Shown here piece after piece: positions 1-64,000 of a DNA stretch of 64,000 bases. Under the pieces are notes generated by a model that ran no database searches, was not told the origin of the DNA, and was given only the letters and a program-made list of their open reading frames with translations. The translations under genes and the position numbers were made by a program. Source of the stretch: Pseudomonas helleri (lineage in GTDB: Bacteria; Pseudomonadota; Gammaproteobacteria; Pseudomonadales; Pseudomonadaceae); assembly GCF_009600315.1 (NCBI RefSeq), contig NZ_WIWC01000008.1:89449-153448 (forward strand), written 5' to 3'. Positions within the stretch are counted from its first letter, which is position 1. Every line of letters starts with the position of its first letter.

Positions 1-69
1 TGGTGGTGGGAAGAAGCGACGCAAAAGGAATGCGGGCTGCACGCTGGCAACCTGATCGCTAAACACTAG
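1..69 (+). CDS. 3' end of an unidentified gene (partial)
   Basis: The window opens inside a reading frame that ends with TAG at 67-69. The 22 visible residues begin WWWEEATQKECG and end in AKH. Only this tail is present, so neither start nor family can be judged. The composition (three Trp, balanced charges, one Cys) looks like real protein, and no other frame is open here. It could still be a chance open stretch. Confidence 0.35.
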   Translation, partial: WWWEEATQKECGLHAGNLIAKH

Positions 70-208
70 GGCTACACAGGCTTACTCACCTATCGCTGAC
101 GACGGCTTTGAAGCAGTCGTCGGCGCTTTCCGGAAAACAGGTTGCTGCGCAACCCTTCGCAGCCTTAGGCAGCGACTACAGACTGTCTATATACAAAACA
201 CACGCGCA

Positions 209-236
209 CAAAAAAGCCTGCACAAGGCAGGCTTTA
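209..236 (-). terminator. Rho-independent terminator of the tRNA cluster
   Basis: Read on the minus strand, an AAGCCTGC / GCAGGCTT stem with a short loop is followed by a run of T. It lies about 40 nt beyond the 3' end of the last tRNA-Asp, where transcription of the four minus-strand tRNAs should stop. Confidence 0.8.
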
Positions 237-276
237 TTGCGTGTCACAAGCGTTCAAGGGGCTTGTGACTCTAATA

Positions 277-353
277 TGGCGCAGCGGACGGGACTCGAAC
301 CCGCGACCCCCGGCGTGACAGGCCGGTATTCTAACCGACTGAACTACCGCTGC
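277..353 (-). tRNA. tRNA-Asp (GTC), copy 2
   Basis: Minus strand, 77 nt including an encoded CCA. The acceptor stem is GCAGCGG/CCGCTGC, the T arm contains GGTTCGAGTC, and the anticodon GTC sits in CTGTCAC. It is identical to the copy at 667-743. It follows tRNA-Val (373-448) by 19 nt, so the two are probably co-transcribed. Confidence 0.97.
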
Positions 354-372
354 GCGTAACACTGAAAGCGAA

Positions 373-448
373 TGGTGGGTGATGACGGGATCGAACCGCC
401 GACCCTCTGCTTGTAAGGCAGATGCTCTCCCAGCTGAGCTAATCACCC
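373..448 (-). tRNA. tRNA-Val (TAC), copy 2
   Basis: Minus strand, 76 nt with encoded CCA. The acceptor stem is GGGTGAT/ATCACCC, the D arm is AGCTCAGCTGGGAGAG, and the anticodon TAC sits in CTTACAA. It lies upstream of tRNA-Asp in the same transcript and is identical to the copy at 763-838. Confidence 0.97.
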
Positions 449-666
449 TTTCACTTCACTCTCGTTGCGGAGCGCATTCTCTCACACTTTTCGTGTAAGT
501 GGTTGTTTTTATTCAAGTTTTTTTCAAAACTCTTTAAAAACTTCCGTTTCCAACGCCCCACTCTTTGATTCGGCAGCGGACTGCAAAATCGAAGCCTTTC
601 AGGAGAAGCCTGCATTCAGCGGACTTATCCAACCACAAGCGTTCAAGGGGCTTGTGGTACAAAAAA

Positions 667-743
667 TGGCGCAGCGGACGGGACTCGAACCCGCGACCCC
701 CGGCGTGACAGGCCGGTATTCTAACCGACTGAACTACCGCTGC
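667..743 (-). tRNA. tRNA-Asp (GTC), copy 1
   Basis: Same 77-nt sequence as the gene at 277-353, with anticodon GTC and encoded CCA. It is the promoter-proximal tRNA-Asp of the duplicated cluster. Confidence 0.97.
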
Positions 744-762
744 GCGTAACACTGTGAGCGAA

Positions 763-838
763 TGGTGGGTGATGACGGGATCGAACCGCCGACCCTCTGC
801 TTGTAAGGCAGATGCTCTCCCAGCTGAGCTAATCACCC
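763..838 (-). tRNA. tRNA-Val (TAC), copy 1
   Basis: Same 76-nt sequence as the gene at 373-448, with anticodon TAC. It is the first tRNA transcribed. The cluster promoter should lie in the AT-rich stretch 839-970, shared divergently with rdgC; I could not pick -35/-10 boxes with confidence. Confidence 0.97.
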
Positions 839-998
839 TTTCACTCTCGGTGTGGCGCGCATTCTACGGAGCGACCTATAGTCTGGCAAGCACTTTTTAA
901 AATAATTTTTCTAACGATGACAAAGGCTTAGCGCAGGGTTGGCCTATTAAGGCTATCAAGCGAATAATGCGCCTTTGTATATAGGAGTGATTCACCCC

Positions 999-1919
999 AT
1001 GTGGTTCAAAAACCTGCTTATCTATCGCCTGACCCAAGATCTGCCTTTTGATGCGCAGGTGCTGGAAACGGCACTGGCCACCAAACCGGCCCGCCCGTGT
1101 TCAAGCCAGGAAGTAGCCACCTACGGCTTCGTTGCCCCGTTCGGCAAAGGCGAAGACGCACCGCTGGTTCACGTCAGCCAGGACTTCCTGCTGATCGCCG
1201 CCCGCAAAGAAGAACGCATCCTGCCAGGCAGCGTTGTACGCGATGCTTTAAAGGAGAAGGTTGAAGAGATCGAAGCCGAACAAATGCGCAAGGTTTATAA
1301 GAAGGAGCGCGATCAACTCAAGGATGAAATTATCCAGGCCTTCTTGCCACGCGCCTTTATTCGTCGCTCGGCAACCTTTGCCGCCATTGCGCCGAAACAG
1401 GGCCTGATTCTGGTCAACGCCTCCAGCCCGAAACGCGCAGAAGACTTGCTGTCGACGCTGCGTGAAGTGATCGGCTCCTTGCCGGTTCGTCCGCTGGCAG
1501 TCAAAACCGCGCCGAGCGCCGTGATGACAGAATGGGTCAAAACGCAAAAAGCCGCCGACAACTTCTTCGTCCTCGATGAATGCGAACTGCGCGATACGCA
1601 TGAAGATGGCGGCATCATCCGCTGCAAACGTCAGGACCTGACCAGCGACGAAATCCAGTTGCACCTGAGCACGGGCAAAGTCGTGACTCAACTGTCCCTG
1701 GCCTGGCAAGACAAACTGTCGTTCGTGCTGGACGACAAGCTGGTGGTCAAGCGCCTGAAGTTTGAAGACCTGCTGCAAGATCAGGCTGAACAGGACGGCG
1801 GCGACGACGATCTGGGTCAGCAGGATGCCAGCTTCACGCTGATGATGCTGACCTTCGGCGAGTTCTTGCCGCAACTGTTTGAAGCGCTGGGCGGCGAAGA
1901 AACCCCGCAAGGGATCTAA
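999..1919 (+). CDS. rdgC: Recombination-associated protein RdgC
   Basis: A 306-residue protein with the family N-terminus [13 protein letters not shown]. RdgC forms a ring-shaped dimer that binds double-stranded DNA without sequence preference and restrains RecA by limiting its loading and the access of recombination partners; it acts on the nucleoid. I chose the ATG at 999 because the family begins there and a TAGGAG ribosome site lies about 10 nt upstream; an in-frame ATG 24 nt earlier (975) lacks one. The length equals that of other Pseudomonas RdgC proteins. The C-terminal part ([19 protein letters not shown]) is also typical. The gene stands alone, divergent from the tRNA cluster and followed by a palindromic repeat. 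Confidence 0.95.
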
Positions 1920-1937
1920 CGGCTTTAATTGACCCTC

Positions 1938-2068
1938 GTAGCAGCTGCCGAAGGCTGCGTCCGATTGCGAAGCGATCGTAAATTCAGCGCATGTGGTAAT
2001 GCAGGCATATCGCATTGACTCAATTTACGACGACTGCGTCGCCGGACGCAGCCTGCGGCAGCTGCTAC
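1938..2068. repeat. REP-type palindromic doublet (GTAGCAGCTGCCG family)
   Basis: It begins GTAGCAGCTGCCGAAGG and ends with the complementary GCCTGCGGCAGCTGCTAC, so the whole 130-nt unit can fold into one long hairpin. The same arms recur at 3503-3584, 10441-10532, 21211-21292, 37027-37172 and 38632-38746. This matches the REP/BIME elements common between Pseudomonas genes. Confidence 0.85.
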
Positions 2069-2097
2069 AACCACCATAATCACAATAAAGGAACACC

Positions 2098-3063
2098 ATG
2101 CGCGCACTCGCTGCTCTAAGCCGCTTTGTCGGCAATACCTTCGCTTACTGGGTACTGATCTTTGCTGTGCTGGCATTTATCGAACCCGGTTGGTTCGTTG
2201 GCCTAAAAGGCTACATCGTACCGTTGCTGGGTTTGGTGATGTTCGGCATGGGCCTGACCCTCAAACTCGAAGACTTCGCCGAAGTTGCCCGCCATCCGTG
2301 GCGCGTGGCGCTGGGCGTGGTTGCTCATTTCGTGATCATGCCCGGCGTGGCGTGGTTGCTCTGCCAAGTGTTTCATCTGCCCCCGGAAATCGCCGTGGGC
2401 GTCATTCTGGTCGGCTGCTGCCCAAGCGGCACCTCATCCAATGTCATGACCTGGCTGGCCCGTGGCGATCTTGCCTTGTCCGTGGCCATTGCCGCCGTCA
2501 CCACCCTCCTCGCTCCGCTTCTGACTCCGGCCCTGATCTGGCTGCTGGCATCGGCCTGGTTGCCGGTTTCATTTATGGATCTGTTCTGGTCGATTTTGCA
2601 GGTGGTGTTGCTGCCTATCGTACTCGGGGTTCTGGCCCAGCGCCTACTGGGCTCACGGGTTCGCTTTGCGGTCGATGTACTGCCGCTGGTCTCGGTCGTC
2701 AGCATTGTGATTATCGTGGCTGCGGTGGTTGCTGCCAGTCAGGCACAGATCGCCCAGTCAGGATTACTGATCATGGCTGTGGTGATCCTGCATAACAGCT
2801 TCGGCTATTTACTGGGGTTCTTTACGGGTCGCCTGTTCAAGCTTCCGCTGGCCCAACGCAAGTCGCTGGCACTGGAAGTTGGCATGCAGAACTCGGGCTT
2901 GGGCGCCGCACTGGCCAGCGCACACTTTTCACCGTTGGCGGCCGTGCCCAGCGCCTTGTTCAGCGTATGGCACAACATCTCGGGGGCACTGCTGTCTACG
3001 TACTTCCGTCGCATGAGCGAAAAGGAAGATCGCCTGGCAGCGGAGGCTCGTGCTGCTGACTGA
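2098..3063 (+). CDS. Bile acid:sodium symporter (BASS) family transporter
   Basis: A 321-residue integral membrane protein with nine to ten hydrophobic segments from about residue 17 to 300. The diagnostic BASS stretch GCCPSGTSSNVMTWLARGD lies near residues 102-120 and contributes to the crossed-helix ion and substrate site. Members carry organic acids such as pantoate, pyruvate or bile acids with sodium; the substrate here cannot be told from sequence. The ATG at 2098 follows an AAAGGA ribosome site. It appears monocistronic: a REP doublet precedes it and the guanidine riboswitch follows about 50 nt later, so its neighbours give no clue to the substrate. Confidence 0.9.
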   Translation: MRALAALSRFVGNTFAYWVLIFAVLAFIEPGWFVGLKGYIVPLLGLVMFGMGLTLKLEDFAEVARHPWRVALGVVAHFVIMPGVAWLLCQVFHLPPEIAVGVILVGCCPSGTSSNVMTWLARGDLALSVAIAAVTTLLAPLLTPALIWLLASAWLPVSFMDLFWSILQVVLLPIVLGVLAQRLLGSRVRFAVDVLPLVSVVSIVIIVAAVVAASQAQIAQSGLLIMAVVILHNSFGYLLGFFTGRLFKLPLAQRKSLALEVGMQNSGLGAALASAHFSPLAAVPSALFSVWHNISGALLSTYFRRMSEKEDRLAAEARAAD

Positions 3064-3111
3064 AATTTCGGGGTTGTCTGTCAGATTAATTACGGGCATA
3101 TTTTGCCCATT

Positions 3112-3160
3112 GCGAGGACGACCTCGCGACTCATCGAGTGATTATTCTGGGGACGACCCC
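3112..3160 (+). promoter_or_regulatory. Guanidine-II (mini-ykkC) riboswitch
   Basis: Two small hairpins with identical ACGA loops: GCGAGG-ACGA-CCTCGC (3112-3127) and GGGG-ACGA-CCCC (3149-3160). Paired hairpins with ACGR loops separated by a short linker define the mini-ykkC/guanidine-II class. The second hairpin ends 9 nt before the GGAGG ribosome site (3171-3175) of sugE. Binding of free guanidinium is expected to let the two loops dock and expose that site, switching on translation of the exporter. Confidence 0.96.
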
Positions 3161-3179
3161 ATCAATTGATGGAGGCACC

Positions 3180-3494
3180 ATGTCCTGGATTATTCTGTTT
3201 TTCGCCGGTCTGTTTGAAGTTGGCTGGGCCGTCGGCTTGAAATACACCGATGGCTTCAGCCGCCCGCTACCGACTGCGCTGACAATCGCCGCCATGGCCG
3301 TCAGCCTCGGGCTGCTCGGGCTGGCAATGAAAGAACTGCCACTGGGTACGGCCTATGCGATCTGGACTGGCGTCGGTGCGGTCGGCACGGTAATCGCCGG
3401 GATCATTCTGTTTGGCGAGTCAATGGCGCTGTTTCGGCTGGCCAGTGTTGCGCTGATCATTGCCGGTTTAATCGGTCTGAAGATCAGCGCGTAA
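3180..3494 (+). CDS. sugE: Guanidinium exporter (Gdx/SugE, SMR family)
   Basis: A 104-residue inner-membrane protein with four transmembrane helices. It starts [21 protein letters not shown]; Glu13 in the first helix is the conserved SMR substrate and proton site, and the W-x-x-G-L-K context marks the SugE/Gdx branch rather than EmrE. Gdx proteins form dual-topology dimers that exchange one guanidinium for two protons. The ATG at 3180 is set by the GGAGG 5 nt upstream; a longer frame from 3138 would overlap the riboswitch. The guanidine-II element directly upstream independently supports guanidinium as the substrate. Confidence 0.95.
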
Positions 3495-3502
3495 TAAAGG
3501 AC

Positions 3503-3584
3503 TGTAGTCGTTGCCGCAGGCTGCGAAGCGAGCCGCTTTCTCAAGAGCGCGCCTCCCTCTTCGCAGCCTGCGGCAGCGGCTACA
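3503..3584. repeat. REP-type palindrome overlapping the end of the acyltransferase fusion gene
   Basis: It runs from TGTAGTCGTTGCCGCAGGCTGCG to the complementary CGCAGCCTGCGGCAGCGGCTACA. It separates two convergent genes. Its right arm supplies the TAG stop codon (3580-3582) of the minus-strand fusion gene. Confidence 0.85.
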
Positions 3585-5454
3585 GGTTCTGCCCCCGCAA
3601 CTCAATGACCCGCTCACGCAATGCTTTTTGCGTCGCCTCTTCTGGCGTCAATGGCGCACCCGCAACCAATGTCACCCGCGACCATAAACGGCGAAACACG
3701 CCTTTATTCGGGTCGCGACTGAAGAAACTCCCCCACAACCCCTGCAACGCCATCGGAATCACCGGCACCGGGGTGCGTTCCAGAATCAATTTGACCCCAG
3801 CTTTGAACTCGTTGATCTGGCCATCGGTGGTCAACTTGCCTTCCGGAAAAATACACACCAACTCACCGTCATTCAGGTACTCGGCAATCTTGTTGAAGGC
3901 CTGTTCATAAATAGCTTCATCTTCAGCACGCCCGGCAATCGGAATGGTCCCGGCGGTGCGGAAGATAAAGTTAAGTACGGGCAAGTTGTAGATCTTGTAA
4001 TACATCACAAAACGAATCGGCCGCCGCACTGCTCCGCCAATCAAGAGCGCATCCACAAACGACACGTGGTTACACACCAATAACGCTGCCCCTTCATCCG
4101 GTATCGAGTCCAGCCCTTTGTGTTCAACCCGGTACAAGGAGTGACTGAGCAGCCAAATCAGAAAGCGCATGCTGAATTCAGGCACGATTTTGAAGATGTA
4201 GGTATTGACCGCAATGTTCATCAGCGACACCACGAGGAATAACTCGGGAATCGTCAACTTGGCCACGCTCAGCAACGCAATGGTGACGATGGCTGAGACC
4301 ACCATAAACAGGGCATTGAGAATGTTGTTGGCCGCAATCACCCGCGCACGTTCGTTTTCAGCCGTGCGCGATTGAATCAACGCATACAGCGGCACGATGT
4401 AAAACCCGCCAAACACGCCAAGCCCGAGAATATCCAGCAGCACCCACCACGCCTGACTAAAACCCAGCACACCCAACCAGTCATTGGCCTGAATATTCTG
4501 TGGCATCTGTCCGGAATGCCACCACAGCAGAAGACCAAAAACCGTCAGACCGAACGAACCAAAAGGCACCAACCCAATTTCGACCTTACGCCCCGACAGC
4601 TTCTCGCACAGCATGGACCCCAAGGCGATCCCTACCGAAAATACGGTGAGAATCAGGGTGACCACGGTTTCATCGCCGTAGAGCCAATCTTTGGCATAGG
4701 CCGGAATCTGTGTCAGGTAAATGGCACCGACAAACCAGAACCATGAGTTACCCACGACCGAGCGTGATACCGCTGGTGTCTGATTCAACCCCATGCGCAA
4801 AGTTGCCCATGACGCACTGAAAATGTTCCAGTTCAACCGTATGTGTGGCGTATCAGCAGGCGCTGGAGGGATAGAGCGGCTGGCCAGATAACCCAGCACC
4901 GCGACACTGATAATCACCACTGAAACTACGGTGGTGTAATTGCTCGACGAGAGCATGATGCCCGCGCCGATGGTTCCCGCCAGAATCGATAGAAAGGTGC
5001 CCGTCTCAACCAGCCCGTTACCCCCGACCAGTTCATCTTCATGCAAGGTTTGCGGCAGAATTGAATACTTCACCGGCCCGAAGAGTGCCGAATGAGTGCC
5101 CATTGCAAACAAAGCGATCAGCATCAATGCGAGATGATCAAAGGCAAAGCCAATGGCACCCACCACCATAATGGCGATCTCACCCAATTTGATCAGGCGA
5201 ATCAATCGGTCCTTGGCGTACTTCTCGCCAAACTGCCCGGCCAGCGCCGAGAACAGGAAAAACGGCACTATAAACAGCAGCGCACACAGATTGACCCAAA
5301 TGCCACGATCACCCTCGATGCTCAACTTATAAAGGATGGCGAGAATCAGCGACTGCTTGAACAAGTTGTCATTGAGTGCACCCAAGGACTGGGTGATGAA
5401 AAACGGCAGGAAGCGACGCTTCTTTAGCAAACTGAACTGCGAGGGGTGACTCAT
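3580..5454 (-). CDS. LplT-PlsC type fusion: MFS lysophospholipid transporter plus acyltransferase
   Basis: A 624-residue two-domain membrane protein. Residues about 1-400 form a major-facilitator domain opening KKRRFLPFFITQSLGALNDN, as in LplT-like lysophospholipid flippases. Residues about 420-624 are a PlsC-type glycerolipid acyltransferase with the HX4D catalytic motif in NHVSFVD and the FPEGKL substrate motif. The joint design suggests import of lysophospholipid across the inner membrane and re-acylation on the cytoplasmic side, as LplT and Aas do in E. coli. I prefer the ATG at 5454 (MSHPSQ), 20 codons inside the longest frame, because family members begin there. The stop codon comes from a REP element. 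A 13-bp inverted repeat lies just upstream. Confidence 0.88.
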   Translation of the reverse strand: MSHPSQFSLLKKRRFLPFFITQSLGALNDNLFKQSLILAILYKLSIEGDRGIWVNLCALLFIVPFFLFSALAGQFGEKYAKDRLIRLIKLGEIAIMVVGAIGFAFDHLALMLIALFAMGTHSALFGPVKYSILPQTLHEDELVGGNGLVETGTFLSILAGTIGAGIMLSSSNYTTVVSVVIISVAVLGYLASRSIPPAPADTPHIRLNWNIFSASWATLRMGLNQTPAVSRSVVGNSWFWFVGAIYLTQIPAYAKDWLYGDETVVTLILTVFSVGIALGSMLCEKLSGRKVEIGLVPFGSFGLTVFGLLLWWHSGQMPQNIQANDWLGVLGFSQAWWVLLDILGLGVFGGFYIVPLYALIQSRTAENERARVIAANNILNALFMVVSAIVTIALLSVAKLTIPELFLVVSLMNIAVNTYIFKIVPEFSMRFLIWLLSHSLYRVEHKGLDSIPDEGAALLVCNHVSFVDALLIGGAVRRPIRFVMYYKIYNLPVLNFIFRTAGTIPIAGRAEDEAIYEQAFNKIAEYLNDGELVCIFPEGKLTTDGQINEFKAGVKLILERTPVPVIPMALQGLWGSFFSRDPNKGVFRRLWSRVTLVAGAPLTPEEATQKALRERVIELRGQNL

Positions 5455-5526
5455 CATCCATGTACTCACGTTGCGCCGATGGCTTTCTCTTTGGAGTGCT
5501 GTTGTAACACTCAAGGCACAACCTTA

Positions 5527-5579
5527 CTCAGGTTCTGTATGGAAAATGCCACGTTGGGCACTTTCGTACAGAACCTGAG
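5527..5579. promoter_or_regulatory. 13-bp perfect inverted repeat upstream of the LplT-PlsC gene
   Basis: CTCAGGTTCTGTA (5527-5539) is exactly complementary to TACAGAACCTGAG (5567-5579), with 27 nt between. It lies between the end of the TDT transporter gene (5588) and the start of the fusion gene (5454), both minus strand. No T-run follows on either strand, so a simple intrinsic terminator is unlikely. It may be an mRNA hairpin or a protein site. Confidence 0.6.
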
Positions 5580-5587
5580 CATACGTC

Positions 5588-6739
5588 CTACTTTTTAAGC
5601 CCGGCAATGCAGGGCGAAACGAATAACTCTCCGCGATAAGCCCCGACTAACGTGCGTTTGCCCACTACCAGCCACATCAGCGCCAGCGCCAGCACCAGCA
5701 CACAGCCAGCGATATTAAAGAAGGTCAGGTGCAGTACGCTGCCCAGACGCAAAGTGGCCAGTGAATACACGCCCAGAGGGAAGGTGAAGCCCCACCAGCC
5801 AAGGTTAAACGGGATGCCTGAGCGGAAGTAACGCACGGTGATCATCGCGGCCATCACGATCCACCACAACCCTACACCCCACAGAATCACGCCAGAAATA
5901 AGCCCCAGGCCTTCGACAATCTCGCCAATGCGGGCCAAGCCATTGGCAGCAAAAATCGCCGGAGCATCAGATCCCAGCAGCAGCAAGCCCAGCGCTCCCG
6001 TACCAATGGGGCCCAAGGCCAACCAGCTTGAAGCGGCCATGCTTTCATGGGGCAACTTATGCAAAGCCATACGCAGAATCAGAATGGTCAAAATACTGAA
6101 GGCCACCGGCACCGAAAACGCCCACAGCACATAGCTGGTAATCAGTACATGGAACTGCATGACGGTGTCGGTCAGGTAAGGCGCCAACAGGCCGCCACTG
6201 GCCGCCGCCACCTCTGCCGCAACGACCGGCAACAGCCACACAGCGGTCATCTGATCAATTGTATGGTCCTGACGGGTGAACATCAGGTAGGGAATGATTA
6301 CCCCGAACCCCAGCGCCATGGCCACATCGAGCCACCACAGCACCTCGGCCACCTGCACCATGGCGTCGCCCCAGCGCGGTACGCCGAACACCAAAAAACC
6401 ATTGATGATGGTGGCCAGCCCCATCGGAATGGTGCCGAAGAACATCGAAACCGTGGAGTGCCCGAAAATACGCCGCGCCTCATCGAAAAACAGCACCCAG
6501 CGGGCGCCATACAGCACGCTGAACAGTACGAATAAACCTATATTGAACAGCCACAACCCTTCGGCAAAAATACGCACACCTGGTAGCTGCACGGGCAGTT
6601 GAGCCAATGCCAACGCCAAAACCCCCGTACCCATGGTGGCGGCAAACCAGTTCGGGGTGAACTGGCGGATCACCTCACGCGGGTGCTGCAGCTGGCTAAA
6701 AGGCCGCAACACTGTTTGGGCTTTGTTTGGGCAAGTCAT
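5588..6739 (-). CDS. TDT family (TehA/SLAC1-like) transporter
   Basis: A 383-residue inner-membrane protein with about ten hydrophobic segments. The family signature FTPNWFAATMGTGVLALAL lies near residues 28-46. TDT proteins include TehA-like channels, malate permeases and sulfite exporters; the exact anion cannot be told. The ATG at 6739 follows a GAGGAGG ribosome site. It is divergent from the mxtR-type kinase, the two sharing a 239-nt intergenic region (6740-6978). That region is AT-rich near the TDT start and holds a partly symmetrical stretch around 6820-6855 that could be a regulator site, but I see no defined operator. Confidence 0.85.
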   Translation of the reverse strand: MTCPNKAQTVLRPFSQLQHPREVIRQFTPNWFAATMGTGVLALALAQLPVQLPGVRIFAEGLWLFNIGLFVLFSVLYGARWVLFFDEARRIFGHSTVSMFFGTIPMGLATIINGFLVFGVPRWGDAMVQVAEVLWWLDVAMALGFGVIIPYLMFTRQDHTIDQMTAVWLLPVVAAEVAAASGGLLAPYLTDTVMQFHVLITSYVLWAFSVPVAFSILTILILRMALHKLPHESMAASSWLALGPIGTGALGLLLLGSDAPAIFAANGLARIGEIVEGLGLISGVILWGVGLWWIVMAAMITVRYFRSGIPFNLGWWGFTFPLGVYSLATLRLGSVLHLTFFNIAGCVLVLALALMWLVVGKRTLVGAYRGELFVSPCIAGLKK

Positions 6740-6978
6740 GGGTTCCTCCTCTTCCTCGTATGAGGTGCCGTAAGACTAGAACCAAATTAAATATCTATAA
6801 AACGGGTAATTTCTCTAACTGTTATCTATTTTGCAGATATGTAGACATCTATTCATTTTCAAGCCCTGCGACTCCACGCCACGCTCAGACCTTGGTCGAC
6901 GCTGACGTTATTCAAGCATCATGCGAGACTAGTCTGCTGTAGCTGGATCGCTGCGGTCTTTCACATTCAGGAGTGTCC

Positions 6979-9900
6979 ATGTCGTTGTCCAGCGGGCTCA
7001 TCGCCGCCGTTGCCTTGGCCTACATGGCCGTTATGTTCGCCATTGCCTTTTACGGTGACCGGCGCAGCAAACCGCTGCCGCCGCGGGTTCGCGCATGGGT
7101 GTATAGCTTGTCGCTGGCGGTGTACTGCACCAGCTGGACATTCTTTGGCGCCGTTGGTCAGGCCGCGGAACAATTGTGGGCGTTTTTACCTATCTATCTA
7201 GGCCCGGTACTGCTGTTGGTGTGCGCACCCTGGGTGTTGCAAAAAATGGTGATGATCAGCAAGCAGGAGAACATCACCTCGATTGCCGACTTTATCGCCG
7301 CCCGTTACGGCAAATCGCAATCGCTGGCGATTGTGGTGGCGTTGATCTGCCTGGTGGGCGTGCTGCCTTATATCGCCCTGCAACTCAAAGGCATTGTGCT
7401 GGGGGTCAACCTGTTGATTGGCGCTGGCGCAGACGCTACCGGCACTCGCGCTCAGGACACGGCACTCATCGTTTCGCTGATTCTGGCGCTGTTTACCATC
7501 GTTTTCGGCACCCGCAACCTCGACTCTACCGAGCACCACCGGGGCATGGTGCTGGCGATCGCCTTTGAGGCATTGGTCAAATTGTTCGCCTTTCTCGCCG
7601 TCGGTGCCTTTGTGACCTACGGCTTGTACGACGGCTTCGAGGATCTGTTCGATCAAGCCATGCTGGCTCCGCGCCTTGAGGAGTACTGGAAAGAAACCAT
7701 CAATTGGCCCTCCATGGTGGTGCAAACGGGTGTGGCGATGATGGCGATCATCTGCCTGCCGCGCCAATTCCATGTGACCGTGGTCGAAAACATCGAACCG
7801 CAGGATCTGCGTCTGGCCAAATGGGTGTTCCCGGCTTATCTGATTCTGGCCGCACTGTTCGTGGTGCCTATCGCACTGGCGGGGCAAATGCTCTTGCCCA
7901 GTTCGGTATTGCCCGACTCCTTCGTGATCAGCCTGCCATTGGCGCAAGCACACCCGGCACTTGCCATGCTGGCCTTTATCGGCGGCGCTTCCGCTGCCAC
8001 CGGCATGGTGATTGTGGCCAGTGTGGCGCTGTCGACCATGGTGTCCAATGACATGCTGCTGCCGTGGCTGCTGCGGCATAAAAATGCCGAGCGCCCCTTT
8101 GAAGTGTTCCGCCACTGGATGCTCTCGGTGCGGCGCGTGTCGATTCTGGTGATCTTGCTGCTGGCCTATGTCAGTTATCGTTTGCTGGGCTCTACCGCAA
8201 GTCTGGCCACCATCGGGCAAATTTCCTTTGCTGCCGTGACTCAACTGGCACCCGCCATGCTGGGCGCGCTGTACTGGAAACAAGCTAACCGCCGAGGCGT
8301 TTTCGCCGGGCTCGCTGCGGGAACATTTATCTGGTTCTACACCCTGGTGCTGCCGCTGATTACCCACAGCCTGGGCTTACAACTGAGTCATTTCCCCGGG
8401 CTGGCGTGGTTGCACAGTAACCCCCTTGGCTTACCAATCACTCCGCTGACCCAAGGCGTGGTGCTGTCATTGGCTGGCAACTTCACACTATTTGCCTGGG
8501 TGTCCGTGCTGTCGCGCACCCGCGTCTCTGAACATTGGCAAGCCGGTCGTTTTATTGGTCAGGAAATCAGCAGCCATCCCAGCGGGCGCTCGATGCTGTC
8601 GGTGCAGATCAATGACTTGCTGACATTGGCCGCGCGTTTTGTCGGCGAAGAACGGGCGCGTCAGAGCTTTATCCGCTTTGCCTATCGTCAGGGCAAAGGC
8701 TTTAATCCCAATCAAAATGCTGACGGTGAGTGGATCGCTCATACCGAACGGTTACTGGCCGGGGTTCTGGGTGCTTCATCCACCCGAGCGGTGGTCAAGG
8801 CGGCTATTGAAGGCCGGGAAATGCAGCTTGAGGATGTGGTACGGATTGCGGACGAAGCCTCGGAAGTCTTGCAGTTCAACCGCGCCCTGCTTCAGGGTGC
8901 CATTGAAAACATCACTCAAGGCATCAGCGTGGTCGATCAGTCACTGCGGCTGGTGGCGTGGAACAGGCGCTACCTTGAACTCTTCAACTACCCCGAAGGA
9001 CTGATCAGTGTCGGCCGCCCGATTGCCGACATCATTCGTCACAACGCCGAACGTGGCCTGTGCGGCCCCGGCGAGGCAGAGGTCCACGTGGCCCGCCGCT
9101 TGCACTGGATGCGTCAAGGCCGGGCACACACCTCCGAACGGCTGTTCCCCAATGGCAGAGTGATCGAGCTGATCGGCAACCCCATGCCGGGCGGTGGCTT
9201 CGTGATGAGTTTTACCGACATCACCGCGTTCCGTGAGGCTGAACAAGCCCTTACCGAAGCGAATGAAGGGCTCGAACAGCGAGTAACTGAGCGTACCCAT
9301 GAGCTGTCGCAACTCAATCAGGCACTGACTGAAGCCAAAGGCGTGGCCGAAGCAGCCAACCAGTCGAAGACCCGTTTCCTCGCAGCCGTCAGCCATGACC
9401 TGATGCAGCCGATGAATGCAGCTCGACTCTTTTCTTCAGCGCTCTCCCACCAGGAAGAGGAACTGAGCCCGGAAGCGAAGAAGCTGGTGCAGCATCTGGA
9501 CAGCTCATTGCGCTCTGCTGAAGATCTGATCAGTGACCTGCTGGATATTTCACGGTTGGAAAACGGAAAAATCACCCCCGACATCAAGCCTTTCGCCATC
9601 AATGACCTGTTCGACACGCTAGGCAATGAGTTCACAGCACAGGCCAAGGAACAAGGTCTGAGCTTCAGAGTGAGGGGGAGTCGGCTGCGCGTGAGCAGCG
9701 ACATCAAATTGCTGCGCCGTATCTTGCAGAACTTCCTGACCAATGCCTTCCGCTATGCAAAAGGTCCGGTGTTATTGGGGGTACGTCGACGCGGCAATGA
9801 GCTTTCTCTCGAAGTGTGGGACCGAGGCCCCGGAATTCCCGAGGACAAACTCAAGGTCATTTTTGAAGAGTTCAAACGCCTGGACAGTCACCAGACCCGC

Positions 9901-10449
9901 GCAGAGAAAGGCCTGGGCCTTGGCTTGGCGATTGCGGACGGTTTGTGCCAAGTGCTCGGGCATAGCCTGCAAGTACGCTCATGGCAGGGCAAAGGCAGCG
10001 TATTCAGCGTGCGGGTGCCACTGGCCAAAAGTCAGGCAGCACCGCAGCCGAACGTTCCCGAACAAAACGGCCAAACGGCAAAAGGCGCTCAAGTCCTGTG
10101 TATCGACAACGAAGACAGCATTCTGATCGGCATGCAGAGTTTGCTGACGCGATGGGGGTGCCGTGTCTGGACCGCGCGCAATCGCGAAGAGTGCGCCGCA
10201 CTGTTGAATGAAGGTGTGAGGCCGCAGCTGGTGCTGGTTGACTACCATCTGGATGAGGGTGAAGTGGGCACCGACCTGATGCGCTGGTTGCGGGCTGAGC
10301 TGGGTGAACCTGTGCCGGGGGTTGTCATCAGCGCCGACGGTCGGCCGGAGATGATTGCTCAAGTCCATGCTGCAGGGCTGGAGTACTTGCCCAAGCCGGT
10401 CAAACCAGCGGCGCTCAGAGCGCTGCTGAGCCGGCATGTGCCGCTGTAG
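6979..10449 (+). CDS. mxtR: Hybrid histidine kinase with sodium/solute symporter domain (MxtR/CrbS type)
   Basis: A 1156-residue protein. Residues 1-500 form a twelve-to-thirteen-helix sodium:solute symporter-like domain; a PAS domain lies near 635-740, followed by a short coiled coil. The HisKA domain has H806 in FLAAVSHDLMQPMNA, an HATPase domain with DRGPGIP and GLGLGLAI follows, and a C-terminal receiver carries D1088 in LVLVDYHLDEG. This order matches MxtR/CrbS, which with the regulator CrbR/ErdR controls acetate and ethanol use in Pseudomonas and Vibrio. The ATG at 6979 is preceded by AGGAG; a GTG two codons earlier overlaps that site. No partner regulator is adjacent. The stop codon is the first TAG of a 9-nt tandem repeat. 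Confidence 0.88.
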   Translation: MSLSSGLIAAVALAYMAVMFAIAFYGDRRSKPLPPRVRAWVYSLSLAVYCTSWTFFGAVGQAAEQLWAFLPIYLGPVLLLVCAPWVLQKMVMISKQENITSIADFIAARYGKSQSLAIVVALICLVGVLPYIALQLKGIVLGVNLLIGAGADATGTRAQDTALIVSLILALFTIVFGTRNLDSTEHHRGMVLAIAFEALVKLFAFLAVGAFVTYGLYDGFEDLFDQAMLAPRLEEYWKETINWPSMVVQTGVAMMAIICLPRQFHVTVVENIEPQDLRLAKWVFPAYLILAALFVVPIALAGQMLLPSSVLPDSFVISLPLAQAHPALAMLAFIGGASAATGMVIVASVALSTMVSNDMLLPWLLRHKNAERPFEVFRHWMLSVRRVSILVILLLAYVSYRLLGSTASLATIGQISFAAVTQLAPAMLGALYWKQANRRGVFAGLAAGTFIWFYTLVLPLITHSLGLQLSHFPGLAWLHSNPLGLPITPLTQGVVLSLAGNFTLFAWVSVLSRTRVSEHWQAGRFIGQEISSHPSGRSMLSVQINDLLTLAARFVGEERARQSFIRFAYRQGKGFNPNQNADGEWIAHTERLLAGVLGASSTRAVVKAAIEGREMQLEDVVRIADEASEVLQFNRALLQGAIENITQGISVVDQSLRLVAWNRRYLELFNYPEGLISVGRPIADIIRHNAERGLCGPGEAEVHVARRLHWMRQGRAHTSERLFPNGRVIELIGNPMPGGGFVMSFTDITAFREAEQALTEANEGLEQRVTERTHELSQLNQALTEAKGVAEAANQSKTRFLAAVSHDLMQPMNAARLFSSALSHQEEELSPEAKKLVQHLDSSLRSAEDLISDLLDISRLENGKITPDIKPFAINDLFDTLGNEFTAQAKEQGLSFRVRGSRLRVSSDIKLLRRILQNFLTNAFRYAKGPVLLGVRRRGNELSLEVWDRGPGIPEDKLKVIFEEFKRLDSHQTRAEKGLGLGLAIADGLCQVLGHSLQVRSWQGKGSVFSVRVPLAKSQAAPQPNVPEQNGQTAKGAQVLCIDNEDSILIGMQSLLTRWGCRVWTARNREECAALLNEGVRPQLVLVDYHLDEGEVGTDLMRWLRAELGEPVPGVVISADGRPEMIAQVHAAGLEYLPKPVKPAALRALLSRHVPL

Positions 10450-10532
10450 CCGCTGTAGCCGCTGTAGCCGCTGCGCAGACGCCGCTGGCGCAATTACGCA
10501 TCAAGCCTGACGCAACCTGCGGCAGCTGCTAC
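10441..10532. repeat. Threefold 9-nt tandem repeat fused to a REP element
   Basis: CCGCTGTAG is repeated three times (10441-10467), beginning inside the last codons of the mxtR gene so that the first TAG is its stop. The remainder ends with CCTGCGGCAGCTGCTACGG, the usual REP arm. The tandem copies look like expansion of one REP arm. Confidence 0.8.
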
Positions 10533-10537
10533 GGAAT

Positions 10538-12028
10538 TTATGGCGCGCTCTGCTCCAGCGGGTGAGCCACGCCATCTACATCAGCCATCGCGCGCTCCAG
10601 CAGTTCCGTTGGCAAACTTTTGCTGGCGCGTGCACCCAACAATTTCAACTGCTCGCTGCGACTGACCAGATTGCCGCGCCCGTCTGTCAGTTTGTTGCGC
10701 GCCGCTGCATAGGCTTTATCAAGCTGTTGCAAGCGATTACCGACTTCATCCAGATCCTGAATAAAGAGCACGAACTTGTCATACAGCCAACCCGCCCGCT
10801 CAGCGATTTCTCGTGCATTCTGGCTCTGACGCTCCTGCTTCCAGAGGCTGTCGATCACCCGCAAAGTCGCCAGCAACGTAGTCGGGCTGACAATCACAAT
10901 GTTGCGGTCGAAGGCTTCCTGAAACAGATTAGGCTCAGCTTGCAAGGCCGCTGAAAAAGCCGCTTCGATAGGCACAAACAACAGAACGAAATCCAGGCTG
11001 TGTAGCCCCTCAAGACGTTTATAGTCCTTACCGGCCAAGCCTTTCACATGATTGCGCAGTGACAGTACGTGCTGCTTGAGGGCGGCTTGCTCGATGACAT
11101 TGTCATCAGCACTGACATACTGCTGATACGCCGTCAGACTCACCTTGGAGTCGACCACCACCTGCTTGTCACCCGGCAACATGATCAAAACGTCTGGCTG
11201 AAAACGCTCGCCGTCGGGCCCTTTAAGGCTGACCTGGGTTTGATACTCACGCCCTTTTTCCAGCCCGGCATGCTCAAGCACGCGCTCAAGGATCAGTTCC
11301 CCCCAGTTGCCTTGGGTTTTCTGCCCTTTGAGTGCCCGAGTCAGGTTGGTAGCTTCATCACTCAGGCGCAAATTGAGCTGCTGTAAGCGCTCAAGCTCTT
11401 TGGCCAGGGAGAAGCGTTCACGCGCTTCTTGTTGGTAGCTTTCTTCAACGCGCTTTTCGAACGATTGAATGCGCTCTTTCAGCGGATCGAGTAGCTGACC
11501 CAGGCGCTCATTGCTGGTATCGGCGAAGCGCTGTTCACGCTCATCGAAAATCTTGCCCGCCAGTTCGGCAAATTGCGCCCGCAACTCATCGCGTGAGCCT
11601 TGCAGGTCATTGAGTCGCTGCTGATGGCTGTCTTGTTGTTCGCGCAATTCGGCGGCCAGCGCAGCGGCGTGAGCGTCCAGGCGACGCAACTCGGTTTCCT
11701 TGAGGCTGCGCTCGACACCCCACGCATGGGCAGCATCACGTGAGTTATCACGCTCTACCTGCGACAGCTCAACCTCACGACGCAGCGCGGCAAGCTCGGC
11801 TTGCTTGGCAGCGTTGGCCTGCCCCAGATCACTGATCTCATCACGGCTGGCATCCAGCTGAGCGCTTAGACCCTCATGCGCCATCTGGGCCAAACTCAGG
11901 CGTTCATTGAGCATGGCCAATTCAGCGGGATGAGCACTGTAACGGCGCTGCAACTGCCACAGGAGCGCCAACAGCGGCAAACCCGCCACTAACAGCCCCA
12001 GCAAAATGCTGTTCAAGTCCAGGGCCAT
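10538..12028 (-). CDS. rmuC: DNA recombination protein RmuC
   Basis: A 496-residue protein. An N-terminal membrane helix spans residues 7-24, a long coiled coil about 30-200, and the conserved RmuC domain (PD-(D/E)XK nuclease-like) about 230-430. Family blocks visible include GNWGELILERVLE, QPDVLIMLPGDKQVVVDSKVSL and FVPIEAAFSAAL; the DVxxxx...VDSK part resembles the nuclease core. RmuC limits inversions between short inverted repeats in E. coli and is anchored in the membrane. It starts at the ATG at 12028. It is convergent with the kinase gene across the REP element. The following Sel1-like gene lies upstream on the same strand. Confidence 0.93.
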   Translation of the reverse strand: MALDLNSILLGLLVAGLPLLALLWQLQRRYSAHPAELAMLNERLSLAQMAHEGLSAQLDASRDEISDLGQANAAKQAELAALRREVELSQVERDNSRDAAHAWGVERSLKETELRRLDAHAAALAAELREQQDSHQQRLNDLQGSRDELRAQFAELAGKIFDEREQRFADTSNERLGQLLDPLKERIQSFEKRVEESYQQEARERFSLAKELERLQQLNLRLSDEATNLTRALKGQKTQGNWGELILERVLEHAGLEKGREYQTQVSLKGPDGERFQPDVLIMLPGDKQVVVDSKVSLTAYQQYVSADDNVIEQAALKQHVLSLRNHVKGLAGKDYKRLEGLHSLDFVLLFVPIEAAFSAALQAEPNLFQEAFDRNIVIVSPTTLLATLRVIDSLWKQERQSQNAREIAERAGWLYDKFVLFIQDLDEVGNRLQQLDKAYAAARNKLTDGRGNLVSRSEQLKLLGARASKSLPTELLERAMADVDGVAHPLEQSAP

Positions 12029-12086
12029 AACCCCTCCGCATGCGGTAAAAGAGCAAGGTTAACCAAGCTGCAAGGCTGAAGACAGC

Positions 12087-12410
12087 TCAGCCTTCGTTTT
12101 TGCTCAGTTCTTGCTGCGCGACGCGGTCGCCAGCACGTGCGGCCTGACGCAAGAGTTCGTGGCCGATTCGCCGGTCGCGGGCACTCCCGCAGTCACGGCA
12201 CATCAGTTGCCCTAACCGGCTTTGCGCCAACACCACACCTTGGCGGGCTGGTTGTTTCAGCAAGTGACCGGCAACGTGCTTGACGCTGGGATTAGCGCCC
12301 AGACGAGGGTTATCCAGCAACCAGATAGCCACACGCAGTGAAAAGCGCTTGGGGGCATCAGAGGATGTGGTCGGGCGAGCTGCGGAAGCAGTAGTTGTGC
12401 GAAACTTCAT
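12087..12410 (-). CDS. Small Sel1-repeat-like protein
   Basis: A 107-residue soluble basic protein. The second half (residues about 60-100) carries the alanine- and glycine-spaced pattern of one to two Sel1-like helical repeats: AQSRLGQLMCRDCG and IGHELLRQAARAGDRVAQ. Such proteins act as protein-binding scaffolds; no partner is indicated. A Cys pair (C-R-D-C) sits between the repeats. It is 58 nt upstream of rmuC on the same strand and may be co-transcribed. The start at 12410 is the only Met before the repeats. Confidence 0.7.
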   Translation of the reverse strand: MKFRTTTASAARPTTSSDAPKRFSLRVAIWLLDNPRLGANPSVKHVAGHLLKQPARQGVVLAQSRLGQLMCRDCGSARDRRIGHELLRQAARAGDRVAQQELSKNEG

Positions 12411-12517
12411 AAAATACTGTAGGGCAGAACAGAAGGCGCGCCACTCTACTCCTTTTTTCGTCTTGGTAAAGCCTAAAAAAGTCTACACCCGCGATCTAGA
12501 GCTAGCGCACGGGACAA

Positions 12518-12537
12518 TCCACAGATCCTGTGGATAA
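12518..12537. promoter_or_regulatory. Perfect DnaA-box sequence within a palindrome
   Basis: TCCACAG-ATC-CTGTGGA (12518-12534) is a palindrome, and its right arm continues into TGTGGATAA (12529-12537), a perfect match to the strong DnaA box. The surrounding gene-free stretch 12411-12952 shows no other convincing feature. The box may titrate DnaA or regulate the Sel1-like gene. A single box is not an origin. Confidence 0.45.
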
Positions 12538-12952
12538 GTCAGTGGACAACCCTACTGAAACCCTCGCAAACGCCCACCCCACGCGGCCCAAGGTCAAACT
12601 GTCGATTTTTTCACCAACTGCAAAAAACGATGTTTTTCATTGACTTAAATTTGCCAAACAGGCTAAGCAAGGCCGCACCCTCACCTGCCAAGCTGTTTTT
12701 CGGGCTGCGCCATTAATGTGCACAAGTCCCTTTTCGCTGTACAAAACGAGGTATGAAAACGCTCAATCCTGCAAACAGCGCACTGGCTCAAACCACCGTA
12801 AGACAATCCTTCCCAATGACTACAGGGCATTGAGCCAGCACCGCGACTGCGCTAAAAATGGTCTACAGCTACCTTGAGCTAACCCTATGGCAATCGACTT
12901 TGAGGGAACGGCTACAGAATGTATTTTCACTAACACACTTGCATTTAAATTT

Positions 12953-13199
12953 TCAACTGATACTATCCGCAGCGTTAGTACCAAGCTGAAAGTCAATTCG
13001 GGCCGAACAAATCCTTAAGCCATCTTCCATAACGTCGAAGAAACGCTGAAAAACAGGATCGTCCCCCTCGATGGTTTCCAGGTAAATCTTGCGACGCTAC
13101 GGCCTTTGAAAAATCGAAGGGTAGCGCGAAGCGCTTTATTCTGACCGAACCAACCTGCAAATTGATCAGGATCTTCACCCCGAGCATGGAACCTTAGCT
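12953..13199 (-). pseudogene. Decayed 3' end of an unidentified gene
   Basis: On the minus strand two adjoining frames look protein-like. The upstream part (from about 13187) reads MLGVKILINLQVGSVRIKRF and continues through FALPFDFSKAVA. Near 13095-13100 the sense switches frame to RRKIYLETIEGDDPVFQ, then FFDVMEDGLRICSARID, ending at a TGA at 12953-12955. A TAG lies just before the switch in the second frame, so one frameshift has split the gene. I do not recognise the family. It sits in an otherwise gene-free 975-nt stretch (12411-13386), consistent with gene decay. Chance open frames remain possible. Confidence 0.4.
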
Positions 13200-13386
13200 C
13201 CCGTTGTGATTGCCTGCCCTCCTAAGTACCTACCTGCCAGCCCAAGCGCCACATAATTTATGCGCTACATCTGGCGGCTTTGTTCCAGTCAGGTTCTTCG
13301 TCAAGCCAAAGATAGCTCGACGTTACTGGAACGTTTTAACGCAGCACGGATCATATCCGTGTCATTTGTAGGAACACCTAATAACT

Positions 13387-13611
13387 ATGTCGACTCAAAT
13401 CCATACTCAGGATGCCATTCGCACCCTAACCAACGCCTTTGCTCCAATGAACTGCCTGATTATGGCCGCTCGCAAAGGATGCTTCAGCTTTACTCTGGTC
13501 AACGAACACGGCATCGCCCGTCACAGCGAGCGCCTGTACCCCGATCAATATTCCAGCGCAGAACCTCTGCAAGCTGTGATCGAACGTACTCGTCAGGCAC
13601 TGGTTGCCTGA
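13387..13611 (+). CDS. Small conserved protein of unknown function
   Basis: A 74-residue soluble protein beginning MSTQIHTQDAIRTLTNAF. It has two Cys-bearing segments (NCLIMAARKGCFSF) and a C-terminal amphipathic helix (LQAVIERTRQALVA). Coding character is good and a terminator follows immediately, so it is a real single-gene unit. A weak AGGAAC ribosome site lies about 10 nt upstream. An inverted repeat, CACGGAT/ATCCGTG (13345-13361), lies 25 nt before the start and could bind a regulator. I do not recognise a domain; the compact alpha/beta pattern is typical of small Pseudomonas-specific proteins. Confidence 0.75.
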   Translation: MSTQIHTQDAIRTLTNAFAPMNCLIMAARKGCFSFTLVNEHGIARHSERLYPDQYSSAEPLQAVIERTRQALVA

Positions 13612-13630
13612 AACCTGAGCGTCACCCCAA

Positions 13631-13659
13631 AAGCCCTGCCTTATCAAGCAGGGCTTTTT
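13631..13659 (+). terminator. Rho-independent terminator after the small gene at 13387
   Basis: Stem AAGCCCTGC (13631-13639) / GCAGGGCTT (13648-13656), an 8-nt loop and a T-run. It starts 19 nt after the stop codon. Confidence 0.9.
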
Positions 13660-13877
13660 GTTGTCTGGCATTTGAGAAATATCCGGTAGCGCTTAAGTAC
13701 TTGCAGATATATAGCCATCCCCTCGATGCTGCAAATGATTTAAAAACAGTCCTTTACAGCTGATATATGACACTAGACTTCAAGTTAAGCGGTTTAACCC
13801 GCTTCCGGCGCCCCCTTCCGACTCATTGCTGCCAAGCCCTTGTGGGTCGCCGGCCATTTACAGGCGTCGAGGACATT

Positions 13878-14357
13878 ATGGGTATCGCTGCCAGAGAGTT
13901 GAGTCTGTACGTCATAAGACCCACGCTTGCTTATCTGGGTCAGCACAATCCAAATGCCGAAACTTTGTTGCTGGGCATTGCCGCCAGCCAGTCCCGTTTG
14001 GGAGCTGCCTTGCACGACCGCAGAGGGCATGGCCTGTACTGTATTCGCGAGCCTCGCCACGCTGCGCTTTGGGATGACTATCTTGCGCGCACGCCTGACC
14101 TGGCGAGCCTGGTTCGTGGACTGGCCAGCCAACATGCCTTTTTAGGCAACCCTCACTTGGAACTCACCGTAAATTTACGGTACGCCACCGCTATTGCCTG
14201 GCTGTTAATAGAACAGCTTCATGTGTCTATCCCCGCTGCAGATGATGTGCAAGGTATGGCAAGAATCTGGCGCCAAGCCTTTGAACCACAAGGACGTTTG
14301 CGTGATTTTGCAAATGCCTGGCGCAGTTGCGTTACACCCCTCAACCATGTGGCTTAA
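13878..14357 (+). CDS. Phage-protein-like small gene, function unknown
   Basis: A 159-residue protein starting MGIAARELSLYVIRPTLAYLG. I chose the ATG at 13878 because a GAGG ribosome site lies just upstream and the preceding 37 codons look non-coding. The layout (IRPTLAYLG, then LLLGIAASQSRLGAAL, LYCIREPRHAALWDDYL, LRYATAIAWLL and a final RIWRQAF) resembles a class of phage or pyocin proteins with a lytic-transglycosylase-like pattern. There an E-S pair stands where this protein has A-S-Q-S-R, so the catalytic Glu may be lost. It could be a domesticated phage remnant. This is inferred from memory of related proteins; no phage genes are adjacent. Confidence 0.55.
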   Translation: MGIAARELSLYVIRPTLAYLGQHNPNAETLLLGIAASQSRLGAALHDRRGHGLYCIREPRHAALWDDYLARTPDLASLVRGLASQHAFLGNPHLELTVNLRYATAIAWLLIEQLHVSIPAADDVQGMARIWRQAFEPQGRLRDFANAWRSCVTPLNHVA

Positions 14358-14503
14358 GTTATAAGCCATACACACTATTATAAAAAAGATCTAAAACCGT
14401 GCGGATTGTCCTACAAAACAACGTTAACTTCTGCGAATTAGCCTATAGCGCTTAATTAAAAATGTTGGTAGCTTTCGTCCGGTGATCAAAAGGAGTTCTA
14501 ATA

Positions 14504-15784
14504 ATGAAAAAAGTAATGCTCAAGACCACACTTAGCCTCGCCGTCACTTTGGCTTCCAGTCAGATTTTCGCAAGTGGCTTCGCACTTAACGAACAAAGCG
14601 TTAGCGGTATGGGGACCGGTTTCGCAGGTCGCTCATCTATTGCCGACGATGCAAGTACTGTATTTGGCAACCCTGCCGGTATGTCCCGCCTTAGCGGCCA
14701 GCAAATTACTGGCGGCATTGCTGTAATTGACGCCTCGACCGATATTAAAGATGCTTCAGGTAGATACCCTGGCACCAACAAAGGTGACATGGTTCCTTTT
14801 ACTGGCGTCCCGATGGGTTTTTATACCAATAAACTGAATGACCAATGGGCAGTCGGTTTTGGGGTATACGCACCTTTCGGCCTGGTGACCGATTATGAAA
14901 GCGGCTTCCAGGGTCGCGCGTTTGGCAAGAAGAGCGAAGTTAAGGTTGTCACGTTACAACCGACCGTCAGCTACGCCTTCAACGATCGCGTGTCGATAGG
15001 TTTTGGTCCGACCATTAACCACATTTCCGGTACGCTCGAATCCGACCTGACGCTCAACCCTGCGTTTGGTGATACCAACGTCGAAATCAAGGGCACCGAT
15101 ACCGCTCTGGGTTTCAACATTGGCGTGCTGGTTCAGGCAACTGATACGACTCGCGTCGGTCTGACTTACCACTCCAAGGTCAGCTACGACCTTGATGGTC
15201 ACACCAAAGTCTCCGCGGCAGCCGGCACCCCGGCACAGCTGATGAAGAGCAATCGCTACGACGCTTCGCTGTCCATTGATACCCCAGAATCCTATGACCT
15301 TTCCGTCACTCAGGAGCTGAGCGATGCATGGAGAGTTTACGCGGGTACCACCTGGACTCGCTGGAGCCGTCTGAAAGACATCACCGTGAAAAACGAAGGT
15401 GTCAGCCCGGTCAACTCGGGTGCTATTGGTTCGCAACTATTTGGCACGATCAAGGAAGAACAGAACTGGCATGACACCTGGGCATACGCCATCGGTACGT
15501 CTTACCAGCTGAACAAACAATGGATCCTGCGCACCGGTCTGTCATGGGATCAGTCGCCGACCAATAACGAAAACCGTTCGCCGCGTATCCCTACTGGCGA
15601 CCGTACGATTTTCAGCTTGGGCGCCGGTTATGCCGTCAATGAAAACCTGACCATTGATGCCGCGTATTCGTACCTGAAAGAAGAGTCGGTAAAAGTTCAT
15701 GACTCGAACCAACTCAATTCTTACAGCGCCAAGTATGAAAACAGTGCAAACGGTTTTGCGGTAGGTGCAACCTACAAGTTCTAA
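14504..15784 (+). CDS. OmpP1/FadL family outer-membrane transporter
   Basis: A 426-residue outer-membrane beta-barrel. The N-terminus MKKVMLKTTLSLAVTLASS, cut after IFASG, is a Sec signal. The mature protein opens GFALNEQSVSGMGTGFAGR, the FadL hatch region with the N-terminal plug, and contains the typical N-P-A-G-M. The chain ends in F (GATYKF), as needed for Bam insertion. Family members bring long-chain fatty acids or other hydrophobic compounds into the periplasm. An AAGGAG ribosome site lies 8 nt upstream. It is monocistronic with its own terminator. The AT-rich 146 nt before it (14358-14503) presumably hold the promoter. Confidence 0.92.
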   Translation: MKKVMLKTTLSLAVTLASSQIFASGFALNEQSVSGMGTGFAGRSSIADDASTVFGNPAGMSRLSGQQITGGIAVIDASTDIKDASGRYPGTNKGDMVPFTGVPMGFYTNKLNDQWAVGFGVYAPFGLVTDYESGFQGRAFGKKSEVKVVTLQPTVSYAFNDRVSIGFGPTINHISGTLESDLTLNPAFGDTNVEIKGTDTALGFNIGVLVQATDTTRVGLTYHSKVSYDLDGHTKVSAAAGTPAQLMKSNRYDASLSIDTPESYDLSVTQELSDAWRVYAGTTWTRWSRLKDITVKNEGVSPVNSGAIGSQLFGTIKEEQNWHDTWAYAIGTSYQLNKQWILRTGLSWDQSPTNNENRSPRIPTGDRTIFSLGAGYAVNENLTIDAAYSYLKEESVKVHDSNQLNSYSAKYENSANGFAVGATYKF

Positions 15785-15818
15785 CTCTCTGAGCGCATGA
15801 TTCATTGCCCACTGAGTT

Positions 15819-15855
15819 AAAAAAGCCCCGCTCTCTTCAAGAGGCGGGGCTTTTC
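15819..15855 (+). terminator. Rho-independent terminator of the FadL-family gene
   Basis: Stem AAGCCCCGC / GCGGGGCTT with an inner CTCTT/AAGAG extension, flanked by A- and T-runs. It lies between convergent genes, so it may work in both directions. Confidence 0.9.
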
Positions 15856-15867
15856 AATGTGGGACGG

Positions 15868-16419
15868 TCAGGACTTTGAAGCGATGGCTTTATTGATTGC
15901 CTCGATCAGTTCTGGATCATCCGGCTTGGTCAGACTGGAAAAATTGGCAATCACATTGCCTTTTCGATCAACGACATACTTGTAAAAGTTCCACTTCGGC
16001 GCACTGCTCTGTTCTGCCAACACTTTAAACATGTGCGTTGCATCATCTCCTCGCACTTTTTGCGGGTCGATCATGGTGAACGTGACGCCGTAATTGACGT
16101 AGCAAACTTTGGCAGTTTCTTCGCCGTCTTTGGCTTCCTGTTTAAAGTCGTCCGAAGGCACTCCAATCAATTCAAGGCCTTGCGCATTAAATCGCTTGTT
16201 CAGCGCTTCCAACCCTTTGAATTGTGGCGCAAAGCCGCAAAAACTCGCGGTATTGACGATCAATAATGGCTTGCCGGCAAATCGCTCACACAGGTCGATT
16301 GACTCCTTGGCCCGTAACTTGGGCAATGAGCCCTCCAAAAGCGGCGGGCAATCAGCTGCCCAGGCCGATCCGGCACAGGCCAACAGCAATACAGGCATCG
16401 CAGCCCAGCGCTTAAACAT
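15868..16419 (-). CDS. Exported glutathione peroxidase-like protein
   Basis: A 183-residue thioredoxin-fold protein with a Sec signal ([21 protein letters not shown]). The family active-site Cys is in [18 protein letters not shown], and [14 protein letters not shown] matches the conserved W-N-F motif. The usual second motif (FPCNQFG-x-QEPG) is altered to [13 protein letters not shown], so the catalytic Gln is missing. It therefore belongs to a divergent periplasmic branch, and peroxidase activity is less certain than the fold. It would reduce peroxides with thiol equivalents in the periplasm. It starts at the ATG at 16419 and is followed by the shared bidirectional terminator. Confidence 0.82.
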
Positions 16420-16467
16420 TGTGGTTTTCCTTAATCAAGAAGCCTTGGTCTATACGAAATGCAAAGG

Positions 16468-16590
16468 TTAGCAAGTGCCCAGCCCTAACTGCATCAGCGC
16501 CAGCCCGCCTTGATGCCAGCCCCACCACGCCAGTGCCAGCAAGATAAAACCGGCACTCACAGCCGCCAACCCTATCCACGTTAACTTCAC
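16468..16590 (-). CDS. 40-residue membrane peptide coupled to the MFS gene
   Basis: A GTG-started peptide of 40 residues: MKLTWIGLAAVSAGFILLAL, then AWWGWHQGGLALMQLGLGTC. It has one transmembrane helix (residues 5-24) followed by a W-W-x-W and glycine motif. The GTG start overlaps the MFS stop codon as GTGA (16587-16590), which predicts translational coupling. I recall similar short peptides in other Pseudomonas genomes with the same W-G-W-x-Q-G-G-L-A-L-M-Q ending, which argues that it is real. Its role is unknown; a small regulator or partner of the transporter is plausible. Confidence 0.72.
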   Translation of the reverse strand: MKLTWIGLAAVSAGFILLALAWWGWHQGGLALMQLGLGTC

Positions 16591-17795
16591 GCCAGACTCT
16601 CCTGCGCTTGCAACCGCGCCACAGGGCGCTCGCGCACCGGCCAGTTCAAGGCTGCTGCCAGCAGGCTCAATACAATCGAGACCTGCCAGATGATGTCGTA
16701 ACTGCCGGTTTGATCATAGACCACACCGCCCAGCCAGCCTCCGAGGAAAGCGCCCAGTTGATGAAAGAGGAACACGATGCCCCCCAGCATGGACAGATTA
16801 CGCACCCCGAACAGGGTCGCGACGGTGCCATTGGTCAACGGTACGGTGGAGAGCCACAGAAAACCCATGGCCATACCAAACAGGTATGCGCTGAGGTGTG
16901 TCACCGGCGCCCACAGAAACAGCACGATCACTACGGCACGCGCCAGATACAAGCCGGTCAGCAAACGAGGTTTGGACATCCGCCCCCCGAGCCACCCTGC
17001 CGTGTAGGTGCCAAATATGTTGAACAGGCCAATCAGCGCCAACACCGTTGTACCGACCGTAGCAGGCAAATGCTGATCCACCAGATAGGCCGGTAGATGT
17101 ATACCGATAAAGACGACCTGAAACCCGCAGACAAAAAAGCCGAACGACAACAACCAAAAACCCGAGTGCGAGCACGCCTCCCTGAGTGCCTCTTTAAGCG
17201 TTTGCTCCCCGCCCAGGCTGGGCATGGGCCGGTCCTTGAGCAACGAGACCAGCGGTATGATCAGCGCCACCATCATTCCCAGCACCAGCAAGGCAGTCGA
17301 CCAGCCTAACCAGCCAATCAGGCCCAGGGTTCCCGGCAACATCGCAAATTGACCAAAAGACCCTGCTGCACTGGCGATACCCATGCCCATGCTGCGTTTT
17401 TCAGGAGGCAAGGCGCGCCCCACGACGCCCAAAATCACCGAAAACGACGTGCCTGATAGTCCGATACCAATCAACAAGCCTGCACTGACCGACAATGACA
17501 GCAGCGAGTCCGACAACCCCATAAACACAAGGCCAACGGAGTACAGCACACCGCCAATCAAGACCACTTTGGCAGCGCCAAACCGATCAGCCAACGCCCC
17601 GGTAAAGGGCTGCGCCAAACCCCAGATCAAATTCTGCAACGCTATGGCAAACGCGAACACCTCGCGGCCCCAACCGAATTGCGCACTCATGGGTGGCAAG
17701 AACAGCCCAAACCCGTGCCTCACGCCCAAAGACAGCGCCAAAATTAACGCACTGCCCAATAGTACCCAGACACTGTTACGCCACACCGTTGTCAT
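16587..17795 (-). CDS. MFS transporter
   Basis: A 402-residue major-facilitator permease with twelve predicted helices. The A-like loop motif GALADRFGAAKVV lies near residues 65-77, and a second G-W-L-G-G-R-M-S loop follows the seventh helix. The second half ends with a short cytoplasmic tail. The opening NSVWVLLGSALILALSLGVRHGFG resembles the Pseudomonas branch of monocarboxylate/oxalate-formate type carriers, but drug efflux cannot be excluded. The MarR-family gene directly upstream and the palindrome in between suggest ligand-induced expression, which favours efflux or uptake of an aromatic or toxic small molecule. The gene overlaps the 40-residue peptide downstream. Confidence 0.85.
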   Translation of the reverse strand: MTTVWRNSVWVLLGSALILALSLGVRHGFGLFLPPMSAQFGWGREVFAFAIALQNLIWGLAQPFTGALADRFGAAKVVLIGGVLYSVGLVFMGLSDSLLSLSVSAGLLIGIGLSGTSFSVILGVVGRALPPEKRSMGMGIASAAGSFGQFAMLPGTLGLIGWLGWSTALLVLGMMVALIIPLVSLLKDRPMPSLGGEQTLKEALREACSHSGFWLLSFGFFVCGFQVVFIGIHLPAYLVDQHLPATVGTTVLALIGLFNIFGTYTAGWLGGRMSKPRLLTGLYLARAVVIVLFLWAPVTHLSAYLFGMAMGFLWLSTVPLTNGTVATLFGVRNLSMLGGIVFLFHQLGAFLGGWLGGVVYDQTGSYDIIWQVSIVLSLLAAALNWPVRERPVARLQAQESLA

Positions 17796-17811
17796 TATTA
17801 TTCTCCAAGCG

Positions 17812-17825
17812 TGGGTATATACCCA
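17812..17825. promoter_or_regulatory. Palindromic operator upstream of the MFS gene
   Basis: TGGGTATATACCCA is a perfect 14-bp palindrome 17 nt before the MFS start and 24 nt after the marR stop. The same core, GGGTATATAC, recurs before marR (18268-18281), so both are probably sites for the neighbouring MarR protein. Confidence 0.8.
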
Positions 17826-17848
17826 TGTCTAAACGTGAGACAGATGCC

Positions 17849-18262
17849 TCATTCAGTACCCGCCAATTCATCCAATAGCTGCAACAGTTGTTCGCGGCGC
17901 TCCTCACCCAGTCGGTCGATAAGCCGCTGCTGCGCGGCTTCCCATGCGGGCAAGGCTGCCATCAGCCGCCTCTCTCCCTCTTCGGTCAGGCACACCAGCC
18001 GATTGCGTTGATCCTCGCCCTCTGCCAGTTTCACCAACCCCATTCCTTCGAGTACACGCAAATTGCGCCCCAAGGTGCTGCGATCCAGCCCCATCGCTTC
18101 AGCCAAGCTGGAGATGCTCGGCTGGTCGAGGCGCTTGAGGTTGGTCATTAAGGAAAACTGCGCAACATTGATCCCGAAGCCATCAAGGGCGCCGTCGTAA
18201 TGCCTACTGATGCCTCGTGAGGCACGCCGCAGGTTGGTGCATAAACATTGGGTTGGTAACAT
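17849..18262 (-). CDS. MarR-family transcriptional regulator
   Basis: A 137-residue winged-helix repressor. An N-terminal dimerisation helix (LCTNLRRASRGISRHYD) is followed by the helix-turn-helix SISSLAEAMGLDRSTLGRNL and a wing with DQRNRLVCLTEEGERRL, the classic D-x-R-x-x-x-V-x-L-T MarR pattern. I chose the ATG at 18262. Starting at 18283 would put the operator copy at 18268-18281 inside the coding region, whereas the shorter form places it just upstream, as expected for autoregulation. MarR proteins release DNA on binding small phenolic or toxic ligands. It lies just upstream of the MFS gene and downstream of cobS on the same strand. Confidence 0.9.
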   Translation of the reverse strand: MLPTQCLCTNLRRASRGISRHYDGALDGFGINVAQFSLMTNLKRLDQPSISSLAEAMGLDRSTLGRNLRVLEGMGLVKLAEGEDQRNRLVCLTEEGERRLMAALPAWEAAQQRLIDRLGEERREQLLQLLDELAGTE

Positions 18263-18267
18263 TTTGT

Positions 18268-18281
18268 ATGTATATACCCGC
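18268..18281. promoter_or_regulatory. Second copy of the MarR-type operator, before marR
   Basis: On the minus strand GCGGGTATATACATAC shares GGGTATATAC with the palindrome at 17812-17825; the outer half is imperfect. It lies about 6 nt before the marR start, which suggests weaker autorepression. Confidence 0.65.
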
Positions 18282-18322
18282 AATAATGGAGAATCAAGAT
18301 TTAATGCGTTACGGATAGCCCT

Positions 18323-19051
18323 TTACAGCGCCAATCCCACCAGCATCAACACTTCAAGCAATTCCAGCAAAGCGCCGGCGGTATCGCCCGTGGTGCCTGC
18401 CAGACGGCGCATCATGAGGTGGCGCAACCAGACAAATCCCAGGGTTGCCAGCATCAGCGCCCACAGCCCTGCATACCCGGCCAGGGCCACGCATACCGCC
18501 GCACTCAACACCAATACCCACCAGCCCGCCTTGCGTGGCAAGTGATCCGCCAGCGCTTGCCCTAAACCGCCCGCCCGCACATAGGGTGTTGTCAGAAACA
18601 CACCCAGCAAGGCGCTGCGGCCAATCAAGGGCACTATCAGCAAAGCCATCGCCTGCTGCTGCTCAATCAAGGCCAGCAAGGCGCAGAATTTCAGCAGCAA
18701 TACCAACACCAGGGTGACCACCGCAATCGGACCGCTGCGCGGGTCTTTCATGATGGTCAGTGTGCGCTCACGATCACCAAAACCACCCAGCCAGGCATCC
18801 GCACTGTCAGCCAGCCCATCCAGATGAAGCCCGCCACTGAGCATCACCCAAACCGTCAGCAGCAAGGCAGCGTGCAACATCAGCGGTGTGCCCGCCAGCA
18901 ACGCGCTTACGCCCCAAAGCACCCCGCCAAAGAGCGCGCCCACCAGCGGGTAAAACAGCAAGGAACTTCCCAATTCCTGAGGTTTTGGCATGCCCGGCAA
19001 CGTAATCGGCAAACTGCTCAGGAACTGCAAGGCGATCCAGAAAGGCAACAT
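18323..19051 (-). CDS. cobS: Adenosylcobinamide-GDP ribazoletransferase (cobalamin synthase)
   Basis: A 242-residue polytopic inner-membrane enzyme. It joins adenosylcobinamide-GDP with alpha-ribazole (or its phosphate) to make adenosylcobalamin (phosphate), the last assembly step. The family motif GGLHLDGLADSADAWLGG lies near residues 73-90; its Asp residues bind Mg2+. The N-terminus PFWIALQFLSSLPI is also characteristic. It is the last gene of the cobalamin run, one base after cobC, and is followed after about 60 nt by marR. It starts at the ATG at 19051. Confidence 0.95.
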   Translation of the reverse strand: MLPFWIALQFLSSLPITLPGMPKPQELGSSLLFYPLVGALFGGVLWGVSALLAGTPLMLHAALLLTVWVMLSGGLHLDGLADSADAWLGGFGDRERTLTIMKDPRSGPIAVVTLVLVLLLKFCALLALIEQQQAMALLIVPLIGRSALLGVFLTTPYVRAGGLGQALADHLPRKAGWWVLVLSAAVCVALAGYAGLWALMLATLGFVWLRHLMMRRLAGTTGDTAGALLELLEVLMLVGLAL

Positions 19052-19052
19052 G

Positions 19053-19628
19053 TCAGCCTGCCTCGCTCAACACGCCATCCGCCTGCACCTGCAATGAAAA
19101 CAGAGCGCCATTGACCACGGGCACCTGCAATAGCTGTTCACGGGGCAAACCTCGTGCCTGAGCCAACAGCAACTTCATCACACCGCCATGGCAAACCACC
19201 AACACCCGTTCACCCCCATAACGCTGCTGCAAACGGCCGATTGCGGTCAGTACACGGGTGGAGAACGCTGTGACCGGCTCCGCGCCGGGCGGGGTAAATG
19301 CGTAAGGATCAGACCAGAACTGGCCCAGCGCCTCAGCGTCGGTCTCCATCAGTGCAGCCGCGGTGCGCCCTTCCCACTCGCCAAAATGCAATTCTTGCAG
19401 GTCTTTTTCGAAGGTCAACGGCACGCCGAGTTGTTGCGCCAGCTCGCGGGCGAATAACCCACAGCGCTGCAGCGGAGAGCTGACGATGCGCTGCCACGGA
19501 CCTTGGCCTTTGACGGCTGCACGCATTTGCGCCCAGCCCTGAGCCGTTAGTGCATCATCGAGACTGCCGCGCAAGCCGCCCCCCAACTCGGTTTCACCGT
19601 GACGAAGCAAGTCCAGATGCACCCTCAT
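19053..19628 (-). CDS. cobC: Alpha-ribazole phosphatase
   Basis: A 191-residue histidine phosphatase. [11 protein letters not shown] carries the catalytic RHG histidine, CHGG near residue 146 the second histidine, and the substrate-binding Arg lies in IVSSPLQRC. It removes the 5' phosphate of alpha-ribazole phosphate or cobalamin phosphate at the end of nucleotide-loop assembly. It overlaps cobT by 4 nt (ATGA at 19625-19628), which indicates translational coupling. The name follows the Salmonella CobC phosphatase, not the aminotransferase called CobC in P. denitrificans. Confidence 0.92.
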
Positions 19629-20680
19629 GCCGGGCGATCCGCCACTGCCGCTTCAGCGAAGGTCGCCATTTGCCCATGAAGGTCACAGGCCAGTCGGATT
19701 AACGGCACGGCCAGCGCCGCGCCACTGCCTTCGCCCAAACGCAGCCCCAAATCGAGCAAGGGCTGTGCCTGCAAACTTTCAAGGACGTGACGATGGCCCT
19801 GCTCAGCCCCCTGATGACTGAAGATCATCCACTGGCGGCACTCAGGGTTCAAACGCACGGCGACCATCGCGGCGACCGTACAAATGAAGCCGTCAACCAA
19901 AGCCACGACGCCTTCCTGAGCACAGGCCACGTAAGCCCCCACCAGTGCAGCAATTTCAAAACCACCCAGGCGGAACAAGGTCTGTAACGGATCGTCCAGA
20001 TAGCCCTCGTGAAACGCTAGCGCGCGATCGATCACCCGGGCTTTATGGCTCACACCCGCCGCGTCCAGACCTGTGCCCGGCCCGGTCAAGTGCGAGGCCG
20101 GACAGCCCAGTAACGCACTGGCCACGGCGCTGGCAGAGGCGGTATTGCCGATGCCCATTTCGCCGCCGATAAACAGCTCGCTGTTTACCTCACGTGCACG
20201 CAACACACTGTCACGTCCTGCCTGCAAGGCTTTTAGCCCCTGACTGTCCGACATGGCCGGGCCGTGGGCAAAGTTGGCCGTGCCCGCGCCCAGTTGCAGA
20301 TGACGCACGCCCGCCAGATCAAGCATCGGCGTGACCGTGCCCAAATCCACCACATCCAGTTGCGCGCCCAACTGACGTGCCAACACGCTGATCGCCGCAC
20401 CGCCGCTCACAAAGTTATGCAGCATTTGCCCGGTGACCGCTTGCGGATAAGCCGAAACGCCTTCCGCCACCACGCCGTGATCACCGGCAAAAATGGCAAT
20501 CCACAGCGCGTCGGCGCGGGGCTTCAAACGGCCTTGCAGACCCGCCAGTTGCACGGCCAGCGCTTCCAGTTGGCCCAGTGAGCCAGCCGGCTTGGTCAGT
20601 TGCTGCTGACGCGCAACAGCCGCCGCCGTTTGTTGCGGGTCAACCGACTGGCACGGTTTCAGCCACCACGGAGTACTCAT
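19625..20680 (-). CDS. cobT: Nicotinate-nucleotide--dimethylbenzimidazole phosphoribosyltransferase
   Basis: A 351-residue soluble enzyme that transfers phosphoribose from nicotinate mononucleotide to 5,6-dimethylbenzimidazole, giving alpha-ribazole phosphate for the lower ligand. Recognised blocks are [19 protein letters not shown] near residue 29, [19 protein letters not shown] near 66 and [12 protein letters not shown] near 168. The C-terminal [15 protein letters not shown] contains the catalytic Glu. I chose the ATG at 20680, not the longer frame from 20767, because the family starts MSTPWWL and this ATG overlaps the cobU stop as ATGA. Confidence 0.95.
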
Positions 20681-21198
20681 AGTGCAGTTCCTTTCAATGT
20701 CAGGGGCAGGCCCGCGACTGTCAGCACCACTCGCTGACAACGCTCGGCCAAGGCTTGATGCAACCAACCGGCTTCATCGACATAACGACGGGTCAACTCG
20801 CCCAGCGGTATGACGCCCATTCCGGTTTCGTTGCTGACAAAAACAATTTCCCCCGGCAGTTCAGCCAGGCACGCCAACAGTGCGTCACGCTCGGCATTCA
20901 AACGCTGCGGGTTTTCCAGCATCAGCAAGTTAGTCAGCCAGAGTGTCAGGCAATCGACCAGTACAAAGGTGTCTTCGCGCGCGCTCTCGCGCAGCACTCG
21001 GGCCAGTTCGAGCGGTTCCTCGACCAACGCCCAATGCGCGGGGCGACGTTCGCGATGATGGCGTACGCGCTCGTTCATCTCGCCGTCCAGCGTTTGGCTG
21101 GTAGCGATGTAGGTGACGGCGAAGCCCGATTCGCCAGCCAGCTTTTCGGCCAGCCGACTTTTACCGGAGCGGGCACCGCCTAAAATCAGTTGCAGCAT
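20677..21198 (-). CDS. cobU: Adenosylcobinamide kinase / guanylyltransferase
   Basis: A 173-residue bifunctional enzyme (CobP in P. denitrificans) that phosphorylates adenosylcobinamide and then adds GMP. The P-loop is GGARSGKS at residues 7-14. The guanylylated His lies in RHHRERRP near residue 47, and [12 protein letters not shown] forms the Walker B region. It starts at the ATG at 21198, after a 101-nt gap from cobQ that contains a REP palindrome, and ends with an ATGA overlap into cobT. Confidence 0.95.
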
Positions 21199-21210
21199 GT
21201 GTTAAATCCC

Positions 21211-21292
21211 CGTAGCTGTTGCCGAAGGCGGCGATAGACCTCATGGAAGGTCCTGCGCAGCCTTATCGCAGCCTTCGGCAGCGGCTACACAA
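21211..21292. repeat. REP-type palindrome inside the cobalamin operon
   Basis: GTAGCTGTTGCCGAAGGCGGCG pairs with CGCAGCCTTCGGCAGCGGCTAC across a short loop. It fills the gap between cobQ and cobU, the only sizeable break in the operon. It could stabilise upstream mRNA or lower expression of the downstream genes. Confidence 0.85.
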
Positions 21293-21299
21293 GTGTTCT

Positions 21300-22751
21300 C
21301 TAAATTGCGCACAATTCCCGCAGATAAGCCGTGTCCAGATGGTTCTCCACCAGGTCCGCCAGACGCTCAATGTCGCGCTCGCGCAACCCGTGATAGTCCA
21401 CCGCCTGCACATCCTGCAAACCCGCCCAACGCAGCAGTGCACTGCACGCAGCCGGGGATTCAAACAAACCATGCAAGTAGGTGCCGAGCACCTGCCCGTC
21501 CGCACTCTGCGCGCCATCACATCGACCGTCCTGCAGGTGCACCGCGGGCCGTTCCAACGCTGCGCCCGTTGTCACGCCCGCATGAATTTCGTAGCCGCTG
21601 ACCGCTGCGTTTTCCAGGGTCAAATGCCCGCGCACGTTGCGCAGCTGTTTCTCGGCCGCAAGCTCGGTGCTGAAGGCCAGCAAGCCCAGCCCATCGCTCG
21701 ACCCCGCAGGCCCTTCAAGCCCCAGCGGGTCGTGAACCTGCTCACCGAGCATCTGCAAACCACCACAAATGCCCACTACTTTGCCGCCGTAACGCAAGTG
21801 ACGGCGGATGGCCGTCTCCCAGCCATTGGCGCGCAAATAGGCCAGATCACTGCGCACACTTTTCGAGCCAGGAAGGATGATCAAATCCGCAGGCGGAATG
21901 GGCTGACCCGGCCCGACAAATTGCAAGTTCACCTGCGGATGCAAGCGCAAAGGGTCGAAATCGGTGTGATTGCTGATACGCGGCAGCACCGGCACCACCA
22001 CATTCAACACTTGCTCCACCTTGTCGGTTTGACGCTGGTCAATACCGTCTTCGGCCTCAAGGTGCAGGTCCATCACATACGGCAGCACGCCTATCACCGG
22101 CTTGCCGGTACGCTGTTCAAGCCAGTCGAGCCCCGGCTGCAACAAGGCAATATCGCCACGAAAGCGATTGATGATGAATCCTTTAACCCGGGCCTGTTCT
22201 GTGGGCGAGAGCAGCTCAAGGGTACCGACCAGATGCGCAAACACCCCGCCACGATTGATGTCAGCAATCAGGATCACCGGGCAGTCGACGGCTTCGGCAA
22301 AGCCCATATTGGCAATATCACCGGCTCGCAAGTTGATCTCGGCCGGCGACCCTGCGCCTTCAACCATCACCACAGGGTATTGCTCGCTTAAACGCTGATG
22401 CGAGGCCAACACCGCTTGCATGGCGATGGCTTTGTAATCGTGATAGGCCACTGCATTCATGCTGGTCACTGCACGGCCATGGATAATCACTTGTGCGCCG
22501 GTGTCGCTGTTGGGCTTGAGCAGCACCGGGTTCATGTCTGTGTGCGGTGCCAACCCAGCCGCCTGTGCCTGTACCGCCTGAGCGCGACCAATCTCACCGC
22601 CCTCTGCGGTCACGGCACTATTGAGCGCCATGTTCTGCGGTTTGAACGGCACCACGCGCACGCCCTGACGTGTCAGCCAGCGGCACAATGCCGTAACCAG
22701 CGTGCTTTTACCGGCATCGGAGGTGGTGCCCTGCACCATCAATGTGCTCAT
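21300..22751 (-). CDS. cobQ: Cobyric acid synthase
   Basis: A 483-residue glutamine-dependent amidotransferase that amidates carboxylates b, d, e and g of adenosylcobyrinate a,c-diamide. The N-terminal ATP-binding domain opens [20 protein letters not shown]. The C-terminal class-I-like glutaminase domain has the nucleophile Cys in [13 protein letters not shown] and His in [11 protein letters not shown] chose the ATG at 22751, 16 codons inside the longest frame. It overlaps the cobD-type aminotransferase stop as ATGA, and its first residues (MSTLMVQG) fit the family. Confidence 0.95.
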
Positions 22752-23740
22752 GGACTTTCCTTGGTGTACGCCAACAACGCCTGCTCCAGCCTCAGCCAAT
22801 CGCCTTCGGTTGCGGGCAAGCCAAAACGCACACTGCTGTTGTGGGGAAACAGACGCAACAAAATGCCGCGTTGCGCCATAAATTCGTAAAGCCGGTCAGC
22901 GTGTGGCGTGATCAACCACTGGAATAGTGCACAGCCGCCGTGTGGCATTAATTCGTGTGCACTGAGCAAGCGCGCCAGACGGGCGCCGGCCAGTTCGCTG
23001 CGCTCACGCTGGCGTTGCTGGCCTTGCGTATCAAGCAGGCAGGCCTTGCCGACAATCCGCGTCGGCCCACTGACCGCCCAAGGCCCGACCTGTTCGGCCA
23101 ACAACTTGAGCAGTTTGAGTTCGGCCAGCACAAAACCCAGACGAACGCCGGCCAGACCAAAAAACTTTCCAAAGGAAGACAACACAATCAGTCCGGTTCG
23201 CCAGCTATGGGTCGCCAGGCTCAGATCAGGCGTGTTATCCATAAACGCTTCGTCAACCACCAGCCAGCCCCCGCGCTGTGCGAGCCGGGCATGCCACTCA
23301 AGCAAACGCTCGGGTGACAACTTCAAACCCGTGGGGTTGTTGGGGTTAACCACCACCAGCACATCCAGTGTTTCAAGGTAGAAATCGACTTCTTCCTCCA
23401 TGATTTCCCGCACGATGTGCCCGCTGCGCCGCCACGCTTCAGCGTGTTCGGCATAGCACGGCGACAGCACGCCAACCTTGCCACTGCGACGCAGACGCGG
23501 CAGCAGTTGAATCGCACATTGCGAGCCCGGCACCGGCAGAACGTTCGGCGCGCCGTAGTACGCACAGGCAGCGTGCTCCAGACCGTCATCGGTTTCCGGC
23601 AAACGCGCCCAGGCACGCTCGGGGATGTCCGGCACTTCAAATGGCCAGGGAGCGAGACCGCTGGACAAGTCCAGCCAGTCCGACTCGGCAATGCCGTAAT
23701 GAAGGACTGCCTGACGTAATCGGCCACCGTGTTCAAGCAT
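22748..23740 (-). CDS. cobD: L-threonine-O-3-phosphate decarboxylase (CobD-type, PLP enzyme)
   Basis: A 330-residue fold-type I aminotransferase-like enzyme. It makes (R)-1-aminopropan-2-ol phosphate, the linker joined to cobyric acid. The PLP-binding Lys is in [25 protein letters not shown] is the usual motif contacting PLP, and [10 protein letters not shown] carries the carboxylate-binding Arg region. It is called cobC in P. denitrificans and P. aeruginosa and cobD in Salmonella. The ATG at 23740 (MLEHGGRL) fits the family and overlaps the cbiB stop (23733-23735) by 8 nt. Confidence 0.92.
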
Positions 23741-24641
23741 AGAATTCACTCCCCACGCACAGGATCAATAACCATAACCACACACCGCGCTTCACCAGTT
23801 GCCAGCCCCGGTCGATGGCGTCGGCGTCGGCGGGTGCGCCTTCACCCAGTTGCGGGCGCTCATGCAGCTCGCCGTGATAAATCGCCGCGCCGCCCAGTTC
23901 AACCGCCAATGCACCCGCGCCCGCGGCCATGACCGGGCCAGCATTGGGGCTGTCCCATTTTGGCGCTTGGGTGCGCCAGCACTTCAGGGCGAGTCTGGTT
24001 TTGCCCAATACGGCGTAGGTCAACGCCACTAACCTCGCAGGAATATAGTTCAGCACATCGTCAATGCGCGCCGCCGCCCAGCCAAAACGCTCAAAACGCT
24101 CATTGCGGTAGCCCCACATGGCATCCAGCGTGTTGCTTAGACGATAGAGCACCACGCCCGGCGCACCGGCCACAACGAACCAGAACAACGCGGCGAACAC
24201 TGCATCGCTGCCGTTTTCAAGCACCGACTCAGTGGCAGCACGGGCCACCTCGGTGGCATCCAGCTCACTGGTCTGGCGACTGACCAAATAGCCGACTCGC
24301 GTGCGCGCCTCATCCAGATCCTGGCTGCGCAATGCCTGAGCCACCGGCTGCACGTGCTCACCGAGGCTGCGCAGGCCCAGTGCGCAATACAGCGCCACAA
24401 TCTCCACCAACCAGCCGATGTAGGGCAGCCATGACAATGCGGTGGCCAGCACCGTCAATGGCAGCACTGCCAGCACCCAAGCCGTTACGCCATGACTGCG
24501 CCAGCCACGCCCGCCGGAGTTGAAGCGCCGCTCGATACGATCGGCCATGCGGCCGAACGCCACCAGCGGATGCCAGCGTTTTGGCTCACCGAGCAGCGCA
24601 TCCATCGCCACCCCGGCCACGCACAGCAAGGCCACACTCAT
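23733..24641 (-). CDS. cbiB: Adenosylcobinamide-phosphate synthase CbiB/CobD
   Basis: A 302-residue inner-membrane protein with four to five helices. It couples the aminopropanol (phosphate) linker to adenosylcobyric acid. The family N-terminus has [20 protein letters not shown], and [26 protein letters not shown] lies near residues 175-200. Acidic clusters in [12 protein letters not shown] fit the family's conserved loop. I chose the ATG at 24641 because it overlaps the bluB stop as ATGA and because the 38 extra codons upstream are the shadow of bluB. Confidence 0.94.
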
Positions 24642-25288
24642 GCACTGACTCCCCAATAATTCTCGTACACCAACTCGCTCAGTGGACGCGCTTGCGCCCA
24701 CCCTTCCAGTACCAGCATGGGCGCCGGGTAAAACGCTTCGACGGGCCCCAGGCACAGCACAGCCAGAGGCTTGGCACCGGCGGGCAAACCCAGCAGGTCC
24801 GCCAGCGCTTGAGGTTCGAACAAAGAGACCCAGCCCATGCCCAATCCTTCGACACGAGCCGCCAGCCAGAGGTTTTGAATGGCGCAGGACAACGACGCCA
24901 TGTCCATTTCCGGCAAGGTGCGGCGGCCAAAAATATGCTTGTCGCGGTCATCCATCAACGCAGCCACCAGGACCTCGGCGCAATCGTTGATGCCTTCAAC
25001 CTTGAGCGTCATAAACTCATCGGAACGTTCGCCCAACGCCTCGGCAGTGCGCACTCGCTCCTCCTCGACCAGCGCTTGAATCTTGCCGCGCAGGGGGCGA
25101 TCGGTGATGCGAATAAACCGCCAGGGCTGCATCAGCCCAACACTGGGCGCCTGATGCGCCGCTTCAAGTAAACGCGACAGCAGTTCAGGTGCCACGCTGC
25201 CACCACTGAAGTGGCGCATATCACGGCGTTCGGCGATGGCTCGGTAAACAGCAGCCCGCTCTACAGGGCTAAATGCGTTGTTGCTCAT
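24638..25288 (-). CDS. bluB: 5,6-dimethylbenzimidazole synthase BluB
   Basis: A 216-residue nitroreductase-fold flavoenzyme. It cannibalises FMNH2 with oxygen to make 5,6-dimethylbenzimidazole, the cobalamin lower ligand. The family blocks [10 protein letters not shown] near residue 22, [16 protein letters not shown] near 45 and [20 protein letters not shown] near 150 are all present. It marks an oxygen-dependent route to the lower ligand and shows that the cell makes true cobalamin rather than pseudocobalamin. The ATG at 25288 overlaps the cobB stop as ATGA. Confidence 0.95.
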
Positions 25289-26598
25289 GACACCTTCACG
25301 GCGCACGGCGCAAGCAACGCGGCAATGGCCTGGGGATTGGACGGAAAGTAAAAGTGCACATATGACGCGGTCATGCGCCCATCGCGATACACCGCTTCTG
25401 CACCGCGCCCGCCATTGGGGCTCAAGCCCCGGGCGATGGGTTCAAGTTCGGTACTGGTCAACGAATGGTGGTAGGTGTGACCGCGTAATTGCCCTTCGGG
25501 CAGGTCGACGGCTTGTAATGCCAGCGCGGCCAGACGCTTTTGCATGGTTGCCTCACCGGCCAGCAAACCCACCAGCTCGGCACGCTGGCCGTCTACGTCG
25601 GTCAGGGCGTCAAGCAGATAAAGCATGCCACCGCATTCAGCCAGTAAAGGCTTGCCGCTGGCATGATGGGCGCGAATCGCTTCCAGCATCGGGCGATTGC
25701 GCGACAGCTCAAGGTGATGCAACTCGGGGTAGCCGCCGGGTAAATACAGACTGTCCGCTTCAGGCAATTGAGTGTCGCGAATCGGTGAGAAGAACAGCAA
25801 CTCAGCGCCCATCTCACGCAATAACGCCAAGCTTGCGCCATAGGTGAAGGCAAATGCTTCGTCACGGGCCACGGCAATGCGCACACCCACCAACAGCGGT
25901 TCAACGATCACAGACTCGGGCGCGTCAAACGTCACCGCTGGTGGCAGCGCTACCTCGCAGGTACTGGCCAAGGCATTGGCCGCCGCATCGAGTCGAGCAT
26001 CCAGGTCATTCAACTCGCTGGCTTGCACCAATCCCAGATGGCGGCTGGGCAACTCAATCCCGGTCTCGCGGGACAGCGCGCCATACCAGCGCAACCCTTC
26101 GGTCAAACTGCCTTCCAGCAACTGCGCATGGCGCACCGTGCCCACCCGGTTGGCCAGCACCCCGGCAAAAGGCAAGTCAGGCTGATAACGCGCCAGCCCC
26201 AAAGCCAAGGCCCCAAAGGTCTGGGCCATGGCCGTGCCATCAATCACACCCAGCACCGGCACCCCAAAATGCCTGGCCAGATCGGCACTCGAAGGCGTGC
26301 CGTCGAACAGCCCCATCACGCCTTCGATTAGAATCAGATCGGCCTCACCCGCCGCTTCCCACAGCAGGCGACGGCTTTCTTCAGCACCCACCATCCACAA
26401 ATCAACCTGATACACCGGCGCACCGCTGGCACGCTCGAGGATCATCGGATCGAGAAAATCCGGGCCACATTTAAACACCCGAACCTTACGCCCCTGATTG
26501 CGATGCAAACGGGCCAAGGCGGCGGTAACGGTGGTCTTGCCCTGACCGGAGGCCGGTGCGGCGATCAACACCGCCGGGCAATGACGCGACTCTCTCAT
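25285..26598 (-). CDS. cobB: Cobyrinate a,c-diamide synthase
   Basis: A 437-residue two-domain amidotransferase that amidates the a and c carboxylates of the corrin ring (hydrogenobyrinate in the aerobic pathway). The P-loop-like ATP site is APASGQGKTTVTAALA at residues 14-29. KCGPDFLDP and EGVMGLFDG follow. The glutaminase nucleophile Cys is in LAECGGMLYL, and the catalytic His is in the final HYHFYFPSNP-like segment (SYVHFYFPSN). It is called cbiA in the anaerobic pathway. It lies 10 nt after cobO. Confidence 0.95.
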   Translation of the reverse strand: MRESRHCPAVLIAAPASGQGKTTVTAALARLHRNQGRKVRVFKCGPDFLDPMILERASGAPVYQVDLWMVGAEESRRLLWEAAGEADLILIEGVMGLFDGTPSSADLARHFGVPVLGVIDGTAMAQTFGALALGLARYQPDLPFAGVLANRVGTVRHAQLLEGSLTEGLRWYGALSRETGIELPSRHLGLVQASELNDLDARLDAAANALASTCEVALPPAVTFDAPESVIVEPLLVGVRIAVARDEAFAFTYGASLALLREMGAELLFFSPIRDTQLPEADSLYLPGGYPELHHLELSRNRPMLEAIRAHHASGKPLLAECGGMLYLLDALTDVDGQRAELVGLLAGEATMQKRLAALALQAVDLPEGQLRGHTYHHSLTSTELEPIARGLSPNGGRGAEAVYRDGRMTASYVHFYFPSNPQAIAALLAPCAVKVS

Positions 26599-26608
26599 GC
26601 TTCAACAC

Positions 26609-27220
26609 TCACAATTCGATGCCTTTCTGGGCTTTGATACCGGCTTGAAAAGCGTGTTTGATAACGCCCATTTCAGTCACCGTATCGGCCAGATCAATCA
26701 ATTCAGGTTTGGCGCCACGGCCGGTGACCAGCACATGCTGCATCGGCGGCCGGGCTTGCAGGTCGCTCAACACCTGCTCAAGGTCGAGATAACCGTGCTT
26801 GAGCGCAATATTCAGCTCATCCAGCACCACCAGGCCGATGGCCGGATCGCGCAGCATTTCGCGAGACACTTGCCACGCCGCTTCGGCAGCAGCGATGTCA
26901 CGCTGGCGGTCCTGGGTTTCCCAGGTAAACCCTTCGCCCATGACGTGATACCGAACTTGTTCAGGGAAACGGCGGAAGAAAATTTCCTCGCCGGTGCTGT
27001 TGCGGCCCTTGATGAACTGCACCACGCCGCATTGCATGCCGTGGCCCATGGCTCGAGCCAGCATGCCAAATGCTGAGCTGCTTTTACCTTTGCCATTACC
27101 AGTCAATACCAGCAGCAAGCCGCATTCGTTTGGCGAGCTGGCAATGCGCTCATCCATGACTGCTTTTTTGCGCAACATGCGCGCCAGGTGACGCTCGTCA
27201 CGTTCAGGGGATTCATTCAT
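26609..27220 (-). CDS. cobO: Cob(I)yrinic acid a,c-diamide adenosyltransferase
   Basis: A 203-residue CobA/BtuR/CobO-type enzyme that attaches the adenosyl group of ATP to cobalt(I). The P-loop is LTGNGKGKSSSAFG near residues 39-52. VQFIKG and LDELNIALKHGYL are further family motifs. It is the first gene of the cobalamin run, so it lies directly under the riboswitch. I chose the ATG at 27220 (MNESPERDERHLARM), 20 codons inside the longest frame, because it follows an AGAGCTGCC leader and matches related proteins. Confidence 0.95.
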   Translation of the reverse strand: MNESPERDERHLARMLRKKAVMDERIASSPNECGLLLVLTGNGKGKSSSAFGMLARAMGHGMQCGVVQFIKGRNSTGEEIFFRRFPEQVRYHVMGEGFTWETQDRQRDIAAAEAAWQVSREMLRDPAIGLVVLDELNIALKHGYLDLEQVLSDLQARPPMQHVLVTGRGAKPELIDLADTVTEMGVIKHAFQAGIKAQKGIEL

Positions 27221-27311
27221 GGCAGCTCTCCGTTGGGGCTGAATTAAGCAAACGGGAGGCGGGGGGAATTCTACAATCACACTGCATCGCCCGCCGCGAG
27301 AGTGCTGGATG

Positions 27312-27538
27312 GATCAGGCCGGTCTCCGGGCTCATAAGCGAGCAGCTCATTAATAGAGCAGCCCTTGGCCGTGCGCCTTCCCGTGAAAAAACACAGTGGC
27401 ACTTGCGCGGCTTTTACTCATTTACCGTTGCGGGGGCAGCGCCGGGATCGTGGTCGCTGTGGTGATCACAGTCGCCTTCACCGGCTTCCCTGTTTCACTC
27501 GGCCAACCATGGGCTGCAGAGCACCTGAAACAAGCCGC
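27312..27538 (-). promoter_or_regulatory. Cobalamin (adenosylcobalamin) riboswitch
   Basis: The minus strand carries the conserved cobalamin element in order: TTCAGGTGCTC at the start; AACAGGGAAGCCGGTG; CTGCCCCCGCAACGGTAA; the B12-box region AAGTGCCACTG with GGGAAGGC; and the closing GAGCCCGGAGACCGGCCTGAT. It ends about 90 nt before cobO. Bound adenosylcobalamin should reduce expression of the whole biosynthetic run. Confidence 0.97.
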
Positions 27539-27669
27539 GAAGGTTAGAGGGTTGGGGGGGGAGCGTCAATTAAAGCCGGTACTTCAGACGCCATGTCACA
27601 CCTGCAATGAACCATTGGACACGTGCATGCCTCTACCGATAACAAGCCCTACAGCCCTGGAGATGTCAC

Positions 27670-28977
27670 ATGCTCAAACGCCAGCACGCGGTCGTCATCA
27701 TACTTGCAGCAGGATTAGCGGCCTGCGGCGAAAGCTCAACCTTGCAAGTGTCTGACGGGACAGGCACATCCCCGAAATTGCCGGAACCGAACAAGACATT
27801 GATCCCGACCGTGAACATCGCCCCGGCCATTGGCTGGCCCTCCGGTGCTGCGCCCGTTGCCGCACCAGGCTTGAAGGTGGCGGCTTTTGCGCAAGACCTG
27901 GATCATCCGCGCTGGCTCTATGTCTTACCCAACGGCGATGTGCTGGTGGCCGAGACCAATGCGCCGCCGAAACCGGATGACAGCAAAGGCATTCGAGGCT
28001 GGGTCATGGAGAAGGTCATGGGCCGTGCCGGGGCCGGTGTACCGAGCGCGAACCGGATCACCTTGTTGCGCGACACTGACCATGACGGCATTGCCGACAC
28101 CCGTACAGTGTTTATCGACAACCTCAACTCGCCTTTCGGCATGACGTTGGTTGGTAACGATCTTTACGTGGCTGACTCGGACAAGTTGCTGCGCTTCCCC
28201 TATCAAACCGGCGAGCAATCCATCAGTGGCAAGCCCACCACAATCGTCGACCTGCCGGGCGGCCCACTCAACCATCACTGGACCAAAAACGTTATCGCCA
28301 GCCCCGACGGTAAAAAACTGTATGTGACCGTGGGCTCCAACAGCAACGTGGGCGAGAACGGTCTGGACAAGGAAGAAGGTCGAGCTGCGATCTGGGAAGT
28401 TGATCCGGCGACTGGCAATCATCGTATTTTCGCGTCCGGGTTGCGTAACCCCAATGGCATGGCCTGGGAACCCAAGACTGGCAAACTCTGGACGGCCGTG
28501 AATGAACGGGATGAAATCGGCAGTGACCTGGTGCCTGACTACATGACCTCGGTGCAAGACGGCGGATTCTATGGCTGGCCTTTCAGCTATTACGGGCAGC
28601 ATGTGGACAGTCGGGTGAATCCGCAAAATCCGGAGTTGGTCGCCAAAGCCATTGCCCCTGATTATGCCTTGGGCCCCCATACCGCCTCATTGGGCCTGAC
28701 CTTCGCCGACGGCAGTCAGTTACCCGAGTTTAAAGAAGGCGCATTTGTAGGCCAGCACGGTTCCTGGAACCGTAAACCGCACAGTGGCTACAAGGTGATT
28801 TTTGTACCGTTTGCAGAAGGTAAACCGAGCGGCATGCCGGTCGATGTGCTGACCGGCTTTCTAAATGCGGATGAAAAAGCCCAGGGTCGTCCGGTCGGGG
28901 TAGTGATTGATAAGCAAGGAAACTTATTGGTTGCCGATGATGTGGGCAATACGGTGTGGCGTGTGTCAGCGAAGTAG
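27670..28977 (+). CDS. Sorbosone dehydrogenase-like PQQ/beta-propeller lipoprotein
   Basis: A 435-residue exported lipoprotein. The signal [20 protein letters not shown] has a lipobox LAAC, with lipidated Cys near residue 19. The rest is a six-bladed propeller of the soluble glucose/L-sorbosone dehydrogenase family. Visible motifs are [47 protein letters not shown] and [16 protein letters not shown]. Such enzymes oxidise sugars or aldehydes in the periplasm with PQQ; the substrate is unknown. The ATG at 27670 follows a GGAG site. It diverges from the cobalamin riboswitch, sharing about 130 nt of upstream DNA. A repeat of the CCCTCACCC family follows. Confidence 0.85.
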
Positions 28978-28992
28978 GTGCTCGGCAAGCCA

Positions 28993-29100
28993 ACCCTCAC
29001 CCTAGCCCTCTCCCAGAGGGAGAGGGGACTGCTCACAGGAAATTCGCTATTACCGCACATCTGCCCCCTCTACCTCTGGGAGAGGGTTGGGGTGAGGGGC
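28993..29100. repeat. CCCTCACCC-family palindromic repeat
   Basis: It starts ACCCTCACCCTAGCCCTCTC, with an inner CTCCCAGAGGGAG hairpin, and ends with the complementary GAGAGGGTTGGGGTGAGGGG. Two relatives lie at 43493-43641 and 50635-50737. It separates convergent genes. Confidence 0.85.
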
Positions 29101-29116
29101 TTTTAACGGCTTACAG

Positions 29117-29653
29117 TTATGGAAGACGCGCCAGATGCTGTTCGGTCGGCAGCACGCGCTTGGCGTTCAGATAGGCTTTTTGCCAATAGGCTTTGGACAG
29201 GCTGTCCAGCTTGACCGTGCCGCCGGTCGCAGGTGCATGGACGAATCGACCTTCACCCACATAGATACCTGCATGACTGACCTGCGAACCGCCGTTGGTG
29301 GCGAAGAACAACAGATCACCGGTTTGCAGTTTGTCCTTGCCCACATTCTGCGCCCTCATCACGATCATCTCGCGCGTGGTGCGTGGCAACGATATACCCG
29401 CCATGTCGTTATAGACGTACTTGATCAACCCGCTGCAATCAAACCCGGAATCTGGCGTGTTGCCACCCCAGCGATAGGGCGTGCCTACCAGACTGAACGC
29501 ACGAAACAGCACATCGGCGGCAATCGGCGATATTTCTTCCGGGACAGTACTGAACACAACCGGTTTGGCGACAGGGGCAGGCGGTGGAGGAGTGGCGCAG
29601 GCACTGAGCAATGCTGCTAGAGTCAGAAGTGTTGCGCGGGCCATGGTCGACAT
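29117..29653 (-). CDS. NlpC/P60 family lipoprotein peptidase (1)
   Basis: A 178-residue exported peptidoglycan peptidase. A lipobox LSAC puts the lipid Cys at residue 19, followed by a proline-rich linker. The C40 domain spans about 45-170, with catalytic Cys73 in FDCSGLIKYV, His127 in SHAGIYVG and a polar His139 in RFVHAP. Such enzymes cut the gamma-D-glutamyl-diaminopimelate bond and act from the outer membrane. It is 144 nt after a second, similar gene on the same strand, a probable duplication. An alternative start is the ATG at 29644. Confidence 0.88.
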   Translation of the reverse strand: MSTMARATLLTLAALLSACATPPPPAPVAKPVVFSTVPEEISPIAADVLFRAFSLVGTPYRWGGNTPDSGFDCSGLIKYVYNDMAGISLPRTTREMIVMRAQNVGKDKLQTGDLLFFATNGGSQVSHAGIYVGEGRFVHAPATGGTVKLDSLSKAYWQKAYLNAKRVLPTEQHLARLP

Positions 29654-29797
29654 AAACAGAACTTCCTGATTCTGGATACGGCAACTGGGGCCGCGAAACC
29701 TGAAGCCGCGACAGGGGGCACCTTCGCGGCTTCAAGAATTTAACATTGCGACTGAATTCTAGCCCTTAGAATCCAAACTTCAAGTAAGACTTTAACT

Positions 29798-30430
29798 TTA
29801 CTTGCGGGCAACTACGCTCGCAGGATTGGCGGGTGCCATTGCCAGAGCACGCTTGGCTTCGATAAAGGTCTTGCTCCAGTAGGAATCACCGAGATTATCG
29901 ATCCGCACACCACCGCTGCGGCGGCTGCTGGAGTGGATAAACTGGTCATCGCCCAGGTAAATCCCGGCATGGCTGACACGACCACGGCCATTGGTGCTGA
30001 AGAACAACAAGTCACCTGGCTTGAGGTTGTTGCGGGCGACCAGCGGTGCTTTAACGTTGATCATTTCACGCGTGGAACGCGGCAGTTGCATGCCGGCTTC
30101 TTCGCGGAACAAGTAGCCGATAAACCCGCTGCAATCAAAGCCAGCCTCAGAAGTGCCGCCAAACCGGTATCGGGTACCGATCAAGGACATGCCGCGCTCA
30201 AGAATGCTGTCAGCCAAAGCCGGCAATTCGTAAGGCTTGCTGTTCTCGGAAAACTGTTCGAGTTCTTTTTCGGTGGCCAGTTCTTCCTGATAAAGAGCGG
30301 AAGTCTGCGATACCGATGTTTTTTGAGCTGATTGTTCAACCACTTGCTGCGAAACCGGCGTGTGTGCAGCACAGCCAAACAACAAGGTAACCAGTGCGAG
30401 GGGCACGAGGGGTGCAAAGCGCTTTAGCAT
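29798..30430 (-). CDS. NlpC/P60 family lipoprotein peptidase (2)
   Basis: A 210-residue lipoprotein peptidase. The signal peptide MLKRFAPLVPLALVTLLFGC puts the lipid Cys at residue 20. A variable linker rich in Gln and Ser (25-75) is followed by the C40 domain: Cys100 in FDCSGFIGYL, His154 in SHAGIYLG and His166 in FIHSSS. Its catalytic domain matches the downstream copy closely while the linkers differ. It is probably a murein D,L-endopeptidase involved in wall growth. I chose the ATG at 30430 over a GTG at 30436 because the signal peptide then begins normally. Confidence 0.87.
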   Translation of the reverse strand: MLKRFAPLVPLALVTLLFGCAAHTPVSQQVVEQSAQKTSVSQTSALYQEELATEKELEQFSENSKPYELPALADSILERGMSLIGTRYRFGGTSEAGFDCSGFIGYLFREEAGMQLPRSTREMINVKAPLVARNNLKPGDLLFFSTNGRGRVSHAGIYLGDDQFIHSSSRRSGGVRIDNLGDSYWSKTFIEAKRALAMAPANPASVVARK

Positions 30431-30633
30431 GGGCACGACCGTGTCTTGTGGAAAAAGTAGCCGCGACTATGCCTTCTATGATCCTCATTTGCAAATTCAA
30501 TCGATAAAAATGTGACTCTTCGGTTTTATCGTGACATGTGAGGGTCAAAACCTTTGTCAATAGCTTTTGCGTCTATCGATTCACCGATGGAGAGTGCCCA
30601 ATGGGACGACACAGACGCATTGCTTGCGACGTG

Positions 30634-31338
30634 TTACCAGCCGAGGGTTTCTTTGAGGAAGGGGATGGTCAATTTTCGTTGCGCTTGCAGGGAGGCCTGA
30701 TCCAGACGCTCCAGAAGATCGAACAGCGCACTCATGCTGCGGGTGCCGCGAGTCAATATGAAGTGCCCTACTTCGTCAGTCAGGTGCAGGCCTCGGCGCG
30801 ATGCACGTAATTGCAAGGCACGTAATTTGTCTTCGTCAGACAAGGGGCGCATCTGGAAAATCAGCGCAAGCGTCAGTCGGGACTTAAGGTCAGCGAGTTT
30901 TATCGGCAACTCGCGAGGGGAGGCAGAAGCGGCAATCAACAGGCGACGGCCACTGTCACGCAGACGATTGAACAGGTGGAACAGCGCCTCTTCCCAATCA
31001 GCACGCCCCGCTACGGCCTGAAGATCATCCAGGCAGACCAGTTCGTACTGTTCAAGGTTATCGAGGATTTCAATGCCGCGATCCAGCAGTTCAGCCAGCG
31101 GCAGGTATACCGCAGGCTCTCCCATTTGCTCAAAACGCAGACAGGCGGCCTGGAGCAAATGCGTACGCCCTACCCCATGCTTGCCCCAAAGGTAGATCAG
31201 GCTTTCTGTCCAACCGGCGTCGGCTTCGCACAGACGTTCGACATAGCCGAGTGCAGCGGCATTGGCGCCTGGGTAATAGTTTATGAAGGTAGCGTCATCA
31301 CGCAGACGCACACCTAGGGGCAGCTGAATCGGTTTCAT
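30634..31338 (-). CDS. hda: DnaA regulatory inactivator Hda
   Basis: A 234-residue AAA+ protein related to DnaA domain III. Its N-terminal QLPLGV is the beta-clamp-binding motif. The Walker A region is GKHGVGRTH (residues 52-60), with Arg in place of Lys, as is usual in Hda. LVCLDDLQAVAG is Walker B. With the clamp it stimulates ATP hydrolysis by DnaA to prevent over-initiation. The ATG at 31338 (MKPIQLPL) is set by the clamp motif being at the very N-terminus. Hda next to a PerM-type permease and DUF2066 is a conserved Pseudomonas arrangement. Confidence 0.93.
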   Translation of the reverse strand: MKPIQLPLGVRLRDDATFINYYPGANAAALGYVERLCEADAGWTESLIYLWGKHGVGRTHLLQAACLRFEQMGEPAVYLPLAELLDRGIEILDNLEQYELVCLDDLQAVAGRADWEEALFHLFNRLRDSGRRLLIAASASPRELPIKLADLKSRLTLALIFQMRPLSDEDKLRALQLRASRRGLHLTDEVGHFILTRGTRSMSALFDLLERLDQASLQAQRKLTIPFLKETLGW

Positions 31339-31510
31339 GCTGACTGAACAGTTCAAGCGAACCGTTAGTGGCCTCTGTGTAAAGTTTGCAAAGTTTATAC
31401 CCGTGTAGCCGGGCGCACAATGTAACAGACCACGAACAAAATCAAAGGTTTGCGTTAACAGTCTGGAATGGTTGAGTTTTTTCTGACACCAAGCGAGCTT
31501 GCGTCCCTAC

Positions 31511-31546
31511 AAAAAAGGCGGGTTCACCCGAGGATGACCCGCCTTA
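31511..31546 (-). terminator. Rho-independent terminator after the PerM-type permease
   Basis: On the minus strand AAGGCGGGTCATCC pairs with the GGGTGAACCCGCCTT side and is followed by six T. It lies 15 nt beyond the stop codon of the permease and separates it from hda. Confidence 0.88.
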
Positions 31547-31561
31547 TCACAGCGTGACGCT

Positions 31562-32635
31562 TTACAACTCGGGGTCTTCTTCGCCCTTGAAGGCTTGAGA
31601 ATCTTTATACATATCGTGCATATGGCGTACGAGAACCATGATGACGGCAGCCACTGGCAAAGCCAGCAGTACACCGGTAAAACCAAATAACTCACCACCG
31701 GCCAAAATCGCAAATATAACCGCGACCGGGTGCAGACCAATTCGGTCCCCCACCAGCAAAGGGGTGAGCACCATGCCTTCAAGCGCCTGCCCGACCATAA
31801 ACACCGCCACGATGCCCAGCATCGGGTACAGATCGCCGCCGAACTGGAACAAACCTGCGATCAGTGCGGCGCCAATGCCGATGATAAAGCCCATATAAGG
31901 AACAATCGCCGCCAGACCGGCCATCAGACCGATGATCAGACCCAAGTCCAATCCCAGCAGCATCAACCCGGCTGAATAGATAACGCCCAACGCCAGCATC
32001 ACCAACAACTGCCCACGTAAAAATGCGCCCAGCACGTCATGGCATTCTTCGGCCAGTGACACAATTTTATCAGCGCGATCACGGGGCAGAAGGCTGCGGA
32101 TTTTAGCCAGCATGATGTCCCAGTCACGGAGCAGGTAGAACGCAACAACAGGAATCAGCACCAGATTGGCCAAAAAACCGACCAGAGCAAGGCTTGAAGT
32201 AGTCGCCTGTGAAAGCACGGCACCGACAATGTCACCCGCCTGCCCGATATGCTCGGTGATGGCGGCCTTGATCTTGTCGAAGTTCCAGAAAGAATCACCC
32301 AAGCCGAATTTGGCTTGCACCCAGGGCATGGCAGTATGTTGCAGCCAATCGAGCACCAGCGGGGCCAATTGATAAAGCTTCATCAATTGCTTGGCCAGCA
32401 AGGGCACAAGCACCAGCAACAACGCCACCAAAATGACAGTAAACAGCGTAAAAACCGTTACAACACCCCATGTTCTTGAAAAGCCGTACTTTTCCAGCCG
32501 GTCAACAACCGGGTCGAACATATAGGCCAGTACCACCGCGACCAGAAACGGCGTGAGTATGGCATGCAAAAAATAGACGAAAAGGATTGCAGCCAACACT
32601 ACGCCCCACCACACCCATCGCCGCGAATCCGTCAT
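31562..32635 (-). CDS. AI-2E / PerM family transporter
   Basis: A 357-residue inner-membrane protein with about eight helices. The family features are an N-terminal FLVAVVLAYMFDPVVDRLEKYG, a central large loop (residues about 100-150), PYMGFIIGIGAALIAGL and LVGDRIGLHPVAVIFAILAGGELFGFTG near the C-terminus. Members include the AI-2 exporter TqsA and PerM; substrate unknown. It starts at the ATG at 32635, 31 nt after the DUF2066 gene, so the two probably form one transcript ending at the terminator downstream. Confidence 0.88.
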   Translation of the reverse strand: MTDSRRWVWWGVVLAAILFVYFLHAILTPFLVAVVLAYMFDPVVDRLEKYGFSRTWGVVTVFTLFTVILVALLLVLVPLLAKQLMKLYQLAPLVLDWLQHTAMPWVQAKFGLGDSFWNFDKIKAAITEHIGQAGDIVGAVLSQATTSSLALVGFLANLVLIPVVAFYLLRDWDIMLAKIRSLLPRDRADKIVSLAEECHDVLGAFLRGQLLVMLALGVIYSAGLMLLGLDLGLIIGLMAGLAAIVPYMGFIIGIGAALIAGLFQFGGDLYPMLGIVAVFMVGQALEGMVLTPLLVGDRIGLHPVAVIFAILAGGELFGFTGVLLALPVAAVIMVLVRHMHDMYKDSQAFKGEEDPEL

Positions 32636-32666
32636 GAACGATCATCCTTTATATAGAAGAGAAGCC

Positions 32667-33701
32667 TTACCAGCTAAATCGTAACTGCCCGGCCGACTCA
32701 CCAGCGGGTGCTGACGCTTGCCCGTCGGCGGATACAGCAGGCGCCTGATCAGCCGGCACTTCGCGCAACTGAGCCAAGCCCAGCTGTGAGCGCAATTGCT
32801 CGGTGCTGCCGTTTACCCGATAAACAGCACGATCACCTTCAATGCGTTGAAGTTGGCCGCCAAAGGGTTCCAGTAAACGGCCCATTTGAGCGTAGTGCTC
32901 AAGATTCATACCCTGAACTTGCAACATCTGCTCTGTGGCGACGCCCGGTTTGACCGCGTAACGCGGCGCCAGACGCTGGCTCACCTGAAGCATGACTGCA
33001 TCGGCCAGCGCAGCTTGATCTGGCGCCTCGGCACTGCCTTGCTCTTGCTGATCGCCCACCCACAAGCGCCACTTGGCAGCCCACTTGCCATCGTCTTCGC
33101 GAGCGTGAACAGCCAGAAGCGCATCAGCCCCGTAACGCTCGGATGCCTCTTTCAACGGAGCGGGATTACTGCCCTCAAGATTCTCTGCAGTGCCCACCAA
33201 CTGCTCGCTCAAGTCCGCCAAGGGTAAACGCAACGGCAGGCCGCGATGCTGCGCGGCACGGCGCAACGGGTCGGCGGCTGACTGACCATCGCCCACCAGG
33301 CTTGAGCCTTCAACCGAATCGCTCAACCACCATCCCAGCAGCGCGGGACGATTGCTGCCCCACAAGGACAGCCCGGCCTGACGCAAGGCACGATCGGTGC
33401 TCACGGGGTCAAAGTCGACCTGCAGACTTTCGGGCGGGCCCGCGTCATAGCCGTATTGGCTAATAATCTGTTGAGGATCTTTGCGGATGGCTTCCAGAGC
33501 CGGGTTTTGCAGCGCCTTGGCATCCCCAGTCAATCGCAACACCAATGTTTCCAAGGCTTTTTGCGTGGCCTGGGTACGCTCCTCAGGTGTTTGACTGGTT
33601 ACCGGCTCGCGCACTTGGTACAGCCCCGTAAGAATTTCAGCGTGACTGGCCAAACTGAAAAAAGATAAACAACCCACAGCGATAAATTGATGAAAACGCA
33701 T
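32667..33701 (-). CDS. DUF2066 exported protein
   Basis: A 344-residue protein with a Sec signal (MRFHQFIAVGCLSFFSLASHA) and a periplasmic DUF2066 region. YQVREPVTSQTPEERTQATQKALETLVLRLTG near the mature N-terminus is diagnostic. Function is not known. I chose the ATG at 33701, 30 codons inside the longest frame, because the signal peptide starts there and AGGAA lies just upstream. It heads a two-gene unit with the PerM-type permease. It diverges from purM across a 373-nt region (33702-34074) that must hold both promoters. Confidence 0.85.
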   Translation of the reverse strand: MRFHQFIAVGCLSFFSLASHAEILTGLYQVREPVTSQTPEERTQATQKALETLVLRLTGDAKALQNPALEAIRKDPQQIISQYGYDAGPPESLQVDFDPVSTDRALRQAGLSLWGSNRPALLGWWLSDSVEGSSLVGDGQSAADPLRRAAQHRGLPLRLPLADLSEQLVGTAENLEGSNPAPLKEASERYGADALLAVHAREDDGKWAAKWRLWVGDQQEQGSAEAPDQAALADAVMLQVSQRLAPRYAVKPGVATEQMLQVQGMNLEHYAQMGRLLEPFGGQLQRIEGDRAVYRVNGSTEQLRSQLGLAQLREVPADQAPAVSADGQASAPAGESAGQLRFSW

Positions 33702-34074
33702 TAAAAATTCCTGACGGCCAATAACACTATTGAAAAGCCGTATAAAAACACTCGATAAGGTGTCAGACAGGCCCGCGGCCGAATCATTCACTGACGCATC
33801 GCCGTTTTCATTCGGTCATAAAAAATCAAAACACTGCGGCTATACCTTATTACAAGCTTCCTGACACGGGTGAAAAAAGGTTTTTTTGGCAGATATGCCC
33901 CTACCCGTCGGCCCGAGGATGGCCGCTGCCCTTCAAGCCTGATAAAATCGCGCGCCTTCGCAGACCGGCGACAGTCGGGCGCCCTGCCAGTGCTCTGTTT
34001 CATCCCTTGAGCCTGCGCAAACCCGCCCTCTGAACTCGGTCGATACCCCCGAATCCCCCCTAAAGGCCTGGATT
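33702..34074. other. Intergenic region between DUF2066 and purM
   Basis: 373 nt without a gene. The half next to DUF2066 is AT-rich and may contain its promoter. Near purM a GATAAAATC stretch (33941-33949) resembles a -10 box for purM, followed by a roughly 120-nt GC-rich leader. I found no PurR-type site or riboswitch. Confidence 0.4.
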
Positions 34075-35133
34075 ATGAGCAAGCAACCATCCCTGAGCTA
34101 CAAAGACGCCGGTGTAGACATCGACGCCGGTGAAGCATTGGTCGAACGCATCAAGAGCGTGGCCAAGCGCACTGCACGCCCGGAAGTGATGGGCGGCCTC
34201 GGCGGTTTTGGCGCCCTCTGCGAAATCCCGGCTGGCTACAAGCAGCCTGTTCTGGTTTCCGGCACCGATGGCGTAGGCACCAAGCTGCGTCTGGCACTGA
34301 ACCTGAACAAACACGACAGCATCGGTATCGACCTGGTGGCCATGTGCGTGAACGACTTGATCGTTTGCGGCGCAGAACCTCTGTTCTTCCTCGACTACTA
34401 CGCCACTGGCAAGCTCAACGTCGAAACCGCCACCCAAGTGGTCACCGGCATCGGCGCTGGCTGTGAACTGTCCGGTTGCTCGCTGGTAGGCGGCGAAACC
34501 GCAGAGATGCCTGGCATGTACGAAGGCGAAGACTATGACCTCGCCGGTTTCTGCGTGGGCGTAGTCGAAAAATCCGAAATCATCGACGGCTCTAAAGTTG
34601 CGACGGGCGACGCCCTGCTCGCCCTGCCGTCCTCTGGCCCGCACTCCAACGGTTACTCGCTGATCCGCAAGATCATCGAAGTGTCGGGTGCCGACATCGA
34701 AAACATCCAGCTCGACGGCAAACCACTGACCGACCTGCTGATGGCGCCAACCCGTATCTACGTCAAGCCGCTGCTCAAGCTGATCAAAGAAACCGGTGTG
34801 GTTAAAGCCATGGCCCACATCACCGGTGGTGGCCTGCTGGACAACATCCCGCGCGTTCTGCCAAAAGGCGCGCAAGCCGTGGTTGATGTTGCCAGCTGGC
34901 AGCGTCCGGCTGTTTTCGACTGGCTGCAAGCACAAGGCAATGTCGACGAGCACGAAATGCACCGCGTGCTGAACTGCGGCGTTGGCATGGTGATCTGCGT
35001 GGCTCAGGCCGACGTTGAGACCGCGCTGAACGTGCTGCGTGAAGCTGGCGAGCAGCCTTGGGTCATCGGCCAGATCGCAACCGCCGCTGAAGGTGCTGCA
35101 CAAGTTGAGCTGCAAAACATCAAGGCACACTAA
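34075..35133 (+). CDS. purM: Phosphoribosylformylglycinamidine cyclo-ligase (AIR synthase)
   Basis: A 352-residue ATP-dependent enzyme closing the imidazole ring in purine synthesis (FGAM to AIR). The family stretches are [19 protein letters not shown] at the N-terminus, [14 protein letters not shown] near residue 62, [11 protein letters not shown] near 103 and [19 protein letters not shown] near 243. It starts at the ATG at 34075. The stop TAA and the purN ATG share one base (TAATG), so the two are translationally coupled. Confidence 0.97.
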
Positions 35134-35783
35134 TGCCTGATACCTGTGATGTGGTGGTGCTGCTTTCCGGCACCGGCAGCAACTTGCAGGCCTTGATCGA
35201 CAGCGATGACGTCAAGGACAGCCCGGCCACTCTGCGCGCGGTGATTTCCAACCGCGCCGACGCCTACGGCCTGCAACGCGCCAAAGACGCGGGTATCGCT
35301 ACCCGCGTACTGGATCACAAAGCATTCGAGGGCCGCGAGGCCTTCGATGCTGCACTGATCGAAGTCATCGACACATTCAAACCGCAACTGGTGATTCTGG
35401 CCGGATTCATGCGCATCCTCAGCGCTGATTTCGTGCGTCACTACCAGGGGCGACTGCTCAACATCCACCCTTCGCTGCTGCCCAAATACAAAGGGCTGCA
35501 CACCCACCAGCGCGCGCTGGATGCCGGTGATCGCGAACACGGGTGCAGTGTTCACTTCGTCACCGAGGAACTCGATGGCGGGCCTCTGGTCGTACAGGCA
35601 GTGATACCGGTAGAGTCTGACGACTCAGCCCAACGCCTGGCCCAACGGGTTCACGCACAGGAACACAGGATCTATCCTCTTGCAGTGCGCTGGTTTGCCG
35701 AAGGGCGTTTGTCACTTGACGAACAAGGCGCATTATTAGACGGTCAATTACTTGCGGCCAGCGGCCACTTGATACGAACCTAG
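35133..35783 (+). CDS. purN: Phosphoribosylglycinamide formyltransferase
   Basis: A 216-residue enzyme adding the formyl group of 10-formyl-THF to GAR. VLLSGTGSNLQALID is the phosphoribose loop; LAGFMRILSADFV and the catalytic NIHPSLLPKYKGLHTHQRAL (Asn-His) follow, then HFVTEELDGGPLVVQ with the catalytic Asp. It overlaps purM by one base and is followed after 8 nt by the DUF3108 gene, so all three are probably one transcript. Confidence 0.97.
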   Translation: MPDTCDVVVLLSGTGSNLQALIDSDDVKDSPATLRAVISNRADAYGLQRAKDAGIATRVLDHKAFEGREAFDAALIEVIDTFKPQLVILAGFMRILSADFVRHYQGRLLNIHPSLLPKYKGLHTHQRALDAGDREHGCSVHFVTEELDGGPLVVQAVIPVESDDSAQRLAQRVHAQEHRIYPLAVRWFAEGRLSLDEQGALLDGQLLAASGHLIRT

Positions 35784-35791
35784 GAGACATT

Positions 35792-36505
35792 ATGCGTCGT
35801 GCCCTGCTCCTCGCCCTCAGCCTGCTGGCTATTCCAGCAGTGCAGGCGGCCGATCTTCAGCCTTTCACCGCCAGCTACACCGCCGACTGGAAACAGTTGC
35901 CCATGAGCGGTTCTGCCGAGCGCAGCCTGACCAAAAACAGTGACGGCAACTGGACCTTGAATTTCAAGGCCTCCATGATGATTGCCAGCCTGACCGAAAC
36001 CAGCACCTTCAAGGTTGAGAACAACAGCTTGCTGCCGTTGACCTATACCTTCGAGCGCGGCGGCTTGGGCAAAGCCAAGAAGGTCAATCTGGACTTTGAC
36101 TGGGCCACCAAAATGGTGACCGGCACAGAGAACAAGGACCCGGTCAAACTGCCACTGATTTCCGGCATGCTCGACAAGTCCACTTATCAGCTGGCGTTGC
36201 AGCGTGATGTGGCTGCCGGCAAAAAAAGCATGAGCTATCAGGTGGTTGAAGGCGAAGACGTCGATACCTATGACTTCCGCGTGCTCGGCCCGGAAAAGGT
36301 CGAAACCAAGGCTGGCTCCATTGATGCGATCAAAGTCGAACGTGTTCGCGATCCGACCAAGAACAAACGCACGACCGTGATGTGGTTTGCCCCTAAATGG
36401 GATTCGCTGCTGGTTCGCCTGCAACAGGTCGAAACAGACGGCAAGGAATACAACATCATGCTGCTGGACGGCACGGTGGGTGGAAAAACCGTTAAAGGCG
36501 ATTAA
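35792..36505 (+). CDS. DUF3108 exported protein
   Basis: A 237-residue protein with a Sec signal (MRRALLLALSLLAIPAVQA) and a mature beta-rich domain of the DUF3108 family: FTASYTADWKQLPMSGSAERSL, then YTFERGGLGKAKKV and the final MWFAPKWDSLLVRLQQVETDG. It is probably periplasmic, with a fold related to lipoprotein-localisation-like barrels. It has no known activity but regularly follows purN in Pseudomonas. A GGAGA ribosome site precedes the ATG at 35792, and a strong terminator follows. Confidence 0.88.
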   Translation: MRRALLLALSLLAIPAVQAADLQPFTASYTADWKQLPMSGSAERSLTKNSDGNWTLNFKASMMIASLTETSTFKVENNSLLPLTYTFERGGLGKAKKVNLDFDWATKMVTGTENKDPVKLPLISGMLDKSTYQLALQRDVAAGKKSMSYQVVEGEDVDTYDFRVLGPEKVETKAGSIDAIKVERVRDPTKNKRTTVMWFAPKWDSLLVRLQQVETDGKEYNIMLLDGTVGGKTVKGD

Positions 36506-36530
36506 TTTTCTGCCTTGGATGTCCACCTGA

Positions 36531-36558
36531 AAACCTCGCTTCGGCGGGGTTTTTTTTC
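36531..36558 (+). terminator. Rho-independent terminator of the purM-purN-DUF3108 unit
   Basis: AACCTCGC / GCGGGGTT stem around a TTCG loop, followed by eight T, 26 nt after the DUF3108 stop codon. Confidence 0.92.
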
Positions 36559-36712
36559 GTCTGAAACGCTAGAAACATGAAACTTTTGTCATAAAACTAT
36601 CGCTCGAATTCGTAAACACCCCGCCCACAAAGGGCTGTAGCCATTCAGTGCTTTTGCGCAACATGACAGCCGCGCCCTTAGCTATTTACGTAGGGAGCTA
36701 ACAGATTCTATA

Positions 36713-36747
36713 AAGAAGGCCTGCGACGCCTTGCCGCAGGCCTTCTT
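36713..36747 (+). promoter_or_regulatory. Long leader hairpin before a 60-residue gene
   Basis: AAGAAGGCCTGCG (36713-36725) pairs perfectly with CGCAGGCCTTCTT (36735-36747) around a 9-nt loop. It ends 20 nt before the start codon of the small gene. There is only a weak T-run, so it may be an attenuator, an mRNA stabiliser or the end of a short RNA transcribed from the 36560-36710 stretch. Confidence 0.6.
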
Positions 36748-36766
36748 CAGAATTGGGAGCAAACAG

Positions 36767-36949
36767 ATGACTATTAAAGTAACTGAGCGCGACGATTCAC
36801 GTATGTTCCACCAACTGGTTGCCCACGGTGTTCACCTGTGGGATGTCCATCAAGAAGACATTTTGGTGGGCATGTTCCACCGCGAAAGCGACGCTCACAG
36901 CTATAAAGCCGAGCTGGAAAAGCTGGAAGCGCAGAAACGCCAGGCATGA
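36767..36949 (+). CDS. 60-residue conserved protein of unknown function
   Basis: A small soluble protein, MTIKVTERDDSRMFHQLVAH, continuing with VHLWDVHQEDILVGMFHRES and a C-terminal charged helix (YKAELEKLEAQKRQA). The ATG at 36767 has a GGGAGC site at the right distance; a longer frame from 36731 would run through the leader hairpin. A terminator follows directly. It is a single-gene unit with its own structured leader, so post-transcriptional control is likely. I do not recognise the family. Confidence 0.75.
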   Translation: MTIKVTERDDSRMFHQLVAHGVHLWDVHQEDILVGMFHRESDAHSYKAELEKLEAQKRQA

Positions 36950-36974
36950 TTCACTGAAACTACAGTCTTGAAAA

Positions 36975-37003
36975 ACACAAACCCCGCCGAAGCGGGGTTT
37001 GTT
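36975..37003 (+). terminator. Rho-independent terminator after the 60-residue gene
   Basis: AAACCCCGC / GCGGGGTTT stem with a CGAA loop and flanking A- and T-rich runs, 30 nt after the stop codon. Confidence 0.85.
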
Positions 37004-37026
37004 GTATCCGGGCTCGCGATGTTTGT

Positions 37027-37172
37027 GTAGCCGCTGACGAGCAGCGCGAGGCTGCGTTCGGTCGCGAAGCGATCGCAAACCGGCCACTGACGTTTTAGCT
37101 GCTGTACCGGATTGAATGGGTTTACGACGGCTGCGCCGCCGATCGCAGCCTTCGTTCCTCGTCAGCGACTAC
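37027..37172. repeat. REP-type palindromic repeat
   Basis: GTAGCCGCTGACGAGCAGCG begins one arm and CGTCAGCGACTAC ends the other, with TCGCGAAGCGATCGC in between, as in the 1938-2068 element. It is a variant family in which the arms carry GACGAG instead of GCCGAAGG. It lies between convergent genes. Confidence 0.8.
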
Positions 37173-37202
37173 AGTTTTTTCGTTGCCAGGAGAATTTGTG
37201 GA

Positions 37203-37748
37203 TTACCACATCAAGTCATCAGGAATCTGGTACGCCGCGTACGGATCGTCTTCTTCCGGGGTTTTCGGCTCGACGAGGATGTTGAGCTGCACAATCCGCC
37301 GCGGATCACGCTCCTGAATCTTAAGCGCCGCTTCACGGGGTATCACTTCGTAGCCGCCCTGGTGCTGCACGATGGCCAGCGAACCATTGGCCAACTTGTT
37401 GCGCATCAAGGTGTTGACCGACAGGCGTTTGACCTTTTTGTCATCCACAAAGTTGTAGTAGTCCTCGGTGTTCAGCTTGGGCAGACGCGAGACTTCGATT
37501 AACTGTTTGATCTGGGCAGCGCGGGCCTTTTGCTCGACCTTTTCCTGCTGCTGGCGGTTGAGCTCCTGATCGCGCTTAAGCTTCTCGGCCTTGGCTTCTG
37601 CCGCTAGACGTTGCTGGGTGTCGTCCAGCTCGATCTGACCTTTGTGGGCCAGACGTTGCTGCTTTTGCTTTTCTTTACCGGCCTGTTTGGCCTGCTTTTC
37701 GTTGACCAGTCCGGCTTTGAGCAACTGGTCGCGTAGGGAAATGCTCAT
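37203..37748 (-). CDS. DUF2058 (YaiL-like) protein
   Basis: A 181-residue, very charged protein. Residues about 1-95 form a Lys/Gln/Glu-rich coiled coil starting SLRDQLLKAGLVNEKQAKQ. The C-terminal half is a compact domain (SRLPKLNTEDYYNFVDDKKVKRLSV). The family is annotated as nucleoprotein or polynucleotide-associated; no activity is established. It lies 22 nt after mazG on the same strand, the end of the cysM-rlmD-relA-mazG run. Confidence 0.85.
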   Translation of the reverse strand: MSISLRDQLLKAGLVNEKQAKQAGKEKQKQQRLAHKGQIELDDTQQRLAAEAKAEKLKRDQELNRQQQEKVEQKARAAQIKQLIEVSRLPKLNTEDYYNFVDDKKVKRLSVNTLMRNKLANGSLAIVQHQGGYEVIPREAALKIQERDPRRIVQLNILVEPKTPEEDDPYAAYQIPDDLMW

Positions 37749-37770
37749 CTATCTACTCACTTAGGCAAGC

Positions 37771-38604
37771 TCAGCCGCAGCTGGGCAAATTCTTTTCCTG
37801 GCGCTTGGCTTCACCCCACAGGGCGTCCAGGTCTTCAAGGGTGCAATCTTCAATGGGACGCAGGGTATCGCGCAATGCCTGCTCGATAAACCGGAAACGT
37901 CGGTCAAATTTAGCATTTGCACCACGCAAGGCGGTTTCAGGGTCAACTTTGAGGTGACGGGCAAGGTTGACCACTGAAAACAGCAGGTCGCCCACCTCGT
38001 CACGGATGGCTGCCGAATCGTTGTCAGCCATGGCTTCGAGCACTTCATCCAGCTCTTCACGCACCTTGTCCAACACTGGCAAGGCGCCGGGCCAGTCGAA
38101 ACCGACCTGCGCGGCACGCTTTTGTAATTTGGCCGCACGGGACAAGGCCGGCAGCGCCACCGGCACATCGTCAAGCAAGGACAACTGCTCAGGAGCGGCG
38201 GACTTCTCGGCGCGCTCTTGGGCCTTGATTTCATCCCAACGCTGTTTGACCTGCTCTTCACTCAGGCGCGGCACATCCAGTGGCGCGTACAGGTCGCCCG
38301 TCGGGAACACGTGGGGGTGGCGGCGGATCAGCTTGCGGGTGATGCTGTCGATCACTCCGGCGAACTCAAAACGCCCTTCTTCACGGGCCAGTTGGCTGTA
38401 ATACACCACTTGAAACAGGAGATCACCTAGCTCACCCTGCAAATGCTCGAAGTCGCCTTGTTCGATCGCATCAGCGACCTCGTAAGCTTCTTCCAGGGTA
38501 TAAGGCACGATGGTGGCGTAGGTTTGCTTGATGTCCCACGGGCAGCCGTACTGCGGGTCGCGTAGACGGGCCATGAGGTGAAGCAGGTCGTCGAGTGTGT
38601 ACAT
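37771..38604 (-). CDS. mazG: Nucleoside triphosphate pyrophosphohydrolase MazG
   Basis: A 277-residue all-alpha NTP pyrophosphatase with two MazG domains. The first carries CPWDIKQTYATIVPYTLEEAYEVADAI (the E-E-x-x-E metal site) and LQGELGDLLFQVVYY; the second carries a related REELDEVLEAM ... DEVGDLLFSVVNLAR. It hydrolyses NTPs to NMP and pyrophosphate, and in E. coli it lowers ppGpp-linked stress. Here it directly follows relA, separated by a REP palindrome. Confidence 0.95.
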   Translation of the reverse strand: MYTLDDLLHLMARLRDPQYGCPWDIKQTYATIVPYTLEEAYEVADAIEQGDFEHLQGELGDLLFQVVYYSQLAREEGRFEFAGVIDSITRKLIRRHPHVFPTGDLYAPLDVPRLSEEQVKQRWDEIKAQERAEKSAAPEQLSLLDDVPVALPALSRAAKLQKRAAQVGFDWPGALPVLDKVREELDEVLEAMADNDSAAIRDEVGDLLFSVVNLARHLKVDPETALRGANAKFDRRFRFIEQALRDTLRPIEDCTLEDLDALWGEAKRQEKNLPSCG

Positions 38605-38631
38605 AAATGATCTCTATCTGAACGCATACCC

Positions 38632-38746
38632 TTTAGCCGTTGCCGAAGGCTGCGTTCGGCGACGCAGCCTTCGCTCCCCCTGATAACGCGTCGTCACTGA
38701 CAGACCGCGTTACCAGACCGAACGCAGCCTTCGGCAGCTGCTACGG
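38632..38746. repeat. REP-type palindrome between relA and mazG
   Basis: TTAGCCGTTGCCGAAGGCTGCG starts one arm and ACGCAGCCTTCGGCAGCTGCTACGG ends the other; an inner GCGTTCGGCGACGC hairpin is present. It lies 1 nt before the end of relA and could separate relA and mazG mRNA. Confidence 0.85.
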
Positions 38747-38747
38747 A

Positions 38748-41003
38748 TCAGCGGGCTTCGCTGCGCCCGATACGGCGGGTTTCGATGATGTTTGGCAGTT
38801 GCGAAATACGCCCCAGCAAACGCCCCAATGCATCCAGCCCCGGAATCTCGATGGTCAGAGACATCAACGCAGTGTTGTCTTCTTTGTTCGAGCGGGTGTT
38901 GACCGCCAATACGTTGATCCGCTCGTTAAGCAGCACTTGCGACACGTCTCGCAGCAACCCCGAACGATCGTAGGCACGGATTTCGATATCGACCGGGTAG
39001 GTCGATACCGGGATCGGCCCCCAGTTGACCTGAATGATCCGTTCCGGCTCGCGACTGCCCAGCTGCAACACCGATGCGCAATCCTGACGGTGAATGCTCA
39101 CACCCCGCCCCTGAGTGATGTAACCGACAATTGCATCGCCCGGCAGCGGCTGGCAGCAACCGGCCATTTGCGTCAGCAAGTTGCCCACACCCTCGATCTG
39201 AATGTCGCCACGCTTGCCCGGTTTGTAACCCGTGGCTTTACGCGGGATCAGCTCCATCTGCTCGCTGCCGCGTTCAGGCTCGACCAGTTGCTGGGCCAGA
39301 TTGATCAGCTGTGCCAAGCGCAAATCGCCGGCGCCGAGAGCGGCGTACATGTCCTCGGCGGTTTTCATGTTGGCTTTGTCGGCGAGCTTTTCGTAATCCA
39401 CGCCCGGCAAGCCCAAACGCCCCAGCTCACGTTCAAGCAAGGTCTTGCCAGCGGCCACGTTCTGATCACGGGCTTGCAGCTTGTACCAGTGAACAATCTT
39501 GGCCCGCGCCCGCGACGTGGTGATGTAACCCAGGTTCGGGTTCAACCAGTCTCGGCTCGGCGTGCCATGTTTGCTGGTGATGATCTCGACTTGCTCGCCG
39601 GTTTGCAGGGTGTAATTGAGCGGTACAATTCGCCCGTTGATCTTGGCGCCACGGCAGTTATGGCCGATTTCGGTGTGTACCCGGTAGGCGAAATCCAGCG
39701 GTGTCGCGCCCTTCGGCAGGTCAATGGCGTGTCCGTCAGGGGTGAAGATATAGACCCGATCCGGCTCTATATCGACCCGCAGCTGCTCAGCCAGACCGCC
39801 GATATCGCCCAGTTCTTCGTGCCATTCCAGCACCTGACGCAACCAGGAGATTTTTTCTTCGTACTGGTTGGACCCGGCCTTGACGTCGGTGCCCTTGTAG
39901 CGCCAGTGCGCGCACACCCCCAGCTCAGCCTCTTCATGCATGGCGTGGGTGCGGATCTGCACTTCCAGCACCTTGCCCTCAGGGCCGATAACCGCCGTGT
40001 GCAACGAGCGGTAGCCGTTCTCTTTGGGGTTGGCGATGTAGTCGTCGAACTCTTTGGGAATGTGCCGCCACAACGTGTGGACGATCCCCAGCGCTGTGTA
40101 GCAATCGCGCATCTCCGGGACCAGCACCCGCACCGCACGCACGTCGTAGATCTGGCTGAAGGCCAGGCCCTTGCGCTGCATTTTTCGCCAGATGGAATAG
40201 ATATGCTTGGCCCGGCCGCTGATGTCGGCGTCCGTCACCCCGGTGGCTTCCAGCTCAGTGCGCAGCTGGTTCATCACGTCACTGATAAAGCGCTCGCGAT
40301 CAAGGCGACGCTCATGCAACAAGGTGGCAATTTGTTTGTACTGTTCAGGCTCAAGGTAGCGGAAGGACAAGTCCTCCAGCTCCCACTTGATATGGCCGAT
40401 GCCCAAACGGTGCGCCAGCGGCGCATAAATATCGAAGACCTCGCGGGCCACGCGATTGCGCTTTTCGTCGGGTGCATTCTTAACGGCACGAATCGCGCAG
40501 GTGCGCTCAGCCAGTTTGATCAGTGCGACACGCACGTCATCAACCATGGCCACCAGCATCTTGCGCAGGTTTTCAACCTGCCCCTGCGAGCCCAGTACCA
40601 TCGATTGACGTGGGCTGAGGCTGGCGCTGATGGCCGCCATGCGCAACACGCCGTCAATCAATTTGGTCACCACCGGACCAAAACGTTGACTCACTGCCGG
40701 GAGCTGAATCTGCCCCTCACGCACGCCGCGGTACAAAATCGCCGCGACCAGAGAATCCTGATCCAGTTTGAGATCCGCGAGAATTTCCGCAATTTCCAGC
40801 CCGGTGCGAAAGCTCGACGTGCCTTCCGTCCACAAATTTTTTGCTGCATTGGCTTGTTGCTCAGCCTCGCGCGCGTATTCGCACGCTTCCTTCAAGGCTT
40901 CGCGGTCCAGCGCCACATCGACACTCACCGCATGATCCAGCCATGCCTCGAGGTTGAGACTGCCGTCGGTGTTGATCGGCTGGTGTGCTCTGACCTGTAC
41001 CAT
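38748..41003 (-). CDS. relA: GTP pyrophosphokinase RelA
   Basis: A 751-residue ribosome-associated (p)ppGpp synthetase. The N-terminal pseudo-hydrolase domain (residues about 30-200) lacks the HD metal pair. The synthetase domain holds YKGTDVKAGSNQYEEKISWLRQ and EVQIRTHAMHEEAELGVCAHW. The TGS domain (IFTPDGHAIDLPKGATPLDFAYRVHTEIGHNC) starts near residue 410, and ACT/RRM and zinc-finger parts follow (GCCQPLPGDAIVGYITQGRG). RelA responds to uncharged tRNA on stalled ribosomes. It lies 117 nt after rlmD on the same strand. Confidence 0.96.
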   Translation of the reverse strand: MVQVRAHQPINTDGSLNLEAWLDHAVSVDVALDREALKEACEYAREAEQQANAAKNLWTEGTSSFRTGLEIAEILADLKLDQDSLVAAILYRGVREGQIQLPAVSQRFGPVVTKLIDGVLRMAAISASLSPRQSMVLGSQGQVENLRKMLVAMVDDVRVALIKLAERTCAIRAVKNAPDEKRNRVAREVFDIYAPLAHRLGIGHIKWELEDLSFRYLEPEQYKQIATLLHERRLDRERFISDVMNQLRTELEATGVTDADISGRAKHIYSIWRKMQRKGLAFSQIYDVRAVRVLVPEMRDCYTALGIVHTLWRHIPKEFDDYIANPKENGYRSLHTAVIGPEGKVLEVQIRTHAMHEEAELGVCAHWRYKGTDVKAGSNQYEEKISWLRQVLEWHEELGDIGGLAEQLRVDIEPDRVYIFTPDGHAIDLPKGATPLDFAYRVHTEIGHNCRGAKINGRIVPLNYTLQTGEQVEIITSKHGTPSRDWLNPNLGYITTSRARAKIVHWYKLQARDQNVAAGKTLLERELGRLGLPGVDYEKLADKANMKTAEDMYAALGAGDLRLAQLINLAQQLVEPERGSEQMELIPRKATGYKPGKRGDIQIEGVGNLLTQMAGCCQPLPGDAIVGYITQGRGVSIHRQDCASVLQLGSREPERIIQVNWGPIPVSTYPVDIEIRAYDRSGLLRDVSQVLLNERINVLAVNTRSNKEDNTALMSLTIEIPGLDALGRLLGRISQLPNIIETRRIGRSEAR

Positions 41004-41120
41004 CTTGCTTACCTTCCCTACAGCGCACGTTCAGTGCGCCGAAATCACCGGCCCAAATCCCAACCGCACGCTACAGGGCCAGTAGCGCGGGTTGCGGGCC
41101 CGTCGAAATAGACAGACATC

Positions 41121-42473
41121 CTAGTCTGCTTCAAATAACGCCATCGCCTCGACATGCGCGGTTTGCGGGAACATATCGAGGATTGCGGCACGTTTTAACC
41201 GATAACCCTGTTTCATCAACTCAACGGTGTCGCGTGCCAGCGTGGCCGGATTACACGACACATACACCAATCGTTTGGCCCCCAGGCCGGACAGCTTGCG
41301 CACGACTTCATAGGCGCCATCGCGGGGTGGATCGAGCAATACGGCAGCAAAGCCGTCTTTGGCCCACTCTTCGTTTTCCAGCGGCTGCGACAAGTCAGCC
41401 TGATAAAACGCGACATTATGCAGGTTATTGCTCACTGCATTCTGCGCGGCGCGTTCGACCATCGTCGCAACACCTTCGACCGCGACGACTTCACGCGCCT
41501 GACGGGCCAACGGCAATGCGAAGTTACCCAGCCCACAAAACAGGTCAAGCACCCGCTCGTCGGCTTGCGGTGCCAGCCACTCCAGTGCCTGAGCCACCAT
41601 CGCTTCGTTAACCCCCGCATTGACCTGCACAAAGTCGCCAGGACGATACGCCAGTTCCAACCCCCACTGCTCTAAACGGTAGCCCAACCCCTGGTGTGCA
41701 TCGAGAGGCTGCGGCTGATCTTCGCCATGCAACCACAATTGGGCGTTGTGCATCTGACAAAAAGCCTGCAACACGCCCATATCTGCTTCGTTAAGCGGCG
41801 CCATATGGCGCAATAAAACAGCGATTGCAGAACCACTGAACAGTTCGACATGGCCCAGCGCCTTCGGATTGCTCAGTTGCCGCAACATCGCGGGCAACCC
41901 ACTCATGATAGGTTGCAAAGCCTGTACCAGCACTAAACAGTGATCAATTGCGACGATGTCCTGGCTGCCCGCAGCCCGGAAACCGACGTCCAGGCGCTTG
42001 GCCCGTTGATCCCAACGCACGGCAATGCGGGCGCGACGACGGTAGCCAAACTCAGGCCCGGTCAGCGCTGGCGCCCACTCTTGAGGTTCGACCCCGGCCA
42101 CGCGGGACAGTTGCTCGGCGAGCATGCGCTGTTTCAGTGCAAGCTGTTCGGAATGGGGCAGGTGTTGCACGCTGCAACCGCCGCACTTTCCAGCCAGCTC
42201 GCATGGCGCCACGCGACGCGTCTCGCTGGCCTTGAAAACACGTTCAGTACGGGCTTCAACCACTTTGCCGTGGGCACCCAGCACCCGAGCTTCGACCTCT
42301 TCACCGGCCAATGCGCCGGACACAAACCAGGTGCGACCTTCAACAAACGCAATACCGCGTCCATCGTTGGCCAGACGTTCGATGCTCAAACGTTGTTTCT
42401 TGCCCACGGGCACTTGTGGGGCCTTGGTGCCGCCAGCAGGCTGGAAGCGCAGACCCCTTTCTTGCTTAGCCAT
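41121..42473 (-). CDS. rlmD: 23S rRNA (uracil-1939-C5)-methyltransferase
   Basis: A 450-residue SAM-dependent methyltransferase (formerly rumA). An N-terminal TRAM domain (about 20-80) precedes the 4Fe-4S cluster Cys cluster in [17 protein letters not shown]. The SAM-binding motif is [14 protein letters not shown], and the catalytic Cys is in [13 protein letters not shown]. Its start codon shares a base with the cysM stop (TGATG at 42471-42475), so expression is coupled to cysM. It modifies U1939 of 23S rRNA. Confidence 0.95.
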
Positions 42474-43378
42474 CAGTTAGTCGGCTCATCGTAGATTCCG
42501 GTCGACAGGTAACGGTCGCCGCGGTCGCAAATGATCGCGACCAGTACTGCGTTTTCAACTTCTTGTGACAGGCGCAGCATGGCTGCCACAGCACCGCCCG
42601 AGGACACGCCACAGAAAATTCCTTCTTCGCGGGCCAGACGCCGCATCACGTCCTCGGCTTCGCGCTGGGCCATGTCAACAATGCGATCAACTCGGCTGGA
42701 CTGGTAGATCTTGGGCAAATACTCAGTGGGCCAACGGCGGATGCCCGGAATGGCGGCACCTTCCATCGGCTGCAAACCGACGATCTGCACCTGCGGGTTT
42801 TGCTCTTTGAGGTAGCGCGAAACACCCATGATGGTGCCCGTGGTGCCCATGGAGCTGACGAAGTGAGTGATCGTGCCTTCGGTCTGGCGCCAGATTTCCG
42901 GGCCGGTGCTGGCGTAGTGCGCCTCAGGATTGTCGCCGTTGGCGAACTGATCGAGCACCTTGCCGCGGCCTTCAGCTTGCATCTTGTCGGCCAGATCACG
43001 GGCACCTTCCATGCCCTCCTCCTGACTGACCAGAATCAGCTCGGCACCATAAGCGGTCATGGCCGCCTTGCGCTCGGCGCTGGAGTTGTCGGGCATGATC
43101 AGGATCATCTTGTAGCCCTTGATGGCTGCAGCCATCGCCAGCGCAATCCCGGTATTACCCGAGGTGGCTTCGATCAAGGTGTCGCCCGTCTGGATCTGGC
43201 CACGCGCTTCTGCGCGGCTGATCATCGACAGGGCCGGACGGTCCTTGACCGAGCCCGCAGGGTTGTTCCCTTCGAGCTTGAGCAGCAAGGTGTTGGTGGT
43301 ATCTCCAGCCAGGCGCTGCAAGCGCACCAGCGGAGTGTTGCCGACGCAATCGGCGATAGTGGGGTACTGCAATGTCAT
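42473..43378 (-). CDS. cysM: Cysteine synthase B
   Basis: A 301-residue PLP enzyme that makes cysteine or S-sulfocysteine from O-acetylserine and sulfide or thiosulfate. The PLP Lys45 is in [27 protein letters not shown] is the substrate loop, and [15 protein letters not shown] binds the PLP phosphate. The CysM-type R-R-W-P ([11 protein letters not shown]) distinguishes it from CysK. The ATG at 43378 fits the family; a GTG at 43444 would add 22 unlikely residues. It is the first gene of the rlmD-relA-mazG run. Confidence 0.95.
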
Positions 43379-43492
43379 GGCGTATTCGCAATCCAGACCG
43401 CGGGGGCGCACATCATACCGACAAACGCCGATAGCCCATATCACGCAAAGTGCGGTGCTTATGGTTAAAGGCTATAAGCAAGCCCTCACCCT

Positions 43493-43641
43493 AGCCCTCT
43501 CCCGGAGGGAGAGGGCACAGACCGCAGTGTATGGCGAGCGTCTCAGACCTGAATCCGAGCGGCGATTATGGATTGAACAACACTTTGCGAAATCACCCCA
43601 TTCAGTCCCCTCTCCCTCTGGGAGAGGGCTAGGGTGAGGGA
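43493..43641. repeat. CCCTCACCC-family repeat that supplies the stop codon of the sensor kinase
   Basis: Starts CCCTCACCCTAGCCCTCTCC and ends GAGAGGGCTAGGGTGAGGGA. The right arm overlaps the end of the minus-strand kinase gene: its last codons (P-S-P-stop) and the TAG at 43629-43631 are repeat sequence. Confidence 0.85.
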
Positions 43642-45008
43642 GCTTCCAGCCGCGCAGCCAAACGCAAGTGCACCCGCAGCCCCTCACCGACATTCTCGGC
43701 CCACAAACTGCCGCCCTGAAGGCGCAACGCATTGCGCGCGATACTCAGGCCCAGACCAAAACCGCCATCCCCAGGCCGCGAACCATCGAGCCGGATAAAG
43801 GGTGCGAAAATCCGCTCCAATTCCTCTGGCGCAACACCACCGCCCTGATCATCAATCCACAAATGCCATTGATCACCTTCACGCTGCCCGCTGAGACTGA
43901 CAATACCGTCGTCAGGCGAATGACGAATGGCATTGCGCAGGATGTTTTCCATCGCCTGCGCCAAGCTATTGAGGTGCCCCTGCACCCAGCAGTCTGCCCC
44001 TACAAAACAGGGCAATCTGGATGAAGGCCAAGCACTCTCAAACCGAGCATTTTCAGTGAGTATTTCCCATAGCGCCTGTACCTGAATGTCTTCGACCGGC
44101 AACATGCCGCGCTCTGCGTCCAGCCAGGCCAGTTGCAAGGTGTCATCCACCAGCCGCTGCATGCCGTCCACTTCACGACTCAAGCGTTCACGGAGCGCGT
44201 CAACCCCCTGCTCGCTGTCGCAGGCCACGCGCAACCGACTCAAGGGCGTACGCAATTCATGGGACAAATCGCGCAACAGTTGTTGCTGTTGGCTGACCGT
44301 GGTTTGCAAGCGTTCGGACATCTGATCGAATGCGCGCCCCAGATCGCCCAATTCATCCTGACGACTGGTGGTCTGACTCGACAGGCGCGTGTGCAACTGA
44401 TCCGCCCGCCATGCATTGGCCTGTGCCCTAAGTTGATTGAGCGGCATGATCAGAACGCGGTACAACCCCGCGCACAGCAATAAGGTCAGCAGACCCGGAA
44501 TCAAGCCGTTAGTCACCACCCGCCAAATCCGCTGTGAATACCCCGGCATAAAACGTCTGGGCAGTTCGATGATCAGACTCCCCGCGGCACTATCACCGGG
44601 AAAGGGGATTTTCATCCACGGCCGCGTTGACTTGAGATGGCTCATGGGCCAGTTCAGGCCGCGTAAGAATGTCAAATGCTGACTTTCCGAGTCACTCAGA
44701 GGGTAACTGCTCAACGACTGCAATCCCGGGCCGACCACGCCAATCCAGCCCGGCTCTTTAGGGCCCATCGTATAGATCCAGTGATCGATACCCGCTTGCT
44801 GGCCCGTCTGCCACGCTTGCTCGGCTTCACCCGCGTAACGCAGCAAGGTATCGCGTGCCGGTTCGGTCAAATAGGCCGTGCGCTTGTCCATATAGCGCCC
44901 CCATGACCAACTGAGCCAGATCATCAGCAAACAGAAGGCAACCAGCAAGCACGCGAGTTTCCAGAACACTGAATGTTTACCCGGAAGCTTAAAACCCATC
45001 ACTGGCAC
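43629..45008 (-). CDS. Two-component sensor histidine kinase
   Basis: A 459-residue membrane kinase. The first helix (about 14-35), a periplasmic sensor (about 38-160) and a second helix (about 165-187) are followed by HAMP, HisKA with H250 in LLRDLSHELRTPLSRL, and HATPase with NAIRHSPDDG, DQGGGV and GGFGLGLSIA. It overlaps the response-regulator gene by 20 nt, so they are one operon. The position next to gacS matches that of PirS in P. aeruginosa, but no pirA-type receptor gene is adjacent, so I leave the name open. Its C-terminus runs into a palindromic repeat. Confidence 0.88.
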   Translation of the reverse strand: MPVMGFKLPGKHSVFWKLACLLVAFCLLMIWLSWSWGRYMDKRTAYLTEPARDTLLRYAGEAEQAWQTGQQAGIDHWIYTMGPKEPGWIGVVGPGLQSLSSYPLSDSESQHLTFLRGLNWPMSHLKSTRPWMKIPFPGDSAAGSLIIELPRRFMPGYSQRIWRVVTNGLIPGLLTLLLCAGLYRVLIMPLNQLRAQANAWRADQLHTRLSSQTTSRQDELGDLGRAFDQMSERLQTTVSQQQQLLRDLSHELRTPLSRLRVACDSEQGVDALRERLSREVDGMQRLVDDTLQLAWLDAERGMLPVEDIQVQALWEILTENARFESAWPSSRLPCFVGADCWVQGHLNSLAQAMENILRNAIRHSPDDGIVSLSGQREGDQWHLWIDDQGGGVAPEELERIFAPFIRLDGSRPGDGGFGLGLSIARNALRLQGGSLWAENVGEGLRVHLRLAARLEAPSP

Positions 45009-45729
45009 TCAAGACATAACCCCTGCCCCACACCGTACGGACTTCGCGGGCGTGGTAGCCCATGACTTTGAGTTTTCGGCGGATTTGGCTGATATGCATG
45101 TCCAGGCTGCGGTCATGGGCCGCATAACCGCGTTGCAATACCTGCTGATAAAGAAACGCCTTGCTCAGCACTTCATCAAGGTTGCGCTGCAAGGTGTCCA
45201 GCAGGCGAAACTCACTGCGCGTCAGCCCTGCCCATTGTTGAGCAAAACTCACGTCGGACCTGATTTCGTCGAACAGCAGCTCGTTGTCGCTGGTTAAAGG
45301 CTGCACCGCCGGGATTTGCCGGGGCATGCGATCCAGCGCAACACGCCGCAGGATGGCCTGAATCCGTACCCGCAATTCGGCCACGCTGAACGGTTTGGGC
45401 AAATAGTCATCAGCGCCCAGCTGAAAGCCGCTGATGCGATCCGCTTCAGCCCCCAGCGCAGACATTAAAATCACCGGCAGGCTGTGGGTCTGTCGCAATT
45501 GCGTCAGCACCTGCAAGCCGTTCATACCCGGCAGCAGAATATCCATCAAGACCACATCGAAATGCCCTTGGCGGGCCTGTGCCAACCCCTCCTGCCCGTT
45601 CTGACACCAGACGACGTCGAACCCGCAACGCACCAATTGCTCATGCAGATAGGCACCTAATACGGGGTCGTCTTCAATGGCCAGAAGCCGGGAGCGAATA
45701 ACATCTACGGGATTCATTTGCGTCTGCAA
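44989..45729 (-). CDS. OmpR-family response regulator
   Basis: A 246-residue regulator. The receiver domain has acidic residues near 20-21 (ED-D), phosphorylated Asp63 in VVLMDILLPGMNG and the switch Lys in YLPKPFSV. The C-terminal winged-helix DNA-binding domain spans about 145-240, with DRSLDMHISQIRRKLK and VWGRGYVL. An alternative start is the fifth codon (MNPVDVIRS). It pairs with the downstream kinase and lies in the position of PirR in P. aeruginosa. Its targets cannot be told from this window. Confidence 0.88.
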   Translation of the reverse strand: MQTQMNPVDVIRSRLLAIEDDPVLGAYLHEQLVRCGFDVVWCQNGQEGLAQARQGHFDVVLMDILLPGMNGLQVLTQLRQTHSLPVILMSALGAEADRISGFQLGADDYLPKPFSVAELRVRIQAILRRVALDRMPRQIPAVQPLTSDNELLFDEIRSDVSFAQQWAGLTRSEFRLLDTLQRNLDEVLSKAFLYQQVLQRGYAAHDRSLDMHISQIRRKLKVMGYHAREVRTVWGRGYVLSASDGF

Positions 45730-45927
45730 GTCATTCTCAATCGGCGATTATTCAAGATTGAGCCATTGCTAGCAACCGCCATGCTAAACAAAGGCTGATT
45801 GAGGTCACACGACTGAACGCTATCGAAAATTTTCGAAGATTTGCCCTGCTGCAAATGGCTACACTGCGGGCAAACCTGTGCGGGATGCTCAGGAAACGCT
45901 TAAAAAGAATGTCGGCTGGAGAAGTGC

Positions 45928-48693
45928 GTGCTTAAGAACCTGGGTATCAAAGGCCGTGTGTTGCTGCTCACGCTAGTGCCCGTCTCCTTGATGGCAATGG
46001 TCCTCGGAGGTTACTTCACCTGGTTGCAGCAGTCGGAACTGGAATCCCAACTGCTGCAACGCGGTGAAATGATCGCCGAACAGCTTGCGCCTTTGGTAGC
46101 GCCCGCAATGGGCCGCAATGACACCGCACTGTTGAACCGAATTGCGACTGAAGCCCTGGAACAACCCGATGTTCGGGCGGTGGCGTTTCTGAGCGCCAAT
46201 CATCAACCCCTCGTCCATGCTGGCCCGAGCATGCTTAACCTGCCGCCCTTGGGCAACAGCACCCAGTTGCTGCAACGTTCGGATGTCGATGCCACTCGCT
46301 ATCTACTGCCCGTATTTGGCCGCCATCGCAACCTCGCAGGCGACATTATCCCCAACGAAGCTCATCGCTTGCTGGGATGGGTCGAGCTTGAACTCTCGCA
46401 CAACAATATGTTGCTGCGCGGGTATCGCAGCCTGTTTGCCAGTTTGTTGCTGATCGGCGCTGGGCTGGTGTTTACCACCTTGCTGGCGTTACGCATGAGC
46501 CGCACCATCAATGACCCGCTGGACCGAATCAAACAAGCCGTGGCGCAACTCAAGGATGGCCAGTTACACACCCGCTTGCCGCCGCTGGGCAGCCATGAGC
46601 TGGATGAGCTGGCATCGGGTATTAATCGCATGGCCGAAACCCTGCAAAATGCGCAGGAAGAACTGCAACACAGCGTCGATCAAGCCACTGAAGATGTACG
46701 TCAAAACCTTGAAACCATTGAAATCCAGAACCTCGAACTCGACCTCGCCCGCAAGGAAGCGCTGGAGGCCAGTCGCATCAAGTCTGAATTCCTGGCCAAT
46801 ATGAGCCATGAAATTCGCACCCCGCTCAATGGCATTCTGGGCTTTACCCATCTTCTGCAAAAAAGCGAGCTGACGCCCCGCCAATTCGACTATTTGGGCA
46901 CCATCGAAAAGTCGGCCGATAACCTGCTCGGCATCATCAACGAAATTCTCGATTTCTCGAAGATCGAGGCCGGCAAACTGGTGCTCGACACGATCCCGTT
47001 CAACCTGCGTGACTTGTTACAAGACACCCTGACCATTCTGGCCCCGGCGGCCCATGAAAAAAATCTGGAACTGGTCAGTCTGGTGTACCGCGATACGCCG
47101 TTGTCATTGATGGGTGATCCGTTGCGGCTCAAGCAGATCCTCACCAATCTGGTCAACAACGCGGTCAAGTTCACCCGCGAGGGCACCATTGCGGTACGGG
47201 CCATGCTCGAAGACGAAGATGACAACACACCCGAAGGCTTCGTCCAGTTGCGCATCAGTGTTCAGGACACCGGCATTGGTCTGACCAGCCAGGATGTGCG
47301 GGCTTTGTTCCAGGCCTTTAGCCAGGCCGATAACTCACTGTCTCGCCAACCCGGCGGCACCGGCCTGGGGTTGGTTATTTCCAAACGTCTGGTTGAGCAG
47401 ATGGGCGGCGAAATTGGCGTAGAGAGCACCCCCGGTGAGGGGTCGGTGTTCTGGATCAGCGTCAAACTGCCTAAAGCCCGCGACGATGCCGAAGACTTGC
47501 CCGGCGCGCCGCTGCTGGGCCGCCGTGTGGCGGTGCTGGAAAAACACGACCTGGCCCGTCAGGCCCTGCAGCATCAACTGGAAGATTGCGGGCTGGAAGT
47601 TACGCCCTTCACCAGCCTCGAAAACCTGACCAATTGTGTGACGAGTGCCCATCAGACCGCGCTCGCCATCCATTTGGTAGTGCTGGGTGTCACCGCCCAC
47701 GAAATGCCGCCCGAGCGTCTGAACCAGCACATATGGGATCTTGAGCACCTGGACTGCAAAGTCCTGGTGTTGTGCCCGACCACAGAGCAAGCCCTGTTCA
47801 ATGCATCGGTGCCTAACCCTCACAGCCAACTGCAGGCCAAACCCGCGTGCACCCGAAAATTGCGCCGGGCGCTGGCTGACTTGATCAACCCGCAGCACGT
47901 GCGCCACGAGCCAGGCGAGCCGACGGCCAGCCGCGCACCGCGGATTTTGTGCGTAGATGACAACCCGGCCAACCTGTTGCTGGTGCAGACCCTGCTGGAA
48001 GACATGGGCGCTCAAGTGATTGCGGTGGACAGCGGGTACGCCGCCGTTAAAACCGTCAAGTCCCACGATTTCGATTTGGTACTCATGGACGTACAAATGC
48101 CCGGCATGGACGGACGTGAAACCACCGAAGTCATACGTCAGTGGGAAAGTGAACAACATTTGACGCCGCTGCCGATTGTTGCGTTGACCGCTCACGCGAT
48201 GGCCAATGAAAAGCGCGCGTTGCTTCACAGCGGCATGGATGACTACCTGACCAAGCCCATCAGCGAGCGTCAATTGGCCCAAGTGGTGTTGAAGTGGACG
48301 GGGCTGGCCCTGCGCAACCAAGTGATCGACAACACCCATGAACCGATCCACCACGGCAACCAACTGGCCGTACTCGACCCTGATGAAGGGTTGCGCCTGG
48401 CGGCAGGCAAGCCCGACCTGGCCATCGACATGCTGGCTATGCTGCTGGCATCACTGGAAGCGGACCGTGAAGCGATCCAGCAATCGCGTCAGGCCAATGA
48501 CAACAATGCACTGATTGAGCGCGTTCACCGCTTGCACGGCGCGACGCGCTACTGCGGCGTTCCGCAATTGCGTGCCGCCTGTCAGCGTAGCGAAACCCTG
48601 CTCAAACAAGGCAGTGCACACGCCAGTACCGCTCTGGACGAACTGGATGAAGCCATGTCGCGCTTGGCTGAAGAGGCGCGAAGCACGCCGTAA
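45928..48693 (+). CDS. gacS: Hybrid sensor kinase GacS
   Basis: A 921-residue tripartite kinase (BarA ortholog). It has a transmembrane helix near residues 10-30, a periplasmic sensor to about 165, a second helix and HAMP. The HisKA domain holds H294 in [15 protein letters not shown], followed by an HATPase with [21 protein letters not shown] receiver carries D721 in [13 protein letters not shown]. The C-terminal HPt domain holds His867 in [12 protein letters not shown]. GacS phosphorylates GacA, driving RsmY/RsmZ RNAs that relieve RsmA and switch on secondary metabolism and biofilm. A GTG start at 45928 follows GGAG. It is followed by ldhA and is divergent from the two-component pair. Confidence 0.95.
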
Positions 48694-48754
48694 AACGCGT
48701 GCAAGTCACTACAATGAACCCGGCGGCCCCACTCGCTTATCTCAAGGATGACCC

Positions 48755-49744
48755 ATGCGCACGATACTTTTCAGTTGCCAGACTTACGACCGCGACAGTT
48801 TTAGCGCTGCTCAACAGCCGGACGGTATTGAGTTGCACTTTCAGCCGGCGCGGCTGAGTCTCGAAACAGCAGCCATTGCCCATGATTACGAAGTGGTCTG
48901 TGCGTTTATCAATGACGATTTAAGTGCCCCGGTGCTGGAGCAACTGGCCGCTGGCGGTACGCGTTTGATCGCCCTGCGCTCGGCCGGTTTCAATCACATC
49001 GACTTGCCCGCCGCCAAGCGCCTGGGCTTGAGCGTGGTACGCGTACCTGCTTACTCCCCGCATGCGGTGGCTGAACATGCCGTGGCCTTGATTCTGGCGC
49101 TCAACCGCCGCCTGCACCGCGCCTATAACCGCACCCGCGACGGCGATTTCACCCTGCACGGGCTGACCGGCTTTGATCTGGTGGGCAAAACCGTCGGCGT
49201 AGTCGGCACCGGCCAGATCGGCGCCACGTTTGCCAAAATCATGGTGGGTTTCGGCTGCAAATTACTGTGCTTTGACCCGTATTCAAACCCCGAGCTGCTG
49301 GCACTGGGGGCGCACTATGTGAGCTTGCCAGAGCTGCTGTCCGGTTCGCACATCATCAGCCTTCATTGCCCACTGACCGCCGACAACAAACATTTGATCA
49401 ACAGCCAGTCGCTCGCCACCCTCAAACGGGGCGCCATGCTGATCAACACCGGGCGCGGCGCGTTGGTCGAGACACCGGCGCTGATCGAAGCCCTGAAGAC
49501 TGGCCAGTTAGGCTATCTGGGGCTGGACGTCTATGAAGAAGAAGCCCAGATATTCTTTGAAGACCGCTCCGACCTGCCCTTGCAGGACGATGTGCTGGCA
49601 CGCTTGCTGACCTTCCCCAATGTGATCATTACCGCCCATCAGGCTTTTCTGACGCGCGAGGCACTGAGTGCGATTGCCAGCATCACGCTGGACAATATTG
49701 CGGCCTGGAAAAACGGCACGCCGCACAACCTGATCGAAGGTTGA
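48755..49744 (+). CDS. ldhA: Fermentative D-lactate dehydrogenase
   Basis: A 329-residue 2-hydroxyacid dehydrogenase that reduces pyruvate with NADH. The N-terminal MRTILFSCQTYDRDSF matches LdhA. The nucleotide-binding motif is VGVVGTGQIGATFAKIM. The catalytic Arg lies in INTGRGALVE, with Glu near LDVYEEE and His in ITAHQAFLTREAL. It is 61 nt after gacS and on the same strand; a GGAT-type ribosome site lies upstream. Confidence 0.94.
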   Translation: MRTILFSCQTYDRDSFSAAQQPDGIELHFQPARLSLETAAIAHDYEVVCAFINDDLSAPVLEQLAAGGTRLIALRSAGFNHIDLPAAKRLGLSVVRVPAYSPHAVAEHAVALILALNRRLHRAYNRTRDGDFTLHGLTGFDLVGKTVGVVGTGQIGATFAKIMVGFGCKLLCFDPYSNPELLALGAHYVSLPELLSGSHIISLHCPLTADNKHLINSQSLATLKRGAMLINTGRGALVETPALIEALKTGQLGYLGLDVYEEEAQIFFEDRSDLPLQDDVLARLLTFPNVIITAHQAFLTREALSAIASITLDNIAAWKNGTPHNLIEG

Positions 49745-49794
49745 AAGGCCAGAGCACAGGCGCGTGATAGCATAGCGGCCTATTTGGAGGACCC

Positions 49795-50232
49795 ATGGTC
49801 GAACACGATTTCCGCTTCAGCCTGCTGAACCCGCAGCACACCCTGATTGAATGCCGCGCATTGGCGCCGGGTCTGTATCAAGTCACCGGCAACGGGGGTT
49901 CGATTCAATCTGGCGACGTGCTGATTGTGACGCTTAAAGGCAGCAAGGATTTGTCCATGCGCCTGAGCGTCGACAAAGTACGCCACCTGATCAACCCGCG
50001 CGGTCAGTGGGTTGCCGTGACCAAGGGGCCAGCTTTCGGCGAGTTGGCCATTCATCAGTGGCAGGTCAACTGCGACGCCTGCGCCAAAGAACTGAAGTTT
50101 GAGTTTGCGGTAGACGCCAAGCTTGGCACCAAAGCGCAAAAGCCTGCGGCCAGTGCGCGAATCGCTGAGCTGGGCTGGAGCACTGAAGGCAGCAAGCACC
50201 TGTGCCCACAGTGCCAAAAGGCCGCGCAATGA
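49795..50232 (+). CDS. Conserved zinc-ribbon-like protein
   Basis: A 145-residue soluble protein. The first 85 residues form a beta-rich domain (IQSGDVLIVTLKGSKDLSMRL). The second half has four Cys in two pairs, CDAC (near residue 95) and CPQC near the C-terminus, as in a zinc ribbon. Function is unknown. A GGAGG site precedes the ATG at 49795. Its TGA overlaps the ATG of the following lipoprotein (ATGA), so the two are coupled. Confidence 0.82.
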   Translation: MVEHDFRFSLLNPQHTLIECRALAPGLYQVTGNGGSIQSGDVLIVTLKGSKDLSMRLSVDKVRHLINPRGQWVAVTKGPAFGELAIHQWQVNCDACAKELKFEFAVDAKLGTKAQKPAASARIAELGWSTEGSKHLCPQCQKAAQ

Positions 50233-50627
50233 AACGCCTGATCCTGATGGCCGTGCTGGGCGCAAGCCTGGTGGGGTGTGCAGGCGACCCAGTGCAGCTG
50301 CAGCACAACCACACCTACGTGGTGGAGTGGATTGGCGAGCGGCCATTGATTGATAGCAGCCACTTGACCGTGACCTTTGATGAAGGCGGCCGGGCCTATG
50401 GCAGCGGCGGTTGCAACCATTGGTTTGCGCCTTACACCCTGGACGGTGACACGCTTTCCTTTGGTGGTGTGGGCAGCACGCGCAAGGCTTGCGCACCTGC
50501 GCTGATGGAGCAGGAACATCGCTTTTTCGAAGCCCTGCAAACCGTACAGCGTTGGGATATTTCGCCCATCGAGCAGGTGCGCTTCTGGCCGGCTGAAGGC
50601 AAGCCGTTGCGGTTGTGGCCTGAGTAA
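50229..50627 (+). CDS. META/HslJ-domain lipoprotein
   Basis: A 132-residue lipoprotein. The signal MKRLILMAVLGASLVGCAG has a lipobox LVGC, with the lipid Cys at residue 17. The rest is an HslJ/META beta-domain, with YVVEWIGERPLIDSSHLTVTF and the family motif GGCNHWFAPYTLDGDTLSFGG. HslJ is linked to heat and novobiocin resistance in E. coli; the role here is unknown. I chose the ATG at 50229, not the longer frame, because the signal peptide begins there and it overlaps the previous stop. Confidence 0.88.
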   Translation: MKRLILMAVLGASLVGCAGDPVQLQHNHTYVVEWIGERPLIDSSHLTVTFDEGGRAYGSGGCNHWFAPYTLDGDTLSFGGVGSTRKACAPALMEQEHRFFEALQTVQRWDISPIEQVRFWPAEGKPLRLWPE

Positions 50628-50634
50628 AAGCGGC

Positions 50635-50737
50635 CCCTCACCCCAGCCCTCTCCCGGAGGGCTGGGGTGTAATGGTGCGCAGATCTGCTTTTGACTTTAG
50701 TCCCCTCTCCCTTCGGGAGAGGGTTAGGGTGAGGGGC
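50635..50737. repeat. CCCTCACCC-family palindromic repeat
   Basis: CCCTCACCCCAGCCCTCTCC with an inner CTCCCGGAGGGCTGG stem, then CTCTCCCTTCGGGAGAGGG and the closing GTTAGGGTGAGGGG. It lies between convergent genes and may end transcription from both. Confidence 0.85.
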
Positions 50738-50750
50738 TCTTGGCTGAGCT

Positions 50751-51215
50751 TTAATGCCCTCTAAGCTCTTTGATCTTGGCCAACACCCCGGCCGCCGTCT
50801 GCTCACCCAACATCTGTGCGCGAACCTTGCCCTTTTCATCAATGATGTATGTCACCGGTAACGCTTCACTGCGCGGCAAATCAAAGTGATCCGCCGGGTC
50901 CTGCGCCAGTACGGTAAAGGTGATGCCCATCGCGGCGCTGGCATCACTCAGCTCCTTGCCTTGCAAGCCGTCGAAGTTAACCCCGAATACACCCACCGAT
51001 TGCCCCTGCAACTGCTGCTCCAGCGAATTCAGTTCCGGGATTTCAATGCGGCAAGGCCCACACCACTCGGCCCAGTAGTTGATCACCTTCCACTGCTTGT
51101 CCAAACGTTCCGAGGGGATCTTCTGGCCATGCTGATCGACCCCGTAATCATTGCCACAACCGGCTAGCAGTAAAGTAGCAGCGACAGCAACTACCGCCAT
51201 GATTCGCTTAAACAT
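50751..51215 (-). CDS. TlpA-family thiol-disulfide lipoprotein
   Basis: A 154-residue thioredoxin-like lipoprotein. The signal MFKRIMAVVAVAATLLLAGC puts the lipid Cys at residue 20. The active site is W51-C-G-P-C55, and the cis-proline lies in ALPVTYIIDEKG. TlpA-like proteins reduce disulfides outside the cytoplasm, for example for copper or haem proteins. I chose the ATG at 51215, 21 codons inside the longest frame, because of the signal peptide and the AAGGATC ribosome site. Confidence 0.88.
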   Translation of the reverse strand: MFKRIMAVVAVAATLLLAGCGNDYGVDQHGQKIPSERLDKQWKVINYWAEWCGPCRIEIPELNSLEQQLQGQSVGVFGVNFDGLQGKELSDASAAMGITFTVLAQDPADHFDLPRSEALPVTYIIDEKGKVRAQMLGEQTAAGVLAKIKELRGH

Positions 51216-51341
51216 CTGTTGATCCTTCTCAGTAAATTCGCTCAAAAAGCCCAGTGACAGCGCTGAATAACCGCGCACGGTTCAGGCAGACTCGTCAGAC
51301 GGGTAGAATAGCCGCCACCTTACGCAAGAAGCGACCCGCAC

Positions 51342-52704
<1,363 letters not shown>

Positions 52705-52721
<17 letters not shown>

Positions 52722-53376
52722 AGGCCAGCATCTGTGACAACTGGCACATCGGCCGACCGCTTTCGGCGTGCCACTGATTGAAGGCATTCTGCACAATGGC
52801 CAAATCCCTCAAACTGGTCGGCGCCTTGTCGACCAGTTTCTGGGCATTGAGCGCCGCCACCACGTCGTAGCTCGGCACGAAGGTGTCTTTGCCCACCATG
52901 CGCAAGAAGCGCGGTGCCGACAGCCCACCCAACTGATGCCCGTGCTTGGCCAGGTACTTCCACAACCCCACAATGTCGGTCACCGGCCACTGCGCAATAA
53001 ATGCGCCGAAGCTGCCGTGCTCGTGGGCGATGTCCAACACCATTTGCGCATTGCGCGGCACGCTCTTGAGCTTGCCCAGATGACGGATAATCCGCGCATC
53101 CTGCATCAGACGCTCAAGGTGTTCCGCGCCCATCAACACGACTTTTTCGGGATCAAAACCAAAGAACACTTCTTCAAATACCGGCCATTTGGCGTCAACC
53201 ACACTGTGCTTGAGCCCGGCTCGAAAAACCCGCAAAGCCAGGGTCGACAAATATCGGTCGTCGGGAATGGCCCGTAATTGCGCCGGGGTTCGCGGTATGG
53301 GCAACTCGGCTTCCAGAGCGGCTACAGAACCAAAGCGGTTCAAACAGTATTCGTGCAGCCATGTGTAGTCGCGCAT
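52705..53376 (-). CDS. Tag-like DNA-3-methyladenine glycosylase I family protein
   Basis: A 223-residue protein related to DNA-3-methyladenine glycosylase I. The block LKHSVVDAKWPVFEEVFFGFDPEKVVLMG and MQDARIIRHLGKLKSV parallels E. coli Tag (GLSW...RENY...IIRHRGKI). The helix-hairpin-helix part near residues 150-170 (LSAPRFLRMVGKDTFVPS) is present. It lacks the Cys/His zinc cluster found at the Tag C-terminus, so it is a divergent branch. It excises alkylated bases. It is convergent with DUF2069 and overlaps it by 17 nt; a 16-nt gap separates its start from the ttcA remnant. Confidence 0.78.
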
Positions 53377-53392
53377 GCCCTCTCCTCTTGAA

Positions 53393-54097
53393 TTACGACA
53401 GGTTCAGCAGATTGACGAAACGCGGCGTCGCCGTTTCATCCATTTTCAGGCTGGCAAAATCAAACAGATTACGGTCCGCCAACTGGGACGGGTTAACGTT
53501 CTGCAAACTGCGGAAAATACTCTCGGTGCGTCCCGGCGTCTTGCGGTCCCACTCCTGAAGCATGTCTTTGACCACCTGGCGCTGCAGGTTCTCCTGGGAA
53601 CCGCACAGATTGCAGGGAATGATCGGGAACTGCTGCAAGTCCGAATACGCCTGAATGTCTTTCTCGTTGCAGTACGCCAGCGGCCGGATCACGACATTTC
53701 GACCATCATCGGACAGCAGTTTGGGCGGCATGGCCTTAAGGCTGCCATTGAAGAACATATTGAGGAAAAAGGTCTCAACGATGTCATCTCGATGATGCCC
53801 TAGTGCCATCTTGGTCGCACCAATCTCGTCGGCAAAGGTATACAAGGTGCCACGGCGCAGTCGTGAACACAGGGAACAGGTGGTCTTGCCTTCCGGGATC
53901 AATTCCTTGACCACCGAATAAGTGTCTTTTTCAACGATGTGATAGGCCACACCCAAGGCTTTCAGGTACGCGGGCAGTACGTCTTCTGGAAAACCCGGCT
54001 GTTTTTGGTCCATGTTCACGGCGACAATTTCGAACGAGATTGGCGCAACCTTTTGCAGGTGCAGCAACACGTCCAACAGCGTGTAACTGTCTTTGCC
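53393..54097 (-). pseudogene. ttcA: Resident ttcA, truncated at the PP-loop by island insertion
   Basis: The resident chromosomal ttcA, read on the minus strand. From G-K-D-S-Y-T-L-L to the C-terminus (about 234 residues) it is intact and matches Pseudomonas TtcA, including [12 protein letters not shown] and the second [13 protein letters not shown] cluster motif. At 54097/54098 the sequence leaves TtcA: the codon before GKDS should be GGC in SGG, but is followed by AT-rich DNA with a TAA. About 45 residues, including the start codon and the first part of the S-G-G-K-D-S ATP loop, are missing. A TTG just inside could in theory start a 227-residue product, but that product would lack the loop and be inactive. 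Confidence 0.88.
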
Positions 54098-54263
54098 TTA
54101 TAGCTCAAGGATATACTAGTAAACATTACACTCATGCTCGTAACTATATAATTTTACGACGTTTTACGAATAACATTCTTTACAAAAAAAGTCGACAATG
54201 TAAATTATCATGGTTTCCCGAACTCCATAGCCACCCTTACTTCACAAAAACGACGTTGAACCT
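54098..54263. other. AT-rich island boundary between the ttcA copies
   Basis: 166 nt of very AT-rich DNA (TATAGCTC, ATATACTAG, TATATAATTTTACG) directly after the break in ttcA. It has no gene. One end of the integrated element should lie at 54097/54098; the CTTTGCC/GGCAAAG at the break is part of the conserved PP-loop codons. Confidence 0.55.
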
Positions 54264-55157
54264 TTACAAAACCTGGACGACATCTATCCAATTTTCAACG
54301 CGGGAAGAAGAAACCGTTGCGCCTTCAAACTTGTAGGGCGGCCGGTCTTCCGATCTGTCAATAGACAGATTTACGAAGTCGAACAAACTGCGATCGGCTA
54401 TCTGGGAAGGGTTTACGCTTTGTAAGCTGTGAAAAATATTTTCCACGCATCCGGGATTTACCGAGTCCCACTCCGCAATCATCGATTTGATTTTTTTCCT
54501 TTGGAGATTCTCTTGTGAGCCGCAGAGATTACATGGAATGATCGGGTGCCCACTATCAGCAGCGACCTTCGCTACATCTTTTTCTCGGCAATAGGCGAGC
54601 GGCCGAATAACGATATTCCTCTTGTCGTCACTGAGCAGTTTAGGCGGCATCCCCTTCATCTTCGCTTGGAAAAACATGTTGAGAAACAAGGTCTCAACCA
54701 TATCATCCATATGATGTCCAAGCGCCAATTTAGTCGCCCCTATTTCCTCGGCAAAACTATATAGCGTCCCCCTTCTGAGTCTTGAGCAAAGAGAGCAGGT
54801 TGTTTTACCTTCAGGGATCTTTTGCTTGACGACTGAATAAGTATCTTTGTCAATTATATAATAATCAATCCCTTTACTCTCAAAAAACTCAGGCAAAATA
54901 TGCTCAGGAAACCCAGGTTGCTTCTGATCAAGATTCACGGCTACAACGCTAAACTTTATTTGCGCAACGCGCTGAAGATGTAGCAGCGCATCTAGCATTA
55001 CAAATGAATCTTTGCCGCCACTTACGCACGCCATAACTTTATCGCCGTCGTCAATCATTGCGTAATCTACAACAGCCTTTCCGACATTGCCGCGCAGCTT
55101 TTTACGACGAAGCTCTGCCGCCTTATTTAATTGAGCTGTACTTTCATCTATCATCAT
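54264..55157 (-). CDS. ttcA: Island-borne TtcA (tRNA 2-thiocytidine synthase), complete
   Basis: A complete 297-residue TtcA that would replace the broken resident gene. The PP-loop SGGKDS is at residues 46-51. The cluster Cys pair is in [12 protein letters not shown], and the second site is [14 protein letters not shown]. TtcA uses a 4Fe-4S cluster and ATP to thiolate C32 of some tRNAs. By eye it shares only about two thirds of residues with the resident fragment, so it came from elsewhere. The C-terminus has an unusual tail ([20 protein letters not shown]). It starts at the first of two adjacent ATGs with a GGAG site. It is more AT-rich than the resident copy. Confidence 0.92.
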
Positions 55158-55419
55158 GGCTTTAAGCTCCGACTAACAATTTAGAAAACTATAAATAATC
55201 CCAATGAATCAAAATAGCTAGTTAATGCAAAAACTAAAAACTGAAAACGCACGACAAATTATTTTCATTAGCCCAGACAACTAACATCTTATCTAAACGC
55301 TTAAAACTCGAAAAATAGATAAAGCTAACGATATCTGACTTGACTGCATCATAACAAGATTGCGTCTACGTTTTAAGTGCGTCCTGACCTGACTAGCATC
55401 TAGTTTCGTAGACAGGGAG
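55158..55419. other. AT-rich spacer upstream of the island ttcA
   Basis: 262 nt with no gene. It is AT-rich and probably holds the minus-strand promoter for the island ttcA. I see no clear attachment repeat or tRNA. Confidence 0.4.
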
Positions 55420-56316
55420 TGCGATTGAAGTACGCCTTATCAAGCTGCAGACTGCCGACTACTCCGTTCGAGGGCTTTTCCTGACGCTCAAAATCCACCC
55501 CAGTGCTACTACGCGAAGTTATCCGAACCGCAATCAGCGCGCGCCAAAGACGACCAGCGCCTGTTGGGGCGGATAAAACATTCATGGCTGGAGAGCGTCG
55601 CGTTTATGGCTATCGCAAAATCCATGATGACTTGCATGAAGTCGGCGAGGCTTGCGGTCGCCATCGGCTCGCCAGATTGATGAGTATTGAAGGTCTGCGT
55701 TCTCAGACAGGGTACCGCCGACGTCCAAGGAAGTACGGAGGTAAACCAACGGTAGCCTCACCCAACTTATTGAAACGCCAGTTTGATGTGGTGGAGCCCA
55801 ATAAGGTTTGGGTCACTGATATCACCTAGATCCGCACGAATGAAGGCTGGCTGTATTTGGCAGTGGTACTGGACTTTTTTGCTCGCCAAGTAGTTGGCTG
55901 GTCAATGAAACCGCAGATGACCAGCGATTTGGCCATTGATGCATTAGTGATGGCCGTTTGGAGGCGTAAACCGAAACAAAGGTGATAGTTCACAGCGACC
56001 AAGGCAGCCAGTACAGCAGCTCAGATTAGCGTAGTTTCTTGAAGGCGAACAATTTGGTTGCCAGCATGAGTCATCGAGGCAACTGCCCTGATAATGCTGT
56101 CGCAGAAAGCTTTTTCCAGCTTTTGAAGCGAGAACGGATCAGGCGAAAAACCCACATCACACGGGAAGATGCTCGTAGCGATGTGTTCGATTATATCGAG
56201 ATGTTCTACAACACAAAACGTCGTCATGGTTTCAACAATCAGCTGTCCCCGGTAGAGTTTGAAAAGCGTTACACCGCGAGCTTGGAAAGTGTCTAGAAAA
56301 CCCGGGGCTATTTAGT
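55420..56316 (+). mobile_element. Remnant of an IS3-family insertion sequence
   Basis: Only the second open frame (the DDE transposase half) and the right end remain. The right end, GTCTAGAAAACCCGGGGC, matches the IS3-family ends known from Pseudomonas (IS51/IS3 group). No upstream orfA or left end is seen within 55160-55420, so the element is 5'-truncated. It sits directly before the large STAND gene, about 25 nt from its start. Confidence 0.8.
55425..56296 (+). pseudogene. Frameshifted IS3-family transposase (orfB)
   Basis: The transposase reads in several frames. ADYSVRGLFLTLKIHPSA is followed by a frameshift to YYAKLSEPQSARAKDDQRLLG, another to RRVYGYRKIHDDLHE and VWVTDIT, then stop codons at 55829, and in-frame stops near 55985 and 56028. 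The last clean part is FFQLLKRERIRRKTHITRE and FDYIEMFYNTKRRHGFNNQLSP. The DDE catalytic Asp and Glu blocks (VTDIT, NAVAESFF) are recognisable but no longer in one frame. It is inactive. Confidence 0.88.
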
Positions 56317-56341
56317 CTTGGCAGGGAGCTAATCGATCACA

Positions 56342-59300
56342 ATGACGAAAATACGCGATAATTACGACAGTGTTCGAGCGTCAAGAGACGGTCATGAATT
56401 TCATGAGGCTTGGGTAGCACGAAAATGTTTGGGTTTACTGCTGCCGAAAGACGATTTCATTGGCTTGGCGATCGAGGGTTTTTCTCCAGCTGACCAAAAA
56501 ACCGCGGAAGACGCAGGAAACGAAATCGCAGACGCCGTTTTGTACTATGGGGATCGCTCCTCGTTTGAGCATGCGAGTCAGGTCGTGGTGGTTCAAGTCA
56601 AGTACTCGAAAGCTTCCGAGGACAAGCCATTTCGGGCGGCCGACGCAAAAAAAACGATTGAAAAATTTGCTAAGACATATCGGTCTCACAAGAGAAAGCA
56701 TGGCACCGAACAGGTACGGGCAAAACTCCGATTTGAATTGGTCACCAACCGTCCTATTTTGGCCGAACTGCACGACGCGATAGCAGGAATGATTGCGGGT
56801 GCTGCACTGCGTGGCACTGTGAAAGACCAGGCAGACCAAATCCAGGCGGCTTGCAACCTTCAAGGCCAGGATATGGCTGAGTTTATTTGCCGTCTTAATT
56901 TCACTGGTGTTAGGGGCGACTTGCGAGAAAGCAAGAATAGATTGGCGATAGCACTCGCGGACTGGTCTGCTGCCCGCGACCCTCTCGCGAGAGTTCGGCT
57001 CAATTCTATCCGAGAACTTGCGCGGGATAAGGCCAACCTGGCAAACCAGAATCGGAATGTCATATCGCGCGCTGACGTTCTTACCGCCCTTGAGCTGCAA
57101 GATGAAAACGATCTACTACCATGCCCAGCTAGCTTTCCAAACGTCGGGCCAGTCCTCGAACGAAGCCAACTGTCCGAGGTCGTAGCGAAAATTTCACTAC
57201 TCGATAGTCCACTGGTCATCTATGCGGACGGGGGAGTTGGCAAGACCGTCTTCATGAATTCGATCGCGAGTCGGCTTGCGAATGCGCATGAAATAGTACT
57301 CTTCGATTGTTTCGGCATGGGACAGTATCGTGCTCCCGGGGATGCAAGGCATCTGCCGAGAAAAGGCTTAGTCCATATCGTCAATGAACTCGCGTGTCGC
57401 GGCTTGTGTGATCCGCTTTTACCGGGTACGGACAATAGCGATGACCTGATCCGTGCCTTTCGGCTGAAAATAGGCCAAGCAGCAGAGACTGTCCGTCGAG
57501 TTACGACTGATCGACAACTGATCATATTGCTCGACGCGATCGATAACGCCGGCGAACAGGCAAAAGACCGAGGTGAACCATCTTTTCCAGAATTGCTGCT
57601 CGCAAGCATAAGTCACAGCGGACCGCTCACGGGAGTACAAGTGATTGTCAGTTCGCGCACTCATCGACGTCTGGCTGCGACCGGTGGAGCTGCATGTGAA
57701 GAGTTCGAGTTAAAGCCATTCACTATCCAAGAAACTGGCGAGTTTTTGCGCCACCGTCTCAATGGGCACACTGAAGCCAGGGTTCACGTTGCACAGTCCA
57801 GGTCGCGCGGTAACGCTCGAGTTCTCGAACACTTGGTGTCGGATGGCGCCACTCTTCTCGCCTCATCCGAAATTAATAAAGTCATTCAACTTGATGATTT
57901 ACTCCACAAGCGAATCAAAGACGCGCTAAAAGTGGCGCGAAAGCAGGGGTATCAAGACGCAGCCATCAACGCCTTCTTGGCCGGCTTGGCATCTTTACCG
58001 CCTCCAGTCCCCTTACGAGAATTTGCGGAAGCAAGCGGACTGGACGAAGGTGCGATCGCTAGTTTCGCCGCGGACTTGTCCCCGTTGCTTGAGCAGACGA
58101 AGCATGGACTTATGTTTCGCGATGAACCGACAGAGACCCTGATTCGAGAACAATACTGCGCTGACAAAGAGACGCTACGGGGGCTCGCTAGAAACCTTCT
58201 TGGCATGCAGGCAACGTCGATCTATGCAGCGATCACCTTACCTTATCTGCTACAGCAATTAGAGGATGGTGAGAAACTGTTCGAGCTTGCCTTCGACGAG
58301 AGGATCCCGGCAGCTATAAAGAGTGCCGTGAGTAGACAGTCCATCAGGCATGCGCGTTTGCGAGCTGCATCTGCATATGCAGCTGACAGGAATGAGGTAA
58401 ATCGACTTGTACCTCTTCTTGTTGAGCTTTCGACACTTGCAGCGATGGATCAGCGTGGTACCAGCTACATCCTCGACAATCCTGATCTTACAGTTCTTTC
58501 CAATGATGCCGACTCCATACGGCGTCTTTTTGAGTTACGCACAAACTGGCCTGGTACACGCCATTCGAGGTTGGCAATCGCCTACGGCCTTGATGGTGAT
58601 TTGGCAGATGCTTATCACCATTCTCAAAGGGTTCTCGAATGGAGAGCTCACTGGCTTGAGCATCAGCATCAGCATCAGCATCAAAGAGAAATGGCAGATC
58701 CGACTGCATTGGATATGGCAGCTATTCCTTTCTGCCATCTGGTCAAAGGGGAAAGTGAGGTCGCAGCACAGGATATGTCGCGATGGGTAGATTGGTTCGC
58801 ATTTGACGTTGCTGAGTTATTGCTTCCCCTCTTACGCCTTGGTGTTCATGTCGGGACTGTCCAACAGGACGTCATTCGCACTTTTCTGACGTCAACGTTG
58901 TTGGGGCCAGGAGTGCTTGCAGCCTCTATCCCCTTTGTTGAAGAGGAAAAATCCCTTCAGCAATTGCTAATTAGCAGACTCGCTCAAGCTTGTGGGAAGG
59001 TAGAGAAAGTCCGGCTAGGTGAGAAACAGTACGATTCAAAGAAGGGGCGGATAATCCGCGGGTTGTTGAGAAGCGCATCGATCGCCTTAGTGCGGGGCAT
59101 GAAAGCAGAGGCCCGCATCATCCTATACGCGTTGCAAATACCTGCACCTTCTTTGCACGTCTATATGAGCACCTACTGGTCCGAGGAGATTCATTCATTT
59201 CTGGCATTACAGGCGCTTCTCTGCGTGGCATCTGATGAAGATGTCATAGAGCGACACCTGCTACCTCAAGAACTAGCTGAGCTCGTCGTGAATCTGCCAG

Positions 59301-62300
59301 CCCAGCTTCAGGGGGTGGATTTCAAAAAAGCAATGAAGTTAGAGCTCGAAAAGCGATCTTTGGACGGGCACACCGAATGCAGTGGAAAGAAGCAAATTAC
59401 TGCGGACACAAAAAGCTCTGCCATGCGCTTCCTTTCAGACCAACTGGAGCACTGGTTACAAATTTCCATCGCATTTGCAGCGTGCTTCAATCAACGGAAG
59501 AAAACGGTAAGAAGATTGAGCCCGTTAATTGATCTTTGGCCCGATCTTCTCAATCGTAAAGACTACCGATCTGGTGGGGTCGATGCACAACGACAACGTT
59601 TTGAAGTATCGGAACGGCTTCTAACGTTAGCATTCGAAGCAGATCCGTCTCTAGATCAGGCAGAGGTCGTCAAATACCTAGAAGCAGTGGAGGCTCGTGG
59701 AATTACAAATGTCTCGCACGCCATCGACATTGTCAGCGTGCTAGCCGTCCGACCTGCGCTTCATATCTTGGCAGGCACAACTGCCATAAAAGTAAACATG
59801 GCAATTGAGAAAGCCGATGACGTCAGTCTACGAGCGTCATTTTTCGCAGACCTGGCTAGAGCGATATCACCAGCCAGCCGCCACGAGTCGACGGACTACT
59901 TCCACCGTGGGCTAGAGCAAATGGATGCCGTCGGTTCTGGTGATTATAAGTTTGTGAACGAATTGATGCAGTTTGCGAGTTCTCTGCAAGGAGAAGAGCT
60001 TTCCGACGAGGACAGTCATACGCTTTCCAATATCTGCGAACTGAATCTTGGCGAGGAAAACAAGTTCAATTGGGGAATGTATGGCATGGCGATGGCCAAA
60101 GTCTCAGGGCTCAAGGGGCTCGCCAAACTAGCGCGCTGGGAGGATCGCGGTAGGATCTCATTGGATTACACACTACTCCCCTATGTCAGAGCGTTGATCC
60201 ATTGCAGGAAAATAGATCCCGCGATTGCCACAGCAATTCTGCGCGTTTCCAGTCCAGTAGAACTATGGGTTTGTGGTACAGAGCAATTAGTGGAGTCGCT
60301 GGAAAGCCAGCAGGTAGATCATGTAGAAGACTTGACGGAGGAGCTGATCACTCAATACAAGCAAAACAATCCTAACGGATTTGGGGCAGCAGTACCGCGG
60401 GCATTGGCGCGTTTAGCAAAGTCTACCTTTGGCGATTCAAATAAGTATGGCTACCTGTCCGCCATGGCTGATCAAATTGAGGTGTCTACACGAGAATTCA
60501 ATGACCTGAATAATTGGCGAACTTCACAACCTGTTTCAGATATTCAGAGACGACAACAGGCTAAGGTCGCCGCCGAGTCGCTACTCACGTCACTTGTGAT
60601 CAAGACAGACCCCGTAGACGAGCTTTCCATCGCAAATGCAATGGAGGAACTAAAAAGTCTGAGTGGGTCGGGGTGGGGGGATCAGCGCGATTTTTTCGAG
60701 CAATTACAGGTAAAGGTTCCATATGGCGAGTGGCCTCAATATCTCACATTGATCGCTCGCCAAGGTCAATTGGTACTTCATGAAAAACTGCGCATACTTA
60801 GCGCGTGCAAGGAGGCTTGGTCTAAGGCGTCGAATACTGTTGTTATCACCCTAACCGGCTGCGCCGAGATCATCATTCGCCAGCACGTCTCGGAGTTCGT
60901 TTCATTTGATTATTTATCTACCTCAGATATCGCTGAACTCTCAAAGCTTTCAGAAGTCGATCGTCATTCCATTATATTGGCTTTGATAAGGGAATTCTGT
61001 CGTCCGGATGCTGAAGTATCAGCATCCGTTTGGTTGGCCCTTGCATCGGCTATAAATACTATGGCTGCGAGTGGTATTGGCCAGACTGCTTTGCAGAGGC
61101 TACTTAATACTGGAGCAGCCAAACTTGCGTCTTCTGTAGTGGATGGAGCGTGGCGATCTGCTCTTTACCCGCTAGACATTCAAACGGAAGTCGCAGCGGG
61201 GCTTATTTGGTTTGCACTGGGATCTGCTCAGGCTGAGAGGCGATGGATGGCGGCTCATAGCCTTAGAGTAGCCGTACGACTTGGCCGATCGGAAATTTTG
61301 GACAAGACGGTAATGAAATTTACTATGACCTGCGCAGATGCTTTTCAAGCACAGGAGTTACCTTTTTTTCATCTACACGCAAAGCTTTGGCTACTGATAG
61401 CATTGGCCAGAATTGCTCTCGATGAACCCAAAGCTGTCGCTAAACATCACGATTTTCTTGAGCGAATAGCTCTCAGCACCGTAGACCCTCACGTGCTTTT
61501 CAAACACTTCGCAGCGGAAGCCCTACTCATCTGTGTCCGCGGCGGACATCTAAATCTTAGTCAAACAACGTTAAACGGGCTTCAGCATGTCAACCATTCG
61601 CAATATTTACTACATGAGACAAAAAAGTATTTCGGTGGTTCTTTTTACAAATCCCGCCCAGAAGGCACGCTCAAGCCACTAAAGGAGCTACATCTTGAAT
61701 ACGACTTTGGTAAATCCGACGTCTCTAATTTAGGAGACGTATTCGGTAAAGAGTACTGGTTTACGGCAGATGCGATGAATGAATGGGTGAGAAAGCACGA
61801 TGCTGAAATCACACACATGTCGGATCAAGGTGGGCGATCTGTATATCGTCGTGGTGGACATATTAACTTCTCTGCTGATCAGCATACCTACGGAGGGCAG
61901 TTATGTTGGCATGCCCTACATGGGGTAGCCGGTGATTTTCTTGCCAAATATGCGGTATCTCGGCGGCCATATGATGAGGGTAACCCTTGGTATGAATGGC
62001 TGAATCGGCGAGTTTTGACTCGTAAAGATGGACTCTGGCTGGCGGATGGAACGGATTGGCAGCCTGCGGAAACACGAATTAATTTACGTGATGTAAGTGG
62101 AAACAGAGTGGGCATAACGGGAGAGCCTAGCAAGCTTCAATCCCTGCTGGGCATCGATATAGATGTGGGCGACTGGATGGTGGTTGATGGTGACTGGAAG
62201 TCAGTCGACGGAATTGACATTCACATCAACTCTGCATTGGTCTCTGCCGAGGAGAGCTCAACAGTATCATCCAATTTAGCTACCCTGGACCCTTTTCAAG

Positions 62301-62815
62301 CCTATATACCGCGTCTGGACGAATACGACGATACGAACCCTGCAACCGAGCTAGCGCACCCTCCATTTGTGCCTTGGGTCGTCAATACGAGCTCAGATGC
62401 TGGCATTGATGAGACCGATCCATTCGGAGTCGTCGACGCTGCTGAGCGTAGAAAGCTGTCCAGTGTCGTGAATGCATTTGCACGAATCACTCCCCAAGAC
62501 CCGTATGGGCGCAGTTGGGCCGACCCGTCTGGGTTTGTTCTTATGCGGTGCGAGGCTTGGTGCCAAGAGGCCCAACGCAATGAAGGAGATCACTCGAGCG
62601 GAACTCGCATGCTATGCCGGTCCGACCTAATTCGAAACTACCTTGCCGCGAATAACGCGCATCTTGTTCTCTTAGTAGTCCTGCGCCAGTATGAACCAGG
62701 ATTCGGCGATCGCTCTTCGCATTTCAAACACACAACGGCCGTTGTACGGGTAACAGAGTCCTTAAATTTTACATATTATCGCGGCCTAACGAATGAACTA
62801 CACGAGAATGATTAA
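56342..62815 (+). CDS. Giant Avs-like STAND NTPase with DUF4297/Cap4-like nuclease N-terminus
   Basis: A 2157-residue protein. Residues about 1-200 resemble the DUF4297/Cap4 dsDNA endonuclease: G17-H-E-F-H-E-A-W (the family's G-x-x-F/Y), Asp64 (IADAVLYY) and Q85-V-K87 in VVVVQVKYS form a PD-(D/E)XK-like set. A P-loop NTPase follows, with Walker A G297-G-V-G-K301-T and Walker B I394-I-L-L-D398-A-I-D401, as in STAND/NACHT proteins. Residues about 550-1800 are mostly alpha-helical and repeat-like, and 1800-2157 form a distinct aromatic-rich C-terminal region. This order is that of Avs proteins, which bind a conserved phage protein and then cut DNA. I cannot place it in a named Avs type. A GCATCA repeat encodes HQHQHQHQ at 774-781. 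Confidence 0.85.
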   Translation: MTKIRDNYDSVRASRDGHEFHEAWVARKCLGLLLPKDDFIGLAIEGFSPADQKTAEDAGNEIADAVLYYGDRSSFEHASQVVVVQVKYSKASEDKPFRAADAKKTIEKFAKTYRSHKRKHGTEQVRAKLRFELVTNRPILAELHDAIAGMIAGAALRGTVKDQADQIQAACNLQGQDMAEFICRLNFTGVRGDLRESKNRLAIALADWSAARDPLARVRLNSIRELARDKANLANQNRNVISRADVLTALELQDENDLLPCPASFPNVGPVLERSQLSEVVAKISLLDSPLVIYADGGVGKTVFMNSIASRLANAHEIVLFDCFGMGQYRAPGDARHLPRKGLVHIVNELACRGLCDPLLPGTDNSDDLIRAFRLKIGQAAETVRRVTTDRQLIILLDAIDNAGEQAKDRGEPSFPELLLASISHSGPLTGVQVIVSSRTHRRLAATGGAACEEFELKPFTIQETGEFLRHRLNGHTEARVHVAQSRSRGNARVLEHLVSDGATLLASSEINKVIQLDDLLHKRIKDALKVARKQGYQDAAINAFLAGLASLPPPVPLREFAEASGLDEGAIASFAADLSPLLEQTKHGLMFRDEPTETLIREQYCADKETLRGLARNLLGMQATSIYAAITLPYLLQQLEDGEKLFELAFDERIPAAIKSAVSRQSIRHARLRAASAYAADRNEVNRLVPLLVELSTLAAMDQRGTSYILDNPDLTVLSNDADSIRRLFELRTNWPGTRHSRLAIAYGLDGDLADAYHHSQRVLEWRAHWLEHQHQHQHQREMADPTALDMAAIPFCHLVKGESEVAAQDMSRWVDWFAFDVAELLLPLLRLGVHVGTVQQDVIRTFLTSTLLGPGVLAASIPFVEEEKSLQQLLISRLAQACGKVEKVRLGEKQYDSKKGRIIRGLLRSASIALVRGMKAEARIILYALQIPAPSLHVYMSTYWSEEIHSFLALQALLCVASDEDVIERHLLPQELAELVVNLPAQLQGVDFKKAMKLELEKRSLDGHTECSGKKQITADTKSSAMRFLSDQLEHWLQISIAFAACFNQRKKTVRRLSPLIDLWPDLLNRKDYRSGGVDAQRQRFEVSERLLTLAFEADPSLDQAEVVKYLEAVEARGITNVSHAIDIVSVLAVRPALHILAGTTAIKVNMAIEKADDVSLRASFFADLARAISPASRHESTDYFHRGLEQMDAVGSGDYKFVNELMQFASSLQGEELSDEDSHTLSNICELNLGEENKFNWGMYGMAMAKVSGLKGLAKLARWEDRGRISLDYTLLPYVRALIHCRKIDPAIATAILRVSSPVELWVCGTEQLVESLESQQVDHVEDLTEELITQYKQNNPNGFGAAVPRALARLAKSTFGDSNKYGYLSAMADQIEVSTREFNDLNNWRTSQPVSDIQRRQQAKVAAESLLTSLVIKTDPVDELSIANAMEELKSLSGSGWGDQRDFFEQLQVKVPYGEWPQYLTLIARQGQLVLHEKLRILSACKEAWSKASNTVVITLTGCAEIIIRQHVSEFVSFDYLSTSDIAELSKLSEVDRHSIILALIREFCRPDAEVSASVWLALASAINTMAASGIGQTALQRLLNTGAAKLASSVVDGAWRSALYPLDIQTEVAAGLIWFALGSAQAERRWMAAHSLRVAVRLGRSEILDKTVMKFTMTCADAFQAQELPFFHLHAKLWLLIALARIALDEPKAVAKHHDFLERIALSTVDPHVLFKHFAAEALLICVRGGHLNLSQTTLNGLQHVNHSQYLLHETKKYFGGSFYKSRPEGTLKPLKELHLEYDFGKSDVSNLGDVFGKEYWFTADAMNEWVRKHDAEITHMSDQGGRSVYRRGGHINFSADQHTYGGQLCWHALHGVAGDFLAKYAVSRRPYDEGNPWYEWLNRRVLTRKDGLWLADGTDWQPAETRINLRDVSGNRVGITGEPSKLQSLLGIDIDVGDWMVVDGDWKSVDGIDIHINSALVSAEESSTVSSNLATLDPFQAYIPRLDEYDDTNPATELAHPPFVPWVVNTSSDAGIDETDPFGVVDAAERRKLSSVVNAFARITPQDPYGRSWADPSGFVLMRCEAWCQEAQRNEGDHSSGTRMLCRSDLIRNYLAANNAHLVLLVVLRQYEPGFGDRSSHFKHTTAVVRVTESLNFTYYRGLTNELHEND
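58660..58683 (+). repeat. Four tandem GCATCA hexamers inside the STAND gene
   Basis: Exactly four copies of GCATCA, encoding alternating His-Gln (residues 774-781) in the helical region of the large protein. Because the unit is 6 nt, slippage changes length by two residues and does not shift the frame. It may be a flexible linker. Confidence 0.8.
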
Positions 62816-62872
62816 TATGAAATCAAAATATAGACTTTGCGCACGCGCGCTTAATAAGCAAAAGCCATCAAC

Positions 62873-63709
62873 ATGAACCTATCAATACCCTTTAATGTCA
62901 ATACTGTATATTTAATAACGAGCGCTAGGAAGGGAGAAGAAGGAACAACTCGTCGTTTAAAAGAGGCCATATACGACGTCTCCAACAACGGAGGCAATTT
63001 TAATTCTACGCACGGGTCAATAACGGGTGGCGATGGTTACTTTCAATTGCTAAAAAATATCAATCACGAAATTGATGAAGGACTCAGACCAATTATCCAT
63101 TTTGACATGCACGGTTCCCAAGAGCACGGCTTGGAGATTGGTCACACGGGTGAATTTATTGACTGGGTGTCAGTTATCGACAGCCTAAGAATTCTGAACA
63201 CAAAACTTCAGAATGAACTGGTTGTTGTAATTACCGCATGCCATGGATTACGAGCAATCCTGCCAATTAGCCTCCAAAAAACCGCCCCTTTTTTGTGCCT
63301 AATTGCACCAGAAGAGGAAGTAACAGTTGGACACATTGAGGACAGAATACCAGAATTTTATCGAGAGCTATTTTCGTCAGGTTCATTAGCTCACGCATGT
63401 CAGAGGCTCGGGAAAGAATTCAAGTATTTCCATAGTGTAGAGTTTTTATTAATAACACTATGCAGATATATTAAGGAGCAATGCAAAGGGGCTGGAGGTC
63501 AACAAAGAAGAGAGGATCTACTTACCCAGGTAATGGAGACTGCGTTAGAAGAGGATCAGGGAAAAATCCAAGAATACAGGGCCAAAGTGAAGCAGTACAT
63601 AGCGCCGAGCCAAGATTTGCTTGATCGTTATACAACGCGCTTCCTAATGGGCAAAGCCTCTGATATCAGAATCACTGACCTTCTCGAAGAGATCAAGACG
63701 TCATATTAA
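62873..63709 (+). CDS. Caspase/CHAT-like cysteine protease next to the STAND gene
   Basis: A 278-residue protein with a caspase-hemoglobinase-like pattern. PIIHFDMHG puts the candidate catalytic His at residue 80, and VVVITACHG puts the catalytic Cys at residue 123, each after a hydrophobic strand, as in caspase and CHAT peptidases. The start reads TVYLITSARKGEEGT; the C-terminal half is helical. It begins 57 nt after the STAND gene stop on the same strand, so they are probably one transcript. No signal peptide. Proteases of this class are effectors or processing enzymes in several bacterial defence systems. The ribosome site is weak; the AT content is higher than in the STAND gene. Confidence 0.72.
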   Translation: MNLSIPFNVNTVYLITSARKGEEGTTRRLKEAIYDVSNNGGNFNSTHGSITGGDGYFQLLKNINHEIDEGLRPIIHFDMHGSQEHGLEIGHTGEFIDWVSVIDSLRILNTKLQNELVVVITACHGLRAILPISLQKTAPFLCLIAPEEEVTVGHIEDRIPEFYRELFSSGSLAHACQRLGKEFKYFHSVEFLLITLCRYIKEQCKGAGGQQRREDLLTQVMETALEEDQGKIQEYRAKVKQYIAPSQDLLDRYTTRFLMGKASDIRITDLLEEIKTSY

Positions 63710-64000
63710 ATAACATGTAGTTGAGGTCGCTCGCCTCGCTCACCTCTTGCAATCCAGGTTGGGGGGGGCTGGCACTCGCATGCTCGCACCAGTATACGTT
63801 CCATTGCTCACGAACTGGAGTACGAACATGGCCCAACTCATCAACGGCAAAGACCACCTGAGCTCTTCCCAGATCAAATCCTAAACCCCGGGCTTCGAAG
63901 CTCTCACCCAAGGGGCGACCATCGTAAGCGCTCCATGAACCCCATATTCAAAGCGCTTAGCTGACCCCCGATGCTGTGCTCCCGATTTTCTTTCTGGAGC
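63710..64000. other. Right edge: no complete gene, possible small minus-strand ORF
   Basis: 291 nt to the window end. A minus-strand open stretch reads back from about 63945 to 63693 (GSWSAYDGRPLGESFEARG, then FDLGRAQVVFAVDELGHVR and TPVREQWNVYW). Before it, at the edge, another frame ends in SRKKIGSTASGVS then a stop. Both could be real genes of the island's mobility or cargo region, but I recognise neither family, and a TTG start would be needed. Confidence 0.35.

What the first reader, a model, noticed from the sequence alone, without database searches (positions are those of the whole stretch)
56342..63709. Candidate defence system: Cap4-like nuclease-STAND giant paired with a caspase-like protease
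One protein has a QVK-type nuclease domain, Walker A GGVGKT, Walker B LLDAID and about 1600 residues of sensor-like sequence. It is followed 57 nt later by a protein with caspase-like His80/Cys123 signatures. Avs proteins of known types usually carry their effector fused at the N-terminus; a separate caspase-like partner next to a nuclease-STAND protein is not an arrangement I can match to a named Avs type. Both genes lie on an island. The protease could be a second effector released by the activated nuclease-STAND complex, or could process it.
Basis: partly seen in the sequence, partly recalled or inferred. Interest (0 to 1): 0.93.

Follow-up and report, generated by a model that had tools for sequence, protein, structure and literature searches.

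The report
Caspase cassette beside an Avs3 relative
A giant bacterial gene related to the Avs3 phage-sensing nucleases lies next to a gene for a protein predicted to fold like a caspase protease; relatives of the second gene occur elsewhere without the first, at least one of them inside an integron gene cassette, so the two are likely separate anti-phage genes that ended up side by side.

Summary
Both ORFs and every motif named are real. ORF1 (2157 aa) is homologous to Avs3 over most of its length (SeAvs3, E 4.9e-126), but in a divergent clade: 785 bits against a 2800-bit Avs3a cut-off. Avs3b follows Avs3a in 10 of 10 fetched loci of the canonical clade and in 0 of 9 of ORF1's clade (two outliers, one each way). 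ORF2 (278 aa) has a confident caspase-fold model (pLDDT 88.6; best match SAVED-CHAT). Its His is kept in 60 of 60 and its Cys in 59 of 60 aligned sequences.
The pairing is not conserved. None of 25 other ORF2-family loci has an ORF1-like gene nearby, and none of 21 fetched Avs3-type loci has the caspase. In 398 same-genus genomes the two match lists share only this genome. A close ORF2 relative lies between two attC sites of an integron-type array; two distant ones show cassette signs. The window's copy ends in a half-attC-like stretch (25 of 34 bases). Most likely a self-contained, cassette-borne caspase-like protease became lodged behind an Avs3-like nuclease. Defence by ORF2 and terminase sensing by ORF1 are inferred, not tested.

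The parts
56342..62815 (+). Divergent Avs3-related nuclease-STAND gene (2157 aa): N-terminal QxK nuclease (about 1-230), NACHT/STAND ATPase (292-473), C-terminal region homologous to SeAvs3 (1450-2118)
62816..62872 (+). 57-nt spacer; no recognisable 3' half of an attC site, no terminator-like site, no promoter above background
62873..63709 (+). Gene for a predicted caspase-fold protein (278 aa; His80/Cys123 dyad; helical C-terminal part 188-278)
63711..63744 (+). Half-attC-like stretch directly behind the caspase stop codon: 25 of 34 identical to the attC behind the close relative in L090; next best place in the whole window 21 of 34
55400..56300 (+). Degraded transposase remnant (IS3 OrfB-like, named from recall, no tool hit) just upstream of the Avs3-related gene
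   Evidence: sequence read; only ORFs of 108 and 85 aa on this strand
63924..64000 (+). IS66-type tnpB sequence at the contig end
   Evidence: hit H22, 94.8% over 77 nt, annotated IS66 TnpB

Best explanation
A divergent Avs3-related nuclease-STAND gene (56342-62815) lies 57 nt upstream of a gene for a predicted caspase-fold protein (62873-63709) that ends in a half-attC-like stretch, so the two are likely independent defence genes brought together by integron-cassette capture and not one conserved two-gene system. ORF1 would work as Avs3 does: its C-terminal sensor would bind a phage protein (most likely the large terminase), the STAND ATPase would drive assembly, and the N-terminal nuclease would cut DNA. 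That is inferred from homology. ORF2 would be a self-contained cysteine protease. Its family shows no constant partner, lies near different defence genes in several loci, is a single-gene integron cassette in one genome and shows cassette signs in two more. Here it may simply be expressed from the Avs3 transcript (inferred; cassette genes are generally promoterless, PMC11014356, abstract start in the listing). That it protects against phage, and what it cuts, are untested.
Against: The genes are on one strand, 57 nt apart, with no terminator-like site between them and no promoter above background, so co-expression is likely. The closest relatives of both proteins (ORF1: P0039 and P0040 at 92%; ORF2: P0003-P0015 at 74-79%) lie on contigs whose neighbourhoods I could not read. 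Sharing one genome of 398 is about what chance gives (10 x 21 / 398 = 0.5), so that count shows no association but also no avoidance. In the window only the 5' half of an attC is seen; the other boundary is not recognisable (17 of 30, window-wide maximum 18), and its 3' flank does not recur convincingly in 308 same-genus genomes. In 21 of 24 caspase loci, the window included, neither the 7-mer pair nor flanking repeats were shown. No integron integrase over the cut-off in the genome.
Confidence: 0.72

Rival explanations
1. One two-gene system: the activated Avs3-related complex switches on the caspase-like protease, which acts as a second effector or trims ORF1.
For: Same strand, 57-nt gap, no terminator-like site between. 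The slot behind Avs3 holds a partner gene, Avs3b, in 10 of 10 loci of the canonical clade and in outlier L067. Protease-nuclease coupling is reported for Hachiman, AVAST and Canu (PMC12799240: abstract and passages read).
Against: Pair not found in any of 25 ORF2-family or 21 Avs3-type loci. No added cleavage loop in ORF1. ORF2 is not an Avs3b relative (hhalign probability 0.2%, E 0.29). ORF2 has lower G+C (0.42 against 0.50) and signs of cassette ancestry.
Confidence: 0.12
2. Caspase passenger: ORF2 is an integron cassette with no defence role, or an inert remnant.
For: Cassettes often carry genes of unknown function (PMC12444791, passages). One close relative (L090) has Phe at the catalytic Cys position. 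No constant partner was found.
Against: The dyad is kept across distant relatives (His 60 of 60, Cys 59 of 60). Neighbours include a Shedu-type gene (L024), an annotated CBASS pair (L033) and an ATPase whose best PADLOC hit is AriAB (L004); but only 3 of 8 neighbour proteins given to PADLOC had a hit at E up to 0.001.
Confidence: 0.14

Closest known systems
AVAST type 3 (Avs3a, SeAvs3, PDB 8dgc; NCBIfam NF041816; PADLOC PDLC02167)
   Same: QxK nuclease, STAND/NACHT ATPase and C-terminal region, homologous in three stretches over most of the length
   Different: 30-32% identical in nuclease and NACHT and 19-24% in the rest to two canonical members compared (L074, L087); below the curated Avs3a cut-off; no Avs3b partner
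SAVED-CHAT / CHAT caspase-like protease (PDB 8tl0)
   Different: ORF2 is only 278 aa with no room for a SAVED domain; a helical segment 188-278 follows the caspase part; no sequence match in the PDB at E up to 1 for ORF2 alone, and no CHAT protein with the family profile at E up to 10
Canu caspase-nuclease systems (PMC12799240; abstract and passages read)
   Same: A caspase-type protease gene next to a nuclease gene in a defence setting
   Different: Canu pairs the caspase with a gated MBL-fold nuclease and has an Ig-like fold in CanA; here the neighbour is an Avs3-related STAND nuclease, the C-terminal part is helical in the model, and the pair is not conserved
Anti-phage cassettes of integrons (Darracq 2025, Getz 2025, Kieffer 2025; seen only as cited in PMC12444791, passages)
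   Same: Single-gene cassette carrying a possible defence gene
   Different: I saw no caspase-fold cassette family described in the listings (titles and abstract starts only, 20, 25 and 12 papers listed; one search returned mostly unrelated papers); the word caspase has 0 occurrences in PMC12444791

Membership tests
AVAST type 3 (Avs3) | N-terminal QxK nuclease, STAND ATPase, C-terminal region homologous to SeAvs3 | tested here: met
AVAST type 3 (Avs3) | Score above the curated Avs3a equivalog cut-off (2800 bits) | tested here: not met
   784.9 bits; so Avs3-related, not filed as Avs3a
AVAST type 3 (Avs3) | Avs3b gene directly downstream | tested here: not met
   P0002 has no Avs3b hit; 10 of 10 loci of the canonical clade have Avs3b, 0 of 9 of ORF1's clade; outliers L067 with, L073 without
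AVAST type 3 (Avs3) | Activation by phage large terminase | not testable with these tools
   needs experiment; for Avs1-4 terminase, portal or Ksap1 are stated as triggers in PMC12931631 (passages)
Caspase-fold (clan CD) peptidases | Caspase-type fold | tested here: met
   predicted only: pLDDT 88.6, Foldseek and VIA matches
Caspase-fold (clan CD) peptidases | His-Gly and Cys dyad conserved | tested here: met
   His 60 of 60, Gly 60 of 60, Cys 59 of 60
Pfam Peptidase_C14 (PF00656) | Match to the family profile | tested here: not met
   no C14 hit for P0002 or the 20 members of A1; 0 matches in the whole genome
Canu | Gated MBL-fold nuclease encoded next to the caspase | tested here: inconclusive
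   no MBL hit in ORF1; the contig ends 291 nt after the caspase stop
Canu | C-terminal Ig-like fold in the caspase protein | tested here: not met
   residues 188-278 are helices and loops in the model, no strands
Integron gene cassette | attC at the 3' end of the gene | tested here: inconclusive
   window: half only, 25 of 34; met for the L090 relative; 7-mer pair and stem-loop in L002 and L028
Integron gene cassette | Cassette boundary with attC or attI on the 5' side | tested here: not met
   no attC 3' half recognisable in the window; attI not tested
Integron gene cassette | Integron integrase in the same genome | tested here: not met
   no match over the TIGR02249 cut-off in G000, nor in G821 where the cassette is clear; so not excluding

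The most novel reading that the evidence does not exclude
A family of small caspase-fold proteases is carried by integrons as stand-alone, one-gene anti-phage cassettes. Here one cassette has been captured directly behind a terminase-sensing NLR-like nuclease, the sort of event from which a bacterial NLR-caspase pathway could be assembled.
Probability: 0.35. Interest if true: 0.72.

Novelty: new variant of a known kind. Interest (0 to 1): 0.45.

Why it matters
If right, it adds a caspase-fold family, not recognised by Pfam, NCBIfam or PADLOC in these scans, to the store of integron-borne genes that may be anti-phage, and it gives a concrete case of how cassette capture could put a caspase beside an NLR-like sensor. 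It also separates a large divergent Avs3 clade, without Avs3b in the loci read, from canonical type 3, which makes the role of Avs3b testable by comparison.

Tried and rejected
Pair as a conserved module: rejected. ORF2 as a diverged Avs3b: rejected (hhalign probability 0.2%, E 0.29). A recurring third partner of the caspase family: looked for by all-against-all of 188 neighbour proteins from 23 loci; only near-identical plasmid pairs and scattered pairs came out. Caspase homologs on viral contigs and phage records: none. First attC scanner missed the three attC copies in L090, so its negatives are worthless. I replaced it by a 7-mer pair test: it read too little of the 3' flank and rang only for L028; it rang for L002 and L028 (2 of 24). 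It is strict and misses L090 itself, whose 5' 7-mer is GTTATAA. A 5' attC boundary in the window: not above background. The 7-mer GTTATTT expected at the cassette start is absent from the 5' flank. The window's 3' flank was sought in 308 same-genus genomes: besides itself only short matches (17-37 nt, E from 0.0037 up, in 45 genomes), so this attC type is not shown to recur there; that speaks against my cassette reading of the window. Single-strand folds of the L090 attC had only modest z-scores (-0.55 to -1.89) and the window's 3' flank none (0.37, 0.57); L002 -1.07 and -1.53, L028 -2.78 and -1.56. Folding the helical C-terminal segment alone gave pLDDT 48.7 and was not used. Longest-contig lengths of the 36 caspase relatives do not equal any of the 120 listed Avs relatives, compared by eye; weak, since only 120 of 1106 were listed and lengths are per cluster. 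Not fetched: 14 of 20 plasmid records with a caspase relative, all Klebsiella; 14 of 19 plasmid records with an ORF1 relative. Of the 21 same-genus genomes matched, 16 loci were fetched for the count; left out were the window's own, G645 and G461 (short matches with stops), G450 (a fragment, fetched later as L128) and G636 (match in two parts about 2.6 kb apart).

Full report
Observation. Both ORFs are where the finding puts them: 56342-62815 (2157 aa) and 62873-63709 (278 aa), same strand, 57 nt apart. The window is G000:C207:89449-153448 and contig C207 is 153448 bases long, so nothing can be read beyond 64000. G+C falls from about 0.57-0.61 to 0.43-0.53 near 53500. ORF1 has G+C 0.503 and ORF2 0.421.

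What ORF1 is. Pfam finds NACHT at 292-473. PADLOC's best hit is Avs3a, E 1.4e-204, best stretch 10-816. NCBIfam gives Avs3a 784.9 bits against a curated cut-off of 2800. Against solved structures the only match below 0.001 is SeAvs3 (8dgc), E 4.9e-126, in three stretches: 11-836, 1154-1291 (weak by itself, i-Evalue 0.044) and 1450-2118 (i-Evalue 1.2e-38). QVK, GGVGKT and LLDAID line up with the motifs of the 35 other rows of an alignment. The protein search found 1106 relatives at E up to 1e-10 among the 7992 candidates scored, 120 of them listed.

ORF1 is in a clade of its own. In 398 same-genus genomes the Avs3a family matched in 21, over the cut-off in 4. I fetched 16 of those loci and 5 of 19 plasmid places. 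Of these 21 loci, 11 have an Avs3b relative directly behind the Avs3-type gene and 10 (L068-L073, L083-L086) do not; none of the 21 has a caspase relative in the held flanks, about 4.6-6 kb on each side (less for the 10.4-kb plasmid L087). Avs3b was named by NCBIfam (two of three below its cut-off of 200 bits) and PADLOC for three of the downstream genes and by annotation in one plasmid. In a quick tree 10 loci with Avs3b form one starred group and 9 without fall in another together with ORF1; L067 and L073 (without) join each other on long branches and are unsurely placed.

Are they a pair? The caspase profile matched 4 of 390 genomes of the order, 10 of 398 of the genus, 7 of 343 relatives (overlapping draws), 0 of 20 in a family draw and 2 of 56 in genus g2, the window's genome counted in the first three. 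It also gave 5 loci in the GTDB contigs and 20 plasmid records, of which I read 6. In 25 such loci other than the window, no ORF1-like gene lies within about 7.5 kb, or less where contigs end (23; 2). The genomes listed with the caspase family and with the Avs3a family share only G000; chance alone would give about 0.5. In G821, whose caspase is a close relative (E 1.6e-141), the Avs3a family search gave no match in the whole genome (the tool warns that its controls were also silent). No neighbour family recurs around the caspase genes. ORF1 has one inserted residue against its two nearest fetched relatives, which lack a caspase, so it shows no protease-specific loop.

The cassette. In L090 (G821) three copies of a 72-nt element lie at 9228, 9931 and 10843, with one ORF between the first two and the caspase between the last two. 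The 7-mers at the cassette ends pair as integron logic requires: GTTAGGC with GCCTAAC for the first cassette, GTTATAA with TTATAAC for the caspase cassette (sequence; attC anatomy recalled). The element occurs in 50 of 56 genomes of that genus, with 16 matches (the number scored) in several, many of them a few hundred to about two thousand bases apart. In G833 contig C6 a copy starts at 43052, about 730 nt from an integron integrase of 502 bits at 41376-42320. The caspase genes of L002 (an uncultured Alcanivorax MAG) and L028 (G097) have a perfect 7-mer pair, found at 12 of 4000 control positions, and 3' flanks that fold into stems with unpaired extra bases. Window and L090 are alike only from 62855 to 63743 (75% identity), that is, the caspase gene and the first part of the attC. 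The 34 nt from 63711, just behind the stop codon, match the L090 attC at 25 of 34, the best of all 34-mers on both strands; the next is 21. The other half is missing and an IS66-type sequence follows before the contig end. The 5' side shows no attC and the matching 7-mer is absent. A search of 308 same-genus genomes with the window's 3' flank found no convincing second copy. I therefore hold cassette carriage as shown for L090, indicated for L002 and L028, and likely but not shown for the window.

How it most likely works. ORF1: by homology to Avs1-4, which recognise terminase, portal or another phage protein and kill by nuclease activity (PMC12931631, passages read), it would sense a phage protein and cut DNA. 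ORF2: a self-contained caspase-fold protease, possibly expressed from the Avs3 transcript. Relatives neighbour a Shedu-type gene (L024), an annotated CBASS pair (L033) and an ATPase whose best PADLOC hit is AriAB (L004), which suits a defence role but does not prove one; 5 of 8 neighbour proteins given to PADLOC had no hit. Reports that integrons store anti-phage cassettes (cited in PMC12444791, passages) make that role plausible.

The site. The stretch 46963-55389 of the window is collinear with L128 (G450), where a 464-465 bp piece of an ORF1-like gene, 91% identical, lies at the same place behind a ttcA-like gene, without a caspase relative. Because that piece has lost its 3' end, it cannot tell whether a caspase was ever there. 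In G833 a distant caspase relative lies about 3.2 kb from the same genes.

Noticed in passing
window 53393-55157; L128 7289-9318; L091 8517-10278: The end of a ttcA-like gene pair looks like a shared insertion site: an Avs3-related gene in the window, a 91% identical Avs3 fragment in G450, and a distant caspase relative about 3.2 kb away in G833.
   Followed up: partly
window 53393-54076 and 54264-55157 (-): Two adjacent PP-loop (TtcA-like) genes of 227 and 297 aa, 68% alike over 222 residues; the same pair recurs in L128 and L091.
   Followed up: no
L090 10006-10845: The integron-cassette copy of the caspase gene in G821 has Phe where the other 59 of 60 aligned sequences have the catalytic Cys.
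   Followed up: no
L090 8745-9230: ORF of 161 aa just before the first attC has a sub-threshold match to super-infection exclusion protein SieB (19.9 bits, cut-off 26).
   Followed up: no
L036 7890-8843, L037 8031-8849: Distant caspase relatives sit on Klebsiella IncFIB plasmids of 138 and 110 kb carrying nrdAB; 16 of the 20 matched plasmid records are Klebsiella.
   Followed up: no
L067-L087: Avs3-type loci split into a clade with Avs3b (10 of 10) and one without it (0 of 9), plus two outliers; identity between the clades is about 30% or less in the pairs compared.
   Followed up: partly
L028 8086-8755 and 12032-12900: Several 40-160 nt direct repeats with about 400-450 nt spacing lie on both sides of the caspase gene in G097, possibly further cassette-type arrays.
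   Followed up: no
window 277-838: Tandem duplication of a tRNA-Asp/tRNA-Val pair.
   Followed up: no
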